The position numbers were made by a program, and so were the translations under genes. Under the pieces are notes generated by a model, which saw nothing but the letters and a program-made list of their open reading frames with translations, had not been told where the DNA came from and did no database searches. From Gallionellaceae bacterium (GTDB lineage Bacteria; Pseudomonadota; Gammaproteobacteria; Burkholderiales; Gallionellaceae), in the NCBI GenBank assembly GCA_030834965.1, contig JAUQWW010000058.1, positions 1 through 64,000 on the forward strand: a stretch of 64,000 nt of DNA. The letters run 5' to 3'. Shown here in pieces: positions 1-64,000 of the stretch. Each line of letters starts with the position of its first letter. Positions within the stretch are counted from its first letter, which is position 1.

Positions 1-1
1 A

Positions 2-78
2 TGGGGTGATCGATGGGGCTCGAACCCACGACAACCGGAATCACAATCCGGGGCTCTACCAACTGAGCTACGACCACC
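2..78 (-). tRNA. tRNA-His (anticodon GTG)
   Basis: Reading the minus strand gives a full cloverleaf. The acceptor arms are GTGGTCG and CGATCAC, the anticodon loop is TTGTGAT with anticodon GTG, and the T-loop is GTTCGAG. The extra G at position -1 typical of tRNA-His and an encoded CCA end (positions 4-2) are both present. It is the last of three tRNAs downstream of pgsA and is probably processed from a shared transcript. Confidence 0.96.
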
Positions 79-99
79 ATTGAACTTGAAAGACCTGTC

Positions 100-176
100 T
101 GGCGTGCCCGACAGGAATCGAACCTGTAACCCCCAGCTTAGAAGGCTGGTGCTCTATCCGATTGAGCTACGGGCAC
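100..176 (-). tRNA. tRNA-Arg (anticodon TCT)
   Basis: The minus strand gives acceptor arms GTGCCCG and CGGGCAC with discriminator G and an encoded CCA. The anticodon stem-loop CAGCCTTCTAAGCTG carries anticodon TCT, which reads AGA and AGG. The T-arm contains GTTCGATTC. It is the middle member of the Pro-Arg-His cluster, with 21 bases to tRNA-His and 31 bases to tRNA-Pro. Confidence 0.96.
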
Positions 177-207
177 AATTCCTTCGGTAACCAATTCGAT
201 CTGAAAC

Positions 208-284
208 TGGTCGGGGTGGAGAGATTCGAACTCCCGACATCCTGCTCCCAAAGCAGGCGCGCTACCAGGCTACGCTACACCCCG
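208..284 (-). tRNA. tRNA-Pro (anticodon TGG)
   Basis: The minus strand gives acceptor arms CGGGGTG and CACCCCG, discriminator A and an encoded CCA. The anticodon stem-loop CTGCTTTGGGAGCAG carries anticodon TGG. The T-arm contains GTTCGAATC. It starts 41 bases downstream of the pgsA stop codon. This resembles enterobacterial loci in which uvrC-pgsA is followed by tRNA genes. Confidence 0.96.
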
Positions 285-325
285 AAGACGCGGCACTATA
301 CAGGTCGCACGGTAAAAAATCAATT

Positions 326-901
326 TTACTCGCGCGATTTTTTCCTGATCTGCGGCATGGCCAGTATCAGGTAATAGACCATGGACCATAACGTCAGCAG
401 CGCAGCAAGGTAAATCAACAGCGTGCCAACTGAATGAGCAGAAAAACCCAGCAGCGGCTCATGGTAAAGCAACAGCAATATGGCCGTCATCTGAAAACCC
501 GTTTTTATTTTTCCCAGCATGGAAACCGCGATGCTTTTGCTCTCGCCCAGCTGTGCCATCCACTCGCGCAAAGCGGAGATCGTGATTTCCCGACCGATGA
601 TGATAAAGGCGATGATGGCGTCCGCATGGCTCAGACTCACCAGCAAAACCAGCGCACTTGCGACCATCAACTTGTCGGCGACCGGGTCCAGGAATGCGCC
701 GAAAGCGGAAGTCTGGTTCCACGAACGTGCAAGATAGCCGTCCAGCCAGTCGGTAATCGCAGCAAGCGCAAAGATCAGCGCAGCGATCAGATGCTTATGG
801 TGCAGACTGAGTACGCTGTCGGGCAAATAGAACACGGCGAAAAACACCGGGATCATCACGATCCTGAACCAGGTCAGCAGAATGGGAATATTGAGCGGCA
901 T
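326..901 (-). CDS. pgsA: CDP-diacylglycerol--glycerol-3-phosphate 3-phosphatidyltransferase
   Basis: This 191-residue inner-membrane enzyme makes phosphatidylglycerol phosphate from CDP-diacylglycerol and glycerol 3-phosphate, the committed step to phosphatidylglycerol and cardiolipin. The complete CDP-alcohol phosphotransferase signature is visible: D51, D54, G55, A58, R59, G68, D72 and D76 in the spacing DxxDGxxARx8Gx3Dx3D. Several hydrophobic helices follow, as expected for the family, and the length is typical. The gene starts 29 bases after the uvrC stop on the same strand, an arrangement known from many proteobacteria, so it is probably cotranscribed with uvrC and the tRNAs downstream. 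Confidence 0.95.
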   Translation of the reverse strand: MPLNIPILLTWFRIVMIPVFFAVFYLPDSVLSLHHKHLIAALIFALAAITDWLDGYLARSWNQTSAFGAFLDPVADKLMVASALVLLVSLSHADAIIAFIIIGREITISALREWMAQLGESKSIAVSMLGKIKTGFQMTAILLLLYHEPLLGFSAHSVGTLLIYLAALLTLWSMVYYLILAMPQIRKKSRE

Positions 902-930
902 AAATGTGTGACGCCGAAGTCGAGATTCTC

Positions 931-2772
931 TTAATGCAGCTGTTGATAAATTTTTTCCGCCAGTGCCTGGCTGATGCCTTCCACCTGCGCCAGCTCATGC
1001 ACACTGGCCTGGTAAACGCCCTGCAACCCGCCGAAACGCGCCAGCAGATTGCGCCTGCGCCGCTCGCCCACACCACTGATTTCCTCCAGCCTGGAGGCCG
1101 TGCGCACCTTGCCGCGCTTGGCGCGGTGTCCGCTGATGGCAAAGCGGTGAGCTTCATCACGCACCTGCTGGATCAAATGCAGCGCCGGATGATCCGGCGC
1201 TAATTGTAGCGGCTTTTCAAATTGGGGACGCAACAATTGCTCCATGCCCGGTTTGCGCTCCACACCTTTGGCCACGCCGAGCAACGGGATGTCCGTCAGA
1301 TTCAATTCCGCCATGACTTCACACGCTACTCCCAACTGCCCGGCTCCGCCATCAATCAGTACCAGATCCGGCCGTTTGCCTTCCCCGCTCTGCAATTTCT
1401 GGTAGCGGCGCAACAGGGCCTGTCGCATCGCCGCGTAATCGTCCCCCGCTGTAATCCCATCTATGTTGTAGCGGCGGTATTCGGCATTGCGCATGGCCAG
1501 GTTGTCATACACGACGCAGGAAGCAACGGTTGCCTCGCCCATCGTATGGCTGATATCAAAGCATTCGATGCGCGCCAGTTGCGGCAGCGCCAGCACCTCG
1601 CGCAGCGCATTCAGGCGCGCCAGTTGGCTGGCCTGTTGCCCGGCCTGCTGGCCCAGCGCCAGCAGCGCATTCTGCTGCGCCATTTCCAGCCATTGGCGGC
1701 GCTCGCCGCTGACGTTGTGGCGAATCTGCACTTTGTATCCTGCCTGCTCGGACAGCAAGGCTTCGAGCGGCTCCGCTGCAATTTCCACGCTGGAGAGTAT
1801 CAATGGCGGCACGCTGGTGTTCAGATAATGCTGTGCCAGAAACGCTTCCAGCACCTCCTCCGGCGATTGGCCTTCGGCATTCTGCGGAAACAGGCTCTTG
1901 TCGCCCAGATGCCTGCCGCCGCGCACCATGGCCAGGTTCACGCACAGCATGCCGTTCAGTTCAGCCACCGCAACAATGTCCGCATCTGTCGCGCGGCCGC
2001 TTTCCATGAATTGCTTTTGCTGCACCGTGTGCAGCGCCTGCAGCTGGTCGCGCAGCGCAGCGGCCTGCTCATAATGCTGCTGCTCGGATGCTTGCTCCAT
2101 AGCCCGCCGCAGCACGCCTTCCACTTCGTCCTGCTTGCCCTGCAGCAACAGCGCCGCATTGCGGATATCGGTTGCATAGTCCTGCTGGCTGATCAGCCCG
2201 ACACAGGGCGCAGTGCAGCGATGAATCTGGTGCAGCAGACACGGGCGCGTGCGGTTGCTGAACACGCTGTCTTCGCAGGTACGGATGCGAAAAATTTTTT
2301 GCAGCAGCTGTATGCTTTCCTTGGCCGCATGCGAGTTCGGATAGGGCCCGAAATACTGGTGCTGCTTGCCGGTCGCGCCGCGATAGTAAGAGATGCGCGG
2401 AAATTCATGCCCGGTCAGGACAATGTATGGATAGGATTTGTCATCCCGAAAAAGGATGTTGTAGCGCGGCTTCAGTGCCTTGATCAGATTGTTTTCCAGC
2501 AGCAACGCTTCCGCTTCGGAGCGCGTGACGGTCACCTCGATGCGCGCGATATGGGACACCATCAGGCGAATGCGCGGAGAAATATTGGTTTTCTGGAAGT
2601 AGGATGCGACGCGCTTCTTCAGTTGCCCGGCCTTGCCGACATAGAGCACCTGCCCTTCCTTGTCCAGCATGCGATAGACGCCCGGCAACAAAGGCAGGCT
2701 GGAAATGAATTCCCTAGGGTCGAATTCGTTGGCTTGACTCAAGGTAGTGGACGATTGCGCCGAAGACATCAT
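931..2772 (-). CDS. uvrC: UvrABC excinuclease subunit C
   Basis: UvrC makes the dual incision in nucleotide excision repair after handover from UvrB. The N-terminal GIY-YIG nuclease domain is clear (LPGVYRMLD, then VLYVGKA). A UvrB-binding helical region and an RNase H-like C-terminal nuclease ([20 protein letters not shown]) follow, ending in helix-hairpin-helix motifs ([15 protein letters not shown]). The reading frame is open to 2835, but I chose the tandem ATG at 2772 because the next residues reach the conserved domain at the usual distance, giving 613 residues. This start overlaps the end of the upstream glycosylase gene by about 59 bases; the ATG at 2769 is equally possible. Confidence 0.94.
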
Positions 2773-3385
2773 GGAACATCGCCTCGGTGAGGCGCCTGGT
2801 CTGGGTATTGTAGCGGCTGCAATGATAGCTGTCATACAGCATCATGCCGTTCGGCAGCGCATGCTGCGCACCGTGCGCAAACACGTGATCCTTGGCGCGC
2901 AGGCCCAGCGCGCGCAGCACCGCCTGATGGGACACCAGCCCCAAAGACAGCACTACCGCGCCCTGTGGCAAAGAGGCCAGCTCACCTGCCAGATATGAAT
3001 TGCATTGTTTGACCTCGGCGGGCTCAGGTTTATTCTGCGGTGGCAGGCAACGCACCGCGTTGGTGATGCGGCAATTACGCAGGGTCAGTTCGGGATTGGC
3101 TTGTCCAGCAGCATCCAGCGGCTCGGCGCAGCTGGCGAAGCCAAATTGATGCAGGGTGGAATACAGCAGCTTGCCGGCAAAATCGCCGGTAAACGGACGG
3201 CCGGTACGGTTGGCCCCATGCATGCCGGGTGCCAGCCCCACGATCAACAAGCGCGATCCTGTATCACCGAAGGATGGTACCGGCCGGGCAAAGTAATCCG
3301 GCTGCACCCGGCGCACCTCGTCCAGAAACTCCGCCAAGCGCGGGCATAAGCGGCAGGAAAACGCTGCATTGGAATCAGGTTTCAA
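2714..3385 (-). CDS. Family 5 (UdgB-type) uracil-DNA glycosylase
   Basis: This 223-residue protein belongs to the uracil-DNA glycosylase superfamily. It has the CRLCPRL iron-sulfur cysteine segment near the N-terminus and motif [21 protein letters not shown], diagnostic of the family 5 (UDGb) branch, which lacks the polar catalytic residue of other families. A late histidine-rich segment ([12 protein letters not shown]) fits motif B. The start codon is TTG at 3385, preceded by GAGGG about six bases upstream. The gene follows the stop of the upstream regulator by one base, so translation is probably coupled. It removes uracil and other deaminated bases. A second UDG of family 4 lies at 10986-11759. 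Confidence 0.88.
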
Positions 3386-3386
3386 G

Positions 3387-4286
3387 TCAGACCCTCACCA
3401 CAGCCGTGACCTGATTTCCCTTGCCCATGTATTCCAGTGCATCGAAACTCATCATCCTGCTCATCGCAATGCCACGACCGTTCGGATCGAAGGCGCGCTC
3501 CGGCGACATTTCCAGGTACTTGTTCCAGTCAAAGCCGGTGCCGCAATCCGTAATCGTCACGCGGATCTCGCCCGAAAGATGCTCCAGTTGCACATTGACG
3601 ACCTTTCCGGCGCTCTCGGGCAGAGCAAGCCGATGCTTGATTTCTTCTTCCCACCTTGCCTCGTGCAACAGCCTGGATTTTTCTGTGTAACTGATTCCAA
3701 GATTGCCATGTTCAACCGCATTGATCAGCAACTCGGAAAGCCCCAGCAATACGCGCGCAGGGTCGGGATAAAAACTGGCCAGCGTATTCGCAAGCCCACG
3801 AGCCTCCTCCAGCGTGCACAATTGAAACTCACCCCGGCGCATGAGGGAGAAAAACTGTCGTCGCTCCTTGGATAGCTCTTCGTGACGCGATGTGCTCAGA
3901 ACACGAACGCTCACCGCGCTCTGGACGATGGCGAGCAGCATATCCTTGTCTACGGGCTTGGTGAGATAATAGAACGCGCCCGCATTCATCCCCTCAACGA
4001 TGTCCGACGGATTATCGAGGGCAGTCTGGAAAATCACCGGGATGTGCTCAAACCGGCTAACCGACTTGATGCGCTTGAGCAGCCCCATGCCATCCAGGCG
4101 CGGCATCATGCGGTCCAGCAGCACAGCGGAGAAATTATGGCCGCCGCTATTGAGCACTTCCCACGCTGCCTCGCCGTCTTCAGCCAGCGTTACGGCATAG
4201 CCCCCCGCGGTCAGGTATTCTTCCAGAATATCGCGGTTGAACTCCTCGTCGTCCACCACCAGCAATTCAATTTTCTGTTCGTCCAT
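3387..4286 (-). CDS. Response regulator with C-terminal RsbW-like ATPase domain
   Basis: This 299-residue fusion has a receiver domain at residues 5-125, with acidic pair D12-D13, phosphoacceptor D58 and K110. A helical linker leads to a GHKL ATPase of the anti-sigma/serine kinase type at about 160-299. The N-box has E185, N189 and H193, the G1 box is DCGTGFD (247-253) and the G2 box is GRGIA (270-274). There is no dimerisation histidine, so a classical histidine kinase is unlikely. Proteins of this layout usually control a partner-switching or stress output. An AGGA element sits five bases before the ATG. The next gene begins one base after its stop. No cognate anti-anti-sigma gene is visible nearby. 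Confidence 0.85.
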   Translation of the reverse strand: MDEQKIELLVVDDEEFNRDILEEYLTAGGYAVTLAEDGEAAWEVLNSGGHNFSAVLLDRMMPRLDGMGLLKRIKSVSRFEHIPVIFQTALDNPSDIVEGMNAGAFYYLTKPVDKDMLLAIVQSAVSVRVLSTSRHEELSKERRQFFSLMRRGEFQLCTLEEARGLANTLASFYPDPARVLLGLSELLINAVEHGNLGISYTEKSRLLHEARWEEEIKHRLALPESAGKVVNVQLEHLSGEIRVTITDCGTGFDWNKYLEMSPERAFDPNGRGIAMSRMMSFDALEYMGKGNQVTAVVRV

Positions 4287-4366
4287 ACTATTCCTGTCGC
4301 TTCTGATAATTCTTCACGATCCCCTGGCAAATGGAACAGTTGCATGAGCATATTTCAACCGTCAGC

Positions 4367-4399
4367 AAAAAAATAGCCCCAACTAATTTGGGGCTATTT
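4367..4399 (-). terminator. Rho-independent terminator after pnp
   Basis: A perfect 12-bp stem (arms 4371-4382 and 4388-4399) with a five-base loop is followed on the minus strand by seven T residues. It lies 50 bases beyond the pnp stop and upstream of the response-regulator gene. It therefore probably ends the rpsO-pnp transcript. Transcription of the downstream regulator-udg-uvrC-pgsA block then needs its own promoter or readthrough. Confidence 0.88.
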
Positions 4400-4448
4400 C
4401 TGATACTTGCAAGCAAACGGCTTGGGATCGTTTCAAAACCTCCTGCCG

Positions 4449-6563
4449 TTACTGTGATGCAGCCGGTGCTTCGTTTGATTCCATGACAAGAAGCGCCTTC
4501 ATGCTCAGGCGCAAGCGGCCTTTTTCATCAGCCTCCAGCACCTTGACCTTGACCACCTGGCCTTCTTTCAGCACATCGGATACCGCATTGATGCGCTCGT
4601 TGGAAATCTGCGAGATGTGCAGCAAGCCGTCTTTCCCTGGCATGATGTTCACGATCGCGCCGAAATCCAGCAGCTTGACCACCGGGCCTTCGTAGGTCTT
4701 GCCCACTTCCACTTCCGCCACGATGTCTTCGATGCGCTTCTTCGCCGCCAGCCCACCTTCGCTGCTGACGCTGGCGATGGTCACATTGCCTTCATCATCG
4801 ATGTCGATCGTGGTGCCGGTCTCTTCGGTCAGCGCACGAATCACTGCACCGCCCTTGCCGATCACATCACGGATTTTTTCAGGATTGATCTTGAGCTTGA
4901 TCATGCGCGGCGCATGCTCCGACACATCTGCACGTACCTGAGGCATGGCCTGCTTCATGATGCCGAGAATATGCATGCGCCCTTCGCGCGCCTGGCTCAG
5001 TGCAGCCTGCATGATGTCGCGTGTGATACCGTTGATCTTGATATCCATCTGAAGCGCAGTGATGCCTTGCTCGGAGCCGGCCACCTTGAAGTCCATGTCG
5101 CCCAGATGATCCTCGTCGCCCAGAATGTCGGTCAGCACGGCAAAACGGTTGCCTTCCTTGATCAGCCCCATCGCGATGCCCGCCACGTGCGTCTTAAAGG
5201 GTACGCCTGCATCCATCAATGCCAGGCAGCCACCGCACACCGAAGCCATCGAACTGGAACCATTCGATTCGGTAATCTCGGAAACCACACGAATGGAGTA
5301 GCCAAATTCCTCTTCCCTTGGCAGCGCCGCAACCAGCGCGCGCTTGGCCAGGCGGCCATGGCCGATTTCACGGCGCTTGGGTGTGCCGACGCGGCCGGTC
5401 TCGCCTGTGGAATACGGCGGGAAGTTGTAGTGCAGCATGAAGCGGTCCGAGTATTCGCCTTGCAGCGCATCAATGATCTGCGCGTCGCGCGCGGTGCCGA
5501 GCGTCGCCACTACCAGTGCCTGTGTTTCACCACGGGTAAACAGGACCGAGCCATGCGTGCGCGGCAATACGCCGGTGCGGATGGTAATCGGACGCACGGT
5601 GCGGGTATCGCGCCCGTCGATGCGCGGTTCGCCGCTCAGTATCTGACCGCGCACGATCTTGGCTTCCAGCGCGCTGAACAAATCGTTGAGATGATTTTTT
5701 TGCAGCGTGCCATCATCAGCCAGCAGTGCATCCACCACTCGCGCGCGAATCGCATCCACTTGCGCGGTGCGGGCCTGCTTCTGGCGCACGGCGTAAGCGG
5801 CTTGCAGATCGTTCTCTGCCAGCCCGGCAATTTTGGCGATCAACGCTTCGTCCTTGGTAGCAGGCGCCCAATCCCAGGCATCTGCGCCCACCGCGTCGGC
5901 CATTTCGTTGATGGCCTGGATCACCGCTTGCATCTGCTGGTGGCCGAACATGACCGCGCCCAGCATAATGTCCTCGGACAATTCCTGCGCTTCGGATTCC
6001 ACCATCAGCACGGCCTGTGCCGTACCGGCCACGACCAGATCCATCTTCGACTCGGCGAGCTGGTCGGCGGTTGGGTTGAGCACATATTCGCCATTCAGAT
6101 AACCCACGCGCGCTGCACCGATCGGGCCGTCGAACGGAATGCCGGCCAGCATCAGCGCAGCAGATGCGCCGATCATGGAGGGAATATCGGAATCGATCTG
6201 ACTGTCAGACGACATCACGGTCGCAACAATCTGCACTTCGTTGTAAAAACCTTCCGGAAACAGAGGGCGCAGCGGACGATCGATCAGGCGCGAAGTCAGA
6301 ATTTCTTTCTCGCTGGGACGGCCCTCGCGGCGGAAGAAGCCGCCGGGAATCTTGCCCGCGGCATACGTACGTTCCTGATAATCCACAGTCAATGGGAAAA
6401 AATCCTGCTCCGGCTTGGCATCTTTTCTGCCCACCACGGTGACGAGCACAACCGTATCATCCAGACTGACCATTACCGCGCCGCTTGCCTGGCGCGCGAT
6501 TTCACCGGTTTCCAGAGTGAGTTGATGATTGCCGTACGCTATTGTTTTCTTGTAGTGACTCAA
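4449..6563 (-). CDS. pnp: Polyribonucleotide nucleotidyltransferase (PNPase)
   Basis: PNPase is the phosphorolytic 3'-to-5' exoribonuclease of mRNA turnover and the degradosome. Two RNase PH domains are separated by the helical linker. A KH domain ([20 protein letters not shown]) and an S1 domain ([20 protein letters not shown]) follow. The frame is open to an ATG at 6605, but the conserved N-terminus begins at [11 protein letters not shown]. The TTG at 6563 is preceded by GAGAGG with seven-base spacing, so I take TTG as the start (704 residues). It lies downstream of rpsO, the usual order in proteobacteria, where RNase III cleavage of the leader autoregulates PNPase. Confidence 0.93.
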
Positions 6564-6630
6564 GGTTCGCCTCTCTGTGCTTGATATGACGTGCTTGCAC
6601 GCCATGAATGGGGAATGACACCAAAACGAT

Positions 6631-6652
6631 GTGGGCCGCCTACGCGACCCAC
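6631..6652 (-). promoter_or_regulatory. Hairpin in the rpsO-pnp intergenic region
   Basis: On the minus strand GTGGGTCGC pairs with GGCGGCCCAC, leaving a very small loop. The stem is just after the rpsO stop and has no T-run. It may be a leaky terminator, an mRNA-stabilising stem or the RNase III processing target known for rpsO-pnp transcripts; the sequence alone does not decide. Confidence 0.5.
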
Positions 6653-6662
6653 TTGAAATCTG

Positions 6663-6932
6663 TTACTTGCGCAATTCCAGACGTTGAATCAACGCACGGT
6701 AGCTTTCCTCGTTCTTGCCCTTGAGGTAATCCAGCAGCTTGCGGCGGCGGCTCACCAAGCGCAGCAGGCCGCGGCGTGAGTGGTGGTCCTTATTGTGCTC
6801 CTTGAAATGCTCGGTCAAATAGTTGATGCGTGCGGTCATCAGCGCAACCTGGACTTCCGGAGAACCGGTGTCGCCCTTGACGCGTTGGTAATCAGTAACA
6901 ATTTGCGCTTTTTGCGCTGCCGTAATAGACAT
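6663..6932 (-). CDS. rpsO: 30S ribosomal protein uS15
   Basis: This 89-residue S15 protein binds the central domain of 16S rRNA and early assembly partners. The family signature is clear: [11 protein letters not shown] at the N-terminus, [17 protein letters not shown], and [19 protein letters not shown]. The frame extends to 6965, but the start at 6932 gives the exact family length and N-terminus. A purine-rich GGAGAG/GGAAG stretch precedes it. Confidence 0.97.
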
Positions 6933-6963
6933 ATCTTCCAACTCTCCACTAAAAAAGTGCTGC

Positions 6964-6993
6964 ATTCTACTCTTGAATGAGGGGGTTGCTCAA
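6964..6993 (-). promoter_or_regulatory. rpsO: Probable sigma70 promoter for rpsO-pnp
   Basis: On the minus strand TTGAGC (-35, 6988-6993) is followed after 18 bases by TAGAAT (-10, 6964-6969). It lies about 30 bases upstream of the rpsO start. This is a pattern match only. Confidence 0.45.
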
Positions 6994-7248
6994 GTCTATT
7001 GAGAATTTGAAATTTGGCAATAAATTGCCGTTTTGGCCGGCAATTGTTCCTGCCGGTGCAGTTTTTGCGGCCGGGCGGCTGAAATACCCGCCCGCAGCAA
7101 GCCACATCCCGTTGCGCATTAGTGATTATTGGCAGATCAAAACAAGCATTTTGCTTATTTACTTGGTGCAGCAGGCAGCATACCTTCAGGAGCAGATCAC
7201 ATATCAGGAAGAATCCACAGCTAATCCGTCAGAGAAAAGGGGTTCCAG
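6994..7248. other. Intergenic region between rpsO and a small plus-strand gene
   Basis: No gene is supported between the rpsO promoter region and the start at 7249. It contains GC-rich short inverted repeats, for example CGGGCG pairing with CGCCCG near 7072-7094, without a clear T-run. The plus-strand promoter of the following gene should lie in the AT-rich stretch near 7120-7170. Confidence 0.4.
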
Positions 7249-7515
7249 ATGAGCAGACACAAAATAAAGAGGAATGACTTTCGTCTTGGCAATGGAGCGA
7301 CAGTAAGTATCGAGTCATGGACCAACTCAATAACAGTCCATGTTGCCGCTTTCGACACAGATGGACACCAGATTTCGCTTGCTGTATATCAGGCATCTGT
7401 CGATAGTGCCGATTATTTCTCTCCTCAGATACAAGCGACTTTAATTGACAGCCTGGCAAACGCGCTTGAATACGACCTCATCAACCATCCTGAGATACAT
7501 ATTCGAAAACGGTGA
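7249..7515 (+). CDS. Hypothetical protein, 88 residues
   Basis: I do not recognise this protein. It is soluble-looking, with no signal peptide or membrane segment. A likely beta-rich N-terminal half (VSIESWTNSITVHVAAFD) and a helical C-terminal part (ATLIDSLANALEYDL) are visible. A good ribosome-binding site (AGGGG) lies seven bases upstream of the ATG. The gene is convergent with alr, 30 bases from its end. The amino-acid composition and SD support a real gene, but it could be lineage-restricted. Confidence 0.6.
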   Translation: MSRHKIKRNDFRLGNGATVSIESWTNSITVHVAAFDTDGHQISLAVYQASVDSADYFSPQIQATLIDSLANALEYDLINHPEIHIRKR

Positions 7516-7545
7516 TGTGAGATCATCAGGCTGCCACAGGCAATG

Positions 7546-8616
7546 TCAAACCACCAACGGAACGCGTGGGGTCAACGCGCACAATAATTCGTAGCTGATC
7601 GTGCCTGCCGCATGTGCAACCTGTTCCACCGGCAGACCCTTTCCCCACAGTGTCACGCGGCTGCCCACACCCGTCCCGGGCAAAGCACTCAAGTCCACGC
7701 TCAGCATATCCATCGAAACGCGCCCCAGCGTACGCGTGCGCTTCCCCTCCACCAGCACGGGCGTGCCGGTCGGCGCATGGCGCGGATAGCCGTCCGCATA
7801 GCCGCAGGCGACTACACCGACACGCATTGCAGCCTCCGCCCGGAACATCCCACCATAGCCGATGTACTCACCCGCACCCAACTCGCGCACCGAGATAATG
7901 CGGCTCTGCAGGGTCATCGCCGGCTTCAGGCCGAGCTGTTGCGCACTGTCTCCGCTGCCTGGCGCGAATGGCGATGTACCATACAGCATGATGCCGGGAC
8001 GCACCCAATCTGCGTGAGTTGCCGGATAGCGCAGCAGGGCAGCGGAATTGGCCAGCGAGCGCGCCACACGATAAGGCGCTGCCAGCGCATTGAACATTTC
8101 CAGTTGCACGGCCACGCCTGCCGCCTCGTCGGCGTGGGAAAAATGCGTCATCAGCGTGATGTCGCGCACGGCTGGATGGGCCTTGAGCTTTTCCAGTGCG
8201 GCAGGAACATCATGAGGCTGCAGGCCCAGGCGGTTCATGCCGCTGTTGACCTTCAGCCACACCTGCAGGCTGCCACGGCGCGGATAGCCATCCAGCATGG
8301 CAATCTGGTGCGGGCTGTGAATCACACACGCCAGGTCATGTTCCGCCGCCAGCGGCAAATCATCCGGAGTAAAAAACCCCTCCAGCAGCAGAATGGTCTG
8401 GCGAAATCCCGCCTCGCGCAATTGCACGGCATCACGCACATCGAGCAGCGCAAAGCCGTCTGCAGCATTCAGCGCCTCGGCGGCGCGCAACAGCCCATGC
8501 CCGTAGGCGGCAGCCTTGATCACCGCCATGATGCGTGCGCTGCTTGCACGGCGTGCAACCTGCAGGTTGTGTTCGAGTGCGGAAAGGTCGATTAGTGCTT
8601 GTATCGGACGGGGCAT
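7546..8616 (-). CDS. alr: Alanine racemase
   Basis: This PLP enzyme interconverts L- and D-alanine for peptidoglycan. The PLP-lysine segment is MAVIKAAAYGHGLLRA, a variant of the usual KANAYGHG. The catalytic tyrosine region is EYIGYGGMFRA, and the C-terminal domain has GRVSMDMLSVDLSALP. The frame is open to a GTG at 8721, but homologous N-termini begin as at MPRPIQALIDLSALEHNL, so I use ATG 8616 (356 residues). The ribosome-binding site before it is weak. It is divergent from lplT. Confidence 0.92.
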   Translation of the reverse strand: MPRPIQALIDLSALEHNLQVARRASSARIMAVIKAAAYGHGLLRAAEALNAADGFALLDVRDAVQLREAGFRQTILLLEGFFTPDDLPLAAEHDLACVIHSPHQIAMLDGYPRRGSLQVWLKVNSGMNRLGLQPHDVPAALEKLKAHPAVRDITLMTHFSHADEAAGVAVQLEMFNALAAPYRVARSLANSAALLRYPATHADWVRPGIMLYGTSPFAPGSGDSAQQLGLKPAMTLQSRIISVRELGAGEYIGYGGMFRAEAAMRVGVVACGYADGYPRHAPTGTPVLVEGKRTRTLGRVSMDMLSVDLSALPGTGVGSRVTLWGKGLPVEQVAHAAGTISYELLCALTPRVPLVV

Positions 8617-8727
8617 GAATGCGAAGTGACGTGCAAGTGTTGATGCGGCGCAAGGGTTGATGTTGCAATGATAGCAGGCCTCTTCTTTTCGTGTTATAAA
8701 ACGCCCTCCTAAAAACAGCACCCCCTA

Positions 8728-9969
8728 ATGAATCGCGGCTTCTATATCATCCTGGCGGCGCAATTCTTTTCCGCGCTCGCAGACAATGCTCTGCTGTTTG
8801 CCGCCATTGCCTTGCTGAAAGAGCTGCATTCCCCCGGCTGGCACACTCCCATATTGCAAAGCGCCTTCGTGGCGTCCTACATCGTGCTGGCGCCATTCGT
8901 CGGCGCCTTTGCCGATTCGCTGCCCAAGGGCAAGGTGATGCTCATCAGCAATACCATCAAGCTCGCTGGCTGCATCGCGATGCTGGCCGGCCTCCATCCG
9001 CTCATTGCCTATGGCCTGGTGGGCTTCGGCGCGGCGGCTTACTCCCCGGCAAAATACGGCATCCTCACCGAATATCTGCCGCCGGGAAAACTGGTTCTGG
9101 CCAATAGCTGGATGGAAGGATTGACCGTCCTCGCCATCATTCTCGGCGCGGTGGTCAGCGGCATCCTCATCAGCCCGGCCATCGCTGCCGACATGCTGCA
9201 ATGGTGGGATGTGCCGCTGATCGATACCGGCATAAACACGGCGCCGGAACTGGCCATTTCCATCATCGTGACCATCTATTTCGCTGCGGCGCTGTTCAAC
9301 CTGTATATTCCGCGCGTACCGATCGACCACAAGCCATTAAGTCGCAATCCGGTATTCCTGCTAAAGGAATTCATACACTGTTTCAGGCTGCTGTGGAAAG
9401 ACCCGTTGGGGCAAGTATCGCTTGCCGTCACCACACTATTCTGGGGCGCGGGTGCCACGCTGCGCCTGCTCGTGCTAGCGTGGGCATCGGTCGCGCTGCA
9501 CTTTGACATGGGAGCTGCCACCAAGCTTGTCGCCTGGGTCGCCGTCGGCATCGCGATTGGCTCAGTTCTGGCCGCAAAATTTGTAAAACTTGAACATTCG
9601 GTAAAAGTGCTGCCGGTCGGAATCGCCATGGGAATCGTCGTGCTGGCGATGATCCCCGTCACCAGCGCGCCTGTAGCCATCGTGCTGCTCATCATCATCG
9701 GTGCGATGGGGGGCTATTTCGTGGTGCCGATGAATGCGCTGCTGCAACATCGCGGCCACTTGCTGATGGGCGCTGGCAGCTCCATTGCGGTGCAGAACTT
9801 CAATGAAAACCTCAGCATCTTTGCCATGCTTGCGCTTTACGCGCTGATGGAAAAACTTGAGTTCAGCATCTACGTCATTATTCTGGTGTTCGGGCTGCTG
9901 TTGTCAGGCATCATGGCCGGGCTCTACAGGAAGCATGGCCATGACCAGGATATGGGCAAGAGAATATAG
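8728..9969 (+). CDS. lplT: Lysophospholipid transporter, MFS type
   Basis: This 413-residue protein has about 12 hydrophobic segments and is a major facilitator of the LplT family. LplT flips lysophospholipids inward across the inner membrane for re-acylation. Family features include the N-terminal AAQFFSALADNALLFAAIAL, the segment FGAAAYSPAKYGILTEYLPP, and the loop MEGLTVLAIILGAVVSG. In enterobacteria the gene is next to the acyltransferase aas; no aas is seen here. The ATG lacks an obvious Shine-Dalgarno sequence. A TATAAA element lies about 30 bases upstream. Confidence 0.88.
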   Translation: MNRGFYIILAAQFFSALADNALLFAAIALLKELHSPGWHTPILQSAFVASYIVLAPFVGAFADSLPKGKVMLISNTIKLAGCIAMLAGLHPLIAYGLVGFGAAAYSPAKYGILTEYLPPGKLVLANSWMEGLTVLAIILGAVVSGILISPAIAADMLQWWDVPLIDTGINTAPELAISIIVTIYFAAALFNLYIPRVPIDHKPLSRNPVFLLKEFIHCFRLLWKDPLGQVSLAVTTLFWGAGATLRLLVLAWASVALHFDMGAATKLVAWVAVGIAIGSVLAAKFVKLEHSVKVLPVGIAMGIVVLAMIPVTSAPVAIVLLIIIGAMGGYFVVPMNALLQHRGHLLMGAGSSIAVQNFNENLSIFAMLALYALMEKLEFSIYVIILVFGLLLSGIMAGLYRKHGHDQDMGKRI

Positions 9970-10014
9970 GGGGCTGTGGCTCCCAGCGGGAGCGGGAGCT
10001 GAATCGGTGTTTGT

Positions 10015-10986
10015 TCAGGTAAGCTGCCAGTAGTCACCTGCAATGACCGTATTGCGCCCTTGTGACTTGGCCATATACAGCGCATTGTCGGCGGCCTTCA
10101 ATAGCGTTCCCAGCGACAGATCATCGCGTGGGGTCACCGAAGCAACACCACAGCTGACCGTCACATGCTCAAATGGCGAAGCACTGTGCGGTATCTTCTT
10201 GTCAGTGACCAGCTGGCGGATATGGTTGGCCACCCATGTGGCGCCGTCCACATCGGTTTCTCCCAGAATCAGCACAAACTCTTCACCGCCGTAACGCGCC
10301 GACAGGTCGCCGGCGCGCGGCGCCGAGCGCGCCACTTGGGTCGCGACGGCTTTGAGGCACATATCTCCCGCCTGGTGGCCATAAGTGTCGTTGTACTGCT
10401 TGAAATGATCGACATCCACCATGATGATCGACATCGGTTTCTTCATGCGCGTGCAGCGCCGCCACTCACGCACAGCAAAATCATCAAACGAGCGCCGGTT
10501 GCCGATTCCGGTCAGCCCGTCTATCGTCGTCATGCGCTGCAACTTTTTGTTTGCCACATTCAGTTTCAGTGTCACGTCCACCAACGAGCGCTGCATCTCA
10601 ACCAGCCTGCGCATGGCGCCAATCTTGGCCTTCAGCACCACTTCGCTGATCGGCTTCATCAGATAATCGTCGCCGCCGGCCTCGATGCCCCGGGCGAGAT
10701 CTTCATCCTTGGCCATGCTGGTGAGGAAGAGGATGGCCGTCCATTCGTTCCCCTTCTCCATGGCACGTAACTGCTTGGCAATATCAAAGCCGTCGATGTC
10801 GGGCAGGAGCGCATCCAATAGCACGATGTCGGGGCGATCCTTGCGAAAAAGATCAATGGCAGCCTGGCCCGTCACCGCTGTCAGCGGGTGGCGGATACCC
10901 ATACGCTCAAGGTAATTGCACAGTGCCTTCATGGTCACCTTGCTGTCCTCAACCACCATCACCTTCAGCTCATGATTATTTGGCAT
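10015..10986 (-). CDS. Response regulator-diguanylate cyclase (PleD-like)
   Basis: This protein makes cyclic di-GMP under phosphorylation control. The receiver domain covers about 1-125, with E13-D14, phosphoacceptor D58 and K111. The GGDEF domain covers about 155-320 with active-site motif GGEEF at 233-237. The inhibitory I-site RxxD is intact at 224-227, five residues before the motif, so product feedback is expected. The ATG overlaps the TAA of the upstream glycosylase gene by one base (TAATG), implying translational coupling. It is the last gene of the ispF-tsaB-rimI-udg operon; no cognate kinase is adjacent. Confidence 0.93.
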   Translation of the reverse strand: MPNNHELKVMVVEDSKVTMKALCNYLERMGIRHPLTAVTGQAAIDLFRKDRPDIVLLDALLPDIDGFDIAKQLRAMEKGNEWTAILFLTSMAKDEDLARGIEAGGDDYLMKPISEVVLKAKIGAMRRLVEMQRSLVDVTLKLNVANKKLQRMTTIDGLTGIGNRRSFDDFAVREWRRCTRMKKPMSIIMVDVDHFKQYNDTYGHQAGDMCLKAVATQVARSAPRAGDLSARYGGEEFVLILGETDVDGATWVANHIRQLVTDKKIPHSASPFEHVTVSCGVASVTPRDDLSLGTLLKAADNALYMAKSQGRNTVIAGDYWQLT

Positions 10987-11759
10987 TAATCCGCCTCCCT
11001 TCTAGTAGGCTGTGGCCGCTCTGCCAAACTGCTCATTGTTTCTAGTGCCAGACACAAGTCCTGCCACGCCTTGGCCTTGTCCATTGGCGTGCGTAGCAGA
11101 TAGGCCGGATGATAGGTAATGATGAGCGGAATATCCTGTGCCGCGCCAGCGGAAGACATTACGCGATAATGGTGCAACGAGCCGCGCATGCTGGCAAGTG
11201 TGTCATCGCGCCCCAGCAGGGACGCCGCAGCCGTCTTGCCGAGCCCAACGATGATCCTGGGCTGGATGAGTCCGATTTGCCGTTGCAGGTAGGGAAGACA
11301 GGTTGCGATCTCATCTGCTTCCGGCGTGCGATTACCGGGTGGCCGGCATTTCACGATGTTGGCGATATAAACATTCCTGCCACGTTTCAGTTTGATCGCA
11401 GCCAGCATATTGTCGAGAAGTTTTCCCGCCTGGCCTACGAACGGCTCACCCTGTGCATCTTCATCTGCACCCGGCCCCTCGCCCACGAACAACCAGTCGG
11501 CCTTTTCATCCCCCACGCCGAACACGGTCTGGTTGCAGCCCGCGCGCAATTTGCACGCGGTGCAGTCCTTTACCATTGTTTTCAGTTCGGGCCAGTCGAG
11601 CTGGCTGATAAGCTGCGCGCGGCTCTTGTCCGGCCCGGGCTGAATTTCCGGTGGTGTCGCCGCTGCCTCTTGCACCGGCATAGGCGCAGTACGCCGTTGC
11701 CACAACGGGTAGAGATTCAGTTCGCGCAAAGCCGCTTCTTCAAATTTCACAGTAAACAT
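10986..11759 (-). CDS. Family 4 uracil-DNA glycosylase
   Basis: This 257-residue protein carries the family 4 (iron-sulfur) UDG features: [16 protein letters not shown] with paired cluster cysteines, motif [12 protein letters not shown] followed by [16 protein letters not shown], further cysteines at [19 protein letters not shown], and motif [11 protein letters not shown]. It starts base excision repair of deaminated cytosine. The first 75 residues form a proline-rich linker often seen in this family. The gene overlaps rimI by 13 bases and the next gene by one. Confidence 0.92.
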
Positions 11760-12187
11760 TCCATTACGATGGCATCCTCGCGTCCGCTGGCAGCGGCATA
11801 GTAGCCGCGCCGCAAACCGATCTCGCGGAAATCGGTATCGCGGTACAGCCCCAGCGCCGCCACATTGGATGGCCGCACTTCCAGCAGCAGGCGCTGCATG
11901 TGCAGGCCGCGTGCGATTTCCTTGATCTCGCCCAGCAGCTTGCGCCCAAGTCCCTTGCGCTGATGCTCGGCAGCGATGCTGATGTTGAGCAATTGCGCTT
12001 CATCCACTGCAGGCATGAGTACAGTATAGCCCAGCATTTCTCCCGCATCCTCATACACCCTGCACACATAACCACTATCGAGCGCATCCGCGAAATTGCC
12101 GCGCGTCCATGGGCTGCGGTGCACTCTCTGCTCGATACGCATGACCTCATCCAGATCCGCCGAAGTCATGTCGCGCAGCGGCATCAT
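11747..12187 (-). CDS. rimI: Ribosomal protein bS18 alanine N-acetyltransferase
   Basis: This 146-residue GNAT acetyltransferase has the acetyl-CoA pyrophosphate loop (HQRKGLGRKLL) and the RimI-type C-terminus (LEVRPSNVAALGLYRDTDF). It acetylates the N-terminal alanine of ribosomal protein S18. It overlaps tsaB by four bases (ATGA) and the downstream glycosylase by 13 bases. The tsaB-rimI pairing is conserved widely in bacteria and supports the assignment. Confidence 0.93.
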   Translation of the reverse strand: MMPLRDMTSADLDEVMRIEQRVHRSPWTRGNFADALDSGYVCRVYEDAGEMLGYTVLMPAVDEAQLLNISIAAEHQRKGLGRKLLGEIKEIARGLHMQRLLLEVRPSNVAALGLYRDTDFREIGLRRGYYAAASGREDAIVMECLL

Positions 12188-12879
12188 TGCTCACTGACTT
12201 TCTGTTGTTCGCGTTCGCGGGTTTTTAGCGCCACCTTGTCGCGCAGATACAGCGGCATGGCTTGCGCTGCATCTACGCCCAGTCCGGCGGCGAACATATC
12301 CGCGGCCAGCTCCGCGATCGCGCTGGCCTGTGGCACTGCCTGCCCATCGCTGCCGGAAAGCTGGCCCGCATAGCGCTCGCTCAAGGCTGCGCCGCACACG
12401 GCGAAGCCGCTACCCGCACCGAACCAGCCATTGCCCGCAATCATCGGCACGGCCTGCGGCAGGTACATCCCCGGTTTGCATGCCGTCACCCATGTGCCCG
12501 CCCGTTTTTCATAAGCGGCGAGGTACAGCTCGCCCATGCGTGCATCCAGCGCAGCGATAACCTTATCGTGACCCGAGGCTTGCGCCAGCGCCTGCAACGT
12601 ACACACCCCGGCCAGCGGCAGGTCCGCGCCCAGCGCCAGCCCCTGTGCGACACCGCAGGCAATGCGCACACCGGTAAAAGAACCCGGTCCTGCGCCGTAG
12701 GCGATCCCATCGAGTTGTGCAAGCGTCAGACCTGCCTCGCTCAACACCTCATCCAGCATGGCAATCAAAAACTCGGAATGGCGCTGCCCGGCCAGCTCGC
12801 AGCGGCTGGATATCCTGCCATTCTGCGATACCGCAACAGAGCAATATTCTGTGGAAGTTTCGATGGCGAGAATATTCAA
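12184..12879 (-). CDS. tsaB: tRNA threonylcarbamoyladenosine biosynthesis protein TsaB
   Basis: TsaB is the non-catalytic partner of TsaD in t6A37 modification of ANN-decoding tRNAs. The N-terminus ILAIETSTEYCSVAV and the segment GIAYGAGPGSFTGVRIACG are family hallmarks of this actin-like fold; the metal-binding histidines of TsaD are absent. Its 231 residues are typical. It sits 50 bases after ispF and overlaps rimI by four bases. Confidence 0.94.
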   Translation of the reverse strand: MNILAIETSTEYCSVAVSQNGRISSRCELAGQRHSEFLIAMLDEVLSEAGLTLAQLDGIAYGAGPGSFTGVRIACGVAQGLALGADLPLAGVCTLQALAQASGHDKVIAALDARMGELYLAAYEKRAGTWVTACKPGMYLPQAVPMIAGNGWFGAGSGFAVCGAALSERYAGQLSGSDGQAVPQASAIAELAADMFAAGLGVDAAQAMPLYLRDKVALKTREREQQKVSEQ

Positions 12880-12929
12880 AATAAGAATCCGCCACGCCGA
12901 GATAGAAATACCGAGAAGGGCTGCATGAT

Positions 12930-13400
12930 TTAAATCAGCAACAAAACGACCGCCTGCGCCGCGATACCTTCGCTGCGCCCGGTGTAGCCAAGTTTCTCAG
13001 TGGTGGTCGCCTTCACGTTCACGGCATTCATTGCAACCCCCAGATCTGCCGCGATATTCGCCACCATCTGCGGAATATGCGGCGCCATTCTGGGAGCCTG
13101 CGCAATGATCGTGGCATCGACGTTGCCCACACGAAAACCTTCATTCCCGACCATGCGCGCCACTTCGCGCAGCAGGACTCGGCTGTCGATGTTCTTGTAC
13201 TGGACATCGGTATCGGCAAAGTGGCGCCCGATGTCGCCCAGCGCCGCTGCACCCAGCAACGCATCGCAGATGGCATGCAGCAGCACGTCGGCATCGGAAT
13301 GGCCGAGCAAGCCCTTGTCGTAGGGAATCGTCACGCCGCCGATAATCAGCTTGCGGCCTTCCACCAGCTGATGAACGTCAAATCCCTGGCCTATCCTCAT
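12930..13400 (-). CDS. ispF: 2-C-methyl-D-erythritol 2,4-cyclodiphosphate synthase
   Basis: IspF catalyses the cyclisation step of the MEP isoprenoid pathway. The motif [12 protein letters not shown] carries the zinc ligands D and [23 protein letters not shown] and [14 protein letters not shown] are also diagnostic. A TTG-initiated frame begins six codons earlier, but ATG 13400 matches the family start (156 residues). ispF is normally next to ispD; here a chemotaxis pair of about 3.4 kb separates them. It probably heads the tsaB-rimI-udg operon. Confidence 0.95.
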
Positions 13401-13530
13401 TATTTTTTCCCGGTGCAATGTTGCGATAATTTCGTGGAAGGAAAGCAGTGCGGATTATGCCGTGATTTGCCTGCCGCCGTAAAATGGAGCCCTCTTGCCG
13501 CTGCCTGCCTGGTAGACATTGCATCCTCAG

Positions 13531-13570
13531 AAAAAACACAACCCCGTAGCCAGTTATGGTTACGGGGTTG
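13531..13570 (-). terminator. Rho-independent terminator after the mcp gene
   Basis: Ten-base arms (13539-13548 and 13561-13570, CAACCCCGTA with TACGGGGTTG) form a strong stem. On the minus strand it is followed by T6 after two bases. It lies about 120 bases past the chemoreceptor stop and upstream of ispF, so it probably ends the cheW-mcp transcript. Confidence 0.85.
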
Positions 13571-13597
13571 CAAGCCTCTCATATCATTTTTGCTTAC

Positions 13598-13632
13598 GGC
13601 GACGTTTCCCAGAATAACCTCGTCGCCTTTTT
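13598..13632 (+). terminator. Terminator-like hairpin facing plus
   Basis: GGCGACG (13598-13604) pairs with CGTCGCC (13621-13627), followed on the plus strand by five T residues. The flanking genes are all on the minus strand, so it has no obvious plus-strand transcript to end. It may stop antisense transcription into the mcp gene, or be a fortuitous stem. Confidence 0.45.
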
Positions 13633-13689
13633 AATGCGCCCCGCAGGCATGGAAGCGGTTAAACGCCTGCTGCCTGCCTCCGCACCACA

Positions 13690-15963
13690 CTAAAATTCCT
13701 TCCATTCACCATCATCTGCATCCACGCTTTCCGCCTTGGCGGTCTTGGATGCAGGCCTGGCTGGCGCATTATGGGCAGAGGATTTCTGCCGTGTTACCAC
13801 GGGAGGTTTCTTTGCCGCGGGAGCATGCGCGACACGCGCCACGGCAGTGCCGCCGCTACTGTCGAGCCTGAACACGCTGACCGACTGGGAAAGGTTCTGC
13901 GCCTGCTCCTCGAGCGACTCGGCCGCAGCTGCAGCCTCTTCCACCAAGGCTGCGTTCTGTTGCGTCACATCGTCCATCTGGGTGACAGCCTGATTGATCT
14001 GCTCGATGCCGGAGCTCTGTTCGATCGAGGCCGCGCTGATTTCCGCCATGATGTCGGTGACGCGCTTGACCGAACTGACGACTTCATCCATGGTCTTGCC
14101 GGCCTTGTCCACCAGATCGGTGCCCACCTTGACCTTGTCCACCGAGTCACCGATCAGCGTCTTGATTTCCTTCGCCGCTGCGGCGGAGCGCTGCGCCAGG
14201 TTGCGCACTTCGCTCGCCACCACTGCGAAGCCGCGCCCCTGCTCGCCAGCACGCGCAGCTTCGACTGCCGCATTCAGTGCGAGGATGTTGGTCTGGAACG
14301 CGATGCCGTCGATCACGCTGATGATATCCACAATCTTCTTCGAGCTGTCGTTGATCGAAGACATGGTATCCACCACCTGGCCGACCACCTCGCCACCCTT
14401 GATCGCGATGTCGGATGCGCCCGACGCAAGCTGGTTGGCCTGCTTGGCGTTCTCGGCATTCTGCTTCACGGTGGCCGTCAATTCTTCCATGCTGGCTGCC
14501 GTTTCTTCCAGGCTGGATGCCTGCTCTTCGGTACGTTGCGACAGATCGGTGTTGCCCGAGGCAATCTCCTTGGACGCGGTGCCAATGGAGTCAACCGATT
14601 CCTTGATTTCGTATACCAGCTTCTTGAGGTTATCGACTGTGTTGTTGATCCCGTCCTTCACCTCTCCGAAGATGCCGGGGTATTCCTTGGTGATGGTCTG
14701 GGTCAGGTCGCCCTTGGCCAATGCGCCCGCTACGCGCTGGATGTCACCGAACGTGACATTGAGGGTCTCGGACAACTGGTTGAGCAGCTCGCTCAGGCGC
14801 TTGGTATAGCCCTGCTTGCCGTTCAAGTCCATCTTCTTGCCGATGTCTCCCTGCACGGCTGCGGCGACGATGCCGTCAACTTCCGTCACGATCTGGGTAA
14901 GCGCATCTGCTGTAGTGTTGACGCTGATTTTCACCTGATTGTAAGCGCCGGCATAATCCTTGGTGATCTTCTGGCTGAGATCGCCCTGGGCCAGTGCCTG
15001 AGTCACGCGCATGGTGTCCTTGAACGCCGAATCGACGGTATCCGACAACTGGTTGAGCAACTCGCTCAGGGTCTTGGTGTAGCCGGCCTTGCCGTTCAGA
15101 TCCATCTTCTTGCTGAAGTCACCCTGCACCGCTGCTTCAACGATTTGCTGAATTTCGGCTACGATTTTCTTCAGACTGTCCTGCATGTTTTTCATGGCAT
15201 AAACCATGCTGCTGTTGTCGCCGGCCCGCAAGGCCAGTTCCATGGACAGGTCGCCGTCGGCAATTCGCTTCGCCGCCGCAGCGGCATAATCAGGCTCGCC
15301 GCCCAACTGGTTCAGCAGGTTGCGGGTAATCAGAAACCCAATCCCCACGCCAGCCAGCAGCGCAATCAGGCCAAGCGCAATGATCTGCATCATCGCACTC
15401 TTAACCTGCTCACTGGCCTTCGAACCGGTGTCTTCCATCATCCTGACCTGGAATTCAGTCAGCTTGTTGATTGCATCCATGTAGGCGAGCTGGGGCTGGC
15501 GCACTTCATTCATGAGAAACACTTTCGCCTCTTCATGCCTTCCTTCCTTGAGCAGTTCAAGGAATTTGTCCTGCGCCGCGACGAACTTGGTGCGCGCTTC
15601 AAATATCGCCTTCAGCATTTCCTTGCCTTCCGGCTTGACCACAACTTTTTCAACCTTCTCAAGGGTGTCCTTGATGTTCTTGCGCGACTCGTAGACACGG
15701 TCCACTTCCTTCTGTATTGCAGCCCTATCTTTGGCATCGACAAGCAGGGCGTTGCGCATTGAGCGCGCGATCATGTTGATGTTTTCAACCGCGACGGACA
15801 TCATTTTGACCTTGGTCATCTTGTCGTTGACCATGTCGTTGACATCAGTCTCCAGGCTGCTCATGTCCTTGATGCTGATGCCGGCGATGATCGCCAGCAA
15901 CACGATGACAGAGCCGAAGCCCAAGGCCAGCCGGGTTCCCACTTTCATGTTTGCGAATGACAT
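13690..15963 (-). CDS. Methyl-accepting chemotaxis protein
   Basis: This 757-residue transmembrane chemoreceptor has TM1 at about 11-30, a four-helix-bundle periplasmic domain to about 188, and TM2 at about 190-212. A run of HAMP-like units follows, then the kinase-control hairpin whose tip contains [20 protein letters not shown]. Two HAMP-like units share near-identical segments ([26 protein letters not shown]), an internal duplication. The C-terminus EWKEF resembles the NWETF pentapeptide that tethers CheR and CheB, separated by a flexible Ala/Pro/Lys linker. The ligand is unknown. It follows cheW by 36 bases and shares its promoter. Confidence 0.93.
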
Positions 15964-15999
15964 TCCTGAGTCTCCTTATGATTATTTACTTATCCACAA

Positions 16000-16488
16000 T
16001 TACGCGACTGCTTGTTCCATCAGCGCCATGTCGCTGCTGGACATCAGTCTTTCGATATCCACCAGAATCAACATGCGCTCGTCCACCGTACCCAACCCCA
16101 TGATGTAGCGTGTATCGAGCGCAGAGGACAGACTAGGAGCCGGCTTGATCTGTTCCTGAGTCAGCGCCAGCACGTCGGACACGCCATCCACCACCATGCC
16201 CATCACGCGGTTGGCGACATTGAGAATGATCACCACGGTGAGCTGGTCGTAGGTGATGTTGCCCAGTTTGAACTTGATGCGCATATCGATGATGGGGACG
16301 ATGATGCCGCGCAGATTGATCACGCCCTTGATAAATTCCGGCGTGTTGGCGATGGCGGTAACGGCGTCATATCCCCGGATTTCCTGCACCTTGAGGATGT
16401 CGATGCCGTACTCTTCGTTGCCCAGCGTGAAGGTCAGGAATTCCGTTCCCAGTCCACCTGTCTTGGTGCCATCTGTTTCCTGAGTCAT
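16000..16488 (-). CDS. cheW: Chemotaxis coupling protein CheW
   Basis: CheW links chemoreceptors to the kinase CheA. The 162 residues contain the CheW SH3-like fold markers [21 protein letters not shown], split here as [15 protein letters not shown] and [10 protein letters not shown], and [14 protein letters not shown] and [11 protein letters not shown]. It is transcribed with the chemoreceptor downstream. No cheA, cheY or flagellar genes are in the window, so this is probably an auxiliary CheW-receptor pair feeding a main system elsewhere. Confidence 0.94.
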
Positions 16489-16604
16489 GATTTTATTTTG
16501 CCCCCTTTAAAATTTTTGACTGGCTCCAAACTGCTGCATAAAAACCCGTACCCGACTGTGATTTCCAGGATGAATGTATGCGCTCTAAAAACCACGCTCT
16601 GTCC

Positions 16605-16631
16605 CTATCGGCTTAAATCAGGAATTCATTA
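16605..16631 (-). promoter_or_regulatory. Sigma28 (FliA)-like promoter for cheW-mcp
   Basis: On the minus strand TAAT, 15 bases, then GCCGATAG closely matches the flagellar sigma28 consensus TAAA-N15-GCCGATAA. It lies about 115 bases upstream of the cheW start. This would place the pair in the motility regulon. Confidence 0.5.
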
Positions 16632-16882
16632 GGAAAAAACAGCTTTTTTTATCCTGTTGGAGCGGTGATTCATGCGCACAGGACGAACATCTGTGCCGCT
16701 AACTTTGCAGCCTTTGCGTTTCAGCAAGTTCGCGAAGCGATTGAAGAATATTGAGTTGGTTGACTTAGATCAACACTTTTGGAGTGAGCGGTCGGATTTG
16801 CCGGACAAGCGGTAACAACATTAAAAACAATAAGGATTTGCAGTAAAACAGGTAGCCTCAGACGGAGCATCTCAGGTCATCA
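16632..16882. other. Intergenic region downstream of ispD with an FNR-like box
   Basis: No well-supported gene is seen. TTGAC-TTAG-ATCAA at 16760-16773 matches the FNR/Anr consensus TTGAT-N4-ATCAA at nine of ten positions. A 47-codon plus-strand frame (16672-16815), with GGAG nine bases upstream of its ATG, overlaps the box; I do not recognise its product and regard it as weak. The FNR-like site is 270 bases upstream of cheW, too far for simple control of that gene. Confidence 0.35.
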
Positions 16883-17566
16883 TTACCTTCCGGCCTGCCG
16901 CAACAACAGCTCCGCCAGATGCACATCCTGCGCATAGGTGACCTTGAAGTTAGTGGACTCGCTCGCCACCAGCCGGGGATGCAGCCCCAGCGCTTCGATT
17001 GCGGAAGCCTCGTCCGTCACAGCCGGCGCGGTTTGCAGCGCCCGCAGCAGCAGCCCGGTGCGGAACATCTGCGGCGTCTGCGCCTGCCACAGCCCATCCC
17101 TGTTTTCCGTATGCGCAATGCGTTGCTCGCCATCTGCGCGCTTCAAGGTGTCCGCCACCGGAACGGCGAGAATGCCGCCCACTTCATCATCGCGCAGCTC
17201 TGCGATCAGGCGCGCAAGCTGCGCCTGGGTCAGACAGGGCCGCGCAGCGTCATGCACCAGCACCCAGTCGTCCGGCTCCAGCTCGGAAGCCATCAGGCCG
17301 TTCAGCACGCTTTCCGCACGCGTTGCGCCGCCGCAGTATAGCGGCTGCAGCTTGTCGCCAAAATGCGACCAGTCGTATTGATGAAAGTGGGCATCATCCG
17401 GCGCCAGCACCACAAACACGGTGTCGATGTCGGCGCTGCCACACAAGGTTGCAAGCGAGTGATAAATCATTGGCTGCCCGGCGAGCAGCAGATATTGCTT
17501 GGGCAGTTCGCTTCCCATACGGGAACCGAAGCCGGCGGCGGGAACGAGGGCGTAAAAATCAGACAT
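16883..17566 (-). CDS. ispD: 2-C-methyl-D-erythritol 4-phosphate cytidylyltransferase
   Basis: IspD forms CDP-methylerythritol in the MEP pathway. The 227 residues contain the nucleotidyltransferase loop [20 protein letters not shown], the segment [12 protein letters not shown] and the late [11 protein letters not shown]. It is divergent from mfd. Its usual partner ispF lies 3.5 kb downstream beyond cheW-mcp. Confidence 0.95.
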
Positions 17567-17605
17567 AAGAGAATTGTAAATTAAAGGGTAGCACCCTGCT
17601 TGGCT

Positions 17606-17611
17606 TATAAT
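17606..17611 (+). promoter_or_regulatory. mfd: Probable -10 element of mfd
   Basis: A perfect TATAAT lies 28 bases before the chosen mfd ATG in the ispD-mfd divergent region. I see no convincing -35 element at 17 bases, so this is a partial match. Confidence 0.4.
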
Positions 17612-17638
17612 GTACGCCTTTGCACTGATTTACTCCCA

Positions 17639-20600
17639 ATGCTTTTCCAGTCTTCATATTCCCGCCCGCGCTATACACGGCTGCACGGCTCGTCCGACGC
17701 GCTGGCCCTGGCGCAATACGCCGGGCAGCGCGCGCCGCTGGCGGTGATTACCGCCAATGCACTGGAGGCGCAGCGGCTGGTGGAGGAGATTCCGTTCTTT
17801 GCGCCCCAGTTGCGCGTGCATCTGCTGCCGGACTGGGAAACGCTGCCTTACGACCATTTTTCGCCGCATCAGGATCTGGTCTCGGAACGGCTGGCCACGC
17901 TGCATCACATCCGCACCCATGCATCCGACGTGATCGTGGTGCCGGTCACCACGGCGCTCTATCCTTTGCCGCCGGTGGAATATCTGGCTGCCTTCACCTT
18001 CTTTCTCAAGCGTGGCGAAAAACTCGACATTAATACATTGCGCGAACAGCTCACGCTGGCCGGTTACACCCATGTGCAGCAGGTGCTGACGCCCGGCGAA
18101 TATTGCGTGCGCGGCGGGCTGATCGACCTGTATCCGATGGGTAGCCCGGTACCGTACCGCATTGACCTGTTTGGCGAAGAGATCGAAACCATCGCCACGT
18201 TCGATGTGGACACGCAGCGCACCATTTACCCGGTACCGGAAATCCGCCTCCTGCCGGCGCGCGAATTTCCGCTGGATGAAGCCGGGCAGGCGCGCTTCCG
18301 CCAGAACTTCCGCGAGCGCTTCGAGGGTGATCCGTCCAAGGCGCGCATCTACAAGGATGTCAGCAAGGGCATCGCACCTGCGGGGATCGAGTATTACCTG
18401 CCGCTATTTTTCGAGCGCACGGCCACGCTGTTCGACTACCTGCCCGCCAACGCCACGCTGTGCCTGCATCATGAAGTGGATGCGGCCATTGGAGGTTTCG
18501 CGAAGGATGCGGTGTCTCGCTACAACCTGCTGCGCGGCGATCCGCAGCGGCCATTGCTGGAGCCGCACGAGCTGTTCCTGGATGCGGAACAGTTTTACAT
18601 TCGCGCAAAGGATTTTGCGCGGCTGGACATTCTTCCCTCTCCCGTCGCTACGCGACACCCTCTCCCGCACGCGGGAGAGGGGACAACAGCCCCTCTCTCC
18701 CTGGAAGGGAGAGAGGCTGGGAGAGAGGGTGAAGGAACACCCAAAAATCTGATTCTATGCCCCACCGCCCCGCTCCCCGACATCGCCGTCAACCGCCGCG
18801 CCGAAATTCCCGTGCAGACGTTCCAGAACTTTCTGCAGGGATACGACGGACGCGTGCTGTTGCTTGCCGACAGTCTGGGACGGCGCGAAATCATGTCGGG
18901 CTATTTGAACGAATACGGCCTCGCACCCGTACCGTGCGAGAACTATGCCGCATTCCTCGCCAGCCAAGAAAAATTCATGCTCGGCGTTGCCGCGCTGCAG
19001 AACGGCTTCATTTTGCAAGACGAAAAAGCGGCGGTTGTCACCGAAAGCGAACTGTATGCTGCGCAACCGCGCAGCCGTGCCGCGCGCGCCGCGAAGAAAA
19101 GCAACGTGGAAGGCATGTTGCGCGATCTGTCCGAGCTCAAGCCGGGCGACCCGGTGGTGCACGAACAGCACGGCATCGCGCGCTATCAGGGCCTGGTCAA
19201 TCTCGATCTCGGCGAAGGCGAGAATGAATTCCTGCTGCTCGAATATGCCGGCGGCGACAAGCTCTATGTGCCGGTGGCGCAGCTGCATGTCATCGGCCGC
19301 TACAGCGGCGGCGCAGCGGATACTGCGCCGCTGCACAAGCTGGGCAGCGGCGCCTGGGACAAGGCCAAGCGCCGCGCCATGCAGCAGGTGCGCGACACCG
19401 CCGCAGAGCTGTTGAACATCTATGCCCAGCGCGCCACGCGCAAAGGTCACGCTTTCAAGCTGACGTATCATGACTATGAAGCCTTCTCCGCCGGATTCGG
19501 CTTCGAGGAGACGCCCGACCAGGCCGCCGCGATCGAAGCGGTGATTCTGGACCTTCAGTCCGGCAAGCCGATGGACCGGCTGATCTGCGGCGACGTGGGC
19601 TTCGGCAAGACCGAAGTCGCGCTGCGCGCCGCCTTTGTCGCGGTAATGGACGGCAAGCAGGTGGCGGTGCTGGTGCCGACCACGCTGCTCGCCGAACAGC
19701 ACTTCCAGAATTTCTCCACGCGCTTTGCCGACTGGCCGGTGAAGATCGCCGAACTGTCGCGCTTCCGCTCCGCCAAGGAACAGACGCAAGCGCTGAAAGA
19801 TATGGAGGATGGCAAGCTGGACATCATTATCGGCACGCACAAGCTGATCCAGAAAGGCGTGAAGTTCGACAACCTCGGCCTGGTCATCATCGACGAAGAA
19901 CACCGCTTCGGCGTGCAGCAGAAGGAAAAACTGAAGGCGCTCCGTGCCGAAGTAGACGTGCTCACGCTGACCGCCACGCCGATCCCGCGCACGCTGGCGA
20001 TGTCGCTGGAAGGGCTGCGCGATTTCTCGGTGATCGCCACCGCGCCGCAGCGCCGCCTGTCGATCAAGACTTTTGTCAGCAGCTACAGCCAGGGCGTGAT
20101 CCGCGAGGCGGTGCTGCGCGAACTCAAGCGCGGCGGGCAGGTGTACTTCCTGCACAACGAGGTGGACACCATCGCCAACATGGCGGAGAAGCTGGAGACG
20201 CTGCTGCCGGAAGCGCGCATCCGCGTGGCGCACGGGCAGATGGGCGAGCGCGACCTGGAAGCAGTGATGCGCGATTTCTACCACCAGCGCTTCAACGTAC
20301 TGCTGTGCACCACGATTATCGAAACGGGAATTGACGTTCCTACGGCCAACACGATCATCATGAACCGCGCCGACCGCTTCGGCCTGGCGCAGTTGCACCA
20401 GCTGCGCGGCCGCGTCGGGCGCTCGCACCATCAGGCCTACGCCTACCTGCTGGTGGACAGCATGGAAGGTCTCACTGTGCAGGCGAAGAAACGGCTGGAG
20501 GCCATACAGGCGATGGAGCAGTTGGGCAGCGGCTTCTATCTTGCCATGCACGACCTGGAAATCCGCGGCGCGGGCGAGGTGCTGGGCGAATCGCAGAGCG

Positions 20601-21136
20601 GTGAGATGCAGGAGATCGGTTTCTCGCTCTATACCGATATGCTCAATGCCGCCATCACCTCGCTGCGCCAGGGGCACGAGCCCGACATGGCGCACCCGCT
20701 GGGCGTGACCACCGAGATCAACCTGCACACCCCTGCGTTGCTGCCAGACGATTACTGCGGCGACATCCACCAGCGGCTGGTGATCTACAAGCGCCTGGCC
20801 AACTGCAACTCGCTGGAAGAGCTCGACGAGATGCACCAGGAACTCATCGACCGCTTCGGCCTGCTACCGCCGCCCGCGCACGCCCTGCTTGATTGCCATC
20901 GTTTGCGCATCCTCGCCAAGCCGCTCGGCATCATCAAGGTGGACGCATCGAGCGAGGCCATCCAGATCCAGTTTGTGCCCAATCCGCCCATCGACCCGAT
21001 GAAAATCATCACCCTGATACAGAGCAAGAGACACTACAAACTAAGTGGTCAAGACAAACTGAAAATTGAATTAAAATATAATGATATTGCCCAGCGCGTA
21101 CTGGCTATAAAAAACTTTTATAACGAATTGTCATGA
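17639..21136 (+). CDS. mfd: Transcription-repair coupling factor
   Basis: Mfd removes stalled RNA polymerase and recruits UvrA. It has the N-terminal UvrB-like module and the CarD-like RNA-polymerase interaction domain (GDPVVHEQHGIARYQG). The translocase follows with Walker A GDVGFGKTEVALRAAF, DEEH box (IIDEEHRFGVQQKEKL) and HQLRGRVGRS. The TRCF C-terminal domain is last. An earlier in-frame TTG at 17600 exists, but ATG 17639 fits the family start (1165 residues). A palindrome-rich insert at about 18632-18735 adds roughly 35 residues between the UvrB-like module and the following domain. The stop overlaps the serB start by four bases (ATGA). Confidence 0.96.
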   Translation: MLFQSSYSRPRYTRLHGSSDALALAQYAGQRAPLAVITANALEAQRLVEEIPFFAPQLRVHLLPDWETLPYDHFSPHQDLVSERLATLHHIRTHASDVIVVPVTTALYPLPPVEYLAAFTFFLKRGEKLDINTLREQLTLAGYTHVQQVLTPGEYCVRGGLIDLYPMGSPVPYRIDLFGEEIETIATFDVDTQRTIYPVPEIRLLPAREFPLDEAGQARFRQNFRERFEGDPSKARIYKDVSKGIAPAGIEYYLPLFFERTATLFDYLPANATLCLHHEVDAAIGGFAKDAVSRYNLLRGDPQRPLLEPHELFLDAEQFYIRAKDFARLDILPSPVATRHPLPHAGEGTTAPLSLEGREAGREGEGTPKNLILCPTAPLPDIAVNRRAEIPVQTFQNFLQGYDGRVLLLADSLGRREIMSGYLNEYGLAPVPCENYAAFLASQEKFMLGVAALQNGFILQDEKAAVVTESELYAAQPRSRAARAAKKSNVEGMLRDLSELKPGDPVVHEQHGIARYQGLVNLDLGEGENEFLLLEYAGGDKLYVPVAQLHVIGRYSGGAADTAPLHKLGSGAWDKAKRRAMQQVRDTAAELLNIYAQRATRKGHAFKLTYHDYEAFSAGFGFEETPDQAAAIEAVILDLQSGKPMDRLICGDVGFGKTEVALRAAFVAVMDGKQVAVLVPTTLLAEQHFQNFSTRFADWPVKIAELSRFRSAKEQTQALKDMEDGKLDIIIGTHKLIQKGVKFDNLGLVIIDEEHRFGVQQKEKLKALRAEVDVLTLTATPIPRTLAMSLEGLRDFSVIATAPQRRLSIKTFVSSYSQGVIREAVLRELKRGGQVYFLHNEVDTIANMAEKLETLLPEARIRVAHGQMGERDLEAVMRDFYHQRFNVLLCTTIIETGIDVPTANTIIMNRADRFGLAQLHQLRGRVGRSHHQAYAYLLVDSMEGLTVQAKKRLEAIQAMEQLGSGFYLAMHDLEIRGAGEVLGESQSGEMQEIGFSLYTDMLNAAITSLRQGHEPDMAHPLGVTTEINLHTPALLPDDYCGDIHQRLVIYKRLANCNSLEELDEMHQELIDRFGLLPPPAHALLDCHRLRILAKPLGIIKVDASSEAIQIQFVPNPPIDPMKIITLIQSKRHYKLSGQDKLKIELKYNDIAQRVLAIKNFYNELS
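18632..18735. repeat. Palindromic repeat element in frame inside mfd
   Basis: The stretch holds CCCTCTCCC followed by GGGAGAGGG, then CCCTCTCTCC followed by GGGAGAGAGG, all flanked by outer arms CTTCCCTCTCCC and GGGAGAGAGGGTGAAG. It is low in complexity, unlike surrounding mfd sequence, and is translated without a stop. It resembles the dispersed CT/GA-rich palindromes common in proteobacterial genomes. Confidence 0.8.
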
Positions 21137-21969
21137 ACCTCATCATCCAGGCCACCCACGATATCGCGACCGCACGTCTCAACCATCTTGCCAAACTGAC
21201 GAATGCTTCCCGCATCGAGCAAACTGCGGCGCACGCCTTCCGCCTGTGCGATGCAAAGCCGCACGATACCGTCGCAATGTATTGCTGGGAGCATCAGATC
21301 GATTACGGCTTTGTCGATCCGCACCGGCACCTCGGCAACTTCGGCCTGGTGGTGATGGACATGGATTCCACGCTGATCACCATCGAATGCATCGATGAAA
21401 TCGCCGACATGTATCATCTCAAGCCGCAGGTATCTGCCATCACCGAAGCCGCCATGCGTGGCGAGATCGATTTCGCCGAAAGCCTGCGCCGCCGCGTGGC
21501 GCTGCTGGAAGGTCTGGAGGAAAGCGCCCTGCAGCGCGTGTATGACGAACGCCTGCAACTCAGCCCCGGCGCCGAGATCATGCTGGGCAAACTGAAAGAA
21601 CATGGCATCAAGACGCTGCTGGTGTCAGGCGGTTTCATTTACTTTTCCGAACGCCTCAAGGCCCGCCTGGGCATCGACTATGCACGTGCCAACGCGCTGG
21701 AAATCGTCGACGGAAGACTCACCGGCAAGGTGCTGCCGCACATCATTGACGCAGAAGGCAAAGCCGAGTGGCTGGTGCACACCCGCAACGTGCTGGAGCT
21801 CAGACCCGAACAGGTCATCGCCATGGGCGACGGCGCGAATGACCTCAAGATGATGGCCAAGGCGGGCGTCAGCATTGCCTACCGCGCCAAGCCCATCGTG
21901 CGCGCGCAGGCCAGCTATGCATTCAATTTTGTAGGGCTGGATGGGCTGGTGAATCTGTTCGGCGGGTGA
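21133..21969 (+). CDS. serB: Phosphoserine phosphatase
   Basis: SerB performs the last step of serine synthesis. This HAD phosphatase has motif I VVMDMDSTL with nucleophile D76 and acid/base D78, then IECIDEIADM and a long cap region (RGEIDFAESLRRRVALLEGL). Motif II is LLVSGGF and motif IV GDGANDLKMM. It is 278 residues long with a short N-terminal domain. The ATG overlaps the mfd stop, so the two genes are coupled. Confidence 0.94.
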   Translation: MNLIIQATHDIATARLNHLAKLTNASRIEQTAAHAFRLCDAKPHDTVAMYCWEHQIDYGFVDPHRHLGNFGLVVMDMDSTLITIECIDEIADMYHLKPQVSAITEAAMRGEIDFAESLRRRVALLEGLEESALQRVYDERLQLSPGAEIMLGKLKEHGIKTLLVSGGFIYFSERLKARLGIDYARANALEIVDGRLTGKVLPHIIDAEGKAEWLVHTRNVLELRPEQVIAMGDGANDLKMMAKAGVSIAYRAKPIVRAQASYAFNFVGLDGLVNLFGG

Positions 21970-22005
21970 GTTTTCGCACGCATCCGGCCAGACTATCCTT
22001 GCACA

Positions 22006-22740
22006 ATGGACATCAAGAATTTCATCCGGTCTTTCAAGCCGCATGTTGCACCCGTCTCCATTGCGGAAAAGATACGCAGCGCACTGGCCGCAGGCGTCGC
22101 AATGCTGCTGCTGGGATTGGCACTCAAATTTCTGCCTCATTTCAATTACCCCATGCTCATGCTCGGCTCCATGGCAGCTTCGGCCGTGCTGCTGTTTGCC
22201 GCACCGCACAGCCCGATGGCACAGCCATGGCCATTGCTCGGCGGCCATCTGGTTTCCGTGCTGGCGGGGTGGACATGCATCCAGCTTATCGCTGACCCGC
22301 TGCTGGCCGCGGGCTGTGCAGTATGCCTGGCGATATTCCTGATGCATTACCTCAATTGCCTGCACCCGCCGGGGGGGGCAACGGCACTCACGCTGGTGCT
22401 GAGCAGCGCACAATTCCACCCCATGGGCTGGCCCTGGGTGACATACATCGTGGCGATGAATGCTGGAATTTCCCTGTTACTGGCGCTGCTGATCAACAAC
22501 CTCATGCCCGGCAGACATTACCCGCTGCCGGTGCACAGCCATATTCAGCCGGTTGCAGATCCGGCGTCGGAGACTGTCGTGATTGAGGAACCTGATATCG
22601 TATGGGCGGCCAGCCAAATCGACAGCTTCGTAGATATCAGCGAAGAGGACCTGGTGATGATCTACCAGCTGGCCAGCCGGCATGCGCAGCGCCGTTATGA
22701 ACAAGCCTTGAATACTTCGCAGCCCGAGAAAGACAATTAG
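22006..22740 (+). CDS. HPP family integral membrane protein
   Basis: This 244-residue protein has four to five hydrophobic segments and the family motif LHPPGGATAL that gives the HPP family its name. Related proteins in cyanobacteria and plants have been linked to nitrite transport, but no substrate can be assigned here. About 60 residues at the C-terminus are soluble and acidic. It starts 36 bases after serB and is followed immediately by the patatin gene. Confidence 0.82.
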   Translation: MDIKNFIRSFKPHVAPVSIAEKIRSALAAGVAMLLLGLALKFLPHFNYPMLMLGSMAASAVLLFAAPHSPMAQPWPLLGGHLVSVLAGWTCIQLIADPLLAAGCAVCLAIFLMHYLNCLHPPGGATALTLVLSSAQFHPMGWPWVTYIVAMNAGISLLLALLINNLMPGRHYPLPVHSHIQPVADPASETVVIEEPDIVWAASQIDSFVDISEEDLVMIYQLASRHAQRRYEQALNTSQPEKDN

Positions 22741-23715
22741 ATGGTTTGCCCGCCCTTATTTGCCGGCATGTGCGGTCAGCGCCTGAGACGACTTTACCGT
22801 CGGCTGCTCCTGCCGCTGGCCGCACTGCTGCTGGCCGGCTGCAGCACGCTGCCCAAACAGATGGAAGTCATCCCATCAGAAGCCGCAACACAAGCTCCCC
22901 CGCCTCTATCACCTCCTGTGGCCGCGGCGCGGCTAGCGCCTAAAGTCGCGCTGGTATTGGGCGGCGGCGCAGCACGCGGCTTTGCCCATATCGGGGTGAT
23001 CAAGGCGCTGGAAGCTCAGGGCATAACCCCGGACATGATCGTCGGGACCAGCGTCGGCTCCGTGGTCGGCGCGCTGTATGCAGCCGGCTACAACGGATTT
23101 GAATTGCAGAAGCTGGCGATGCAGATGGAAGAAGGGCAAGTCAGCGACTGGTCCATGCCCAACCGTGGCGTGATCAAGGGCGAGGCATTACAGGACTTCA
23201 TCAACCAGGCGGTGCAGCAGCGCCCGCTGGAAAAACTCAGGCACCCGTTCGCGGTGGTGGCCACCGATCTGCATAGTGGCGAAATGGTCATATTCCGCAC
23301 CGGGAACACCGGCATGGCAGTGCGCGCTTCCAGCGCCGTGCCCGGCGTATTCCAGCCGGTCACCATCAGCGGTCACGATTATGTGGACGGCGGCCTGGTC
23401 AGTCCGGTTCCGGTAAACGTCGCGCGCACGCTCGGCGCCAGCTTCATCATTGCCGTGGATATTTCCAGCAAGCCGCAGAACAATAAAACGGAAAGCAGCC
23501 TCGACGTGATGCTGCAAACCTTTACCATCATGGGGCAGGCCATCAGCCGCCACGAGCTGGCGGGGGCTGACGTAGTCATCCGTCCAAGCACCATCGAGAT
23601 CGGCGGGACCCACTTCAAGGATCGCCACCTCGCCGTGCTGGAAGGCGAGAAGGCTGTCGCCGCGATCCTGCCCGAACTGAAAGCCAAGCTCGCCAAGCTG
23701 CGCGAGACGCCTTAA
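22741..23715 (+). CDS. Patatin-like phospholipase lipoprotein (RssA type)
   Basis: The N-terminus has a signal with a lipobox (LLLAGCSTL, Cys at about residue 35), so the protein is probably lipid-anchored in the envelope. The patatin domain has the oxyanion loop GGGAARGFAHIGV, nucleophile elbow GTSVG and the catalytic aspartate in DGGLVSPVPV. It is an esterase of the RssA/NTE group. The ATG abuts the stop of the HPP gene. A start at the second methionine (codon 10) would still keep the signal peptide. Confidence 0.88.
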   Translation: MVCPPLFAGMCGQRLRRLYRRLLLPLAALLLAGCSTLPKQMEVIPSEAATQAPPPLSPPVAAARLAPKVALVLGGGAARGFAHIGVIKALEAQGITPDMIVGTSVGSVVGALYAAGYNGFELQKLAMQMEEGQVSDWSMPNRGVIKGEALQDFINQAVQQRPLEKLRHPFAVVATDLHSGEMVIFRTGNTGMAVRASSAVPGVFQPVTISGHDYVDGGLVSPVPVNVARTLGASFIIAVDISSKPQNNKTESSLDVMLQTFTIMGQAISRHELAGADVVIRPSTIEIGGTHFKDRHLAVLEGEKAVAAILPELKAKLAKLRETP

Positions 23716-23721
23716 CCAACC

Positions 23722-23922
23722 ATGGCAAAGTGGCTCATCATTCTTGGCATTATATTCATACTGATTGGCTTGGCCTGGCCTTGGCTGTCAAAGCTGGGCC
23801 TCGGCCATCTGCCCGGCGACATTCATATTGCGCGCAAAGGATTCAGTTTCTATTTTCCGCTCACGACTGGCATCATCATTTCTCTGGTGCTGTCGCTGCT
23901 TTTCTGGATATTCCGGAAGTGA
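23722..23922 (+). CDS. DUF2905 family small membrane protein
   Basis: This 66-residue protein has two hydrophobic helices around a conserved loop (LSKLGLGHLPGDIHIARKG), which identifies DUF2905. The function is unknown. It begins six bases after the patatin gene and is the last gene of the mfd operon. Confidence 0.85.
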   Translation: MAKWLIILGIIFILIGLAWPWLSKLGLGHLPGDIHIARKGFSFYFPLTTGIIISLVLSLLFWIFRK

Positions 23923-24012
23923 GTTGAGGTTCAGGCCGGGGTACGTAGCGGTACCCAACAAGAGCAGTGTAGCGAGCCTGCAAACATACAGGCCCGCTGC
24001 GTCCAGCCTAAC

Positions 24013-24525
24013 CTAGCGAGACAAATCCTCGATGGCATCCACAATCATCCCGGTCCCGATCGCAATCAACAGGATATCGCTCGCCACGCGCACATAGCGA
24101 TGCCCCGACGGTGGCGGCCCAATCTGCATGACCACGGCTGGCGGCAGGTCATAGTAGATCACCTCGCGCGGCAGTGGCCGGCCTATTTTCCATTTCTTTG
24201 CCTGCCCCGGGGGCATGCAGCCGTTGCGCTTCTTGGCCAGGCCCGGCGGACAGCGGCCTTTGCGATACTGTTCAACATAGTATTCACGAACGACGACGCG
24301 CTGCTGCTCACCAAAATGCTGATGCCTTCCGTCCCCACGCTCATCCCTGTCATAAGAGTCATGGTCTTGTTTCGAATGTTTGTCGTGGCGGTCATTGTGT
24401 TTGCCCCTGTCACCCTTTTCACCGCCGGCCCACGAGGGTTTTTCGGCAAGCGCCGGAGCGGCCGCCAGCATCCCGGCAATGAAAAATACCAGCGCATTGC
24501 TTTTCATCAACGAAAATTTCCGCAT
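24013..24525 (-). CDS. RcnB/CigR-like periplasmic protein
   Basis: A signal peptide of about 27 residues ends at ALAEKPS. A long histidine-, aspartate- and lysine-rich low-complexity region follows. The C-terminal RcnB-type core has CPPGLAKKRNGCMPPGQAKK and a terminal hydrophobic stretch (ILLIAIGTGMIVDAI). RcnB-family proteins are linked to nickel/cobalt homeostasis, but the role here is inferred. AGGAGG lies six bases upstream of the ATG at 24525; a TTG at 24528 is also in frame. Confidence 0.75.
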   Translation of the reverse strand: MRKFSLMKSNALVFFIAGMLAAAPALAEKPSWAGGEKGDRGKHNDRHDKHSKQDHDSYDRDERGDGRHQHFGEQQRVVVREYYVEQYRKGRCPPGLAKKRNGCMPPGQAKKWKIGRPLPREVIYYDLPPAVVMQIGPPPSGHRYVRVASDILLIAIGTGMIVDAIEDLSR

Positions 24526-24563
24526 CAACTGCCTCCTTAAAGTTTATCTACTCACTCACACGA

Positions 24564-25613
24564 TTAAGCCACCGTTACTGCGTTGGCCGCATATACATCC
24601 TGAATCGCGTTCAATAATACCACCCCGTCCTGCATCGGCTTCTGGAACGCCTTACGCCCGGAGATCAGCCCCATGCCGCCTGCGCGCTTGTTGATCACCG
24701 CCGTGCGCACGGCCTGATGCAGGTCGTCCTTGCCGGATTCGCCGCCGGAGTTGATCATGCCCACGCGTCCCATATAGCAGTTCGCCACCTGGTAGCGCAC
24801 CAGGTCTATCGGGTGGTCGCTGGTAAGCTCGCTGTATACCTTGGGGCTGGTCTTGCCAAACTTGATGGCGTTATAGCCGCCGTTGTTCTCCGCCATCTTC
24901 TGCTTCACGATGTCTGCATTGATGGTGACCGCGAGATGGTTGGCCTGCCCGGTGAGATCGGATGAAACATGGTAGTCCGCTTCCTCCTTCTTGAATGCTG
25001 GGTTGCGCAAATAGGCCCACAGGAAGGTCGCCATGCCAAGGCTGTGCGCATGCTCGAAGGCCTCCGAAACTTCCTGAATCTGGCGCCGCGAATGCTCCGA
25101 GCCGAAGAACACCGTCGCGCCCACCGCCACCGCCCCCATGTCGAACGCCTGATCGACGCTGGCGAACAGCGTCTGGTCGTAGATGTTGGGATAGGTCAGC
25201 AGCTCGTTGTGGTTGATTTTGACGATGAACGGGATCTTGTGCGCATAGCGGCGCGCCACCGAGGACAGCACGCCGAGTGTAGAGGCTACGCCGTTGCAGC
25301 CGCCTTCGATGGCGAGCTTGACGATATTCTCCGGGTCGAAATAGAGTGGGTTGGGCGCGAACGAAGCCCCTCCGGAATGTTCCACGCCCTGATCCACCGG
25401 CAGAATGGAAAGGTAGCCGGTATTCGCCAGCCGTCCGTGCCCATACAGCGCCTGCAGGCTGCGCAACACACCGGGCTTGCGGTCTTTCACCGCCACCACG
25501 CGATCTACGTAGTCCGGTCCCGGCAGATGCAGCGATTCCTTGGGGATTCCCGTGCAGCGATAATGGAGCAAACGTTCCGCTTCATCTGCCAGCAGTTGTT
25601 CGATGTTGATCAT
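24564..25613 (-). CDS. fbaB: Class I fructose-bisphosphate aldolase (DhnA type)
   Basis: This Schiff-base aldolase of the archaeal/DhnA type has 349 residues. [13 protein letters not shown] and the barrel strand [10 protein letters not shown] are characteristic, as is the C-terminal [13 protein letters not shown]. It cleaves or forms fructose 1,6-bisphosphate. GGAGG lies five bases before the ATG. A class II enzyme is not seen in the window. Confidence 0.92.
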
Positions 25614-25671
25614 GACATCCTCCCGCAGTTGGTGGATTGAGAATCTTACTCCGAATTTTCAAGCCACGGAA

Positions 25672-26010
25672 TTACTGGTCGGAAGCTGACCAGTTGTAGC
25701 CGCGCACGATACCCTGCTTGTCAAACTTGATTTGCAGCATTTTTATGCGCGCATCCGACATGGCAGGCAGCTTGCCGGAAGCATAATAATATGTCCACTC
25801 ATCAAAGCGTTCACCACCCGTATCCAGGCTGCCTCCTGTGTTCGTCGGTGTGCCCAGCCAGGCGCGAATTTGGTCCTGTGTGGTGATTCCGCGCTCGATC
25901 TTCGCTTGGACAGAGCGCACGTCAAAATTCTGACCTATTTGAACGGTGCTGCAAGCCGCAAGGAAAAAGACAATGATTGCAGTTGAAACCGCACGTGACA
26001 TGAAAAACAT
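25672..26010 (-). CDS. BamE-like (SmpA/OmlA) small lipoprotein
   Basis: The protein has 112 residues with a lipobox near residue 20 (FFLAACSTV). The following sequence has the BamE-like pattern of a short helix (VQAKIERGITTQDQIRAWLG) and beta strands (DEWTYYYASG, LQIKFDKQGIVRGYNW). It is probably an outer-membrane-facing lipoprotein. BamE itself is usually better conserved, so this may be a paralogue. The start could be the methionine at codon 4. Confidence 0.7.
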   Translation of the reverse strand: MFFMSRAVSTAIIVFFLAACSTVQIGQNFDVRSVQAKIERGITTQDQIRAWLGTPTNTGGSLDTGGERFDEWTYYYASGKLPAMSDARIKMLQIKFDKQGIVRGYNWSASDQ

Positions 26011-26057
26011 GACTCCTCCTTAGTCAGTCAGGATACCCTGCCGCCTCTATCACAAGA

Positions 26058-26573
26058 CTAGGCCGGCTTTCTGACCGCGATCATCACCGCCCATACGCCG
26101 AGCAGCACGTACCAGACCAGCGACCACTCCGGAATGCCCAGCCCAAGGAAGCTCCAGCCCTTGGCGGCACATTCTCCCGAGCCGTGCAGAAGCTCCTGCC
26201 ACACCTCGGACAACGGAAAGTTTTCCAGCATGTAATTCAACCCCGGGCCGCAGGCCGGCACCTCATCCTTGGGCAGGTGTTGTATCCAGATATGGCGGCC
26301 GGCCACGCCCACTCCGCCCAATGCAAACAGGGATATCAATGCCGCATAAATCTTTTCACCCGCGCGTTTCGGGCCGTGCAGGGTGGCGATGGCAAACAAC
26401 ACCAGCATCGCGATGAATATGACGCGCTGCACCATGCACAGCGGGCACGGGTCCTGACGCATGACATATTGCAGGTAGAGCGCCGCGCCGAACAACCCGC
26501 CAATCACCAGCGTGCCGGCCAGATAAAGCCAACGATTGGTCAGCGTGCGCCAAAGTGTCATCAACTTATTCAT
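26058..26573 (-). CDS. dsbB: Disulfide bond formation protein DsbB
   Basis: DsbB reoxidises periplasmic DsbA and passes electrons to quinone. The four-helix membrane protein has the CPLC pair (C43, C46) in [11 protein letters not shown] and the second periplasmic pair C108 and C135. It has 171 residues, typical of the family. It lies 90 bases downstream of hscB, where hscA and fdx would be expected in a standard isc cluster. Confidence 0.93.
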
Positions 26574-26663
26574 GCCTTGCTTTACCTCGTTTATACGCGC
26601 CGCCCGAAAGGCTACAGGGAATCTTTAGCCCCGAACCTGGGTTCATAATCGAACGCAGCGCAA

Positions 26664-27206
26664 TCAGTGTTGCATCGTGCCGGAAGCATCCGCAATTTCT
26701 TGCGCGAGTTTTTCCAGGAATCTCAGTTTGTGCACCTCTTCTGCTGCATCCGCATAATTTTGTTCGCTGTCGATTCTAACTGCAAGCTGCTCTTCGAGTT
26801 CACGCATCTCATGCTGCAAGCGCGTTTCCAGTTCCACCAGCAAATGAGCATCGCCCGTATGCTGCGCATCTGCAATGGCCTCGCGCCATCCCATCTGCTG
26901 CATGAGGAAATCGTCTGACATCGCGAAACCTGTTTCTTCCGGAAGATTTACGCCATGCAACGCGAGCAGATAGCATGCGCGCCTGGTGGAACTGCGCAGA
27001 GTTTGATAGGCCTCGTTTGCCCGGGCAGCCGATTGCATGGACGCGCGGCGCTCGGCCTCGGAGAGTAGTGAGAGATTGTCCGGATGAAATTGCGCCTGCA
27101 GCGCGTGATAATGACGATCGAGCAGCGCGTTATCCAGCTGATAGCGCGCCGGAAGACTGAACAACTCGAAAAAATTCTGCTGAAATCCGCTCGCCGAGGC
27201 TTGCAT
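26664..27206 (-). CDS. hscB: Fe-S cluster co-chaperone HscB
   Basis: HscB is the J-domain partner that brings IscU to HscA. The J-domain HPD motif is present in LQAQFHPDNLSLL. The N-terminus NFFELFSLPARYQLD and the C-terminal three-helix scaffold-binding domain fit the family. I start at ATG 27206 (180 residues), six bases after the iscA stop; the frame is open to 27242. Its partner hscA is missing from this locus. Confidence 0.92.
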   Translation of the reverse strand: MQASASGFQQNFFELFSLPARYQLDNALLDRHYHALQAQFHPDNLSLLSEAERRASMQSAARANEAYQTLRSSTRRACYLLALHGVNLPEETGFAMSDDFLMQQMGWREAIADAQHTGDAHLLVELETRLQHEMRELEEQLAVRIDSEQNYADAAEEVHKLRFLEKLAQEIADASGTMQH

Positions 27207-27211
27207 CAATG

Positions 27212-27535
27212 TTACACGCCAAAACTCTCGCCACAGCCGCACTCGTTTTTGACATTCGGGTTGTTGAACTTGAAGCTCTCATTCAACCCCTCGCGTACGT
27301 AGTCCAGCTCCGTACCATTGATAAACGGCAGGCTCTTTGGATCAACCAGCACCTTCACTCCGTTGCTGACAAACTGAAGATCGTCTGCCGCCATTTCGTC
27401 CGCGTATTCCAGCTTGTAGGCCAGGCCCGAACAGCCGCTGCTATGCACGCCAACGCGCAGCCCCACACCTTTGCCGCGCTTGGCCAGGGCATTCAGCACA
27501 TGTTGCGCCGCTTTTTCAGTCAATGTAATCGCCAT
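27212..27535 (-). CDS. iscA: Iron-sulfur cluster assembly protein IscA
   Basis: This 107-residue A-type carrier has all three conserved cysteines: one in [14 protein letters not shown] and the pair in NECGCGESF. The sequence ([20 protein letters not shown]) matches IscA rather than ErpA. GGAGAG lies six bases upstream. It directly follows iscR, with no iscS or iscU between. Confidence 0.93.
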
Positions 27536-27573
27536 TCCTGTTCTCTCCAGATCCAGTCAAATTGTTCGTTCAT

Positions 27574-28047
27574 TCACACCGAAGTCAGTACCGGCCGCTT
27601 CGCCTTCCTGTCCAGCGTCACCGTAATGACGTTTGATTTGGTCGACTGCTGGCTTTCCACCAAGTGCTGCAAGTTCACTGCCGCCAGATAGTTATAGATG
27701 GTCTCGTTCAGGCCCATCCACAAATCATGGGTCAGGCATTGCTGCTCTTCCTGGCAATTGCCCTTGCCGCCGCACTTGGTCGCATCCAGCGGTTCATCCA
27801 CTGCGACAATGATGTCGGCAACCGAAATCTTTGCACCCTGACGCGCCAGGTAATAACCACCACCCGGGCCGCGCACGCTTTCCACAATGTCGTGCTTGCG
27901 CAACTTGCCAAACAATTGCTCGAGGTAAGACAGCGAAATCTTCTGGCGTTCGCTGATGCTTGCCAGCGTGACCGGGCCTTTGCCGCCATGCAGCGCCAGA
28001 TCAACCATCGCCATCACGGCGAAACGTCCTTTTGTCGTTAGTCGCAT
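27574..28047 (-). CDS. iscR: Fe-S cluster regulator IscR
   Basis: IscR is an Rrf2-family [2Fe-2S] repressor/activator of isc and suf genes. The winged helix starts MRLTTKGRFAVMAMVDLAL. The cluster ligands C-x5-C-x5-C are intact in KCGGKGNCQEEQQC, followed by the histidine in LTHDLW. The protein has 157 residues with GAGGG before the ATG. An IscR-type operator overlaps its promoter at 28118-28147, which predicts autoregulation. Only iscA and hscB follow in this operon. Confidence 0.95.
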   Translation of the reverse strand: MRLTTKGRFAVMAMVDLALHGGKGPVTLASISERQKISLSYLEQLFGKLRKHDIVESVRGPGGGYYLARQGAKISVADIIVAVDEPLDATKCGGKGNCQEEQQCLTHDLWMGLNETIYNYLAAVNLQHLVESQQSTKSNVITVTLDRKAKRPVLTSV

Positions 28048-28117
28048 AATTTCCCTCTGGGTTCAAATCGCATAACGTCAGGAATTGTCATGCGCGCCTG
28101 AATAAATCGCGTAAAGA

Positions 28118-28147
28118 ATACTAGAATACCCGAATAATTTAGTCAAC
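28118..28147 (-). promoter_or_regulatory. iscR: iscR promoter with type 1 IscR binding site
   Basis: On the minus strand TTGACT (-35, 28141-28146) and TAGTAT (-10, 28118-28123) are separated by 17 bases. The -35 region reads GTTGACTAAATTATTCGG followed by GTAT, very close to the known E. coli iscR operator. Its left half is formed by the last two codons and the stop of cysE (28139-28147). Confidence 0.8.
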
Positions 28148-28870
28148 AATCTTGTTCAGGTAATTCGGGTCAAACTTGTCGGCCGTGGCGCGCTCCTCTT
28201 CGATGTTCACGCCCATTTTTTCCAGTTGTTCGAGGATAAGATTGATGCGCTGATCCACCACCATGCTGTGCCCGAGCAGGCCGTGAATGGCCTTGGACAG
28301 CGGGTCGTTCTGGTCATTGCCGACACCGTAGGCATTGAAGCCTTCGGCCTTCTTCGCCTCGTCCAGAATGCGCGCAGGAATGCCCGCTGCCGTGGAGCCT
28401 GCCGGCACATCCTTCACCACCACCGCATTCGAGCCGATCTTGGCATTGTCCCCGATGTGGATGGGGCCCAGTATCTTCGCCCCCGCACCGACCACCACGC
28501 CGTTGCCCAGCGTGGGATGGCGCTTGCCTTCTTTCCATGACGTGCCCCCCAGCGTCACGCCGTGATACAGCGTCACATCGTCGCCGATCTCGGCAGTCTC
28601 GCCGATCACCACGCCCATGCCGTGGTCGATGAAAAACCTCCGCCCGATGACCGCCCCCGGATGAATTTCGATGCCGGTGAACCAGCGCCCGACATGCGAC
28701 AGAAAACGTGCCAGCCATTTGAAATTGGCAAGCCAGAGGTGATGCGCCATGCGATGAAAAATGCGTGCGTGCAACCCCGGGTAGCAGGTCACCACCTCGA
28801 ACGTGCTGCGTGCCGCCGGGTCGCGGTCAAACACGCTGCCTATGTCTTCCCTGATCGCATCAAACATCAT
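28139..28870 (-). CDS. cysE: Serine O-acetyltransferase
   Basis: CysE makes O-acetylserine for cysteine synthesis. This 243-residue protein has an N-terminal helical domain and a left-handed beta-helix of hexapeptide repeats. The active-site segments are [40 protein letters not shown] and [20 protein letters not shown]. The first ATG at 28870 overlaps the trmJ stop by 11 bases; the ATG at 28867 is equally good. The location between trmJ and iscR matches sulfur and Fe-S metabolism. Confidence 0.93.
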
Positions 28871-29711
28871 TCACCTGTTTTTCTTTGTCGTTCACCGGCG
28901 TCTCCTTTCTGGGCCGCGCATTGTACCCGGTCGTGGCACTGAGAATACCCCGCAGGATGTTGATCTCCTCCTGCTCCAGCCGCGCGCGCGCATACAGGCG
29001 GCGCAGTTTCTGCATCAGCTTGTTCGGATGCTTGGTGTTGAAAAAACCGATCTGCGTCAGCACGTCTTCAAGGTGAACAAAGAATCTTTCCACCTCCTCG
29101 CTCTTGGCCGGCTCCACCTCAACCTGGCGCAAATTCAGCCCGGCGTACTGCATCGCCACGCTCAGTTCGTAACACGCCACCTGCACCGCCGCCGCGAGGT
29201 TCAGCGAACTGTATTGCGGATTGGCTGGAATGCGCACCAGCACATGGCTCTTGCCCATTTCCTCATTGGTCAGCCCGGACATCTCGGTGCCGAACAGCAG
29301 CGCCACCTGCCCCTGCGCCGCATGCTGCGCCAGCAGCGGCATCGCCTCGCGCGGTGTCAGCACCTCGTGCGAGATGTCGCGCAACCGCGCCGTCATCGCC
29401 GCCACGAACACCGTGCCGTGCAATGCCTCGTCTATCGAGCCGCACACCGCGGCATTGCGCAGCAAATCATCCGCGCCCGCGGACATCGTATCTGCCTGCG
29501 CATCGGGAAAGTGGCGCGGGTTGACCAAGTACAACGACTCCAGCCCCATGGTCTTCATCGCCCGTGCAGCCGCGCCGATATTGCCCGGATGCGTGGTATG
29601 GCTCAGCACCACACGCACATTACTTAAAATCCCAGGCTTATCCTTGAGTTTGTTTGGGGATTTATTTGGGGCTGGTTTATCCAAAACAGGTTTATCCAAA
29701 ACGCAATTCAC
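28860..29711 (-). CDS. trmJ: tRNA/rRNA 2'-O-methyltransferase, TrmJ-like
   Basis: This SpoU-family (SPOUT) methyltransferase makes 2'-O-methyl nucleotides, in TrmJ at tRNA position 32. Motif 1 is in [20 protein letters not shown], motif 2 in [16 protein letters not shown] and motif 3 in [20 protein letters not shown]. The start is uncertain: the conserved domain begins at ILSNVRVVL, preceded by a repetitive stretch [14 protein letters not shown] without a methionine. I give the GTG at 29711; a TTG at 29699 or a GTG at 29618 are alternatives. The ATGs further upstream overlap divergent suhB. Confidence 0.86.
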
Positions 29712-29765
29712 ACTAAAATACGCGCCACCGGAACATTCCGACCGCTCATTAAACTTAAGGCAACC

Positions 29766-30572
29766 ATGCATCCCATGCTCAACATCGCGGTGAAAGCCGC
29801 GCGCCGCGCCGGCAATTTGATACACCGATCCGCCGACAATATTGGCCATCTCACCGTCACCAAGAAATCCAATGCGGATTATGTCAGCGAAGTGGATCGT
29901 GCTGCCGAGCAGGCCATCATTGAAACCCTGCTTGACGTCTACCCTAATCATGCAATTTTAGCAGAAGAGAGCGGCACCCAAGGCGACTCCGAATACGTGT
30001 GGATCATCGATCCGCTAGATGGCACCACCAATTTCCTGCATGGCTATCCGCAATATGCCGTCTCCATCGCCCTACAGCACAAGGGTGTACTGACCCAAGC
30101 CGTAGTGTACGACCCGACAAAGAATGAATTGTTCACTGCCACGCGCGGCCGCGGCGCCTACCTCAACGACCGCCGCCTGCGCGTGAGCAAACGCGCTGAA
30201 CTGGCCGATTCCCTGATCGGCACTGGCTTTCCCTATACGCGCTTTGAACATATCGACGCCTACATGGCCATCATGCGCGACATGATGCAGAAGACCGCTG
30301 GCCTGCGCCGCCCCGGCTCCGCCGCACTGGACCTGGCCTACACCGCTGCCGGACGCTACGACGGCTTCTTTGAAACCGCCCTCAAGCCCTGGGACATCGC
30401 CGCCGGATGCCTGCTGATTACCGAGGCGGGTGGCCTCGTGGGCGATATGCAAGGCAATGACAGCTACCTCAAGAGCGGCCACGTCTGCGCGGGCAACCCC
30501 AAGGTGTTTGCGCAAATGCTGCAGGTGATTGCGCCGCACCTGACCGAAGGCCTGAAAACACCCGCCCCCTGA
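29766..30572 (+). CDS. suhB: Inositol-1-monophosphatase family protein
   Basis: The 268-residue protein has the metal-binding signatures EES ([10 protein letters not shown]), [20 protein letters not shown] and the late [17 protein letters not shown]. It hydrolyses inositol monophosphates and, in the SuhB branch, also joins ribosomal RNA antitermination complexes. It is divergent from trmJ and is followed after 16 bases by mutS. Confidence 0.93.
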
Positions 30573-30588
30573 ACGGCCTGCTCCGCGT

Positions 30589-33195
30589 ATGACCACAGCC
30601 CAGCACACGCCGATGATGCAGCAATACCTGCGCATTAAGGCAGATCATCCCGACATGCTGCTGTTCTACCGCATGGGCGATTTCTACGAGCTGTTCCATG
30701 AAGATGCGGCGCGCGCCGCCAAGCTGCTCGACATCACGCTGACACAGCGCGGCGCATCCAACGGCCAGCCGATCAAGATGGCGGGCGTACCTTACCATGC
30801 TGCCGAGCAATACCTGGCGCGGCTGGTCAAGCTGGGCGAATCCGTGGCCATCTGCGAGCAGATCGGCGACCCTGCCGCCAGCAAAGGGCCGGTCGAACGC
30901 AAGGTGGTGCGCATCGTCACCCCCGGTACGCTCACCGATTCCGCACTGCTGGACGAGAAGCGCGACAGCCTGCTGCTGGCGCTGCATGAGCGCCACGGCA
31001 AAGTAGGGATGGCCTGGCTGAACCTGGCCTCGGGCAAATTTTTCGTGGCCGAGACTGCCGTGCAAAATCTTCCTGCAGAACTGGAACGCCTGCAGCCTTC
31101 AGAAATACTACTTGCGGAAAACACCGAGCAGCCCGCCTCTTACAAAACTTCCATCAAGACCTTGCCTGCCTGGCACTTCGATCTGGAAACCGCGCGACGC
31201 ACGCTGTGCCAGCAGTTCGCCACGCTCGACCTGGCCGGTTTCGGCTGCGACGACTTCACGCTGGGACTGGAAGCCGCCGGTGCGTTGCTCGGCTATGCGA
31301 GGCTCACACAGGGGCAAAGCATCAGCCATGTGCGCGCCATGCAGGTTTACAGCGCCAACCAGTTCGTGCGCATGGATGCCGCCACGCGGCGCAATTTAGA
31401 AATCACCCAGACCCTGCGCGGTGACCCTGCCCCCACCCTGCTCTCTCTGCTCGACACCTGCGCCACCAACATGGGCAGCCGTCTGCTGGGCCACTGGCTG
31501 CATCATCCGCTGCGCGAGCGTGCTGTTTTGAATGCAAGGCTGGATGCGGTGGACAAGCTGGGCGACTCCTCCCCTGGAGTGGGTCAAGCAGGCAATCCGC
31601 GAAGCGGATGCTCGCACAAGGGACGGCCGGGCGGGGTTTACCGTTCCGTGCACGAGCAACTCAAACCGTGCGTGGACGTAGAACGCATCACCGCGCGCAT
31701 CGCGTTGCGCAGTGCGCGGCCGCGCGACCTTTCCGGCCTGCGCGACACGCTGCTGACCTTGCCGCAGCTGCACGCCACACTGTTGGCATGCGATTCACCG
31801 TTGGTGAATACGCTAGTCAATGCGCTGCAAGCTGATGTGCAGCTTGTATCCATCCTGCAAAACTCCCTGCGTGCCGAACCCTCTAGCATGCTGCGCGAGG
31901 GGGGCGTAATCGCAGACGGCTTTGACCCCGAACTGGACGAACTGCGCGGCATCCAGACCAACTGCGGCGACTTCCTGCTGGAACTGGAAGCACGCGAACG
32001 CGCGCGCACCGGCATCGCCACGCTGAAAGTCGAATACAACCGCGTGCATGGCTTCTACATCGAAGTGACGCAAGCGCAGTCGGCTAACGTACCGGAAGAT
32101 TACCGCCGCCGTCAGACATTGAAAAATGCCGAACGCTACATCACGCCGGAACTCAAGGCCTTCGAGGACAAGGCACTATCCGCCAATGAGCGCGCGCTGG
32201 CACGCGAAAAATTTCTCTACGAACAACTGCTGGACCAGCTTTCCCCATTCATCCCGCAACTGCAACGCATCGCCGCCGCCATCGCCGAGCTCGATGTGCT
32301 CGCCACTTTTGCGGAACGAGCCGCCACGCTGAATTTCAGCGCGCCGCAATTCGTGGACGAACCCGTGCTGCGCATAGCCAAGGGACGGCATCCGGTCGTG
32401 GAGGCACAGGTCGAGCAGTTCATCGCCAACGACGCCGACCTGCACGGCATGCGCAAGATGCTGCTGATCACCGGCCCCAACATGGGCGGCAAATCCACCT
32501 ACATGCGCCAGGTCGCATTGATCGCGCTGCTCGCACACTGCGGCTGTTTCGTACCGGCAGAAGAAGCGGTGCTGGGCGAGATCGACCAGATTTTCACGCG
32601 CATCGGCGCATCGGACGACCTCGCCAGCGGGCGTTCCACCTTCATGGTCGAAATGACCGAGGCCGCCAACATCCTGCACAACGCCACGGAACGCAGTTTA
32701 GTTTTAGTGGACGAAATCGGCCGCGGCACCTCCACCTTCGACGGCCTCGCCCTGGCCTACGCCATCGCGCGGCACCTGCTGGAAAGCAACCGCAGCTACA
32801 CGCTGTTTGCTACGCACTACTTCGAGCTGACGCGCCTGAACGAAGAATTCCAGCAACTCGCCAACGTCCACCTCGCTGCGGTCGAGCATCAGCACAGCAT
32901 CGTGTTCCTGCACAGCGTGAACGAAGGCGCGGCCAGCCAGAGCTATGGTCTGCAAGTGGCGGCGCTGGCGGGCGTGCCGCAAAGTGTCATCCGCAGCGCG
33001 AAGAAACAACTGCGCGCGTTGGAACAACACAGCGCGGCACAGAGTCCGCAGGGAGATTTGTTCGACCACAAGCCAGTAGAACCGGAAGAGCCGGAAGAGC
33101 ATCCGCTGCTCGCGGCGTTGCGTGAGATGCAGCCGGATGAATTGAGCCCAAAGGAAGCGCTGGAAAGGCTGTATCAGTTGAAGAGACTGGTGTAG
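30589..33195 (+). CDS. mutS: DNA mismatch repair protein MutS
   Basis: MutS recognises mismatches. The N-terminal mismatch domain has the FYELF-type motif ([17 protein letters not shown]). The ATPase has Walker [19 protein letters not shown], Walker [14 protein letters not shown] and ATHYFELT. The C-terminus ends with the short DNA-binding tail. It has 868 residues. An insert of about 24 residues ([19 protein letters not shown]) interrupts the lever/core region at 31567-31638 before [18 protein letters not shown], where E. coli MutS is continuous. Confidence 0.96.
31567..31638. repeat. In-frame insert within mutS
   Basis: About 72 bases code for a low-complexity Gly/Pro/Arg segment absent from the familiar MutS sequence at this point. 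It contains the short inverted repeat ATCCGC-GAA-GCGGAT. The composition suggests a small dispersed repeat rather than a duplication of mutS itself. Confidence 0.55.
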
Positions 33196-33279
33196 CCCAC
33201 CGCCTCCCTCACCACTTTCTGCGCAGTGAAAACTGAATCAACCCGCCTGTGTAAGACGCGCCATGCCTGCCAAGCCAGA

Positions 33280-33762
33280 CTATCGCACCGATTGCTGCTG
33301 ACTCTGGCATTGCGGAGGAAGGTACACAGCCTCCACTGTGCCCGACGTGCAAATCCACTCAAGCTTCCCATTGGAAACCCGCGGAATATAAACGAGCGTC
33401 TTGCCGGATACGGGCTGCTGATTTTGCGCGAAGGTCAGCGTAATGACACCGTGCGCAACGCTGACCGCATATGACGAATCACCTTGCCCCTCAAATGCGG
33501 TGAAATAGGGTTTTCCCTGTTTATCCGGAAGGGTCAATGCTTTATTGTCGGCGGGCAGAATCTGGTTTGCTGCGTGATAGCTCGCGATCGCATTTTGTAT
33601 CTCGGCAGCCTTGCCGGCGGCGAGCGCGACTTTGATCCGCCCTTCACGGTCGCCGGACCCTGAAAAAGCGACCCAGAGCAAAGCTGCGATAAAAAACTGT
33701 GCAATGGCAAACACGAGTATCACATTTGTCTTTTTCTTATTTGCTGCCGGTTGACCTGCCAT
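33280..33762 (-). CDS. Pilin-like membrane-anchored protein
   Basis: The protein has an N-terminal lysine-rich tail, one hydrophobic helix (VILVFAIAQFFIAALLWVAF) and a pilin-type globular domain. The ending LEWICTSGTVEAVYLPPQC, with two cysteines, resembles the disulfide loop of type IV pilins. It lacks a normal prepilin peptidase site (no G-F-x4-E), so it is probably a membrane-held pilin-domain protein rather than a fibre subunit. I start at ATG 33762 (160 residues); the frame is open to 33813. It is convergent with mutS. Confidence 0.62.
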   Translation of the reverse strand: MAGQPAANKKKTNVILVFAIAQFFIAALLWVAFSGSGDREGRIKVALAAGKAAEIQNAIASYHAANQILPADNKALTLPDKQGKPYFTAFEGQGDSSYAVSVAHGVITLTFAQNQQPVSGKTLVYIPRVSNGKLEWICTSGTVEAVYLPPQCQSQQQSVR

Positions 33763-33944
33763 GGTTCTCAATCTCCTGCGTTTCAATGTGGTTAACGGCT
33801 GGTATGCCGTCAAAGCGCGCTATTTTAATGGCGTTTACGCGTTACACAAATCAATAATTGCGCCATGCATGATTTTTGCGAACTGGGTCCTGAGCTAAGC
33901 GCGATGCTATAATTTTCCTGTATCTGCCTCTCTCGAATTGAAAG

Positions 33945-34319
33945 ATGTCCCAAGAAAACCCGAAAAACAAATTTCCGCTCGTCTACTCCTGCTCGGGCTG
34001 CTCCAGCGCCGCACAGATGGCCAACCACGTCGCACTCCAGCTGGACCGCAAGGGCTTGGCGGAAATGTCATGCATCGCCGGGGTGGGAGGCGACGTACCC
34101 GCTCTGGTGAAGGTCGCGCTTTCGGGCCGGCCCATCATTGCCATCGATGGCTGTGTGATGGCCTGCGCAAAGAACTGCCTGGCGCGGCACAACGTCGAGC
34201 CTGAAACGCATATCGTGCTGCACGACTTCGGCGTGAAGAAGCGGCAGCACATGGATTTCGATCCGGCTGAGGCGGAAGCGCTGCTCAGTGATATCAGCAA
34301 GAAAATCGAAGGAATCTAG
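33945..34319 (+). CDS. DGC-type putative zinc-binding protein
   Basis: This 124-residue protein has a cysteine pair in YSCSGCSSAAQMANH, the DGC-family motif IDGCVMACAKNCL, and a third segment ending in a helical tail. These identify the DGC (putative zinc-binding) family. Its role is unknown. It is a single gene with no strong ribosome-binding site, convergent with the GGDEF-EAL gene. Confidence 0.82.
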   Translation: MSQENPKNKFPLVYSCSGCSSAAQMANHVALQLDRKGLAEMSCIAGVGGDVPALVKVALSGRPIIAIDGCVMACAKNCLARHNVEPETHIVLHDFGVKKRQHMDFDPAEAEALLSDISKKIEGI

Positions 34320-34340
34320 AACCGGGCACCTGCTCCCCAG

Positions 34341-37100
34341 TCAGGCGCAGCCGTCAGACACAAAGCATTCCGCGATAGGTCGGGGCATGCCTATGGCCCA
34401 TCCTTGCGCGTAATCGACTCCCATTTCGTCCAGCCTGGCGAGGATGGCATCGTTTTCCACATACTCGGCGATGGTCTTGATGCCCATCACATGACCTACG
34501 GTGTTGATGGACTGCACCATGGCATAGGCCACCGGATCATCAACCATTCCCTTGACGAAATTCCCGTCAATCTTGAGATAGTCCACCGGCAGTGATTTCA
34601 GGTACATGAACGACGACAGGCCGCTGCCGAAATCGTCCAGCGCGAAGCGGCACCCATCCGCCTTCAGCGACTTGATCAGCATGGCGGCTTGCTCGAGGTT
34701 GGCAACCGCTGCTGTCTCGGTCATTTCAAAACAGATCGCATGGGCTGGCACCTGGTGCAGGGCCAATTGCTCGCGCACGAATGCCTCGAATCCTTCGTCG
34801 TTAAATGTGGTGCCGGAAAGATTGATGTTGTGCAGCTTTACCGGTTGGCCGGGTTGCGCTCGCAGGTTCTGCCCGATTGCTTCCAGCGTGGACTGGATCA
34901 CCCAGCGGTCAACGGCCGGCATCAGGCCATAGCGCTCAGCGGCGGGAATGAATGCCAGCGGCTGCACCATGTGCCCCTGCTCATCCTTCATGCGCAAAAG
35001 CACTTCGCAGTGCGGCATCTGGGATTTGTCGATCGGCGCGATGGCCTGGCAATACAGATGGAAACGTCCTTCTTTGAGCGCCTGGTTGATGCGCGACACC
35101 CACTGCATCTCTCCGTGGCGCCGTGCCAGATCGATGTCACCGGGCTGATAAATCTGCACCCGGTTGCGCCCCTTCTCCTTGGCGGCATAGCAGGCGGCAT
35201 CCGCTTCACTCAGCAATTCGGCAGCGCTGATGCTGCCGGCATCGATCGGTACCAGGCCGATGCTCACCCCAATTTCTAAAGTTTTCCCTTCCCAAACGAA
35301 GCGGAAATCCTTCACGACCTGGCGCATGTTGTCCGCGATGCGCATTGCCTGCTCCATGGAGCAGCCCTCTATCAGCAGGCCGAATTCATCCCCGCCCATG
35401 CGCGCCAGGGTATCGCTGCTGCGCACGCGTTCCTGCAGCAGATAGGCGAGCTGGCGCAGCATTTTGTCGCCCACCATGTGGCCGCCGGTATCATTGATCA
35501 CCTTGAACTGATCGAGGTCCATGTAACACAAGGCATGCTGCTGACCTTCGATTTTCGCCTGCATCAGGAGTTCTGCCAGGCGGCGCTCGAATTCCCGCCG
35601 GTTGATGAGCCCGGTCAGCGGGTCGTGGGCGGCATGGAAGGACAGCAGGTGCGCCCCATGGCGTGCCTGGCTTGTGTCGTAGAACACCAACACGCCGCCG
35701 ATGACATTCCCTTCCCTGTTCCGGATCGGTGCGGCCGAATCCTCGATGGCAAACTCCTTGCCGCCGCGCCGGATCAGGATGGTGTTGCTTGCCAGCCCCA
35801 CCACACGGTTTTCGCGCAGACAAACCTCTATCGGGTTGGGCTCCGGTTCGCGGGTCAGTCCGTTGATGATATTGAAAACCTCCTTGAGCGGCCGCCCATG
35901 CGCTTCCTGCGTGGTCCAGCCCAGCATCTCCTCGGCTACCGGGTTGAGGTAATCCACCCGCGACTGTGCATCGGTGGTGATCACCGCGTCGCCGATGGAA
36001 TGCAGCGTCACCTCGGCCAGTTCCTTTTGCTGGAACAAGGCATTGGTGGCTTGGCGCACCTTGGTCAGGCTGACAAACACCAGCATCAGGGTCACGCCCA
36101 GCAGCCCAACGTGCCCGGCCATGTGGGTTGTGGCCTTGCGCATATCCTCCCGGGCAAAGCCGTCGGTCACCTCGGTGACCGCGGCAGAAACCGCCAGTAT
36201 GGAATTGATCGCCGCAGTGGCGCCCTCAAACCATTGATCGCTGCTCACAGGATAATTGCCGCTTTCCGCGCCGGCATAAGCCTGCGCGCGCACGGCACTG
36301 AAGCGGTGCAGGAAATTTTCCTCCATGCCGGCGATTGCCTGCTTGATGCGCGGATCCGTGTTGCGCAGCCCCTTGACCGACTGAATATCCATGATGCTGT
36401 GACCGACCACGCCGCGGTTGGCCTTGAGTTCATCCAGCAGCGCGGGGGGGACAGGCTTGCGTGCACTGATGTGATACGCCAGGGTGGCGCGCTCCCGCCC
36501 GGCATGTTCGCTTGCCATCCACACCCAGCGCTTGAGTGAAAGGTTGAGCTGGGTAACGTGCCGCTGCGTGTCGATCGTCAGATAGGCAGCTTCGCGCAAT
36601 CTGGCGTTGCAGGTAATGAAGCGGGTGATGGCTGCTATCCATTCACTTGCAGTTGCGTCGCATTTCTCGCCCCGCAGGCATGCATCCGCACGCATGCGCA
36701 TCTGCTGCAATGCCTTGCGGGCGTCCTCCGCCTCGTTCATGGCGAGATGAAAATCTGCTTCGTTCGGGAATTTCGTGGCGAGCGTGCGCGCGATGTCGGA
36801 GGCACGGTTCCATTTCTCGTCACCTTTGCGGCGCGTCTCGCCTATCTTCTGCAGCACCGGATACGTGGCAAGCTGACTCCCGAGTGCATTCGCAGTCATG
36901 CCGCGTTCCAGCGCCTCGATGCCGGTGGCGGCGACAAGATCGTCCGCTATCCTGTTGACGTTTGCGACCTCATTCGAGATGGTGTATTCGGTGTAGGCTT
37001 GCCAAGCCTGCTTCACAGAGAGGGCAAATACAAAGAGCGCCAGTGTGATGATGGATGCATTGATGGCACGATGCGGATCCATGAAACCGGGTTTCTTCAA
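34341..37100 (-). CDS. Sensory GGDEF-EAL protein with PAS domain
   Basis: This 919-residue membrane protein has TM1 at about 12-33, a long periplasmic helical sensor region and TM2 at about 325-345. A PAS domain (HSIGDAVITTDAQSRVDYLN) follows. The GGDEF domain has the intact motif RMGGDEF and an upstream RxxD I-site (RSSD). The EAL domain has EVLLR in place of EALLR, DDFGSGLSSFMYL and KTIAEYVEN. Both catalytic domains look plausible, so the direction of cyclic di-GMP turnover is undecided. The start could be the methionine at codon 7. Confidence 0.92.
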   Translation of the reverse strand: MKKPGFMDPHRAINASIITLALFVFALSVKQAWQAYTEYTISNEVANVNRIADDLVAATGIEALERGMTANALGSQLATYPVLQKIGETRRKGDEKWNRASDIARTLATKFPNEADFHLAMNEAEDARKALQQMRMRADACLRGEKCDATASEWIAAITRFITCNARLREAAYLTIDTQRHVTQLNLSLKRWVWMASEHAGRERATLAYHISARKPVPPALLDELKANRGVVGHSIMDIQSVKGLRNTDPRIKQAIAGMEENFLHRFSAVRAQAYAGAESGNYPVSSDQWFEGATAAINSILAVSAAVTEVTDGFAREDMRKATTHMAGHVGLLGVTLMLVFVSLTKVRQATNALFQQKELAEVTLHSIGDAVITTDAQSRVDYLNPVAEEMLGWTTQEAHGRPLKEVFNIINGLTREPEPNPIEVCLRENRVVGLASNTILIRRGGKEFAIEDSAAPIRNREGNVIGGVLVFYDTSQARHGAHLLSFHAAHDPLTGLINRREFERRLAELLMQAKIEGQQHALCYMDLDQFKVINDTGGHMVGDKMLRQLAYLLQERVRSSDTLARMGGDEFGLLIEGCSMEQAMRIADNMRQVVKDFRFVWEGKTLEIGVSIGLVPIDAGSISAAELLSEADAACYAAKEKGRNRVQIYQPGDIDLARRHGEMQWVSRINQALKEGRFHLYCQAIAPIDKSQMPHCEVLLRMKDEQGHMVQPLAFIPAAERYGLMPAVDRWVIQSTLEAIGQNLRAQPGQPVKLHNINLSGTTFNDEGFEAFVREQLALHQVPAHAICFEMTETAAVANLEQAAMLIKSLKADGCRFALDDFGSGLSSFMYLKSLPVDYLKIDGNFVKGMVDDPVAYAMVQSINTVGHVMGIKTIAEYVENDAILARLDEMGVDYAQGWAIGMPRPIAECFVSDGCA

Positions 37101-37152
37101 TGCGTACCCTTCATTTGCGCATGCTGGTCAATCTAGAGGCTCAAACCATACT

Positions 37153-37168
37153 CCGTATTGAAATACGG
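37153..37168. promoter_or_regulatory. Short perfect palindrome upstream of the GGDEF-EAL gene
   Basis: CCGTAT-TGAA-ATACGG lies 53 bases upstream of the GGDEF-EAL start. It is either a small hairpin after the preceding gene or an operator; there is no T-run. Confidence 0.35.
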
Positions 37169-37186
37169 TCCGCTAATTGGCAACTT

Positions 37187-37594
37187 TTACTTGCTTTCCT
37201 TCTTGTACATATCCTGCCATTTCTTGTTGAATTCGCCAAAGGTCATCTGGCCGTTGTACAGGCCTGCCACAATACTCACAAAAGCCATGTGCAGATTGAT
37301 CTGAACCGGGCCAACGCCAAAATTGACGCATTGCGCCCTGGCATCAATCCAGTCTGCGATAGCCAGCTTCTGCTGTTCGTCAGCCCGTGTCTTGTCCGCC
37401 AGCATTTGACGGCTGACCGTGCCTTGTGCGTCAAGCGAAACATGATTTGCGATTGAAGAAAACCGTGCGTCCGTTTTCAATCGCTCCATGCACTGGGAAT
37501 ATTTATCTTGTGTCTCTGCAAAAGCGTGTCCGCTGTTGCCAATCAAAGCGTATCCGGACATAGCTATCAACACAGCAAGCATTGCTGCCTTCAT
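37187..37594 (-). CDS. Hypothetical exported protein, 135 residues
   Basis: The N-terminus is a signal peptide (MLAVLIAMSGYALIGNSG, cleavage probably after AFA). The mature part is a small helical protein with two cysteines (YSQCMERLK and DARAQCVNFG). I do not recognise a family. It lies upstream of the GGDEF-EAL gene on the same strand with about 86 bases between. Confidence 0.7.
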   Translation of the reverse strand: MKAAMLAVLIAMSGYALIGNSGHAFAETQDKYSQCMERLKTDARFSSIANHVSLDAQGTVSRQMLADKTRADEQQKLAIADWIDARAQCVNFGVGPVQINLHMAFVSIVAGLYNGQMTFGEFNKKWQDMYKKESK

Positions 37595-37686
37595 GAATTT
37601 CCTCCTGAGACCAGACCGATTCTTGAACGCTCAAAAAAACCGCAGCAAAGATACACCGGGTGGCGCCACTGAACAAGGAAAAAACC

Positions 37687-37717
37687 AAAAAAAAAACGGC
37701 GGCCGAGGCCGCCGTTT
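37687..37717 (-). terminator. Rho-independent terminator after the PEP-CTERM gene
   Basis: The eight-base GC-only arms (37697-37704 and 37707-37714, CGGCGGCC with GGCCGCCG) are extended by AAA/TTT pairs. On the minus strand ten T residues follow. It is about 20 bases past the stop of the PEP-CTERM gene. Confidence 0.92.
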
Positions 37718-37739
37718 GAAACACTGGTACATCAATTTT

Positions 37740-38495
37740 CTATTTTTTGCGAGAAAAACCCAATCCTGCCAGGCCCAATCCCATTAACGCAAGGGTCGCA
37801 GGTTCCGGGACAGAAGGGAATACTTCAGCGGCCGTGCCTTGAACACCGACCGTGAATCCGTTCCAGTTTTCGCCGCTAAGGCTGCGCCAGCTCACTGTGT
37901 CAAACGCGCCCGTAAAGCGTATCGTCCCATGCGGCTCGCCCGTACCCAGCAGCTGGTATTCGAAATTACCGCCGCCAAGATCGACTATGCTCTTTGACGA
38001 AGTACCGCATCCCCAATATCCGCAGGTATCGTTAGCAGAGCCATTGCCGAAACTCAGAATGTCAAAATTCTGGTTGAAAGCATAGCCGTTGCCATTCAGG
38101 CTGACATAAGAAAAAACCGGATTCGCAATCGCTTGCGAAAATTGCAGGGTCTGATTCCCTGCAAACTGCAGTGCGATAATATCCGTACCCGTCGGAATGT
38201 TGTCGACCAGTGCGCTGGTGTAAGGGGATGTCGCATTGTTCCTGACGCCGCCACTCGTCCAGTAATCAGTGCCGCCGCCGGTATTATAGAACGCGATACC
38301 TTGCGGATTGTTATAAGTCACCTGCACCGTCGATGATCCTGTTGTGATGGTTCCATTACCCGTAAAGCCGTTGGTATTTGAAGAAGTTGTCCAGTCCGTC
38401 CAAAAGACCGGCGCTGCGCAGGCTGCATGGCTTGCAATCGCCAAGGCAATTGCGGTAAGGATTGGGGAAAATTTTGGAGCCATGTTCGTTTTCAT
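37740..38495 (-). CDS. PEP-CTERM sorting domain protein
   Basis: This 251-residue exported protein has an N-terminal signal peptide and a beta-rich body with many Gly, Ser, Thr and Asn residues. The C-terminal sorting tail is VPEPATLALMGLGLAGLGFS followed by basic residues, the PEP-CTERM signal recognised by EpsH/XrtA exosortase. Such proteins are usually linked to exopolysaccharide in Gram-negatives. GAGG lies before the ATG and a strong terminator follows. The exosortase is not in this window. Confidence 0.88.
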   Translation of the reverse strand: MKTNMAPKFSPILTAIALAIASHAACAAPVFWTDWTTSSNTNGFTGNGTITTGSSTVQVTYNNPQGIAFYNTGGGTDYWTSGGVRNNATSPYTSALVDNIPTGTDIIALQFAGNQTLQFSQAIANPVFSYVSLNGNGYAFNQNFDILSFGNGSANDTCGYWGCGTSSKSIVDLGGGNFEYQLLGTGEPHGTIRFTGAFDTVSWRSLSGENWNGFTVGVQGTAAEVFPSVPEPATLALMGLGLAGLGFSRKK

Positions 38496-38509
38496 TTTTT
38501 TATCCTCAT

Positions 38510-38553
38510 TTTCTCAGAACTTTCTCAGATGATTGATCGTTAACTCGTTAACG
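38510..38553 (-). promoter_or_regulatory. Direct and inverted repeats upstream of the PEP-CTERM gene
   Basis: TTTCTCAGA occurs twice (38510-38518 and 38521-38529), 11 bases apart, and CGTTAAC faces GTTAACG at 38538-38553. Both sit 15-60 bases upstream of the start codon. They look like operator sites in the promoter region, but no regulator can be named. Confidence 0.4.
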
Positions 38554-38730
38554 GTAGTGATTGGGCCAAGCCTCTATAAATATTTTATTTCCGCATCACC
38601 GTTAAAGCATGTCTATCCAATAATTTAGCAAAATACGTGCCATTAATTATAAGCATCTGTCACAAAATAGTTTCTATTTTATCAGAGCACCATCGACCGA
38701 AAGACTGTAAATTTTTCCGACATTTATCCA

Positions 38731-39981
38731 TTACGCTTTAGCCTGCGCCGCCAGCGTCATCGCACGTATCGCCTCAACCGCCGACTCTGGTTCCGAGTTC
38801 ACCAGCAAAATTTGCTGCAATTGCGCGGGACTCAGCAAGCGTTCAGGCAAGTTTTCTACCAGCGCATCGGCCAGCGCTTTATGCTCCGGATGAAAGCGCA
38901 AGAACATGCTGACGATTTGCTCGCGAGATGCGAGGCCAAGCTCAAATTCAACATCGATGCGGCCTGGACGTATCAGCGCAGAATCGAGCAGTTGTCGATG
39001 ATTCGTGGTCAGGAAAATGATGCGCCCTTCCTGTGCCGCAACGCCATCTAACGCGTTGAGCAAACCGCTAAAACTCACTTCGATGCGGTCATCCTGTTTT
39101 TGCCGCGCGGTAAAAAACGCATCGACATCTTCAATCAAAATCAGCGAGCGAGCGGGAGTTTTTTGCAGCAACAGAGAGATGGTCTGATCATTGAGCTTTG
39201 GGTTGGTCAGCGACAACCAGCACAGATTCAGGCGCAACTCCCCGGCCAACGCAAACGCAACACTGGTTTTGCCTGTCCCGGGCGGGCCATACAACAAATA
39301 TCCTCTGCGCCAGGGTATGCCGATCTTTTCATACCAGCTTCGTTTGGAAAAAAACGCTGTCACGTCAGCCAGCAGTTGCTGGCGTATCTCTCCATCCAAT
39401 ATTACCGAGTCGATTGCACGGCGCGGCCGCGCATCGCCCTGTCGCCAGTTATCCGCCCAGCTATCCACCGTAAACAACATGGTATGGTTTACCAGGCCAG
39501 CATAGGTCCGCTTCAAAACATCATCAAACAAGCCTGACAAGAAACGGCGTCCGCCGAACAACACGTGTATTTTCAGCGTATCAATAACCTGTAAATTGAT
39601 GCTGACATCACGCTCCATCCACATCAAGCGGCCTTGATACCAGAAAATGTGAAACCCAGGCGCCGGGCTATACAACAATCGCGGCATCCCATTCTGACTT
39701 GATTCATCATCCGGATCGGCATTTGCCTGGATGACCGTAAAAAAGCGGCTGCTTCGGCCAAACGGCAAATCGTTCAGCCAGACAACCATCGCATCAAATA
39801 AATTGTTGCGGCTATCAATCACTGCAGTGGCGACGATGATGCGACATCCATACTTCCACAAAACACCCGGGACATTGCGGAACCACGCAACCAGCAAACC
39901 AACCATCCCCAGTGCTAACCCGCCAACAAACAATTGGTTCTTGAGCTGTTCCTGGAGCGCATGCAGAAAATTTTCTATCAT
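38731..39981 (-). CDS. BCS1-like membrane AAA+ ATPase
   Basis: This 416-residue protein has one membrane segment at about 18-35, a BCS1-type middle region, and a AAA module. Walker A is YGPPGTGKTS (231-240), Walker B ILIEDVD (281-287), sensor 1 N327, and the arginine finger segment RPGR (338-341). Mitochondrial BCS1 moves folded Rieske protein across a membrane. Bacterial BCS1-like proteins are poorly understood and turn up in conflict-type loci. It is the last gene of the CHAT-lipoprotein-lysozyme-BCS1 minus block, 53 bases after the lysozyme-like gene. Confidence 0.87.
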   Translation of the reverse strand: MIENFLHALQEQLKNQLFVGGLALGMVGLLVAWFRNVPGVLWKYGCRIIVATAVIDSRNNLFDAMVVWLNDLPFGRSSRFFTVIQANADPDDESSQNGMPRLLYSPAPGFHIFWYQGRLMWMERDVSINLQVIDTLKIHVLFGGRRFLSGLFDDVLKRTYAGLVNHTMLFTVDSWADNWRQGDARPRRAIDSVILDGEIRQQLLADVTAFFSKRSWYEKIGIPWRRGYLLYGPPGTGKTSVAFALAGELRLNLCWLSLTNPKLNDQTISLLLQKTPARSLILIEDVDAFFTARQKQDDRIEVSFSGLLNALDGVAAQEGRIIFLTTNHRQLLDSALIRPGRIDVEFELGLASREQIVSMFLRFHPEHKALADALVENLPERLLSPAQLQQILLVNSEPESAVEAIRAMTLAAQAKA

Positions 39982-40034
39982 TACAGCGACCCCATAGATT
40001 TATAAGCTGACACTGGACTATCCCCGAGCGTGCC

Positions 40035-41024
40035 TCACGCCATCACCGTCTTCAGCATCAGTGCCGCACCGCACTGTTTACTGACGGCATTGGAGTCGAA
40101 CTTGCCGTCCTTGACGAACTTCCCCTTCTCATACAGGTTGGAAAAACTCCACAGGTAGGGCGTGGGCACGTGGCGCACACGGTAGCCGAAGCCGTTATAT
40201 TTTTCCAGCAGATAGAGCATGCGCGGAACCGACCAGTCGGTCACTTCGTGGTACCCCTTCATGGTCAGCGCGTCGACGGCGCTCTGCCGCCAGGTGAAGG
40301 GCGGCGTGCCGCTGACCGGCCGCCCCGCGGGCACCTGCACGGTCCGGGCGGTCAACGGGTCGCCGTTATGCAAATGCCCGGCAAAATTGAAGCCGCACTC
40401 CATGCCGTGGATGATGCCGATGAACGCCCACGGTATGTTATTTAAATCCTTGCTCACCTGCTCGTATACGGCGTGCCCCTGGTTAAGCTTCTTGACGTAG
40501 TAGGCCACGACCCCTTCGTTGCCGGGGCGCACCTTGCACGCATTGAAATATGCCTGGTATTCGCCCTCGAGCGAGGGGTAATCCTTGACCGCAAGCGGGA
40601 GCGGGATCGCCGCTGCCGCACCTCTGGTCTTTGCCGCACCTCTGGCCGTTGCCGGCGCCCTGGACTTCCGTTCTGGCTGCTCCCCTTTTTCTTCCAGCGC
40701 GGGGGGAAGACGGTCGCGGCCGTGCATCTCCCCGGAAAGCATCTGGAGGCGGTCCATGTGTCCCTCGATGGCGGCGAGATATCCGTCGAATGGGCCTTTC
40801 TTTGCCGCGGCAATGGCCTGTTCCAGATCCTGCGTGGCATCGGAGAGCGTTACCGCCGCGTCCAGCAATGTCGCCTGGTTCAGCATGGACAGCTTGCCGT
40901 TGAGCGATTCGACGGTCTTGATGATGGCCTTTTTTTCCTTCGCGTCGGCAGTGTTGGCGTGTCTCCGCCGCAGCGTGCTGATGGAGCGGCTGATTTCAAA
41001 ACGCAGTTCTTCGATCGGGTCCAT
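40035..41024 (-). CDS. Lysozyme-family protein with helical N-terminus
   Basis: The N-terminal 110 residues are helical with no signal peptide, followed by an Ala/Arg-rich linker. The C-terminal domain resembles the COG5526 lysozyme family: IPWAFIGIIHGMECGFNFAG carries the probable catalytic glutamate, followed by HLHNGDPLTARTVQVPAGRP, PPFTWRQSAVDALTMKGY and LYLLEKYNGFGYR. It would cut peptidoglycan if exported. The lack of a signal suggests delivery by another system or a cytoplasmic role until lysis. Confidence 0.8.
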   Translation of the reverse strand: MDPIEELRFEISRSISTLRRRHANTADAKEKKAIIKTVESLNGKLSMLNQATLLDAAVTLSDATQDLEQAIAAAKKGPFDGYLAAIEGHMDRLQMLSGEMHGRDRLPPALEEKGEQPERKSRAPATARGAAKTRGAAAAIPLPLAVKDYPSLEGEYQAYFNACKVRPGNEGVVAYYVKKLNQGHAVYEQVSKDLNNIPWAFIGIIHGMECGFNFAGHLHNGDPLTARTVQVPAGRPVSGTPPFTWRQSAVDALTMKGYHEVTDWSVPRMLYLLEKYNGFGYRVRHVPTPYLWSFSNLYEKGKFVKDGKFDSNAVSKQCGAALMLKTVMA

Positions 41025-41048
41025 TGTTTTTCTCCTTTTGTTGTTCTG

Positions 41049-42023
41049 TTATCGCAGGCCGGTCCTCATGGCCGCCAGCGCGCGCCGCCATGCGTCCGCC
41101 TGAGCGCTCAACTGCGCCGACCGCTCGGCGAGGGAGGCGACAGTAGCAGCCCCGCGCGGTTTGTCGTACACCATGACCAGGTCGCCCAGCAGCAAGGAAT
41201 ACTGGTCGAGCAGAACCACATAGCTGGAAACCCCTGCCCGGTAGCTTTCGATGCGCTGCGCCTCGACTCTTGCCACCTCGGGCTTCGTGAGCCCTTCCGT
41301 GTTGAAGCGCGCCAGCGGGGCCTCGGTCACAGTGCGGAACAGCTCGCTTGCGGCTGATCTCAGCGCCGTGACCAGCTCCCTCACCTTGGGTGATTCCTGG
41401 CTGACTACGCGCCGCAGCTCTTCGGCGGTAGCGTCTCTGGCGGCAAGGGCAATGAGCGGGTCAAGGGCGTTTAGGGCTTCCCCGAGCGCCATGCCCGCAC
41501 CGCCGCCCCCCGCCACCTCCAGAGCCATGCCCACGTTGCCGGCGAGAACCTGCAGCTGCCCTTTCGCCTCATCGATGTTGCGCCCTTCCGCCAGGACGAG
41601 GAGCAGCTGCGTGTAGTCTCCCACCGCAGCCAGGGCCTGGCGGAACGCCCGGGTTCCCGGCGGATCGGCCAGCTCGGAATAGTAATAACTGTCGTCGATA
41701 CAGAAACTGTTCTGTACGCCGGGTTCGTTGCCCTCCCCGCCCAGCATCAGGATGCCGGGGCAGCGTTGCAGCAGATGGTCCATGGTTGCATTGGCGGACG
41801 CGGGTTTGTCTCCCGCGCGCTGCCTTGCCCGGGCCTCGGCGGCGGACTTGCCCTGAGCGCGCTCCGCGAGCGCCAGGTCGTCCAGCAGCGGCTGGCTCGC
41901 CGCACTGAGATTGTCAAAAGCCTTCGCCACCATTCTCACCTCGGCGACGGGAGGTGGCGTAGCACAACCTGACAGGGCAAATGCAACCAGCACCGGGAGA
42001 CAGAGAGCAGCTGTGTTCTTCAT
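41049..42023 (-). CDS. Lipoprotein of unknown function
   Basis: The N-terminus has a lipobox (VAFALSGCATPPP, Cys about residue 20). The remaining 300 residues are mostly helical. A central cysteine pair region (QRCPGILMLGG, NSFCIDD) may form a disulfide. I do not recognise a family. It lies 12 bases after the CHAT gene and 24 bases before the lysozyme-like gene, so the three are almost certainly cotranscribed. Confidence 0.8.
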   Translation of the reverse strand: MKNTAALCLPVLVAFALSGCATPPPVAEVRMVAKAFDNLSAASQPLLDDLALAERAQGKSAAEARARQRAGDKPASANATMDHLLQRCPGILMLGGEGNEPGVQNSFCIDDSYYYSELADPPGTRAFRQALAAVGDYTQLLLVLAEGRNIDEAKGQLQVLAGNVGMALEVAGGGGAGMALGEALNALDPLIALAARDATAEELRRVVSQESPKVRELVTALRSAASELFRTVTEAPLARFNTEGLTKPEVARVEAQRIESYRAGVSSYVVLLDQYSLLLGDLVMVYDKPRGAATVASLAERSAQLSAQADAWRRALAAMRTGLR

Positions 42024-42035
42024 GGAACATCCTTT

Positions 42036-45000
42036 CTATGATTTTTCCTCGAGCGCCTTCTTCAACCGTGTCAATGCAGCGGCGACCTTCGAGCCCTCCT
42101 CCGCCACGGTCAGCAGAAAGTCGAGCTGATCAGTCACCGACGCAAAGTCTTTGGGGCTGCCCAGTTTTTCTACTTCACGATACCGTGCTGCAAGCATGTC
42201 CATGCGCTGATTGTCGGGCTCACCCTCCGCGAGTGCGTCGAACAGTCCCAGATCGACGGGATAGACCGCGTGCCAGAAATTTTTCTTTGTGGCGCTCAAA
42301 TCCCGAACCTTTGGCCGCACATTTTCAAGCGCTGCGGCAAGATTTTCATTCTCCTTTCCGGAACGTCTCTTTTTTCCCGTCTGCCACTCAACCGTCAATG
42401 CCCCGGTAAGCCAGTTGAACACGGGGTAGGGATCGAAGCGCCCTGCCTTCTCGGCCAGCTCATATGCCTGCCTATAGGCATCGCGCATGTTTTGCAGGGA
42501 TTCAACCCGTTCTGCGGGATCAACCATGGCCCGGCGCTTGAAGGCGCTTCCCCGCAAGGAGTAGCGCTCTGCGGTCGGCTCCAGGCCTTCCAGTCGCCGG
42601 ATGCCGCTGTCGATGGATGCCAGAATTTCTTCCCGGGGTTTCTTGCGCTCCTTCCACCACTGGACTGCGCGGCGCACCTCCAGGTTTGCCAGCTGCTCGA
42701 TATCCTTGAGGGTCATCGCGCCGTCTTCGGCCTTGAGCGCCTTCGTGTAATACTCCACTGCGGTGTCGAACTTCCCGGCCCTGCCGTAGGCGCGCCCCAG
42801 GGCTGCATACACCCGCCCGTCTTCCAGCCATTTTTTCTCCTCCAGCACCTTCTCGATGCGGCCTAGCCAGCTGACCGCGGCCGACATGTCTTCGCCCGCC
42901 CCGGTGGACAGGTTGGCGGCGATATTCTCGATCTCGGCCACTGCCTCTGCAGGAGACACATAAGCAGGCTTATCCTGGCCTCCCCTTGCACCCCCTTCTT
43001 CATGGACGAGGCGATAATCGGGGTCCCCATAACACTGGTACGCGCCCCAGGTATTGGTTTCGGGATGCTGCCGGAACGCGGCTCCGCGCGCCCGTTTCAC
43101 TGCCTCGCCGAAACGCATGCCGTCCAGCATGCCTTCGTAGAACGTCGTCGCGAATACAGTCGCAGCCGCGTCATCCACCGCCCAACCCGCGGCAATGACC
43201 GCACGCACGCCCATGCGGATGAACTCGGTGGCCACGTTGGCGGCGATGCGATTGTAATCACGCCGTTCGTTGAGTGCGTCTGGGCGCCCCTGGGTATCCT
43301 CTATGTGCCCCAGGTGGCAGCAGTTGATGAACACCAGCTCCGGCACATTGCGCATCTGGTGCACCTCGTTGGGTGACAGCACCGTCGTGTCGCCGATGAT
43401 CATCCCCGTCACCGGCCTGAGCGTGTTGGCCGCATCCGGCGGCAGCGGCTGGTGACAGCTCTGGCATTGCAGCAGCTCCTCCGGCAGGTAGTTGTAGACG
43501 CCATGGCCCGCCAGATGGAGCACCCTGTAGGGCCGTGCAAACAGCGCATTCATCACCTGCTCGGCCGACGGCCGTATCCTCTGCTCGGCGTTGAAATCGC
43601 TGCGTTGCAGCAGTTGCCACACGGCCTGCGCTTCCGCCTGTGCCCCTTTAAGCTCCACATACTTGCTGACGGGGTCCCCTATCACGAGGGCGGTCTTGTC
43701 CGTCACGTCGCGGACCGAGCCGCGAAACTCGGCCGATTCGAGCTGGCGCAGCATGCCGTGCTCGATGACGAACGGCAGGGCACTTTTATTGGACGGGTCC
43801 TCGAGAAGCTCCCACGGGTAGCGGGCCGCCTCCTCGTCAACGACAAGCACCAGATTGTCCTGGTCGGGAGCCTGGTCCTTGATGTCGTTGGGCAGCAAAA
43901 GCTCGAACATCGTGCGCGCCGTGGTGCGGTTGTCGCATGTGGTGCTGACCGACTGCTCGATGAAGCTGTCGACCAGCTCGCGCTGGGTGGCGAGCAGGCT
44001 GACCTCGCTGCGGGCCCGTTTCGTCAGGGCGGAGAAGCGCAGCGTCCCGTCGGAAGGCTCTCCCTTCTTGCCGCCGCCAAGAATCTGCAGGCGGTCCCAC
44101 CACCCGCCGGGCTCACTGTAGTCCACTCGGCGCAAGCCGCCGCTGACAGAGCAAAGCGTGGTCTCGAACACAAAATCCTTGCGGAACTGCGGTTCCGACT
44201 GAAGCCGCTCCAATGCCTTCACTGCCTGAATGGCCCGATCTTCCCACAGCTCGATGAACTCCACACCGCTGAGCCGCGCATCCTGCCCCGAGTTGGCGAG
44301 CGCCTGGTTGGCGCGCACCACTCCTTGCAGCAGGGCGTAGAGGGAATCGCTGACGCTGATGCCTCCGGCTCCCGTTCCGATAAGGAGACTGGTCACCTTG
44401 AAATCCTTCACCCGCTGCGCTTCCGCATTTTCCGCTCCGCCCGTGCCCCTCTCCCGCCACTCGGTGACATACTCCAGCAAGGCGCGGGCAAAGCTGCGCG
44501 CCAGCGAAGCGGCGCTCAGGCTGCCGACGGTGCCGAGACCCACCACGATGGCGCCTTGCGGCGTTGCGTCTTCGTTCCTGAAAAGCCGGGGATTGATGAA
44601 TATCGCACTGGTTTCGATGGCACCGGGATAGATACCCAGCTGTTGGCGGCGGCTCAGCGCCGAGTCCAGCACCCGGTCCAGATATTTTTCGGCGCTGATG
44701 ATCGTATCGCCGGCGTAGTGGCCTGTTGCCACGGGATGGCTGGCATAGGCCAGATTGCCGTGGGCCACGGTAACGCGCACCGGCAACCGCGGAGCTGCCT
44801 TGCGCCGGCGCTTGCGGGGCCGCGCCCCGAGGGCCTCGGCGACGAGCACCTCTTCGTCGGGATACAGATCTTCCGCCGCCCTTGGACGGGGAAAGGAAAC
44901 GGCTGCCGCCCTGGACACAGGCGGTGTTTTGGGCAACAGCGTGGTCGTACCGCGGGCGAGCAGTTCCTCGATCGCGTCAAAGGATTCCTCATGCGCGGGG

Positions 45001-47498
45001 AGGTCGCCATGCTCCGCGTCCATGTACCAGGTCGGCACATCCTTCGGTATGCCGCTGTCCCACGTAACCCGGCCGTCGCCGCGTGTGGTGGCCAGGAATT
45101 TGATCCTGTCCCCGGCGTTGGCGGCGGTTTCATCCAGATACATGCTGGCCAGCGTCACATCGGCGCATCCGGCCACATAGACCGTGCGCCCGGGGTCCAC
45201 GGGGGTCTTGTCGAGCATGTCGCGTAACTCGCCTGCCCGCTTCAGATCGGCATCAGCCGGCAGCACCCACCCGACACCCGCCTGGCCGTGATAGGTGTTC
45301 CATGTCTGCGACGCGAAATAATTCTCCCGGCTGTCCTTGGGCAGCATGGCGAGAACGCCCGGAAAGCGGGCGACGACCTCCAGCATCTTCTGCTGATTAT
45401 TTTTGATGTCGAGAAACGCGAGTTTGCGCAGGGTCGAGGACTGCCCCACCAGCAGCTCGGTGATCGAGTGAGATCCGCCATTCGGCGTGCCGAGCATGAC
45501 CACGCGGGCGTCGGCGTGAGCGCATATCTCCTTCCACAGGTCCGCGTTGAGGGCAAACATGGTGCGTGCCACCAGCCCCCCCATGGAGTGGGCCAGAATG
45601 CGCACCGGCTGGTTATGAGGCTTCGCCTGCTCGAATTCACTCCGCACCAGCCCTGCCAGCCGCTGCGCTTCCTGCTCCACCGGAAGGCGCCAGTCATAGG
45701 GGAAGGGCACCACCTTGTGGGTATTGGCCAGTCGCTGGATCAGCGCGCCATAGTAGCGGGCCATCACGCTGGTGGGACGCACCTCTCGCGCATCGATTTT
45801 CAGTTGCGTGAACGCTCCGGAGATCAGGCCGGGAATATCGACCCATACATGGTCGTCCCCCACCGTGAGCTCGCTCCCCATGATGCCCGGCAGCACGACT
45901 ACGACGGGCAGCGGTTCGACGGAACGGGGCACAATGGCGCGGGCAATGTTGACCACCGGCTTCGCCAGCGGCTCGAAGCCGGCGCTGTCGCCTGCCTGCC
46001 TTGTCAGTGCACGCACCAGTTGCGCGGCGCTGTCGGTATTCTGGAAATAGGTGAAGTGATTGACTTCGGGGCCCTTGTGAAAGCCGGCCAGAGCCTCGCC
46101 GGAGCGCTTCGCCCCGCCATACATCGACGGTGTGTTCACCACCAGATCGTGGTCGCTCTCATAGAAGCGGTCAGTCAGCCAGACCATGAGTCGTGCCCAC
46201 CACTTGTCGGGGTCGATGTCGCCGGCGATGACCGTCAGATCGCCAGAAACGACCGCCCTCGGCCAGTTCACCAGCTTGATGAAGGCCGATTCCGGCATCA
46301 TTGCTTCCAGGCCAGGCAGGGTCCGGGGGTCGGTCCGCTCCTGCACCACCGCCGCGATGAAGTCGCTGACGTCCGCGAATGCGTCCGCCAGGGGCGTGCC
46401 GGGCAGGGCCGCGCTGCCCAAGGTGCCGATGACGGACAGCCAGCGGTCCAGCCTCCCCGAGGCCAGCGTAGTCCCCAGAGCCGGGCAGGCCACCCGGACA
46501 AAACGCTCCACACGGAACTGCTTCTTCCTCAGTTCGGCATCCAGTGCCTTCAGCGATTTCAGGGTCTCCTTGTAGCCCTCGTCATCGACGTCCGCCAGTG
46601 CCAGTTCTTCCGGCAGGAACGGCGCCGCCCCGCCGTCGCCGGGCGCTCCCCGGCACAGCATCTCTCCGACCAGGCCGCCGCGGGAGTGGGTCACCAGGTG
46701 CACCACCGCATTCCTGGGCAGGATGGCGTTGAGCTTTTTCGCCAGGTCACGTGCATTGTCGAGAGGGCTTAGCGTGAGGTACGCATGCTCGAAGGCCAGC
46801 ACTCTGTCGCCATACGCCTGACGCAGTGTGTCCAGCTCGCCGCTGCGCGCCTTTGACCAGAGGTCGCCGAAACTCCCCCAAGTGCTGGACAGGGTTCCGT
46901 GGATAAAGACGAGACAGGGCTTGTCCGCCGGCCATCCGGCACTCCCGATATCAGCCAGATCAAAGCCGTCGGTCTTGAGTACGCACCGGTACAGACCGGG
47001 AGCGCGGCGTTTGGCGGAAGTCCGCTTCTCCACCACCTCGGCCACCTTTTTGGCCGTCATGCCGGCGAGATTGACGCCGAATATCTTGAGCCCCTTGATG
47101 AGCCAGTTGACGGGCCCCCTGGCCTCCATGCCGCCGGGCAGCAACTGCAATGAGTCGGGCACCGCCATGACGGCGGCCCCCGGCGCCTCACCTCTCGCCG
47201 CCGAGCCGCCAAAGCGCCTGCGGAAATCTTTGCCGTTCAGCCACAGCCGCTCGCCCCCTTCGAATTCAACCTCGATGAGATCGTTATCGGCGATATCCAC
47301 CGCCTCTACCGGCTGGTCCCCGCGGGCAGCGCCGGGGCGGAATGCCCCCTTCAGCTCAAGCTTCACCTGTTCGGTGCGAAGCACGGAACCGCCCGCCTGC
47401 CTGTCGGCCGCCCCCCGCATCCTGAACGATCCGCCCTTCTTATTGCCACTTTCTTCGATTGCCTCGGATGCTGGTTTTTCTCGTTGTTTTTTTGCCAT
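42036..47498 (-). CDS. Giant dual alpha/beta-hydrolase - CHAT protease - TPR protein
   Basis: The product has 1820 residues. Residues 1-180 form a basic N-terminal region. Hydrolase 1 spans about 190-500, with CLVFIHGTLSS, nucleophile S272 in VTHSRGGLVGEM and probable D451/H481. Hydrolase 2 spans about 530-850, LCAT/PGAP1-like, with PVVVVLPGIMGSEL and S638 in LAHSMGGLVART. Residues 900-1150 are unassigned. The CHAT domain spans about 1160-1500 with the His-Cys dyad at H1332 (LAGHG) and C1393 or C1394 (FINCCHLG). A TPR-like tail (VYAALGRAYGRAGKFDTAVE) covers 1520-1700. CHAT proteases act in conflict and programmed-death systems; the substrate here is unknown. Confidence 0.88.
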   Translation of the reverse strand: MAKKQREKPASEAIEESGNKKGGSFRMRGAADRQAGGSVLRTEQVKLELKGAFRPGAARGDQPVEAVDIADNDLIEVEFEGGERLWLNGKDFRRRFGGSAARGEAPGAAVMAVPDSLQLLPGGMEARGPVNWLIKGLKIFGVNLAGMTAKKVAEVVEKRTSAKRRAPGLYRCVLKTDGFDLADIGSAGWPADKPCLVFIHGTLSSTWGSFGDLWSKARSGELDTLRQAYGDRVLAFEHAYLTLSPLDNARDLAKKLNAILPRNAVVHLVTHSRGGLVGEMLCRGAPGDGGAAPFLPEELALADVDDEGYKETLKSLKALDAELRKKQFRVERFVRVACPALGTTLASGRLDRWLSVIGTLGSAALPGTPLADAFADVSDFIAAVVQERTDPRTLPGLEAMMPESAFIKLVNWPRAVVSGDLTVIAGDIDPDKWWARLMVWLTDRFYESDHDLVVNTPSMYGGAKRSGEALAGFHKGPEVNHFTYFQNTDSAAQLVRALTRQAGDSAGFEPLAKPVVNIARAIVPRSVEPLPVVVVLPGIMGSELTVGDDHVWVDIPGLISGAFTQLKIDAREVRPTSVMARYYGALIQRLANTHKVVPFPYDWRLPVEQEAQRLAGLVRSEFEQAKPHNQPVRILAHSMGGLVARTMFALNADLWKEICAHADARVVMLGTPNGGSHSITELLVGQSSTLRKLAFLDIKNNQQKMLEVVARFPGVLAMLPKDSRENYFASQTWNTYHGQAGVGWVLPADADLKRAGELRDMLDKTPVDPGRTVYVAGCADVTLASMYLDETAANAGDRIKFLATTRGDGRVTWDSGIPKDVPTWYMDAEHGDLPAHEESFDAIEELLARGTTTLLPKTPPVSRAAAVSFPRPRAAEDLYPDEEVLVAEALGARPRKRRRKAAPRLPVRVTVAHGNLAYASHPVATGHYAGDTIISAEKYLDRVLDSALSRRQQLGIYPGAIETSAIFINPRLFRNEDATPQGAIVVGLGTVGSLSAASLARSFARALLEYVTEWRERGTGGAENAEAQRVKDFKVTSLLIGTGAGGISVSDSLYALLQGVVRANQALANSGQDARLSGVEFIELWEDRAIQAVKALERLQSEPQFRKDFVFETTLCSVSGGLRRVDYSEPGGWWDRLQILGGGKKGEPSDGTLRFSALTKRARSEVSLLATQRELVDSFIEQSVSTTCDNRTTARTMFELLLPNDIKDQAPDQDNLVLVVDEEAARYPWELLEDPSNKSALPFVIEHGMLRQLESAEFRGSVRDVTDKTALVIGDPVSKYVELKGAQAEAQAVWQLLQRSDFNAEQRIRPSAEQVMNALFARPYRVLHLAGHGVYNYLPEELLQCQSCHQPLPPDAANTLRPVTGMIIGDTTVLSPNEVHQMRNVPELVFINCCHLGHIEDTQGRPDALNERRDYNRIAANVATEFIRMGVRAVIAAGWAVDDAAATVFATTFYEGMLDGMRFGEAVKRARGAAFRQHPETNTWGAYQCYGDPDYRLVHEEGGARGGQDKPAYVSPAEAVAEIENIAANLSTGAGEDMSAAVSWLGRIEKVLEEKKWLEDGRVYAALGRAYGRAGKFDTAVEYYTKALKAEDGAMTLKDIEQLANLEVRRAVQWWKERKKPREEILASIDSGIRRLEGLEPTAERYSLRGSAFKRRAMVDPAERVESLQNMRDAYRQAYELAEKAGRFDPYPVFNWLTGALTVEWQTGKKRRSGKENENLAAALENVRPKVRDLSATKKNFWHAVYPVDLGLFDALAEGEPDNQRMDMLAARYREVEKLGSPKDFASVTDQLDFLLTVAEEGSKVAAALTRLKKALEEKS

Positions 47499-47780
47499 CT
47501 GAGAACCTCTCGAATTAGTGTGAACCTCATGCAGCGAGGCTACGTCCCTTTCGCCCGCTTGCGTGACGTGTCACAGGCCATCACCCGATCTCCCAGGTGC
47601 GACGGATACTGACCCGGCTGACATCATATGAATCAGACTGTAATGACCCCCCTGTCATTCCGGCAATAGGAGTTTTGCTTAATTTGCGCTCGCAACACTA
47701 TGATAAAAAAATAAATCGGCATATCCTGTTTGTCAGGTGTGCCGTGCAATTCAAGGGGACGAACCAAAGGGGATTGGTGC
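47499..47780. promoter_or_regulatory. Divergent promoter region between the two island blocks
   Basis: These 282 bases separate the CHAT gene (minus) from the TIR-like/SLOG gene (plus). On the plus strand TTGCTT (47675-47680) and TATGAT (47699-47704), 18 bases apart, form a plausible sigma70 promoter about 77 bases before the start at 47781. The region is more AT-rich than the flanking genes. No clear operator palindrome is seen. Confidence 0.4.
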
Positions 47781-49766
47781 ATGAAACTGCACGCTTTTGT
47801 CGCGATGCCTTTCGGCGTTAAGAAAGACAGCCAAGGCAGCGAGATTGATTTCAACCGTGTCTATGTCGAGCTGTTCAAACCTGCGCTTGAAGCGGCGGGC
47901 CTGGAGGTGTTTCGAGCTGATGAGGAACAACGCGCCGGCGACATCCGCACCGACATGTTCCAGGAGTTGCTGATTGCCGACCTGGTGGTGGCCGACCTCA
48001 CCATCGACAACCCGAATGTCTGGTATGAGCTGGGCGTGCGCCATGCGCTGCGCGCACGTGGCGTGTTGCTGTTGTGTGGAGGACGGGTGACTACCGCATT
48101 CGACCTGTATACCGATCGCAAGCTGCGCTACAGCATCAAGGACGGTGGACCCGATCCCGCGACGCTGGAAAACGACAAGCTCCACATCACCGAAATGGCA
48201 AAGGCAACGCTTGAATCCTGGCACGGCCGCAAGGTGAGCCCGGTCTATCAGCTGATGCCCAACCTGCAGGAACCGGACTGGAAGTCGCTGCGCATTGGTG
48301 ACGTGCGCGAATTCTGGGAGCGGTACGATGCGTGGGAGGATCGCGTTGAGTTGGCGCGCAAGGCCGGACATATCGGCAATGTGCTGGTGCTGGCTGATGA
48401 AGCGCCGGTCGCAGCATTTCGCGCCGACGCCTGGACCAAGGCCGGTGAGGCATTGCGCAAGGCCGAGCGCTTCGACTTTGCGCTGGAGCAGCTCGAACGC
48501 GGGCTGGCGATCGAGCCGCACAATCTCAGGGGCCTGCGCGAGTTGGGAACATGCCTGCAACGGCTGGCCCTGGCAGGCAGCCCCGGGCATTCATTGGATC
48601 GCGCGCGCGAGCATTACCACAATGTGCTGCAGATCTACCCTAACGATCCGGAAACCTGGGCACTGCTCGGCCGGCTCGACAAGGACGCTTGGATCTCTGC
48701 TTGGCGCCAGCCCGGCAAAACTCCGGCGCAAATGCGCGACGAAGCCGCGTACGAGGATGCGCTGCTGCGCGCGGCTATCGACAGCTACTCCCAGGGTTAC
48801 CGCCGCAACCCCAGCCATTATTATTCCGGCATCAACGCACTCACCCTGATGCACCTTTACCGCCATCTGACCAACGACGCGCGCTATGACCGCGAAATCT
48901 CCACCATGGCCGGTGCAGTGCGATTTGCAGCCGAATGCGAACCGTACGAATACCTGCGCTTCTGGTCGCAGACAACCCTTGGCGATCTGGAAGTGCTGCT
49001 CGGCACGCCCGATACGGTGAAGGCCGCCTACAAAGAGGCCATCGCGAAGAACGACAAGGACTGGTTCGCGCTCAACTCCAGCAGCGCGCAACTGCAACTG
49101 CTGAAGGATCTCGGGTTCCGCCCGGAAACGGTCGAGGCGGGCATCGCCGCCTTCGACCGCGCTCTGCAAAAACTGGCCAGACCTGAAGGCAGTTGGCAGC
49201 CGCGCCAGGTGTTCCTGTTCAGCGGCCACATGATCGACGCGCCGGATCGCCCCGCCCCGCGTTTTCCCGCCGCAAAGGAATCCATCGCGGCGCAGAAGAT
49301 CGCCGCAGCGCTGGCGCAACTCGGCGCCGGGCCGGAAGACCTCGCGCTCACCCAGGGTGCCTGTGGCGGCGACATCCTGTTTACCGAGGCCTGCCAGCAA
49401 CGCGGAGTAAAAGTGCATTGGCTGCAACCGTTCGATGAACCGGATTTCATCCGGAAATCCGTGATCAAGGGGGGCGAAGCCTGGCGCAACCGGTATTTTG
49501 ACGCCAAGGCCAAACTCGCCGCCCCACTCCGCTCCGCGCCGGAAGAGCTGGGCGAACCGCTGCAGAATACGGATGACGGCTATGCCTACGAACGCTGCAA
49601 CCTCTGGCTGCTCTACACCGCGCTGGCCTATGGCCTGGACAAGGTACATTTCATCTGCCTGTGGAATGGCGAGGGTGCTGACGGACTGGGGGGAACAGCG
49701 CACATGTACAACGAAGTGAATGAAAGAACAGGGAGAGTGATTTGGATCGATACCCGGCAGCTATAG
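47781..49766 (+). CDS. TIR-superfamily/TPR/SLOG-like protein
   Basis: This 661-residue cytoplasmic protein begins MKLHAFVAMPFGVKK. Its N-terminal domain (1-150) is of the nucleoside deoxyribosyltransferase/TIR superfamily type, with DFNRVYVELFKPALEAAGLE, DLVVADLTIDNPNVWYELG and a conserved glutamate there. A helical TPR-type middle part (about 170-450) follows. The C-terminal part resembles SLOG/LOG nucleotide-binding folds (LTQGACGGDILFTEACQQRG, VHFICLWNGEG). I start at 47781, where a GGGG element lies upstream; the frame opens at 47730. A damaged copy of its last residues lies at 56437-56545. Confidence 0.78.
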   Translation: MKLHAFVAMPFGVKKDSQGSEIDFNRVYVELFKPALEAAGLEVFRADEEQRAGDIRTDMFQELLIADLVVADLTIDNPNVWYELGVRHALRARGVLLLCGGRVTTAFDLYTDRKLRYSIKDGGPDPATLENDKLHITEMAKATLESWHGRKVSPVYQLMPNLQEPDWKSLRIGDVREFWERYDAWEDRVELARKAGHIGNVLVLADEAPVAAFRADAWTKAGEALRKAERFDFALEQLERGLAIEPHNLRGLRELGTCLQRLALAGSPGHSLDRAREHYHNVLQIYPNDPETWALLGRLDKDAWISAWRQPGKTPAQMRDEAAYEDALLRAAIDSYSQGYRRNPSHYYSGINALTLMHLYRHLTNDARYDREISTMAGAVRFAAECEPYEYLRFWSQTTLGDLEVLLGTPDTVKAAYKEAIAKNDKDWFALNSSSAQLQLLKDLGFRPETVEAGIAAFDRALQKLARPEGSWQPRQVFLFSGHMIDAPDRPAPRFPAAKESIAAQKIAAALAQLGAGPEDLALTQGACGGDILFTEACQQRGVKVHWLQPFDEPDFIRKSVIKGGEAWRNRYFDAKAKLAAPLRSAPEELGEPLQNTDDGYAYERCNLWLLYTALAYGLDKVHFICLWNGEGADGLGGTAHMYNEVNERTGRVIWIDTRQL

Positions 49767-49794
49767 CGATGACTTCAGGCGTCTCCGCAGCAGC

Positions 49795-50565
49795 ATGAAG
49801 ATATTCATATCCTATGCGAATGAGGAACGGTCAATAGCGGATGAGTTGGCTGTGCGGCTGCGCACTGAAGGACATACGGTATTCCTCGACAAGGATAACC
49901 TGCCCGAGGGCGAGGGATACGATGCCCAGATTCGCGCGGCAATTGCATCATGCGATCTGTTCCTGTTTCTGGTTTCTCCCCTGTCGGTTCAGCCCGGCCG
50001 CTACACGATGACCGAACTGAAGTTCGCGCGCGAGCAGTTTCCGAACCCTAAGGGACGAGTACTTCCGGTCATGACCAAAGCTACGCCGTTCAGCGGCATT
50101 CCAGCCTATTTAAGTGCGATCACCATCCTGCAACCGCAGGGCAATCTGGTGGCCGAGACAGTAGCGGAAGCCGATCGTTTGCTTGACCGGCATAGTCGGC
50201 GACGATGGCTGCGCATCGGTGGGGCCGCAGCAGTTGCGGTGATACTGGGCCTGGCTGGGGTCAACTGGTGGAGATCGGATACGGCTCCGCCTCCGTGCCA
50301 ATTGTCGGCCTTGTTGCTTGCCCAGAATGTCGACGGCCTGGCCCTGGATATCATCAGTCCCGCCGGCACCACGGCCCTCATGCTGGGGAATTCCCCGGTC
50401 CCGTTTGAAGTCGGCCCTTTCACGCAACGGGATGTCACATGGAATGCAATGCTACGCGGAAGGGATGGCAGTTCGCTTGGAAAGCAAGCTGTTACGGGGT
50501 GTCCCACGTCGCGTCTCAAAGTGGATTTTGGAGGGGGCTATGAATTGGTCATTGATCCGCGTTGA
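49795..50565 (+). CDS. Membrane-anchored TIR domain protein
   Basis: Residues 1-125 form a TIR domain: MKIFISYANEERSIADELA, the BB-loop region FLDKDNLPEGEGY and E74 in YTMTELKFAREQF at the catalytic-glutamate position of NAD-cleaving TIRs. One membrane helix (about 139-158) follows a basic stop-transfer stretch. About 95 extracytoplasmic residues with two cysteines complete the protein. It starts 28 bases after the previous gene without a strong ribosome-binding site and overlaps the next gene by 26 bases. Confidence 0.85.
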   Translation: MKIFISYANEERSIADELAVRLRTEGHTVFLDKDNLPEGEGYDAQIRAAIASCDLFLFLVSPLSVQPGRYTMTELKFAREQFPNPKGRVLPVMTKATPFSGIPAYLSAITILQPQGNLVAETVAEADRLLDRHSRRRWLRIGGAAAVAVILGLAGVNWWRSDTAPPPCQLSALLLAQNVDGLALDIISPAGTTALMLGNSPVPFEVGPFTQRDVTWNAMLRGRDGSSLGKQAVTGCPTSRLKVDFGGGYELVIDPR

Positions 50566-51556
50566 TCGAAATAAATCAGGGTTGCACAACGGCTGGCTTC
50601 ATGCCGCTCTGGTCGGGCCAGCCCGGCCTGCGCTCATCGCAATGACGCTGGCAGCAATGGCGTTGGGCATATCGCTGGAATCCCTCGCGGATACCAATAT
50701 CTCGGGGGTCGTCACCGACTCCATCACCGGCAAACCGGTGGCAGGCGCGCGCGTTTCATTGGCCAGCGGGCAAACAGCCCTCAGCGTGGGCACCAGCGAG
50801 GCTGACGGAGTTTTCCGCTTGTTTGTGAATCTGCCTGTCAAGCCGACGCCGCAGGCGTATACCCTGGAAGTGTCGCAACCCGGGTATGGCGCACAGGCGC
50901 GCAATGTGGTGGTCACTTCGGGTCAGGCTGATCAGCTTAGTTACAAGCTATCGCTGCCGCGCAACGAAGCCATAGGGTGCATACCCGATCCGGGGCGAAC
51001 AGTAGTGATAGGCCATGTGCGCGCGCCTGCCTCAGCCACCCATGATCTCGCGCTATCCGAACGAGTAAGGGCAGTGCTTGAGCATGACCTGTTAACGGAA
51101 GTTCAGAAGACGCATTTGCCCCCTGCCCAGCAGCCATCGGTGCTCGCCTGCCCGAATGCCCTGCCCAGAACTCTGAAGGAGCATTCGGATTGGGCGCGTG
51201 CGCTGAAAACAGATGCTTTTGTCGTGGGTGCGGCTGAACCCGTGAGCAGCAAGTTCAAGGTGGATATGCAGGTAACCGCACGCTACGCGGAGGCGGCCAG
51301 TTTGCCGGCCATGGTTTCCACACCCGCAATGAATCTCGACCTCCCCTCCTCTGCCGACCTGGGCCGGGCTGCGCTCGAGCCTATCATGATCGCATTGACC
51401 CGAGCCTATCTGAACGAAGCGCGCTACGCAGAATGCGTGGAGTTTTCCATGGCGGCAGAACATGTGCTGGGCAAGGTGCCGGTATTGATCGAATTGCGCA
51501 AATCCTGCCAGATCAAGCTGCCCAACAGGGGATTGCTGACGGGAGGTGTCCAATGA
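50540..51556 (+). CDS. Exported protein with carboxypeptidase-regulatory-like domain
   Basis: The start at 50540 is preceded by GGAGGGGG. The 338 residues begin with a signal or anchor helix (ALIAMTLAAMALGISL, to about residue 50). A CarboxypepD_reg-like beta-sandwich (ISGVVTDSITGKPVAGARVS) follows at about 53-130. The C-terminal half includes a TolB/FlgO-like region (RTVVIGHVRAPA) and ends in a helix with two cysteines. The gene overlaps the upstream TIR gene by 26 bases and the next gene by the ATGA overlap. Confidence 0.78.
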   Translation: MNWSLIRVDRNKSGLHNGWLHAALVGPARPALIAMTLAAMALGISLESLADTNISGVVTDSITGKPVAGARVSLASGQTALSVGTSEADGVFRLFVNLPVKPTPQAYTLEVSQPGYGAQARNVVVTSGQADQLSYKLSLPRNEAIGCIPDPGRTVVIGHVRAPASATHDLALSERVRAVLEHDLLTEVQKTHLPPAQQPSVLACPNALPRTLKEHSDWARALKTDAFVVGAAEPVSSKFKVDMQVTARYAEAASLPAMVSTPAMNLDLPSSADLGRAALEPIMIALTRAYLNEARYAECVEFSMAAEHVLGKVPVLIELRKSCQIKLPNRGLLTGGVQ

Positions 51557-52875
51557 TGCAACGCAATTTCATGATCTGGCTCGTCGCGCTGATTGCGTTG
51601 CTTGGCGCCGGTGCAGCATCGGCCGGCATGCAGCTGGATATCGAAAAGGAACTGCGTTTGCTGCGTGACGGAAAGGCGCAGAAACATATCGGCCTGGCAC
51701 GCTACCGCTTCGCGGTGTTCACGTTCGAGGACCCGGACGGCACCGGGCTCGGCAATGCCGTGGCGAGCATCCTGAGCCACAATCTGCTGATGAACAGCAA
51801 GGTCAGTTCGGTGGGTGTGCTGCGCTATGTAGGCGACCTGAGCAAGGCCAGCGATGACAGGCAACTGCGTTATTTCGACAAGGTCGAGCCGCTGATCGAG
51901 TCGCAGGGAGTGCAGGTCGCCATCTGGGGCACGATCCGGCGCCGCGGCGACCGAGTGCGCATCGACAGTTTCACGCAACTCTCGCCCTCGGTGATGGACA
52001 CGGCATTCAGCTTCTCCTTCCAGATGCCCCCCGCGATGGGCGCCGGCCGGCTGGTGCACCGCATCGGCCCGGACCGAATGCTGACCCAGCGTCTGGAGCT
52101 ACCGGCAGACCAAGCTGCCAACCTGGCTTCAATTGCAGCGGATCTGGACCGTTTACGCGCAGCTCCGAAAGACAGCTCGCCGTTTGCAGGACAGCTGCCG
52201 CTGGGTAGCATTTATTATCTGAAACAGCGTCAGGGCGAATGGGTCCAGGTGGGCATGCAGTCCGGGAAAGGTGGCTGGTTGCGCACAAAGGGATTTTGCA
52301 CCGGCTCGTGCGCGCCCCTGTTGTCGGTCTCGACCTTCGCTTCCGAATTGATGGCCTACGACGACCGGAGCAGCATTCCGAGCAGTAGCACAAGCCTCGC
52401 GCCCGATGCCTTGGCCTTTATTGACCAGTTAATGGCTGTCGAAGTACTCAACGGAGTCCCCGACCAATACGCCGAACAAGAAGCCTTGTACAGGCTCAAC
52501 CCCTGGTGCCCGGGAAAAGATGATGTGACGGGCAGCAAGCATGCGCCCCCTCCAGGCGGAGCTGCCATTTGCAACCTGCGCGCCATTATTCGTGTGGTCG
52601 CTTTCAGCAGAAAAACAGCCTGGCAATTTCAAGAGGGACAGCCAACCGAAAATGTGGTGCGCTCTGTGGTCGACGAACTGGCGACGGTATCCATGTCCGA
52701 CCCGCGTCACGTTCCAACCTTGAAGAACCTCGCCACCTTGTTCAGTTTTCTCGGTGACACCGAACGCGCAAAGCTCGCCGGCAGACTTGCAATGGATGCA
52801 GTTTCTGCTGACCAGGCTCCGGCTTACGATGCGCCGCCTCCTGCAGATCAGCGGCCACAGTCGTCAAAGCCATAA
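51553..52875 (+). CDS. Exported FlgO/CsgG-like protein with SH3-type domain
   Basis: A signal peptide (FMIWLVALIALLGAGAASA) opens this 440-residue protein. A FlgO/TolB-N-like domain (YRFAVFTFEDPDGTGLGNAV, VQVAIWGTIRRRGDRVRI) follows at about 50-170. An SH3-like module (QRQGEWVQVGMQSGKGGWLR) lies near 230-260. The C-terminal part is helical with cysteines and a proline-rich tail. GGAGG precedes the start; the ATG at 51556 is also possible. It is translationally coupled to the preceding gene by ATGA. Confidence 0.75.
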   Translation: MMQRNFMIWLVALIALLGAGAASAGMQLDIEKELRLLRDGKAQKHIGLARYRFAVFTFEDPDGTGLGNAVASILSHNLLMNSKVSSVGVLRYVGDLSKASDDRQLRYFDKVEPLIESQGVQVAIWGTIRRRGDRVRIDSFTQLSPSVMDTAFSFSFQMPPAMGAGRLVHRIGPDRMLTQRLELPADQAANLASIAADLDRLRAAPKDSSPFAGQLPLGSIYYLKQRQGEWVQVGMQSGKGGWLRTKGFCTGSCAPLLSVSTFASELMAYDDRSSIPSSSTSLAPDALAFIDQLMAVEVLNGVPDQYAEQEALYRLNPWCPGKDDVTGSKHAPPPGGAAICNLRAIIRVVAFSRKTAWQFQEGQPTENVVRSVVDELATVSMSDPRHVPTLKNLATLFSFLGDTERAKLAGRLAMDAVSADQAPAYDAPPPADQRPQSSKP

Positions 52876-52892
52876 ATCGGGAATAAACCAAC

Positions 52893-54491
52893 GTGCTTAA
52901 CAGCGGCCCAATCCTGTTTGCCTTTCTGCTCGGCGTCCTGCTCACGGCAGCGGCGTCGTGGGTGGTAGCAAGCCTGTACCGGCGACGCATGTTGGCGCTG
53001 ATGCGCGGCGGCCCGCCGCCTGATTCAGCAGCTCACGATGCATCGGCGCCATTGGTCGCCGAAACACCGCGCTTGCCTGCCACCATGGACTTGGCAGCCA
53101 ACCAGCGCGCATCCATGCGTTTCATGCTGCTATTGACCATCATGTGCTTGCTGATCGGCCTGACGCAATCCTGGCTGGAACTGCACTTTGTTTATACCAA
53201 CCCCGAATTTTCGCTGAACCGGATACTGATGCTCGGCGTCGTGTATGCCTGGCCGATGGTGCTGGCATGGGGCTTGGCGCGGCGCTGGTCCTGGCTGCGC
53301 ATCCTGGCAGGCGTGTGCCTCTACCTGGTGGCGATGGTGCTCCTCGTCATGTGGCGCTCCAACGAACAGCAGAACCTGGCGAGCGTCATCGTCTGGCTCG
53401 CCAGCCAGGTTGCCATCCCGCTGATCATCACGTTGTTCATCAGCGCGAGCGGGCGCATACGCGCGGTTGCACCCTACCTCCTGCCGCCCATCATCCTGCT
53501 GACCACCTCTTCCGTGTTTACGCTCGACATACTCAGCAATGCAACGGAGACGCCGCCCGGCTGGATCATCACGCTGGTAGGCATACTGGGGGGGACACCT
53601 GCCATCCTGCTGCTTGCCTTTGCGCCGTGGGTGCTGCTCGCATGGCCCGTGTACGCAATGAGCCAGCGCCTGGCCACGGCCTACCGGCATAAGCGCTTTT
53701 CCGATCTGATTTACCTGTTAGGCGTGTACTGGTTCATGGTGCTGTTCACCAGCACCTTGCCGGCGTTGCAGGGGGCAGGATGGGGGGCACTGGTGCAGAT
53801 GCTGCCGTGGCTGTGGATCCCGCTGGCCGGGTACAGCCTGAAGGGTTGGCTTGCACCGCGCGGCAACCCGCCTACCCTGCTGGTGCTGCGCGTGTTCCAG
53901 CGCGACGCACAGGTCAAGCGACTGTTCGACCAGGTGATCGAACGCTGGCGTCATACCGGCAACACTGTGCTGATCGCGGGCACCGATCTGATAAGCCGCA
54001 CGCTGGATCCGGATGAGTTGTTCGCCTACTTCGAGGGCCGCCTGGCCGAGCGCTTCGTCGCCAGCGAGAGCGAAGTGCCGCGGCGCATATCGGAGCTGGA
54101 TCTGGCGCCCGATCCGGACGGACGCTATCGCGTGAACGACTGTTATTGCTTCGACACCACCTGGCGCACCATGCTGGACGCGCTGGTACAAAAGGCTGAT
54201 GTGGTGCTGATGGACCTGCGCGGATTCAAGGAAAAAAACGCCGGCTGCATCCATGAGCTGGGCATACTCGCGGGCGCGTCCCATCTACAGCGTGTGGTGC
54301 TGCTGCATGACCAGGATACGCAACGGCCGGTGGCCGATACAGCTGTGGCAGGCGCACCTGCAGGCCGCTTCCAGTGGCTGGATGCCGGGCAACTGAACAA
54401 GGCCATGACCACGCGCGTATTGGCTGCATTGTTCCCTGCCACCCGCAAAAGTACCGATCTATCTCTTAACGACAAAAGGAGCACAGCATGA
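52893..54491 (+). CDS. Polytopic membrane protein with TIR/SLOG-like C-terminal domain
   Basis: The start is GTG at 52893, 17 bases after the previous stop. The 532-residue protein has about eight membrane helices in residues 6-320. The remaining 200 residues are cytoplasmic and resemble a TIR- or SLOG-superfamily fold: TLLVLRVFQRDAQVKRLFDQ, then ADVVLMDLRGFKEKNAGCIH and ELGILAGASHLQRVVLLHD, with a conserved E in the HELG segment. This tail recalls the first domain of the gene at 47781. The function is unknown. Confidence 0.72.
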   Translation: MLNSGPILFAFLLGVLLTAAASWVVASLYRRRMLALMRGGPPPDSAAHDASAPLVAETPRLPATMDLAANQRASMRFMLLLTIMCLLIGLTQSWLELHFVYTNPEFSLNRILMLGVVYAWPMVLAWGLARRWSWLRILAGVCLYLVAMVLLVMWRSNEQQNLASVIVWLASQVAIPLIITLFISASGRIRAVAPYLLPPIILLTTSSVFTLDILSNATETPPGWIITLVGILGGTPAILLLAFAPWVLLAWPVYAMSQRLATAYRHKRFSDLIYLLGVYWFMVLFTSTLPALQGAGWGALVQMLPWLWIPLAGYSLKGWLAPRGNPPTLLVLRVFQRDAQVKRLFDQVIERWRHTGNTVLIAGTDLISRTLDPDELFAYFEGRLAERFVASESEVPRRISELDLAPDPDGRYRVNDCYCFDTTWRTMLDALVQKADVVLMDLRGFKEKNAGCIHELGILAGASHLQRVVLLHDQDTQRPVADTAVAGAPAGRFQWLDAGQLNKAMTTRVLAALFPATRKSTDLSLNDKRSTA

Positions 54492-54521
54492 GCTTGTGAA
54501 ACATCGTTGACTGATTACGTG

Positions 54522-54544
54522 CGCAACCTCACGGGTGCGTTTTT
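54522..54544 (+). terminator. Weak hairpin with T-run before hcp
   Basis: CGCAACC pairs with GGGTGCG (one mismatch) around the loop TCAC and is followed by five T residues. It lies between the membrane protein gene and hcp. It may attenuate transcription so that the hcp block is partly separate. Confidence 0.45.
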
Positions 54545-54571
54545 GAAACATGTGTTGAAAGGAGAAGCGAA

Positions 54572-55048
54572 ATGAATGATGCAACATTTCTGAAAATCGG
54601 AGACATCAAAGGCGAGTCCACTGATGCCAAACACAAGGACGAGATCGACGTCCTGTCATGGAGCTGGGGGATGAGCCAGACCGCAGCGGGCGGAGGAACC
54701 GGAGGGGGTGCAGGCAAGGTGAACGTGCAGGACATATCGATCACCAAGTTCAGCGATGCCGCCACGGCGCCGCTGATCATGGCCTGTTGCAGCGGCAAGC
54801 ACTACAAGGAGGCCATGCTGACCGTGCGCAAAGCACTCAAGACCCCTCTGGAATATCTCAAGATATCCCTGAAAGATGTTCGGATCACATCCCAGACCAC
54901 TGGCAGTGAAGGCGGAAATCGCCCTACGGAGAACATCACGCTCAACTTCGCCGAGTTCAAGCTGGACTATACGTCGCAGAAGGCGGACGGCTCGGCCGGT
55001 ACCACCTATTCGGCGGGGTGGAACATCGCGAAGAACAGCAAGGTGTAG
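54572..55048 (+). CDS. hcp: Hcp1-family protein (type VI secretion tube/effector)
   Basis: This 158-residue protein matches Hcp1 family proteins at ATFLKIGDIKGESTDAKHKD, EIDVLSWSWGMSQ and the C-terminal FAEFKLDYTSQKADG. Hcp hexamers form the inner tube of the T6SS, but the window contains no tss genes or vgrG. AAGGAG lies seven bases before the ATG. It is therefore an orphan Hcp, possibly an accessory to a T6SS elsewhere or repurposed within this cluster. Confidence 0.86.
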   Translation: MNDATFLKIGDIKGESTDAKHKDEIDVLSWSWGMSQTAAGGGTGGGAGKVNVQDISITKFSDAATAPLIMACCSGKHYKEAMLTVRKALKTPLEYLKISLKDVRITSQTTGSEGGNRPTENITLNFAEFKLDYTSQKADGSAGTTYSAGWNIAKNSKV

Positions 55049-55061
55049 CAAGGACAGCCAA

Positions 55062-56414
55062 GTGAATGTTATCGAAACTCAGCCGCCTGCCGAGATGAGC
55101 CTCGCCGACGGCCTCGTCTTTGCGACCAGGCTGCACCGCGAGGGGCAACTCGACGCCGCCGAGATGATCTATCGGCGCGTGCTCGACGTGGCACCGGACG
55201 ATCCGGATGCCCTGCACTTCCTCGGTGTGCTCGTCCACCAGCGCGGCGACAGCGACAGCGCAATCGAACTGATCCGACGTTCCATTGCGGTCGATCCTGC
55301 GTTGCCCGACCGCTACGTCAATCTGGGCAATGTGCTCGCAGAATGCGGTGAACTCGACGCGGCGGCTGCAAACTACCATCAGGCGATTGCATGTGCAGCC
55401 ACAGCCGCGCCTGCGCTCGCCAACGCCTGGAGCAACCTCGGTGCCGTGCTGCGCACCCAGGCGCGCTACGACGCAGCCGCTGCAGCCTATCAAAACGCGA
55501 TTGAGTTAGCGCCCGAGCATGCTGATGCCTACAACAACTACGGCAACCTGCTGGCCATACAGGGCCGCCTGCATGACGCGGTGAACTGCTACTGCAAGGC
55601 AATCACCCTCGCGCCCCGGCACGCCCAATCGCGCGCGCTGCTGGGGCTGGCCTATTCCAGGCTGGGCCAGGCGGACGAGGCCGCCAGGGTCTATGGCGCA
55701 TGGCTGGTGGAAGAGCCCGGCAACCCCGTTGCACTGCATATGCTCGCCTCCTGTTCTGGCGAGAACGTGCCGGCACGCGCCTCGGATACCTACGTCGAAA
55801 CCACGTTCGATAACTTTGCATCGAGCTTCGATGCCAAGCTGTCCCAGCTCGACTATCGCGCCCCGCAACTGGTCGCCGAAGCGGTGGCGCGCGCCTTGGA
55901 TGGCGGTTGTAGTCAACACACCCTGGATGCCGGATGTGGCACCGGGCTGTGCGGCCCGCTGATCAAATCCTGCTCGGCGAGGCTCACCGGCGTTGATCTT
56001 TCCGGCGGCATGCTGAACCGGGCCAGGACGCGGGGCGTGTACGATGAATTGGTCAAAGATGAGCTGACCGCATACCTGGCCGCGCACCCGGCGACATTCG
56101 ACCTGATCGTCTCGGCCGACACCCTGGTGTATTTCGGGCCCCTCGAGGCGGTGTTGCGCGCGGCCTATGCCGCGTTGCGCCCCGGCGGCATTCTGGCCTT
56201 CACCGCCGAGGCGGTGGAGGAAGGCGATGCGGCAGCCGACTACCGCATCAACCCGCACGGGCGCTACAGCCATCGGCGCGACTATGTGCGTCGGCTGTTG
56301 ATGGACATTGGATACAGCCCAATTTACATCGAAGAAGCGGTCTTGCGGAAAGAAGGCGGAGCGCCGGTGGCCGGAATAGTTGTTACCGGCAAAAAGGTTA
56401 GCGAAGGTGTGTGA
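55062..56414 (+). CDS. TPR-repeat SAM-dependent methyltransferase
   Basis: The start is GTG at 55062 with AAGGA upstream (450 residues). Residues 12-235 are TPR repeats (for example YVNLGNVLAECGELDAAAAN, AYNNYGNLLAIQGRLHDAVN). Residues 255-445 form a class I methyltransferase with motif I LDAGCGTGLCGPL (288-300), the acidic LTGVDLSGGML and the late LRPGGILAFTAE. The substrate is unknown. It lies 13 bases after hcp. Confidence 0.87.
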   Translation: MNVIETQPPAEMSLADGLVFATRLHREGQLDAAEMIYRRVLDVAPDDPDALHFLGVLVHQRGDSDSAIELIRRSIAVDPALPDRYVNLGNVLAECGELDAAAANYHQAIACAATAAPALANAWSNLGAVLRTQARYDAAAAAYQNAIELAPEHADAYNNYGNLLAIQGRLHDAVNCYCKAITLAPRHAQSRALLGLAYSRLGQADEAARVYGAWLVEEPGNPVALHMLASCSGENVPARASDTYVETTFDNFASSFDAKLSQLDYRAPQLVAEAVARALDGGCSQHTLDAGCGTGLCGPLIKSCSARLTGVDLSGGMLNRARTRGVYDELVKDELTAYLAAHPATFDLIVSADTLVYFGPLEAVLRAAYAALRPGGILAFTAEAVEEGDAAADYRINPHGRYSHRRDYVRRLLMDIGYSPIYIEEAVLRKEGGAPVAGIVVTGKKVSEGV

Positions 56415-56436
56415 CACGGTGGAGTGTACCCACTGC

Positions 56437-56545
56437 CGATTTGGCGAAATGTGGCGGTGGTGTGCCGAGGGGGCACAACATGTACAACGAAGTAAAGGAT
56501 AGAACGGGGCAGGTTCATGGCTGGATACAGGAAGCTTTGGTGAAA
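56437..56545 (+). pseudogene. Decayed fragment of the TIR-like/SLOG gene tail
   Basis: The ATG at 56480 opens a frame MYNEVKDRTGQVHGWI that copies the end of the gene at 47781 (MYNEVNERTGRVIWID, ATG 49704); 14 bases from ATGTACAACGAAGT are identical. Upstream sequence (TGCCGATTTGG...GGGGGCACAAC) resembles TGCCTGTGGAATGGC...GGGGGAACAGC of the intact gene in a shifted frame. This points to the remains of a duplicated gene. Confidence 0.6.
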
Positions 56546-56570
56546 CACAGAAATTATCAAGGGGGCGTCA

Positions 56571-57806
56571 ATGGCTAAAGTTTATGTCTCATCCACCGTC
56601 GCCGATCTGAAGAGAGAACGCCAAGTCGTTATCGACTGGCTGGTCGCTGCCGACCATCAGCCGGTGCACAGCTACGTGGCCGCCACCGAGACGGTGCGTG
56701 ACAGCTGCCTGGCCGATATGGAGCGCTGCGACCTGTATGTGCTGATTCTCGGCCATCGCTACGGCTACGTGCCGGAGCGGGGCAATCCGGAGGGATTATC
56801 CATCACCCATCTGGAATTCCGGCGCGCCGGAGAACTGGGCCTGCCGCGAATTGCGCTGATACGCACCAGCGTGCCGGACATCAGCCATTCCGACCTGCTC
56901 GACCCGGCCCGTAACCAACGCCTGCGGGATTTCCACAGCGAGGTCAGGCAGACCGTGCGCCCGGCGGAGTTCAATGATGAGGCGGAACTGATCGCCGCCC
57001 TCAGCACATCCGTACAGCGGGCATTGGGCGAAAGGTCTCGGCAAGCGGAAGTCCCTCGGGCTACCGGTCGTGAATCAGTTCGCGACAACTCGCCCGCCGT
57101 CCGACAACATCAGCGACCTGCCAGCCAGTCTGCATCCAACGGGCCCAGCCCTGCCACACAGCTTGGTAAGGGATGGTGGTCGACTACGCCTGGCATGCTG
57201 ACCGGCGCGGCGGCTGTCATCGCCGCGCTGATCGCCTTGTTCGCCTCTCGGGAAAATCCGCCTCCCCCGCCACCCGCCATTCCAGTGCAACAGCCGGCAG
57301 CGCCTGCGGCTATGGCGCAGCCTGCCGCAGCTGCTCGCGAATCTTCCACCGCAGCCGAATACATAGCGCCCGCACTGCCCCGTGTGGTTCTGGCCGGCCC
57401 GGCGGAGGCCAGCTTCGAGAAATATCGCCCCAGCACCTACACCGTCCTTGGCATCGAGTCCTTGCCCCGCACGCCTACCCATTACGCTTTGCGATTTCGC
57501 ATCCGCCTGCTCACCCGAAGCAGCATGGACATGAATTTCTGGGACAGCAGCTTCCGGCTGCTGATCGACGGCCTGCCCAGCGCACCGGACTCCAACCTGA
57601 ATGAAATCGTCCCCGGCAACGCCGCCAAGGAAGGCATGGTCAGTTATCAAGTGCCCTATGGCGCGCACGTTCAGGCACTGCGCATCATTCATCACGAATC
57701 ACTGGGCGAAACCGCGGATCTGCCATTGCATCTTGCTGCCGCAAAAACGCCCGGTGTGGCTGCTCCGGCCGCAAACGGCGGCAAGAAGCCACGTAACGTT
57801 CAATAA
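56571..57806 (+). CDS. DUF4062 membrane protein
   Basis: The N-terminal 150 residues are a DUF4062 domain, a TIR-superfamily member: MAKVYVSSTVADLKRERQVV, CDLYVLILGHRYGYVPE and E82 in ITHLEFRRAGELG. A linker leads to one membrane helix (about 208-225). A Pro/Ala-rich stretch and about 150 extracytoplasmic beta-rich residues follow. AAGGGGG precedes the ATG by six bases. The layout (TIR-like domain inside, sensor outside) repeats that of the neighbours. Confidence 0.83.
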   Translation: MAKVYVSSTVADLKRERQVVIDWLVAADHQPVHSYVAATETVRDSCLADMERCDLYVLILGHRYGYVPERGNPEGLSITHLEFRRAGELGLPRIALIRTSVPDISHSDLLDPARNQRLRDFHSEVRQTVRPAEFNDEAELIAALSTSVQRALGERSRQAEVPRATGRESVRDNSPAVRQHQRPASQSASNGPSPATQLGKGWWSTTPGMLTGAAAVIAALIALFASRENPPPPPPAIPVQQPAAPAAMAQPAAAARESSTAAEYIAPALPRVVLAGPAEASFEKYRPSTYTVLGIESLPRTPTHYALRFRIRLLTRSSMDMNFWDSSFRLLIDGLPSAPDSNLNEIVPGNAAKEGMVSYQVPYGAHVQALRIIHHESLGETADLPLHLAAAKTPGVAAPAANGGKKPRNVQ

Positions 57807-57836
57807 CGGATTTTTATCTAATTCGGGAGAGCTCAA

Positions 57837-59171
57837 ATGGCGGGCGTGTTCATCAACTACAGGCGTGACGATGCCAAGTCTGAGGCGGGGAGGCTGTTCG
57901 ACTGGCTGAGCCGGTATTTCGGCAAGGACCAGGTGTTCATGGATGTCTCGGGCAGCATCGAGCCCGGTCTTGAGTTCGACAGGGTCATCGAGACAGCGGT
58001 GTCCTCGTGCAATGCCCTGCTAGTGGTGATAGGCAAGGAGTGGCTCACGGCGGAGGACGCAAAGGGTAAGCGCCGCCTGGATGATCCTAATGATTTCGTG
58101 CACATGGAAATCGCAGCGGCACTCAGGCGCGACATTCGGGTGATTCCGGTACTGGTGCAGGGAGCGGCCATGCCGGATGAGGGCAGCCTTCCCGATGACC
58201 TTAAACGGCTTGCCAAGCGGCAGGCTTCGGAGATAAGCGACAACCGCTGGGAGTTCGATACGCAGCAATTGGTAAAGGTGCTGGAAAAGGCCGGGGTGAA
58301 GGCCAAACCTGGCCAAGCAGTTGCTTCCGATGAGCGCGCCACACCGACTCAGCAAGTCACGAAAAAATTCAACTGGAAGGCCATCACCAGCGTGGTTCTG
58401 GGCATATTGATGATGAGCCTGTTCTCGGGAGAAACGGTCGATCAGGACACGAAGATAGGTGGATTGATATTCTCACTGGTTGCATTGGGCCTTGGCATCA
58501 GCGCCTTCTACGATATGAAGCACAGCCCCGACGCAAGCATGACCAGAGTGAAGATGCTGTCCATCGCCGGCATGGCTCTAGGCGCAATCCTGAGCCTCGC
58601 CTTTATCGGAACGCTGACAACATCCGAGACGCCGGTGCTGCCAGTTGTCGAGACGCAACCCTCATCAGGTCTGCCAGCCCCGACGCCTTCCGCGCCTGCG
58701 CCGTCCGTACCGACGCCTTCTGTACGCGTGCCCCCTCTGTCCACGCCTGTTGTACCCAGACCCTCTGTGCCGACACCTGCACCCTCGGCACCCTCTGCAC
58801 CCGCCACTGGGCTTCCGGACGATTGGGGAATATTCAACAAGGCATTGAAGGAACCCGCACCTGCGCCGCGCGCGATCCAGCCGATCAACATCAGCGGCTC
58901 ATGGCGCGGCCAGGATGGCACTTACATCTTTCAGCAGTCGGGAAACAGGGTCAACTTCCAATTGTACGGCTGGAACCAGTCGCTGATTGCCCTAGGAACG
59001 GGCGCGATCGTACAGGGGATGGTGACGATTGCGTATAACCGTGTCGACAACACCGGCGGCGAGGCAAGGCTTCAGGTTTCCGTCGATGGAAGGCAGATGG
59101 CGGGCAGCTACAAAAACCTCGTTACGGGTGAGGCAGGCGTAGTGGTTTTGGCCCGCCAGGCAGAGGAGTGA
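57837..59171 (+). CDS. TIR protein with three membrane helices and a C-terminal domain
   Basis: Residues 1-155 form a TIR domain with MAGVFINYRRDDAKSEAGRL and E91 in DFVHMEIAAALRRD, at the catalytic position. Membrane helices lie near 182-197, 208-225 and 240-258. A Pro/Thr/Ser-rich repeat (267-330) and a beta-rich C-terminal domain (SGSWRGQDGTYIFQQSGNRV) follow. GGGAGAG precedes the ATG. The next TIR gene starts six bases after its stop, and their TIR domains are close paralogues. Confidence 0.87.
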   Translation: MAGVFINYRRDDAKSEAGRLFDWLSRYFGKDQVFMDVSGSIEPGLEFDRVIETAVSSCNALLVVIGKEWLTAEDAKGKRRLDDPNDFVHMEIAAALRRDIRVIPVLVQGAAMPDEGSLPDDLKRLAKRQASEISDNRWEFDTQQLVKVLEKAGVKAKPGQAVASDERATPTQQVTKKFNWKAITSVVLGILMMSLFSGETVDQDTKIGGLIFSLVALGLGISAFYDMKHSPDASMTRVKMLSIAGMALGAILSLAFIGTLTTSETPVLPVVETQPSSGLPAPTPSAPAPSVPTPSVRVPPLSTPVVPRPSVPTPAPSAPSAPATGLPDDWGIFNKALKEPAPAPRAIQPINISGSWRGQDGTYIFQQSGNRVNFQLYGWNQSLIALGTGAIVQGMVTIAYNRVDNTGGEARLQVSVDGRQMAGSYKNLVTGEAGVVVLARQAEE

Positions 59172-59177
59172 GATCGA

Positions 59178-61226
59178 ATGGGCGGCATTTTTATCAGTTA
59201 TCGCAGGGAAGACAGCGCCGGCCACGCGGGGCGGCTATTTGACCGGCTGCAGGAGCGGTTCGGCAAGGATCATGTGTTCATGGATGTGGCGGGCATCGAG
59301 CCGGGCGTTGATTTCGTGGAGGCGATCGACAGCGCCGTTGGATCGTGCGATGCGCTGATCGTGGTGATCGGCCGCAAGTGGCTCACCTGCACCGATGCTG
59401 CGGGAAACCGGCGGCTGGATGATCCGAAAGATTTTATCCGCCTGGAAACCGCCACGGCGCTGCGCCGGGGAATTCGGGTGATTCCCGTTCTGATTCAGGA
59501 TACCGCGATGCCGACGGAGAAAGATCTCCCGGAAGATATTGTGAAGCTGGCCCGGCGGCAGGGCATTGAAATCAGCGATGGCCACTGGGGTTCTGACACC
59601 GAAGCCCTGATCGAAACCCTGACCAAGGTGCTGCCCGGCGAGGCGAAGCCGTCACCGGCCGAAAAAAACCCCGAGACGCCAATCATTCCGCCCGCTCCGG
59701 AGAAAAACCGCCTCGTTTGGCTGATCTCCACCATTACCGCGGTAGTGGTTGCGTTGGGCGGCCTGCTTTCAACCATTGATTCGGTGAAAAACACCTTCAG
59801 CGGGCTCTTTTCCTCTCAATCGGAGAAGAGAATCGAGACAACGGCACCCTCCTCTGCTGAGACGCCACCACCGCAGGTAAGTGTTGTTGTGCCAAACCTG
59901 ATCGGCATATCACTCGATGCCGCCGTGGCGCAGCTTCGTCGGGAACGGCTGCAACCCGGTGCCGTGAGAGGCCGCCCCGAAGACCGTTCGCCGGGGACGG
60001 TGGTGGAGCAGGAGCCGGCAGCGGGCAGCCGTCTTGATCCGGGATCAAAGGTGCATCTGGTCGTTGCCGAAAATCCGGCAGAACCGGAAAAAAGGCCAGA
60101 GCCGAAACCCGAACCAGAGCCGGTTGCCGTTCCGAAACTGGTCGGGCTGTCGCAGGAAAATGCCCGAGCGGCACTGAAGAAGGCTGGGCTTGCGATGGGC
60201 AAGGTCCGGCAGGTGGAATCGCGCCAAGCAAAACCCGGCACGGTGATCGAACAGGCGCCTCCGGCCGGGCGACCGCTGGCCAAGGGAAGTGTCGTAACGC
60301 TGGTCGTTGCGCTTGAGCCGCCAACTCCCGTGCTTGCGACGGTGCCGAAGCTGGGCGGACTCACCGTGGAAATGGCGCGCGAATCTCTCGCGCGGGAAGG
60401 GCTCACGGCGGGCGCTGTACACGAAAAAGCCAGCGACCTTGGCCGCCCCGGAACCGTTATCGACCAGAGGCCTAAACCCGGCCAGCAGGTACAGAAAGGC
60501 ACGACAGTGGAATTGCTGATCGCGACCGCACCGGCGGAGGCCAAGCTTGTGGAGGTGCCAAAGCTGACTGGACTCACCTTGGCAATGGCGCGCGAATCCC
60601 TCGCACGGGAAGGGCTCAAGCCTGGCGTATTACACAAGAAAGTGTATGACCGCGCCAGTCCCGGAACCGTGATCGACCAGAAGCCGGGTCCCGGCCAGCC
60701 GATTAAAAGAGGAGCAGCGGTGGAACTGGTGATTGCAGCCGCATCGGCGGGAACCGAGCCTGCGGCGACGGACGGCAAAGTCACCGTCATTGCGCAGGGC
60801 GAACCTACTGCCAGAAGATTCTGGGAGGGAGCGAAAAAACCTGCCTACAGCGCAATGATGGCCAGGCTCTACAGCGACATCCTGAAAGAATCGGCCTCAG
60901 CCCCCATCGAGATGAAGATCGACACAAGCGGTGAGCGTGACATGCGCGTTCTGGAAAAGATGCTCAGAGACCCAAAGCGCTTGTGCGAAAGCACGGGCGC
61001 GGACATCGTGCTCGCTGCACGGGTACAGGAGACCTTTGCATCCTCCTCTGTGGAAAGCGCATACTGGCCGGAATTGCGTCAGACGGCGATCGTCTGCAAC
61101 AGCGGTAGACAGTTTGACCAACGCAACAATCTTTCTCCAGAGCGGATTGATAAATTCCCCTTCGAAAAAACCATGGCCGAGGCCATGCAGAAGTTCGCCA
61201 GGGAATATCGTCATCTGCTGAAGTGA
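59178..61226 (+). CDS. TIR-TM-PASTA protein
   Basis: This 682-residue protein has a TIR domain (1-150, MGGIFISYRREDSAGHAGRL, E90 in DFIRLETATALRRG) and one membrane helix at 179-200. Four PASTA repeats follow at about 237-297, 317-378, 388-449 and 459-520. The last two have near-identical segments (MARESLAREGL, PGTVIDQ). A C-terminal domain (535-682) is unassigned. PASTA repeats elsewhere bind muropeptides or beta-lactams outside Ser/Thr kinases; here a TIR replaces the kinase. GGAG lies before the ATG. Confidence 0.88.
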   Translation: MGGIFISYRREDSAGHAGRLFDRLQERFGKDHVFMDVAGIEPGVDFVEAIDSAVGSCDALIVVIGRKWLTCTDAAGNRRLDDPKDFIRLETATALRRGIRVIPVLIQDTAMPTEKDLPEDIVKLARRQGIEISDGHWGSDTEALIETLTKVLPGEAKPSPAEKNPETPIIPPAPEKNRLVWLISTITAVVVALGGLLSTIDSVKNTFSGLFSSQSEKRIETTAPSSAETPPPQVSVVVPNLIGISLDAAVAQLRRERLQPGAVRGRPEDRSPGTVVEQEPAAGSRLDPGSKVHLVVAENPAEPEKRPEPKPEPEPVAVPKLVGLSQENARAALKKAGLAMGKVRQVESRQAKPGTVIEQAPPAGRPLAKGSVVTLVVALEPPTPVLATVPKLGGLTVEMARESLAREGLTAGAVHEKASDLGRPGTVIDQRPKPGQQVQKGTTVELLIATAPAEAKLVEVPKLTGLTLAMARESLAREGLKPGVLHKKVYDRASPGTVIDQKPGPGQPIKRGAAVELVIAAASAGTEPAATDGKVTVIAQGEPTARRFWEGAKKPAYSAMMARLYSDILKESASAPIEMKIDTSGERDMRVLEKMLRDPKRLCESTGADIVLAARVQETFASSSVESAYWPELRQTAIVCNSGRQFDQRNNLSPERIDKFPFEKTMAEAMQKFAREYRHLLK

Positions 61227-61351
61227 CGTTTAAAAGGCCGTTCTTGTTGATTCGGCACGGCGAATAACCGCGTTCGCTCCCAATGCGAACAAACGTCAAA
61301 CATCCGCTGGCGGAATCGCCAGAAACTCACCAACCCACAGGAGGAATTCAA

Positions 61352-61846
61352 ATGTATAAAACACTGACCGCACTCTTCACCGTTGTCGGACTGGCCGGTA
61401 GCGCCGTTGCGCAGGAGGGAGTCTTCCAGACCAAGTCGCTGAAACCGGAAACGGCTCTTGTGGCGGCGCGAACTGCGATGGAGTCGTGCAGAGAGCAAGG
61501 CTATCAGGTCGCCGTTGCGGTGGTCGATCGGGCAGGGCTGTTACAAGTGTTGCTGCGGGACCGGTTTGCGGGTGCGCATACGGTTGAGGTTGCAGCGAAC
61601 AAAGCCTGGACTGTGGCCAGTTTCCGGACGCCGACGGCTGAACTTGCGACTGACACCCAGCCTGGAAAACCCATGAGCGGGCTCCGCAGCCTGCCGAGGT
61701 TCCTCGCCGCAGGCGGAGGCTTGGTCATCGAAGGAGACGGCGCCGTGTTCGGCGCCATAGGGGTGTCCGGCGCGCCGGGCGGTGATGCCGATGACGCTTG
61801 CGCACACGCCGGGATCAAGGCCATCGCAGACATGATTCAGTTCTGA
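61352..61846 (+). CDS. HbpS/GlcG-like exported protein (DUF336)
   Basis: The chosen ATG 61352 has AGGAGG eight bases upstream (164 residues); the frame opens at 61283. A signal peptide (LFTVVGLAGSAVA) is followed by a heme-binding HbpS/GlcG-type domain: VAVAVVDRAGLLQVLLRD, AANKAWTVASFRTPT and GGLVIEGDGAVFGAIGVSGA. HbpS proteins bind heme or small organics; the ligand here is not known. It is the last plus-strand gene before the inverted repeat. Confidence 0.86.
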   Translation: MYKTLTALFTVVGLAGSAVAQEGVFQTKSLKPETALVAARTAMESCREQGYQVAVAVVDRAGLLQVLLRDRFAGAHTVEVAANKAWTVASFRTPTAELATDTQPGKPMSGLRSLPRFLAAGGGLVIEGDGAVFGAIGVSGAPGGDADDACAHAGIKAIADMIQF

Positions 61847-61899
61847 CGCCCCATGTCAACCCAAAAAATCCATTAGACACAAATCGAGCAACGACGAGA

Positions 61900-61990
61900 C
61901 ATCCCCCCTTTGCAAAGGGGGTAAGGGGGGATTTGATTCTCGCATGGATACAAAAATCCCCCTCAATCCCCCTTTTACAAAGGGGGAGGT
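61900..61990. repeat. Large inverted repeat (CCCCCTTT palindromes)
   Basis: Two arms of about 33 bases, each holding its own CCCCC...GGGGG palindrome (around GCAAAG and TTTTACAAAG), face each other across about 20 bases. The overall pattern CCCCCCTTTGCAAAGGGGG...AATCCCCCTTTT is a well-known dispersed intergenic element in proteobacteria. It lies between the HbpS-like gene and msrA and may also stop transcription from both sides. Confidence 0.85.
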
Positions 61991-62058
61991 GTGTTGAATC
62001 TTCCAATGAATTATTTGGGATCAAACGTCCTGGGAGTTTGAGGAAGGTAGTCGCAACA

Positions 62059-62610
62059 TCACCTCTTCAGCTTCCCGGCAAAATGTTCGCGGAACTTCGC
62101 CAGCTTCGGCCCCACCACGATCTGGCAATAGCCCTGTTCCGGATGACGTGCGAAGTAATGCTGGTGATAATCCTCGGCAGGATAAAAGGCCGGCGCAGCC
62201 ACTACTTCGGTCACCAGTGGTGCAGGCCAGAGGCGCTGCCCATTTAATTCCGCGATCATCGCCAGCGCCTCTGCGCGCTGCTCGTCCGTGTGATAAAAAA
62301 TTGCCGAACGGTATTGCGTGCCGACATCGTTGCCCTGGCAGTTCAGGGTGGTGGGGTTGTGGATGCTGAAGAACACCTCGAGCAGCTCGCGAAAGGAAAT
62401 CTGCTGCGCATCAAAATGAATCTGCACCGCCTCGGCATGGCCGGTCTGCCCGCTGCACACCGCCTCGTAATCGGGGTCGGGCGCGATGCCGCCGATGTAG
62501 CCGGAAACCACGCGCTCCACGCCGCGCAGCTGCTCAAACACCGCCTCCAGGCACCAGAAGCATCCGCCCGCCAGTGTCGCGACCTGAAGCTTGTGCGCAT
62601 CAACTGTCAT
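62059..62610 (-). CDS. msrA: Peptide methionine sulfoxide reductase MsrA
   Basis: MsrA repairs methionine-S-sulfoxide in proteins. The active-site segment GGCFWCLEAVF (C17 nucleophile, C20) is present, followed by VERVVSGYIGG and YHQHYF-type motifs (YHTDEQRAE, DYHQHYFARHPEQGYC). It has 183 residues. GAGGG precedes the ATG. It overlaps the end of the upstream DUF2062 gene by 11 bases. Confidence 0.95.
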   Translation of the reverse strand: MTVDAHKLQVATLAGGCFWCLEAVFEQLRGVERVVSGYIGGIAPDPDYEAVCSGQTGHAEAVQIHFDAQQISFRELLEVFFSIHNPTTLNCQGNDVGTQYRSAIFYHTDEQRAEALAMIAELNGQRLWPAPLVTEVVAAPAFYPAEDYHQHYFARHPEQGYCQIVVGPKLAKFREHFAGKLKR

Positions 62611-63172
62611 TTAGCCCTCCGTTGTCTTTTTCCTTGCGCCGCGCCGCCCGTCTGCGCCATTCCCATACCACCATTGCGTACCACAGCATACGCGCAACAA
62701 AATAACCCGCAATGGCGAGGATGATGGCCAACAGCGGCAGGCCGACCGCGAATGGCTTGCCCAGGGAGACAAGCCAATCCAGCATGACCGCAAACCAGTT
62801 GTCCCAGCCTATATCCGGCAGGACAAACTGTCCGGGCGAAAGGACGTCGTGCTGGCCGGTGACAAACGCCCCGAGTTTATACGCAACCACATACAGCGGA
62901 ATGATGGTGAACGGATTGGTGTACAGCGTGGAGAGCAGCGCCACCGGCAGATTGACGCGGAACAACACGGACAGGATCGCTGCGCCTATCATCTGAAATG
63001 GGCCGGGAATCAGGCCGCAGAACATGCCGACCGCAACCCCGCCCGCCACCGAGCGGCGATGCAGATGCCACAGGTTGTGATGATGCAGCCATGTGCCAAA
63101 AAGCCGCAGCCAGCGGTTCTGCTTGATGGATTCGTGGTCAGGCAAGAATTTCCTGAAATATTTTCTCGGCAC
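62600..63172 (-). CDS. DUF2062 family membrane protein
   Basis: This 190-residue protein starts with GTG at 63172. The DUF2062 pattern is clear: SVAGGVAVGMFCGLIPGPFQ, VNLPVALLSTLYTNPFTIIP and a C-terminal TM with a basic tail. Three to four membrane segments are expected. The function is unknown. It is cotranscribed with msrA and divergent from the P-type ATPase. Confidence 0.87.
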   Translation of the reverse strand: MPRKYFRKFLPDHESIKQNRWLRLFGTWLHHHNLWHLHRRSVAGGVAVGMFCGLIPGPFQMIGAAILSVLFRVNLPVALLSTLYTNPFTIIPLYVVAYKLGAFVTGQHDVLSPGQFVLPDIGWDNWFAVMLDWLVSLGKPFAVGLPLLAIILAIAGYFVARMLWYAMVVWEWRRRAARRKEKDNGGLNDS

Positions 63173-63257
63173 GGTGCGGTGGTTTCCGGCAAAATCAGAA
63201 AGGATAGATTACCCGATTGCAACGAATATGCCAGCCACCCGTAGAAAGGTTGCATGA

Positions 63258-64000
63258 ATGACGCAGACATCGTCCGGCGAGACTGAACCGCAAGGCCTCA
63301 CACAAACCGAGGCACGGGCGCGGCTGCGTGAGGAAGGCCCCAACGAGTTGCCTGCCGCCGGACAACGCAACCTGCCCAGGATCATGCTGGAGGTGCTGCG
63401 CGAGCCGATGTTCCTGCTGCTTGTGGTTGCGGGCGCAATCTACCTGCTGCTGGGTGATGTCAACGATGCGCTGATGCTGCTGGGATTTGTATGCGTCGTG
63501 ATCGGCATCACCACCTATCAGGAATACAAGACGGAGCGGGTGCTGGAAGCCCTGCGCGACCTCACCAGCCCGCGCGCACTGGTGCTGCGCGATGGTGTCG
63601 AGCAACGCATTGCCGGACGCGACGTGGTGCGCGGCGACCTCGTGATTTTGGCGGAAGGCGACCGCGTGCCGGCGGATGCAGTGCTGATTTCCTGCAACGG
63701 CCTGGCTGCGGATGAATCCCTGCTCACCGGCGAATCGGTGGCGGTGCGCAAGATCGCCCGAACCGATGCAGTAGAGATTCAGCCGCCCGGCGGCGACGAC
63801 CTCCCCTTCGTATATTCCGGCACGCTGGTGGTGCAAGGGCATGGCACGGCGCGCGTGCTGGCGACCGGGTTACACAGTGAAATCGGCAAGATCGGCAAAT
63901 CCTTGCAGGCCCTGTCTGCCGAGACCACACCGTTACAGAAAGAAATCAGCAGATTGGTGCGCAACCTCGCCGTCATAGGCGTGCTGTTGTGCCTGGCACT
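63258..64000 (+). CDS. Cation-translocating P-type ATPase (partial, 3' end beyond window)
   Basis: The N-terminal 247 codons are present. The start MTQTSSGETEPQGLTQTEAR leads to the cation-ATPase N-domain (RLREEGPNELPAA), the first membrane pair and the A-domain with VVRGDLVILAEGDRVPADA and DESLLTGES, the actuator loop. This fits the P2-type (calcium/cation) group rather than heavy-metal P1B pumps. The phosphorylation site DKTGT lies beyond the window. An AAGG element lies nine bases before the ATG at 63258. Confidence 0.9.
   Translation, partial: MTQTSSGETEPQGLTQTEARARLREEGPNELPAAGQRNLPRIMLEVLREPMFLLLVVAGAIYLLLGDVNDALMLLGFVCVVIGITTYQEYKTERVLEALRDLTSPRALVLRDGVEQRIAGRDVVRGDLVILAEGDRVPADAVLISCNGLAADESLLTGESVAVRKIARTDAVEIQPPGGDDLPFVYSGTLVVQGHGTARVLATGLHSEIGKIGKSLQALSAETTPLQKEISRLVRNLAVIGVLLCLA

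Follow-up and report, generated by a model that had tools for sequence, protein, structure and literature searches.

Results

Domain organization of the TIR-PASTA protein

The gene described here lies on the forward strand of the window, this being the whole stretch of 64,000 nucleotides that was analyzed, and consists of a single uninterrupted reading frame that runs from an ATG at 59178 to a TGA ending at 61226 (translation). An AGGAG, similar to a ribosome-binding site, stands 9 bases before the ATG, and an operon-like gap of 6 bases separates this ATG from the TIR gene upstream (Table 1). In the encoded protein of 682 aa, Pfam recognizes TIR_2 at aa 4-143 with E 7e-13 and PASTA, in four repeats, with E 1.5e-59. 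Each family passes its curated cut-off, and one transmembrane (TM)-like segment lies between the two. The preliminary description had claimed this union of a TIR domain with four PASTA repeats across a membrane-like segment, and this part of it holds, although it omitted the C-terminal domain (CTD) and the immunity-like gene cluster. A second hydropathy window (aa 46-64, 1.7) falls within the TIR fold and is read as fold core, not as membrane. The charges flanking the TM-like segment are balanced, being 2+/2- before and 1+/1- after it, so the orientation proposed here, with a cytoplasmic TIR domain, would follow from the relatives and the domains.

A chance or wrong-strand reading was discarded in view of the several stops that the reverse strand has in the frame read and of the Pfam E-value for PASTA. 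Also, a fragment of a PASTA kinase was rejected, the protein having no kinase domain (Pfam finds TIR_2 and PASTA alone) and scoring 156 bits against the PknB_PASTA_kin model, whose cut-off is 450. A promoter scan was uninformative, with two promoter-like sites against 4.1 expected and none near 59 kb.

Table 1. Coordinates of the TIR-PASTA gene, its domains and its neighbors in the window
Feature	Position	Strand	Basis
TIR-TM-4xPASTA-CTD gene, 682 aa	59178..61226	+	ORF + Pfam
TIR domain, aa 1-150, SARM1-like, presumed cytoplasmic	59178..59627	+	Pfam TIR_2, profile, model
E90, putative catalytic glutamate	59445..59447	+	Alignment to SARM1, family conservation
TM-like segment, aa 179-197	59712..59768	+	Mean Kyte-Doolittle 2.34
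PASTA repeat 1, aa 234-299	59877..60074	+	Pfam
PASTA repeat 2, aa 314-380	60117..60317	+	Pfam
PASTA repeat 3, aa 385-451	60330..60530	+	Pfam
PASTA repeat 4, aa 456-522	60543..60743	+	Pfam
CTD, aa 536-682 (~147 aa), TolB-N/PelC/FlgT-like by model	60783..61223	+	Model, relatives
Upstream TIR protein, three TM-like segments, TIR 60% identical (blastp)	57837..59171	+	
DUF4062 protein, one TM-like segment (208-226)	56571..57806	+	Pfam 3.8e-21
Multi-TM protein, eight TM-like segments	52893..54491	+	Relatives in L049, L050, L100
TIR_2 protein, TM-like segment 138-156	49795..50565	+	Pfam 7.5e-19
AMPF-motif N-terminal domain + TPR-S/TRAF-binding + conserved C-terminal part	47781..49766	+	Pfam TPR-S 2.3e-17
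DUF7379 lipase-like/CHAT/TPR-S protein, 1820 aa, divergent	42036..47498	-	Homologues in L051, L100
Two proteins without family (40035-41024 and 41049-42023)	40035..42023	-	Kept in L100 (63%, 53%)

A SARM1-like TIR domain with an invariant glutamate

With a profile built from 36 relatives, the TIR domains of SARM1 are the top match among solved structures (E 7e-17), and a FISYRR motif is common to both. In this profile alignment, E90 falls opposite the glutamate of the DWVHKE stretch of SARM1, which we take to be E642, as backed by the title of structure 7cm7 (E642A). The predicted model of the domain (pLDDT 90.6) places E90 within helix 86-96 and superposes on the SARM1 TIR with Z 19.3 and an rmsd of 1.8-1.9 Å over 136 residues, at 27-29% identity (first rows of the output). 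Moreover, E90 is kept in 78/78 aligned family members, down to 32% identity, this set including the window protein and having been gathered by similarity, not as a random sample of TIR domains; Y8, R9, R10, D36, G65, W68, and L117 are also invariant in 74/74 members. The earlier assignment of glutamate 90 to the NADase position is borne out by both the alignment and this conservation, and the SARM1-type predicted fold together with the invariant E90 suggests that the domain is likely competent as an NADase. The TIR of SARM1/TIR-1 is therefore the closest solved TIR by profile and predicted fold, sharing the YRR and catalytic-glutamate motif, whereas its context differs: in SARM1 the TIR is joined to ARM and SAM domains, and in the window protein it is N-terminal to the TM-like segment and PASTA.

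The PASTA array

The PASTA region matches the PASTA domains of known structure from Stk1 and PknB with E from 1e-9 to 1e-4. Within the protein, repeats 3 and 4 share 61% identity, against 36-45% for the remaining pairs. Compared with two TIR-PASTA relatives presented below (L047 and L048), repeat 1 of the window protein is 58-62% identical to their repeat 1 and repeat 2 is 45-46% identical to their repeat 2, and these repeat-by-repeat identities point to an array whose first part is common to the three proteins and whose end has been remodeled.

The layout resembles that of the PASTA Ser/Thr kinases (PknB, PrkC, and Stk1), with a cytoplasmic enzyme, one TM segment, and a linear PASTA array. 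However, here a TIR domain replaces the kinase domain, an additional C-terminal domain is present, and the host has no other PASTA protein. A search of the own genome (99.74% complete) for further PASTA proteins gave four matches, all of them to this gene; as the TIR-PASTA protein is the sole PASTA protein found, the genome would lack a PASTA kinase. The preliminary description also stated that in bacteria PASTA repeats normally sit on Ser/Thr kinases or penicillin-binding proteins, which is a fair rule with exceptions: the survey met PASTA proteins with no TIR match and a WD40-PASTA protein (in L052), and TM-PASTA proteins of conflict systems are published (accessible text of PMC7159879).

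Regarding the ligand, the accessible text of PMC3601408 states that muropeptide binding is not intrinsic to PASTA domains and depends on the local site, only one of the three PASTA domains of PrkC binding muropeptide. The preliminary description had proposed that cell-wall fragments would be linked to NAD+ cleavage in this way; it is plausible that the PASTA repeats of the TIR-PASTA protein read peptidoglycan fragments. In PknB, according to the available part of PMC6428115, PASTA governs localization, and loss of ligand binding leaves the kinase mislocalized and over-activated, so a ligand effect of either sign could be expected. A PASTA-annotated protein that adjoins baseplate-like genes was seen on a Rhodovulum plasmid and set aside.

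The C-terminal domain

Four proteins (in L049, L050, L051, and L052) carry a TIR domain, a TM-like segment, and the CTD in the absence of PASTA, at 35-55% identity, the L050 copy being cut by a frame change. These PASTA-less proteins indicate that aa 536-682 form a separate domain. Cys640 is kept in 7/7 CTD copies and Cys603 in 6/7.

A sequence search of known structures up to E 5 returned no solved sequence relative of the CTD. Its model, of alpha/beta type, was built from five sequences and has a pLDDT of 73.5. The structural matches are FlgT (Z 9.7), HpaA (9.3), PqiC (8.6), and PelC (8.4), with rmsd of 3.1-4.9 Å, and TolB (8.3 and below), these Z values barely exceeding the level that the tool calls common. 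Histidyl-tRNA synthetase comes next, with Z 7.4, so the likeness would be in part that of a common arrangement. With Foldseek the TM-scores are low, and the first match is PelC in PelBC, at E 6.1e-5 and a TM-score of just 0.38. The leading named matches are envelope proteins, presumably periplasmic or lipoproteins, a likeness that fits a periplasmic place of the CTD in a suggestive way only. We hold with moderate confidence that the CTD resembles the periplasmic TolB-N/PelC/FlgT domains; this likeness to PelC, TolB-N, FlgT, and PqiC would be one of fold, in a predicted model and with no sequence match, and differs in that the window CTD is part of a TIR protein. A CTD-related domain was also found in L040 after a hydrophobic N-terminus, adjoining a papain-like peptidase gene (both read from sequence).

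Recurrence of the fusion and the TIR-TM-X family

The same TIR-TM-PASTA order is present in three other loci: L047 (the same as L039, a Nitrosomonadales MAG) and L048 (a Sulfurimicrobium MAG), with four repeats each, and L100, from a genome of the same class, with five. All three proteins have a TM-like segment between TIR and PASTA, and blastp does not find the window CTD in any of them. GTDB genomes were scanned with a pair of short peptide patterns, a choice that favors close relatives, and yielded 35 loci, comprising 2 TIR-PASTA, 4 TIR-CTD, and 29 others. Besides the own genome, TIR-PASTA was found in 0/158 genomes of the family, 1/399 of the order, 1/369 of the class, and 0/398 of the phylum (n including the own genome), these counts being lower bounds because two to seven candidates were scored per genome. 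The fusion is rare and patchy. In another genome of the family (G030), a CTD lies at a contig end and may belong to a cut TIR-PASTA copy.

In the tree, the window protein groups with L047 and L048 (99/87), and L100 falls beside the TIR-CTD group (84/87). This topology suggests that TIR-PASTA may have had two origins, or one.

A TM-like segment follows the TIR in 66/78 family members (hydropathy), and blast linkage, a procedure that may split distant relatives and join multi-domain ones, sorts the 77 C-terminal parts of the family into 28 groups. Among 25 of the 36 families, Pfam finds PASTA in 4/74 members, DUF4190 in 3, and FGE-sulfatase in 2, and CHASE2, SAVED, Pterin_4a, ankyrin, and TPR in 1/74 each. 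TIR-SAVED is a proven NADase effector, and CHASE2 is an extracytoplasmic sensor domain, carried after a TM-like segment by a family TIR (L045) in the own genome. The outside parts have been swapped, since four loci carry TIR-TM-CTD without PASTA, and these proteins appear to constitute a TIR-TM-X family of receptor-like build whose outside parts are exchangeable.

The gene neighborhood

The TIR-PASTA gene closes a run of genes on the same strand (47781-61226) that comprises, in order, AMPF/TPR-S, TIR-TM, CarboxypepD_reg, SH3-like, multi-TM, a lone Hcp, TPR-methyltransferase, DUF4062, TIR-multi-TM, and TIR-PASTA. The C-terminal part of the multi-TM protein has a faint likeness to nucleoside deoxyribosyltransferase (E 0.094, weak).

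The AMPF/TPR-S gene is near TIR-PASTA in 4/4 loci, whole in two (the window, and L039 at 78%) and partial in two. In L048 it is a remnant of which the end pieces (aa 1-55 and 439-661, 71-78%) are left and the middle is missing, and in L100 the match is limited to the last 186 residues (42%), on the opposite strand. A caspase gene adjoins TIR-PASTA in L047, L048, and L100, the products being 86, 85, and 37% identical, respectively, to the Pfam-confirmed caspase of L051. Moreover, L100 retains the lipase-CHAT-TPR-S protein (38%) together with a portion of the multi-TM protein (33%), and in L104 AMPF, a portion of DUF4062, and the neighboring TIR follow one another as in the window (83, 56, and 62%).

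An AMPF match is present in 20/349 genomes of the order, the own included; among the others, five match the C-terminal part only and two only at 31-33%. Near the 19 other AMPF loci, a TIR of this kind occurs in 5 (and weakly in a sixth, L113), patatin in 6, lipase-CHAT in 4, multi-TM in 4, and caspase in 3, and 5/19, some on short contigs, have none of the other queried island genes. These varying neighbors show a modular island in which TIR-PASTA would be one optional branch. CHAT, patatin, and TPR-S are part of the counter-invader vocabulary that includes TIR and caspase, and from its gene content we infer that the cluster is an immunity-like (conflict) island.

The G+C content is 0.60-0.63 from 40 kb on and 0.53-0.60 before, with no clear border, and the sole tRNAs (2-284) are far from the island. 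A plasmid origin was rejected, as 0 of 10 matching plasmid records cover 80% of the TIR-PASTA protein, and so was a phage origin, the one phage record matching the PASTA part only.

Discussion

Comparison with known systems

Kaur et al. (2020) report iSTAND systems in which a TM segment is followed by PASTA, PEGA, OmpA, or Sel1, and infer that such proteins work near the membrane or wall (PMC7159879, accessible text). The parts available of this paper and of PMC8195603 also present TIR and caspase as effectors of counter-invader systems. The idea of a wall contact is therefore not new, TM-PASTA proteins having been reported in conflict systems, and the iSTAND MoxR-vWA ternary systems resemble the present case both in TM-PASTA and in the TIR/caspase effectors. 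However, the accessible text of PMC7159879 describes no TIR-TM-PASTA protein. Term searches of that text and of the available part of PMC8195603 give no mention of patatin or TPR-S, and CHAT as a word is absent from the text searched of PMC7159879. Pfam detects no MoxR, vWA, or STAND families in the 18 window genes scanned (30.6-61.8 kb), and the neighbors downstream to 75.5 kb were inspected by eye for MoxR/vWA. The scanned genes include a BCS1-type AAA, at 38731. An iSTAND-like trait is seen in L052, where an AAA_5 ATPase gene and the WD40-PASTA protein come just before TIR-TM-CTD.

The Thoeris system, with its ThsB-type TIR, shares the TIR domain, as reflected by weak matches to the ThcB4 and ThsB models. 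The assignment to Thoeris was rejected, the score against ThcB4, the nearest curated TIR-defense model, being 38.5 bits with a cut-off of 220. In PADLOC, which gives no cut-offs, the ThsB match is weak (8e-8) and the PD-T4-6 matches cover the PASTA part alone. To our knowledge, a membrane anchor and PASTA are not part of Thoeris.

No earlier report of a TIR-PASTA fusion was found in the literature, in a search that covered subscription journals and supplements thinly, so that a prior listing is possible. The novelty would reside in a SARM1-like TIR, as read from sequence, joined directly to PASTA.

A proposed membrane-anchored TIR under an envelope-facing module

The reading that we prefer, held with middling confidence, is that of a membrane-anchored TIR NADase or signal-maker whose activity or position is set by a module facing the envelope. 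The TIR-PASTA protein would be a single-pass inner-membrane protein of receptor-like build with its SARM1-type TIR in the cytoplasm. The four periplasmic PASTA repeats and the TolB-N/PelC-like CTD would form an exchangeable module for sensing or gripping the envelope, peptidoglycan being the simplest point of contact, and this contact would set where or when the TIR domains cluster. Clustering with its own copies or with neighboring TIR proteins would lead to NAD+ cleavage, and the cell would be killed or arrested, or a signal of the ADP-ribose type would be made. The protein would then be one of several TIR branches of the conflict island, whose recurring member is AMPF/TPR-S and whose variable members are lipase-CHAT-TPR-S, caspase, patatin, and the multi-TM protein.

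A more specific version is tentative and, in our judgment, rather unlikely: the protein would be the bacterial equivalent of an innate immune receptor of the cell surface, in which periplasmic peptidoglycan fragments provoke TIR clustering and hence NAD+ loss or an ADP-ribose signal. In this case, the fragments would be freed by phage entry, by lysis of a neighbor, or by a wall-targeting attack and recognized by PASTA, the PelC/TolB-like CTD perhaps forming a ring or complex, and the ADP-ribose signal would go to the other effectors of the island. The outside module (PASTA, CTD, CHASE2, and others) would be swapped between lineages as sensors would be. The bacterial TIR immunity proteins that we know of sense inside the cell; a periplasmic module of the wall-binding type on a TIR would move the trigger to the envelope, before phage gene expression, in parallel with the animal receptors that couple peptidoglycan to TIR signaling. 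Also, the TIR-TM-X family, with its 28 groups, would offer a panel of candidate sensors.

The chief rival, possible although on the whole doubtful, is a passive tether, where PASTA and the CTD keep the TIR close to the division site or to peptidoglycan and the activating signal arises within the cell, reaching the TIR by way of the AMPF/TPR-S protein and the island's other TIR proteins. Consistent with this, the AMPF/TPR-S protein has no TM-like segment and bears TPR-S, which Pfam labels as a sensor domain, and PASTA also evolves faster than TIR: between L047 and L048, dN/dS is 0.027/0.33 (~0.08) for the TIR and 0.187/0.574 (~0.33) for PASTA, the C-terminal part and the linker having ratios of ~0.15 and ~0.65, respectively (from printed dN and dS). 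The role of PASTA in the localization of PknB (PMC6428115, available part) points in the same direction. Nonetheless, the TIR of the same family that carries CHASE2 in the same genome favors sensing over mere tethering.

It is improbable that the TIR is a scaffold, or a maker of second messengers that activates caspase, lipase, or patatin partners, instead of a killing NADase. Several effector-like genes are nearby in these islands, and TIR products are established messengers elsewhere, the TIR making ADP-ribose and cADPR (PMC7159879, accessible text). However, the invariant E90 and YRR motif would not be needed by a pure scaffold, whereas a messenger-maker would need them.

Finally, it is very improbable that domain shuffling in a TIR-rich island merely left behind an inert or decaying gene. 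The rare and patchy occurrence of the fusion, the apparently recent duplication that gave repeats 3 and 4, and the remnant state of the neighboring AMPF gene in L048 speak for this, but the frame has no stop or frameshift and keeps its ribosome-site-like sequence and 6-base spacing, and dN is below dS in every part of the protein between L047 and L048, which indicates that, by these sequences, TIR-PASTA is under purifying selection.

Neighboring genes of the island

The 1820-residue DUF7379/lipase-CHAT-TPR-S fusion looks like a core effector of such immunity-like islands. Its relatives are found at seven loci (L051, L058, L100, L119, L120, L122, and L123), being accompanied by a caspase gene in L051, L100, L120, L122, and L123.

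The AMPF-TPR-S/TRAF-binding protein, a recurring neighbor of TIR-PASTA, presumably resembles animal ASK kinases across their N-terminal half. Its conserved C-terminal part also occurs apart from the remainder of the protein, with L119 to L123 matching residues ~467 to 661 only. Moreover, in the Sulfurimicrobium MAG the AMPF/TPR-S gene adjoining TIR-PASTA (L048:7089-7927) is a remnant, with two end pieces in different frames and the middle gone, whereas the TIR-PASTA gene itself is intact. The island also contains a lone Hcp, and no other T6SS family was detected among the 18 window genes scanned.

Features of the window and of related loci
Feature	Location	Strand	Remark
DUF7379/lipase-CHAT-TPR-S fusion	42036-47498	-	1820 aa
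AMPF-TPR-S/TRAF-binding protein	47781-49766	+	conserved C-terminal part
Lone Hcp	54572-55048		T6SS_HCP, E 5.3e-40
Protein with hydrophobic N-terminus	L040:4622-5629		relative of window's C-terminal domain (33%)
Six- or seven-repeat PASTA protein	L034:1-1595	-
Six- or seven-repeat PASTA protein	L102:4756-6804	-
Six- or seven-repeat PASTA protein	L103:2575-4788	+
Six- or seven-repeat PASTA protein	L106:5478-10322	+
AAA_5 ATPase gene (MoxR-like by eye) adjoining WD40-PASTA protein	L052:1628-6274
TIR-TM-CHASE2 protein	L045:6464-8158	-	own genome (G000), contig C47; CHASE2, E 5.3e-15

Domains of TIR-PASTA in other proteins

The C-terminal domain of the window's TIR-PASTA protein also occurs outside TIR proteins, as a relative is present in the L040 protein; a papain-like peptidase gene, identified by eye, adjoins the latter. 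Blastp found no TIR in the six- or seven-repeat PASTA proteins, which come from genomes sharing the window's order or class. In L052, the AAA_5 and WD40-PASTA pair is directly followed by three tandem TIR genes, one of them carrying the C-terminal domain. Besides TIR-PASTA, the window's own genome encodes a further TIR fused to a sensor-type domain, TIR-TM-CHASE2.
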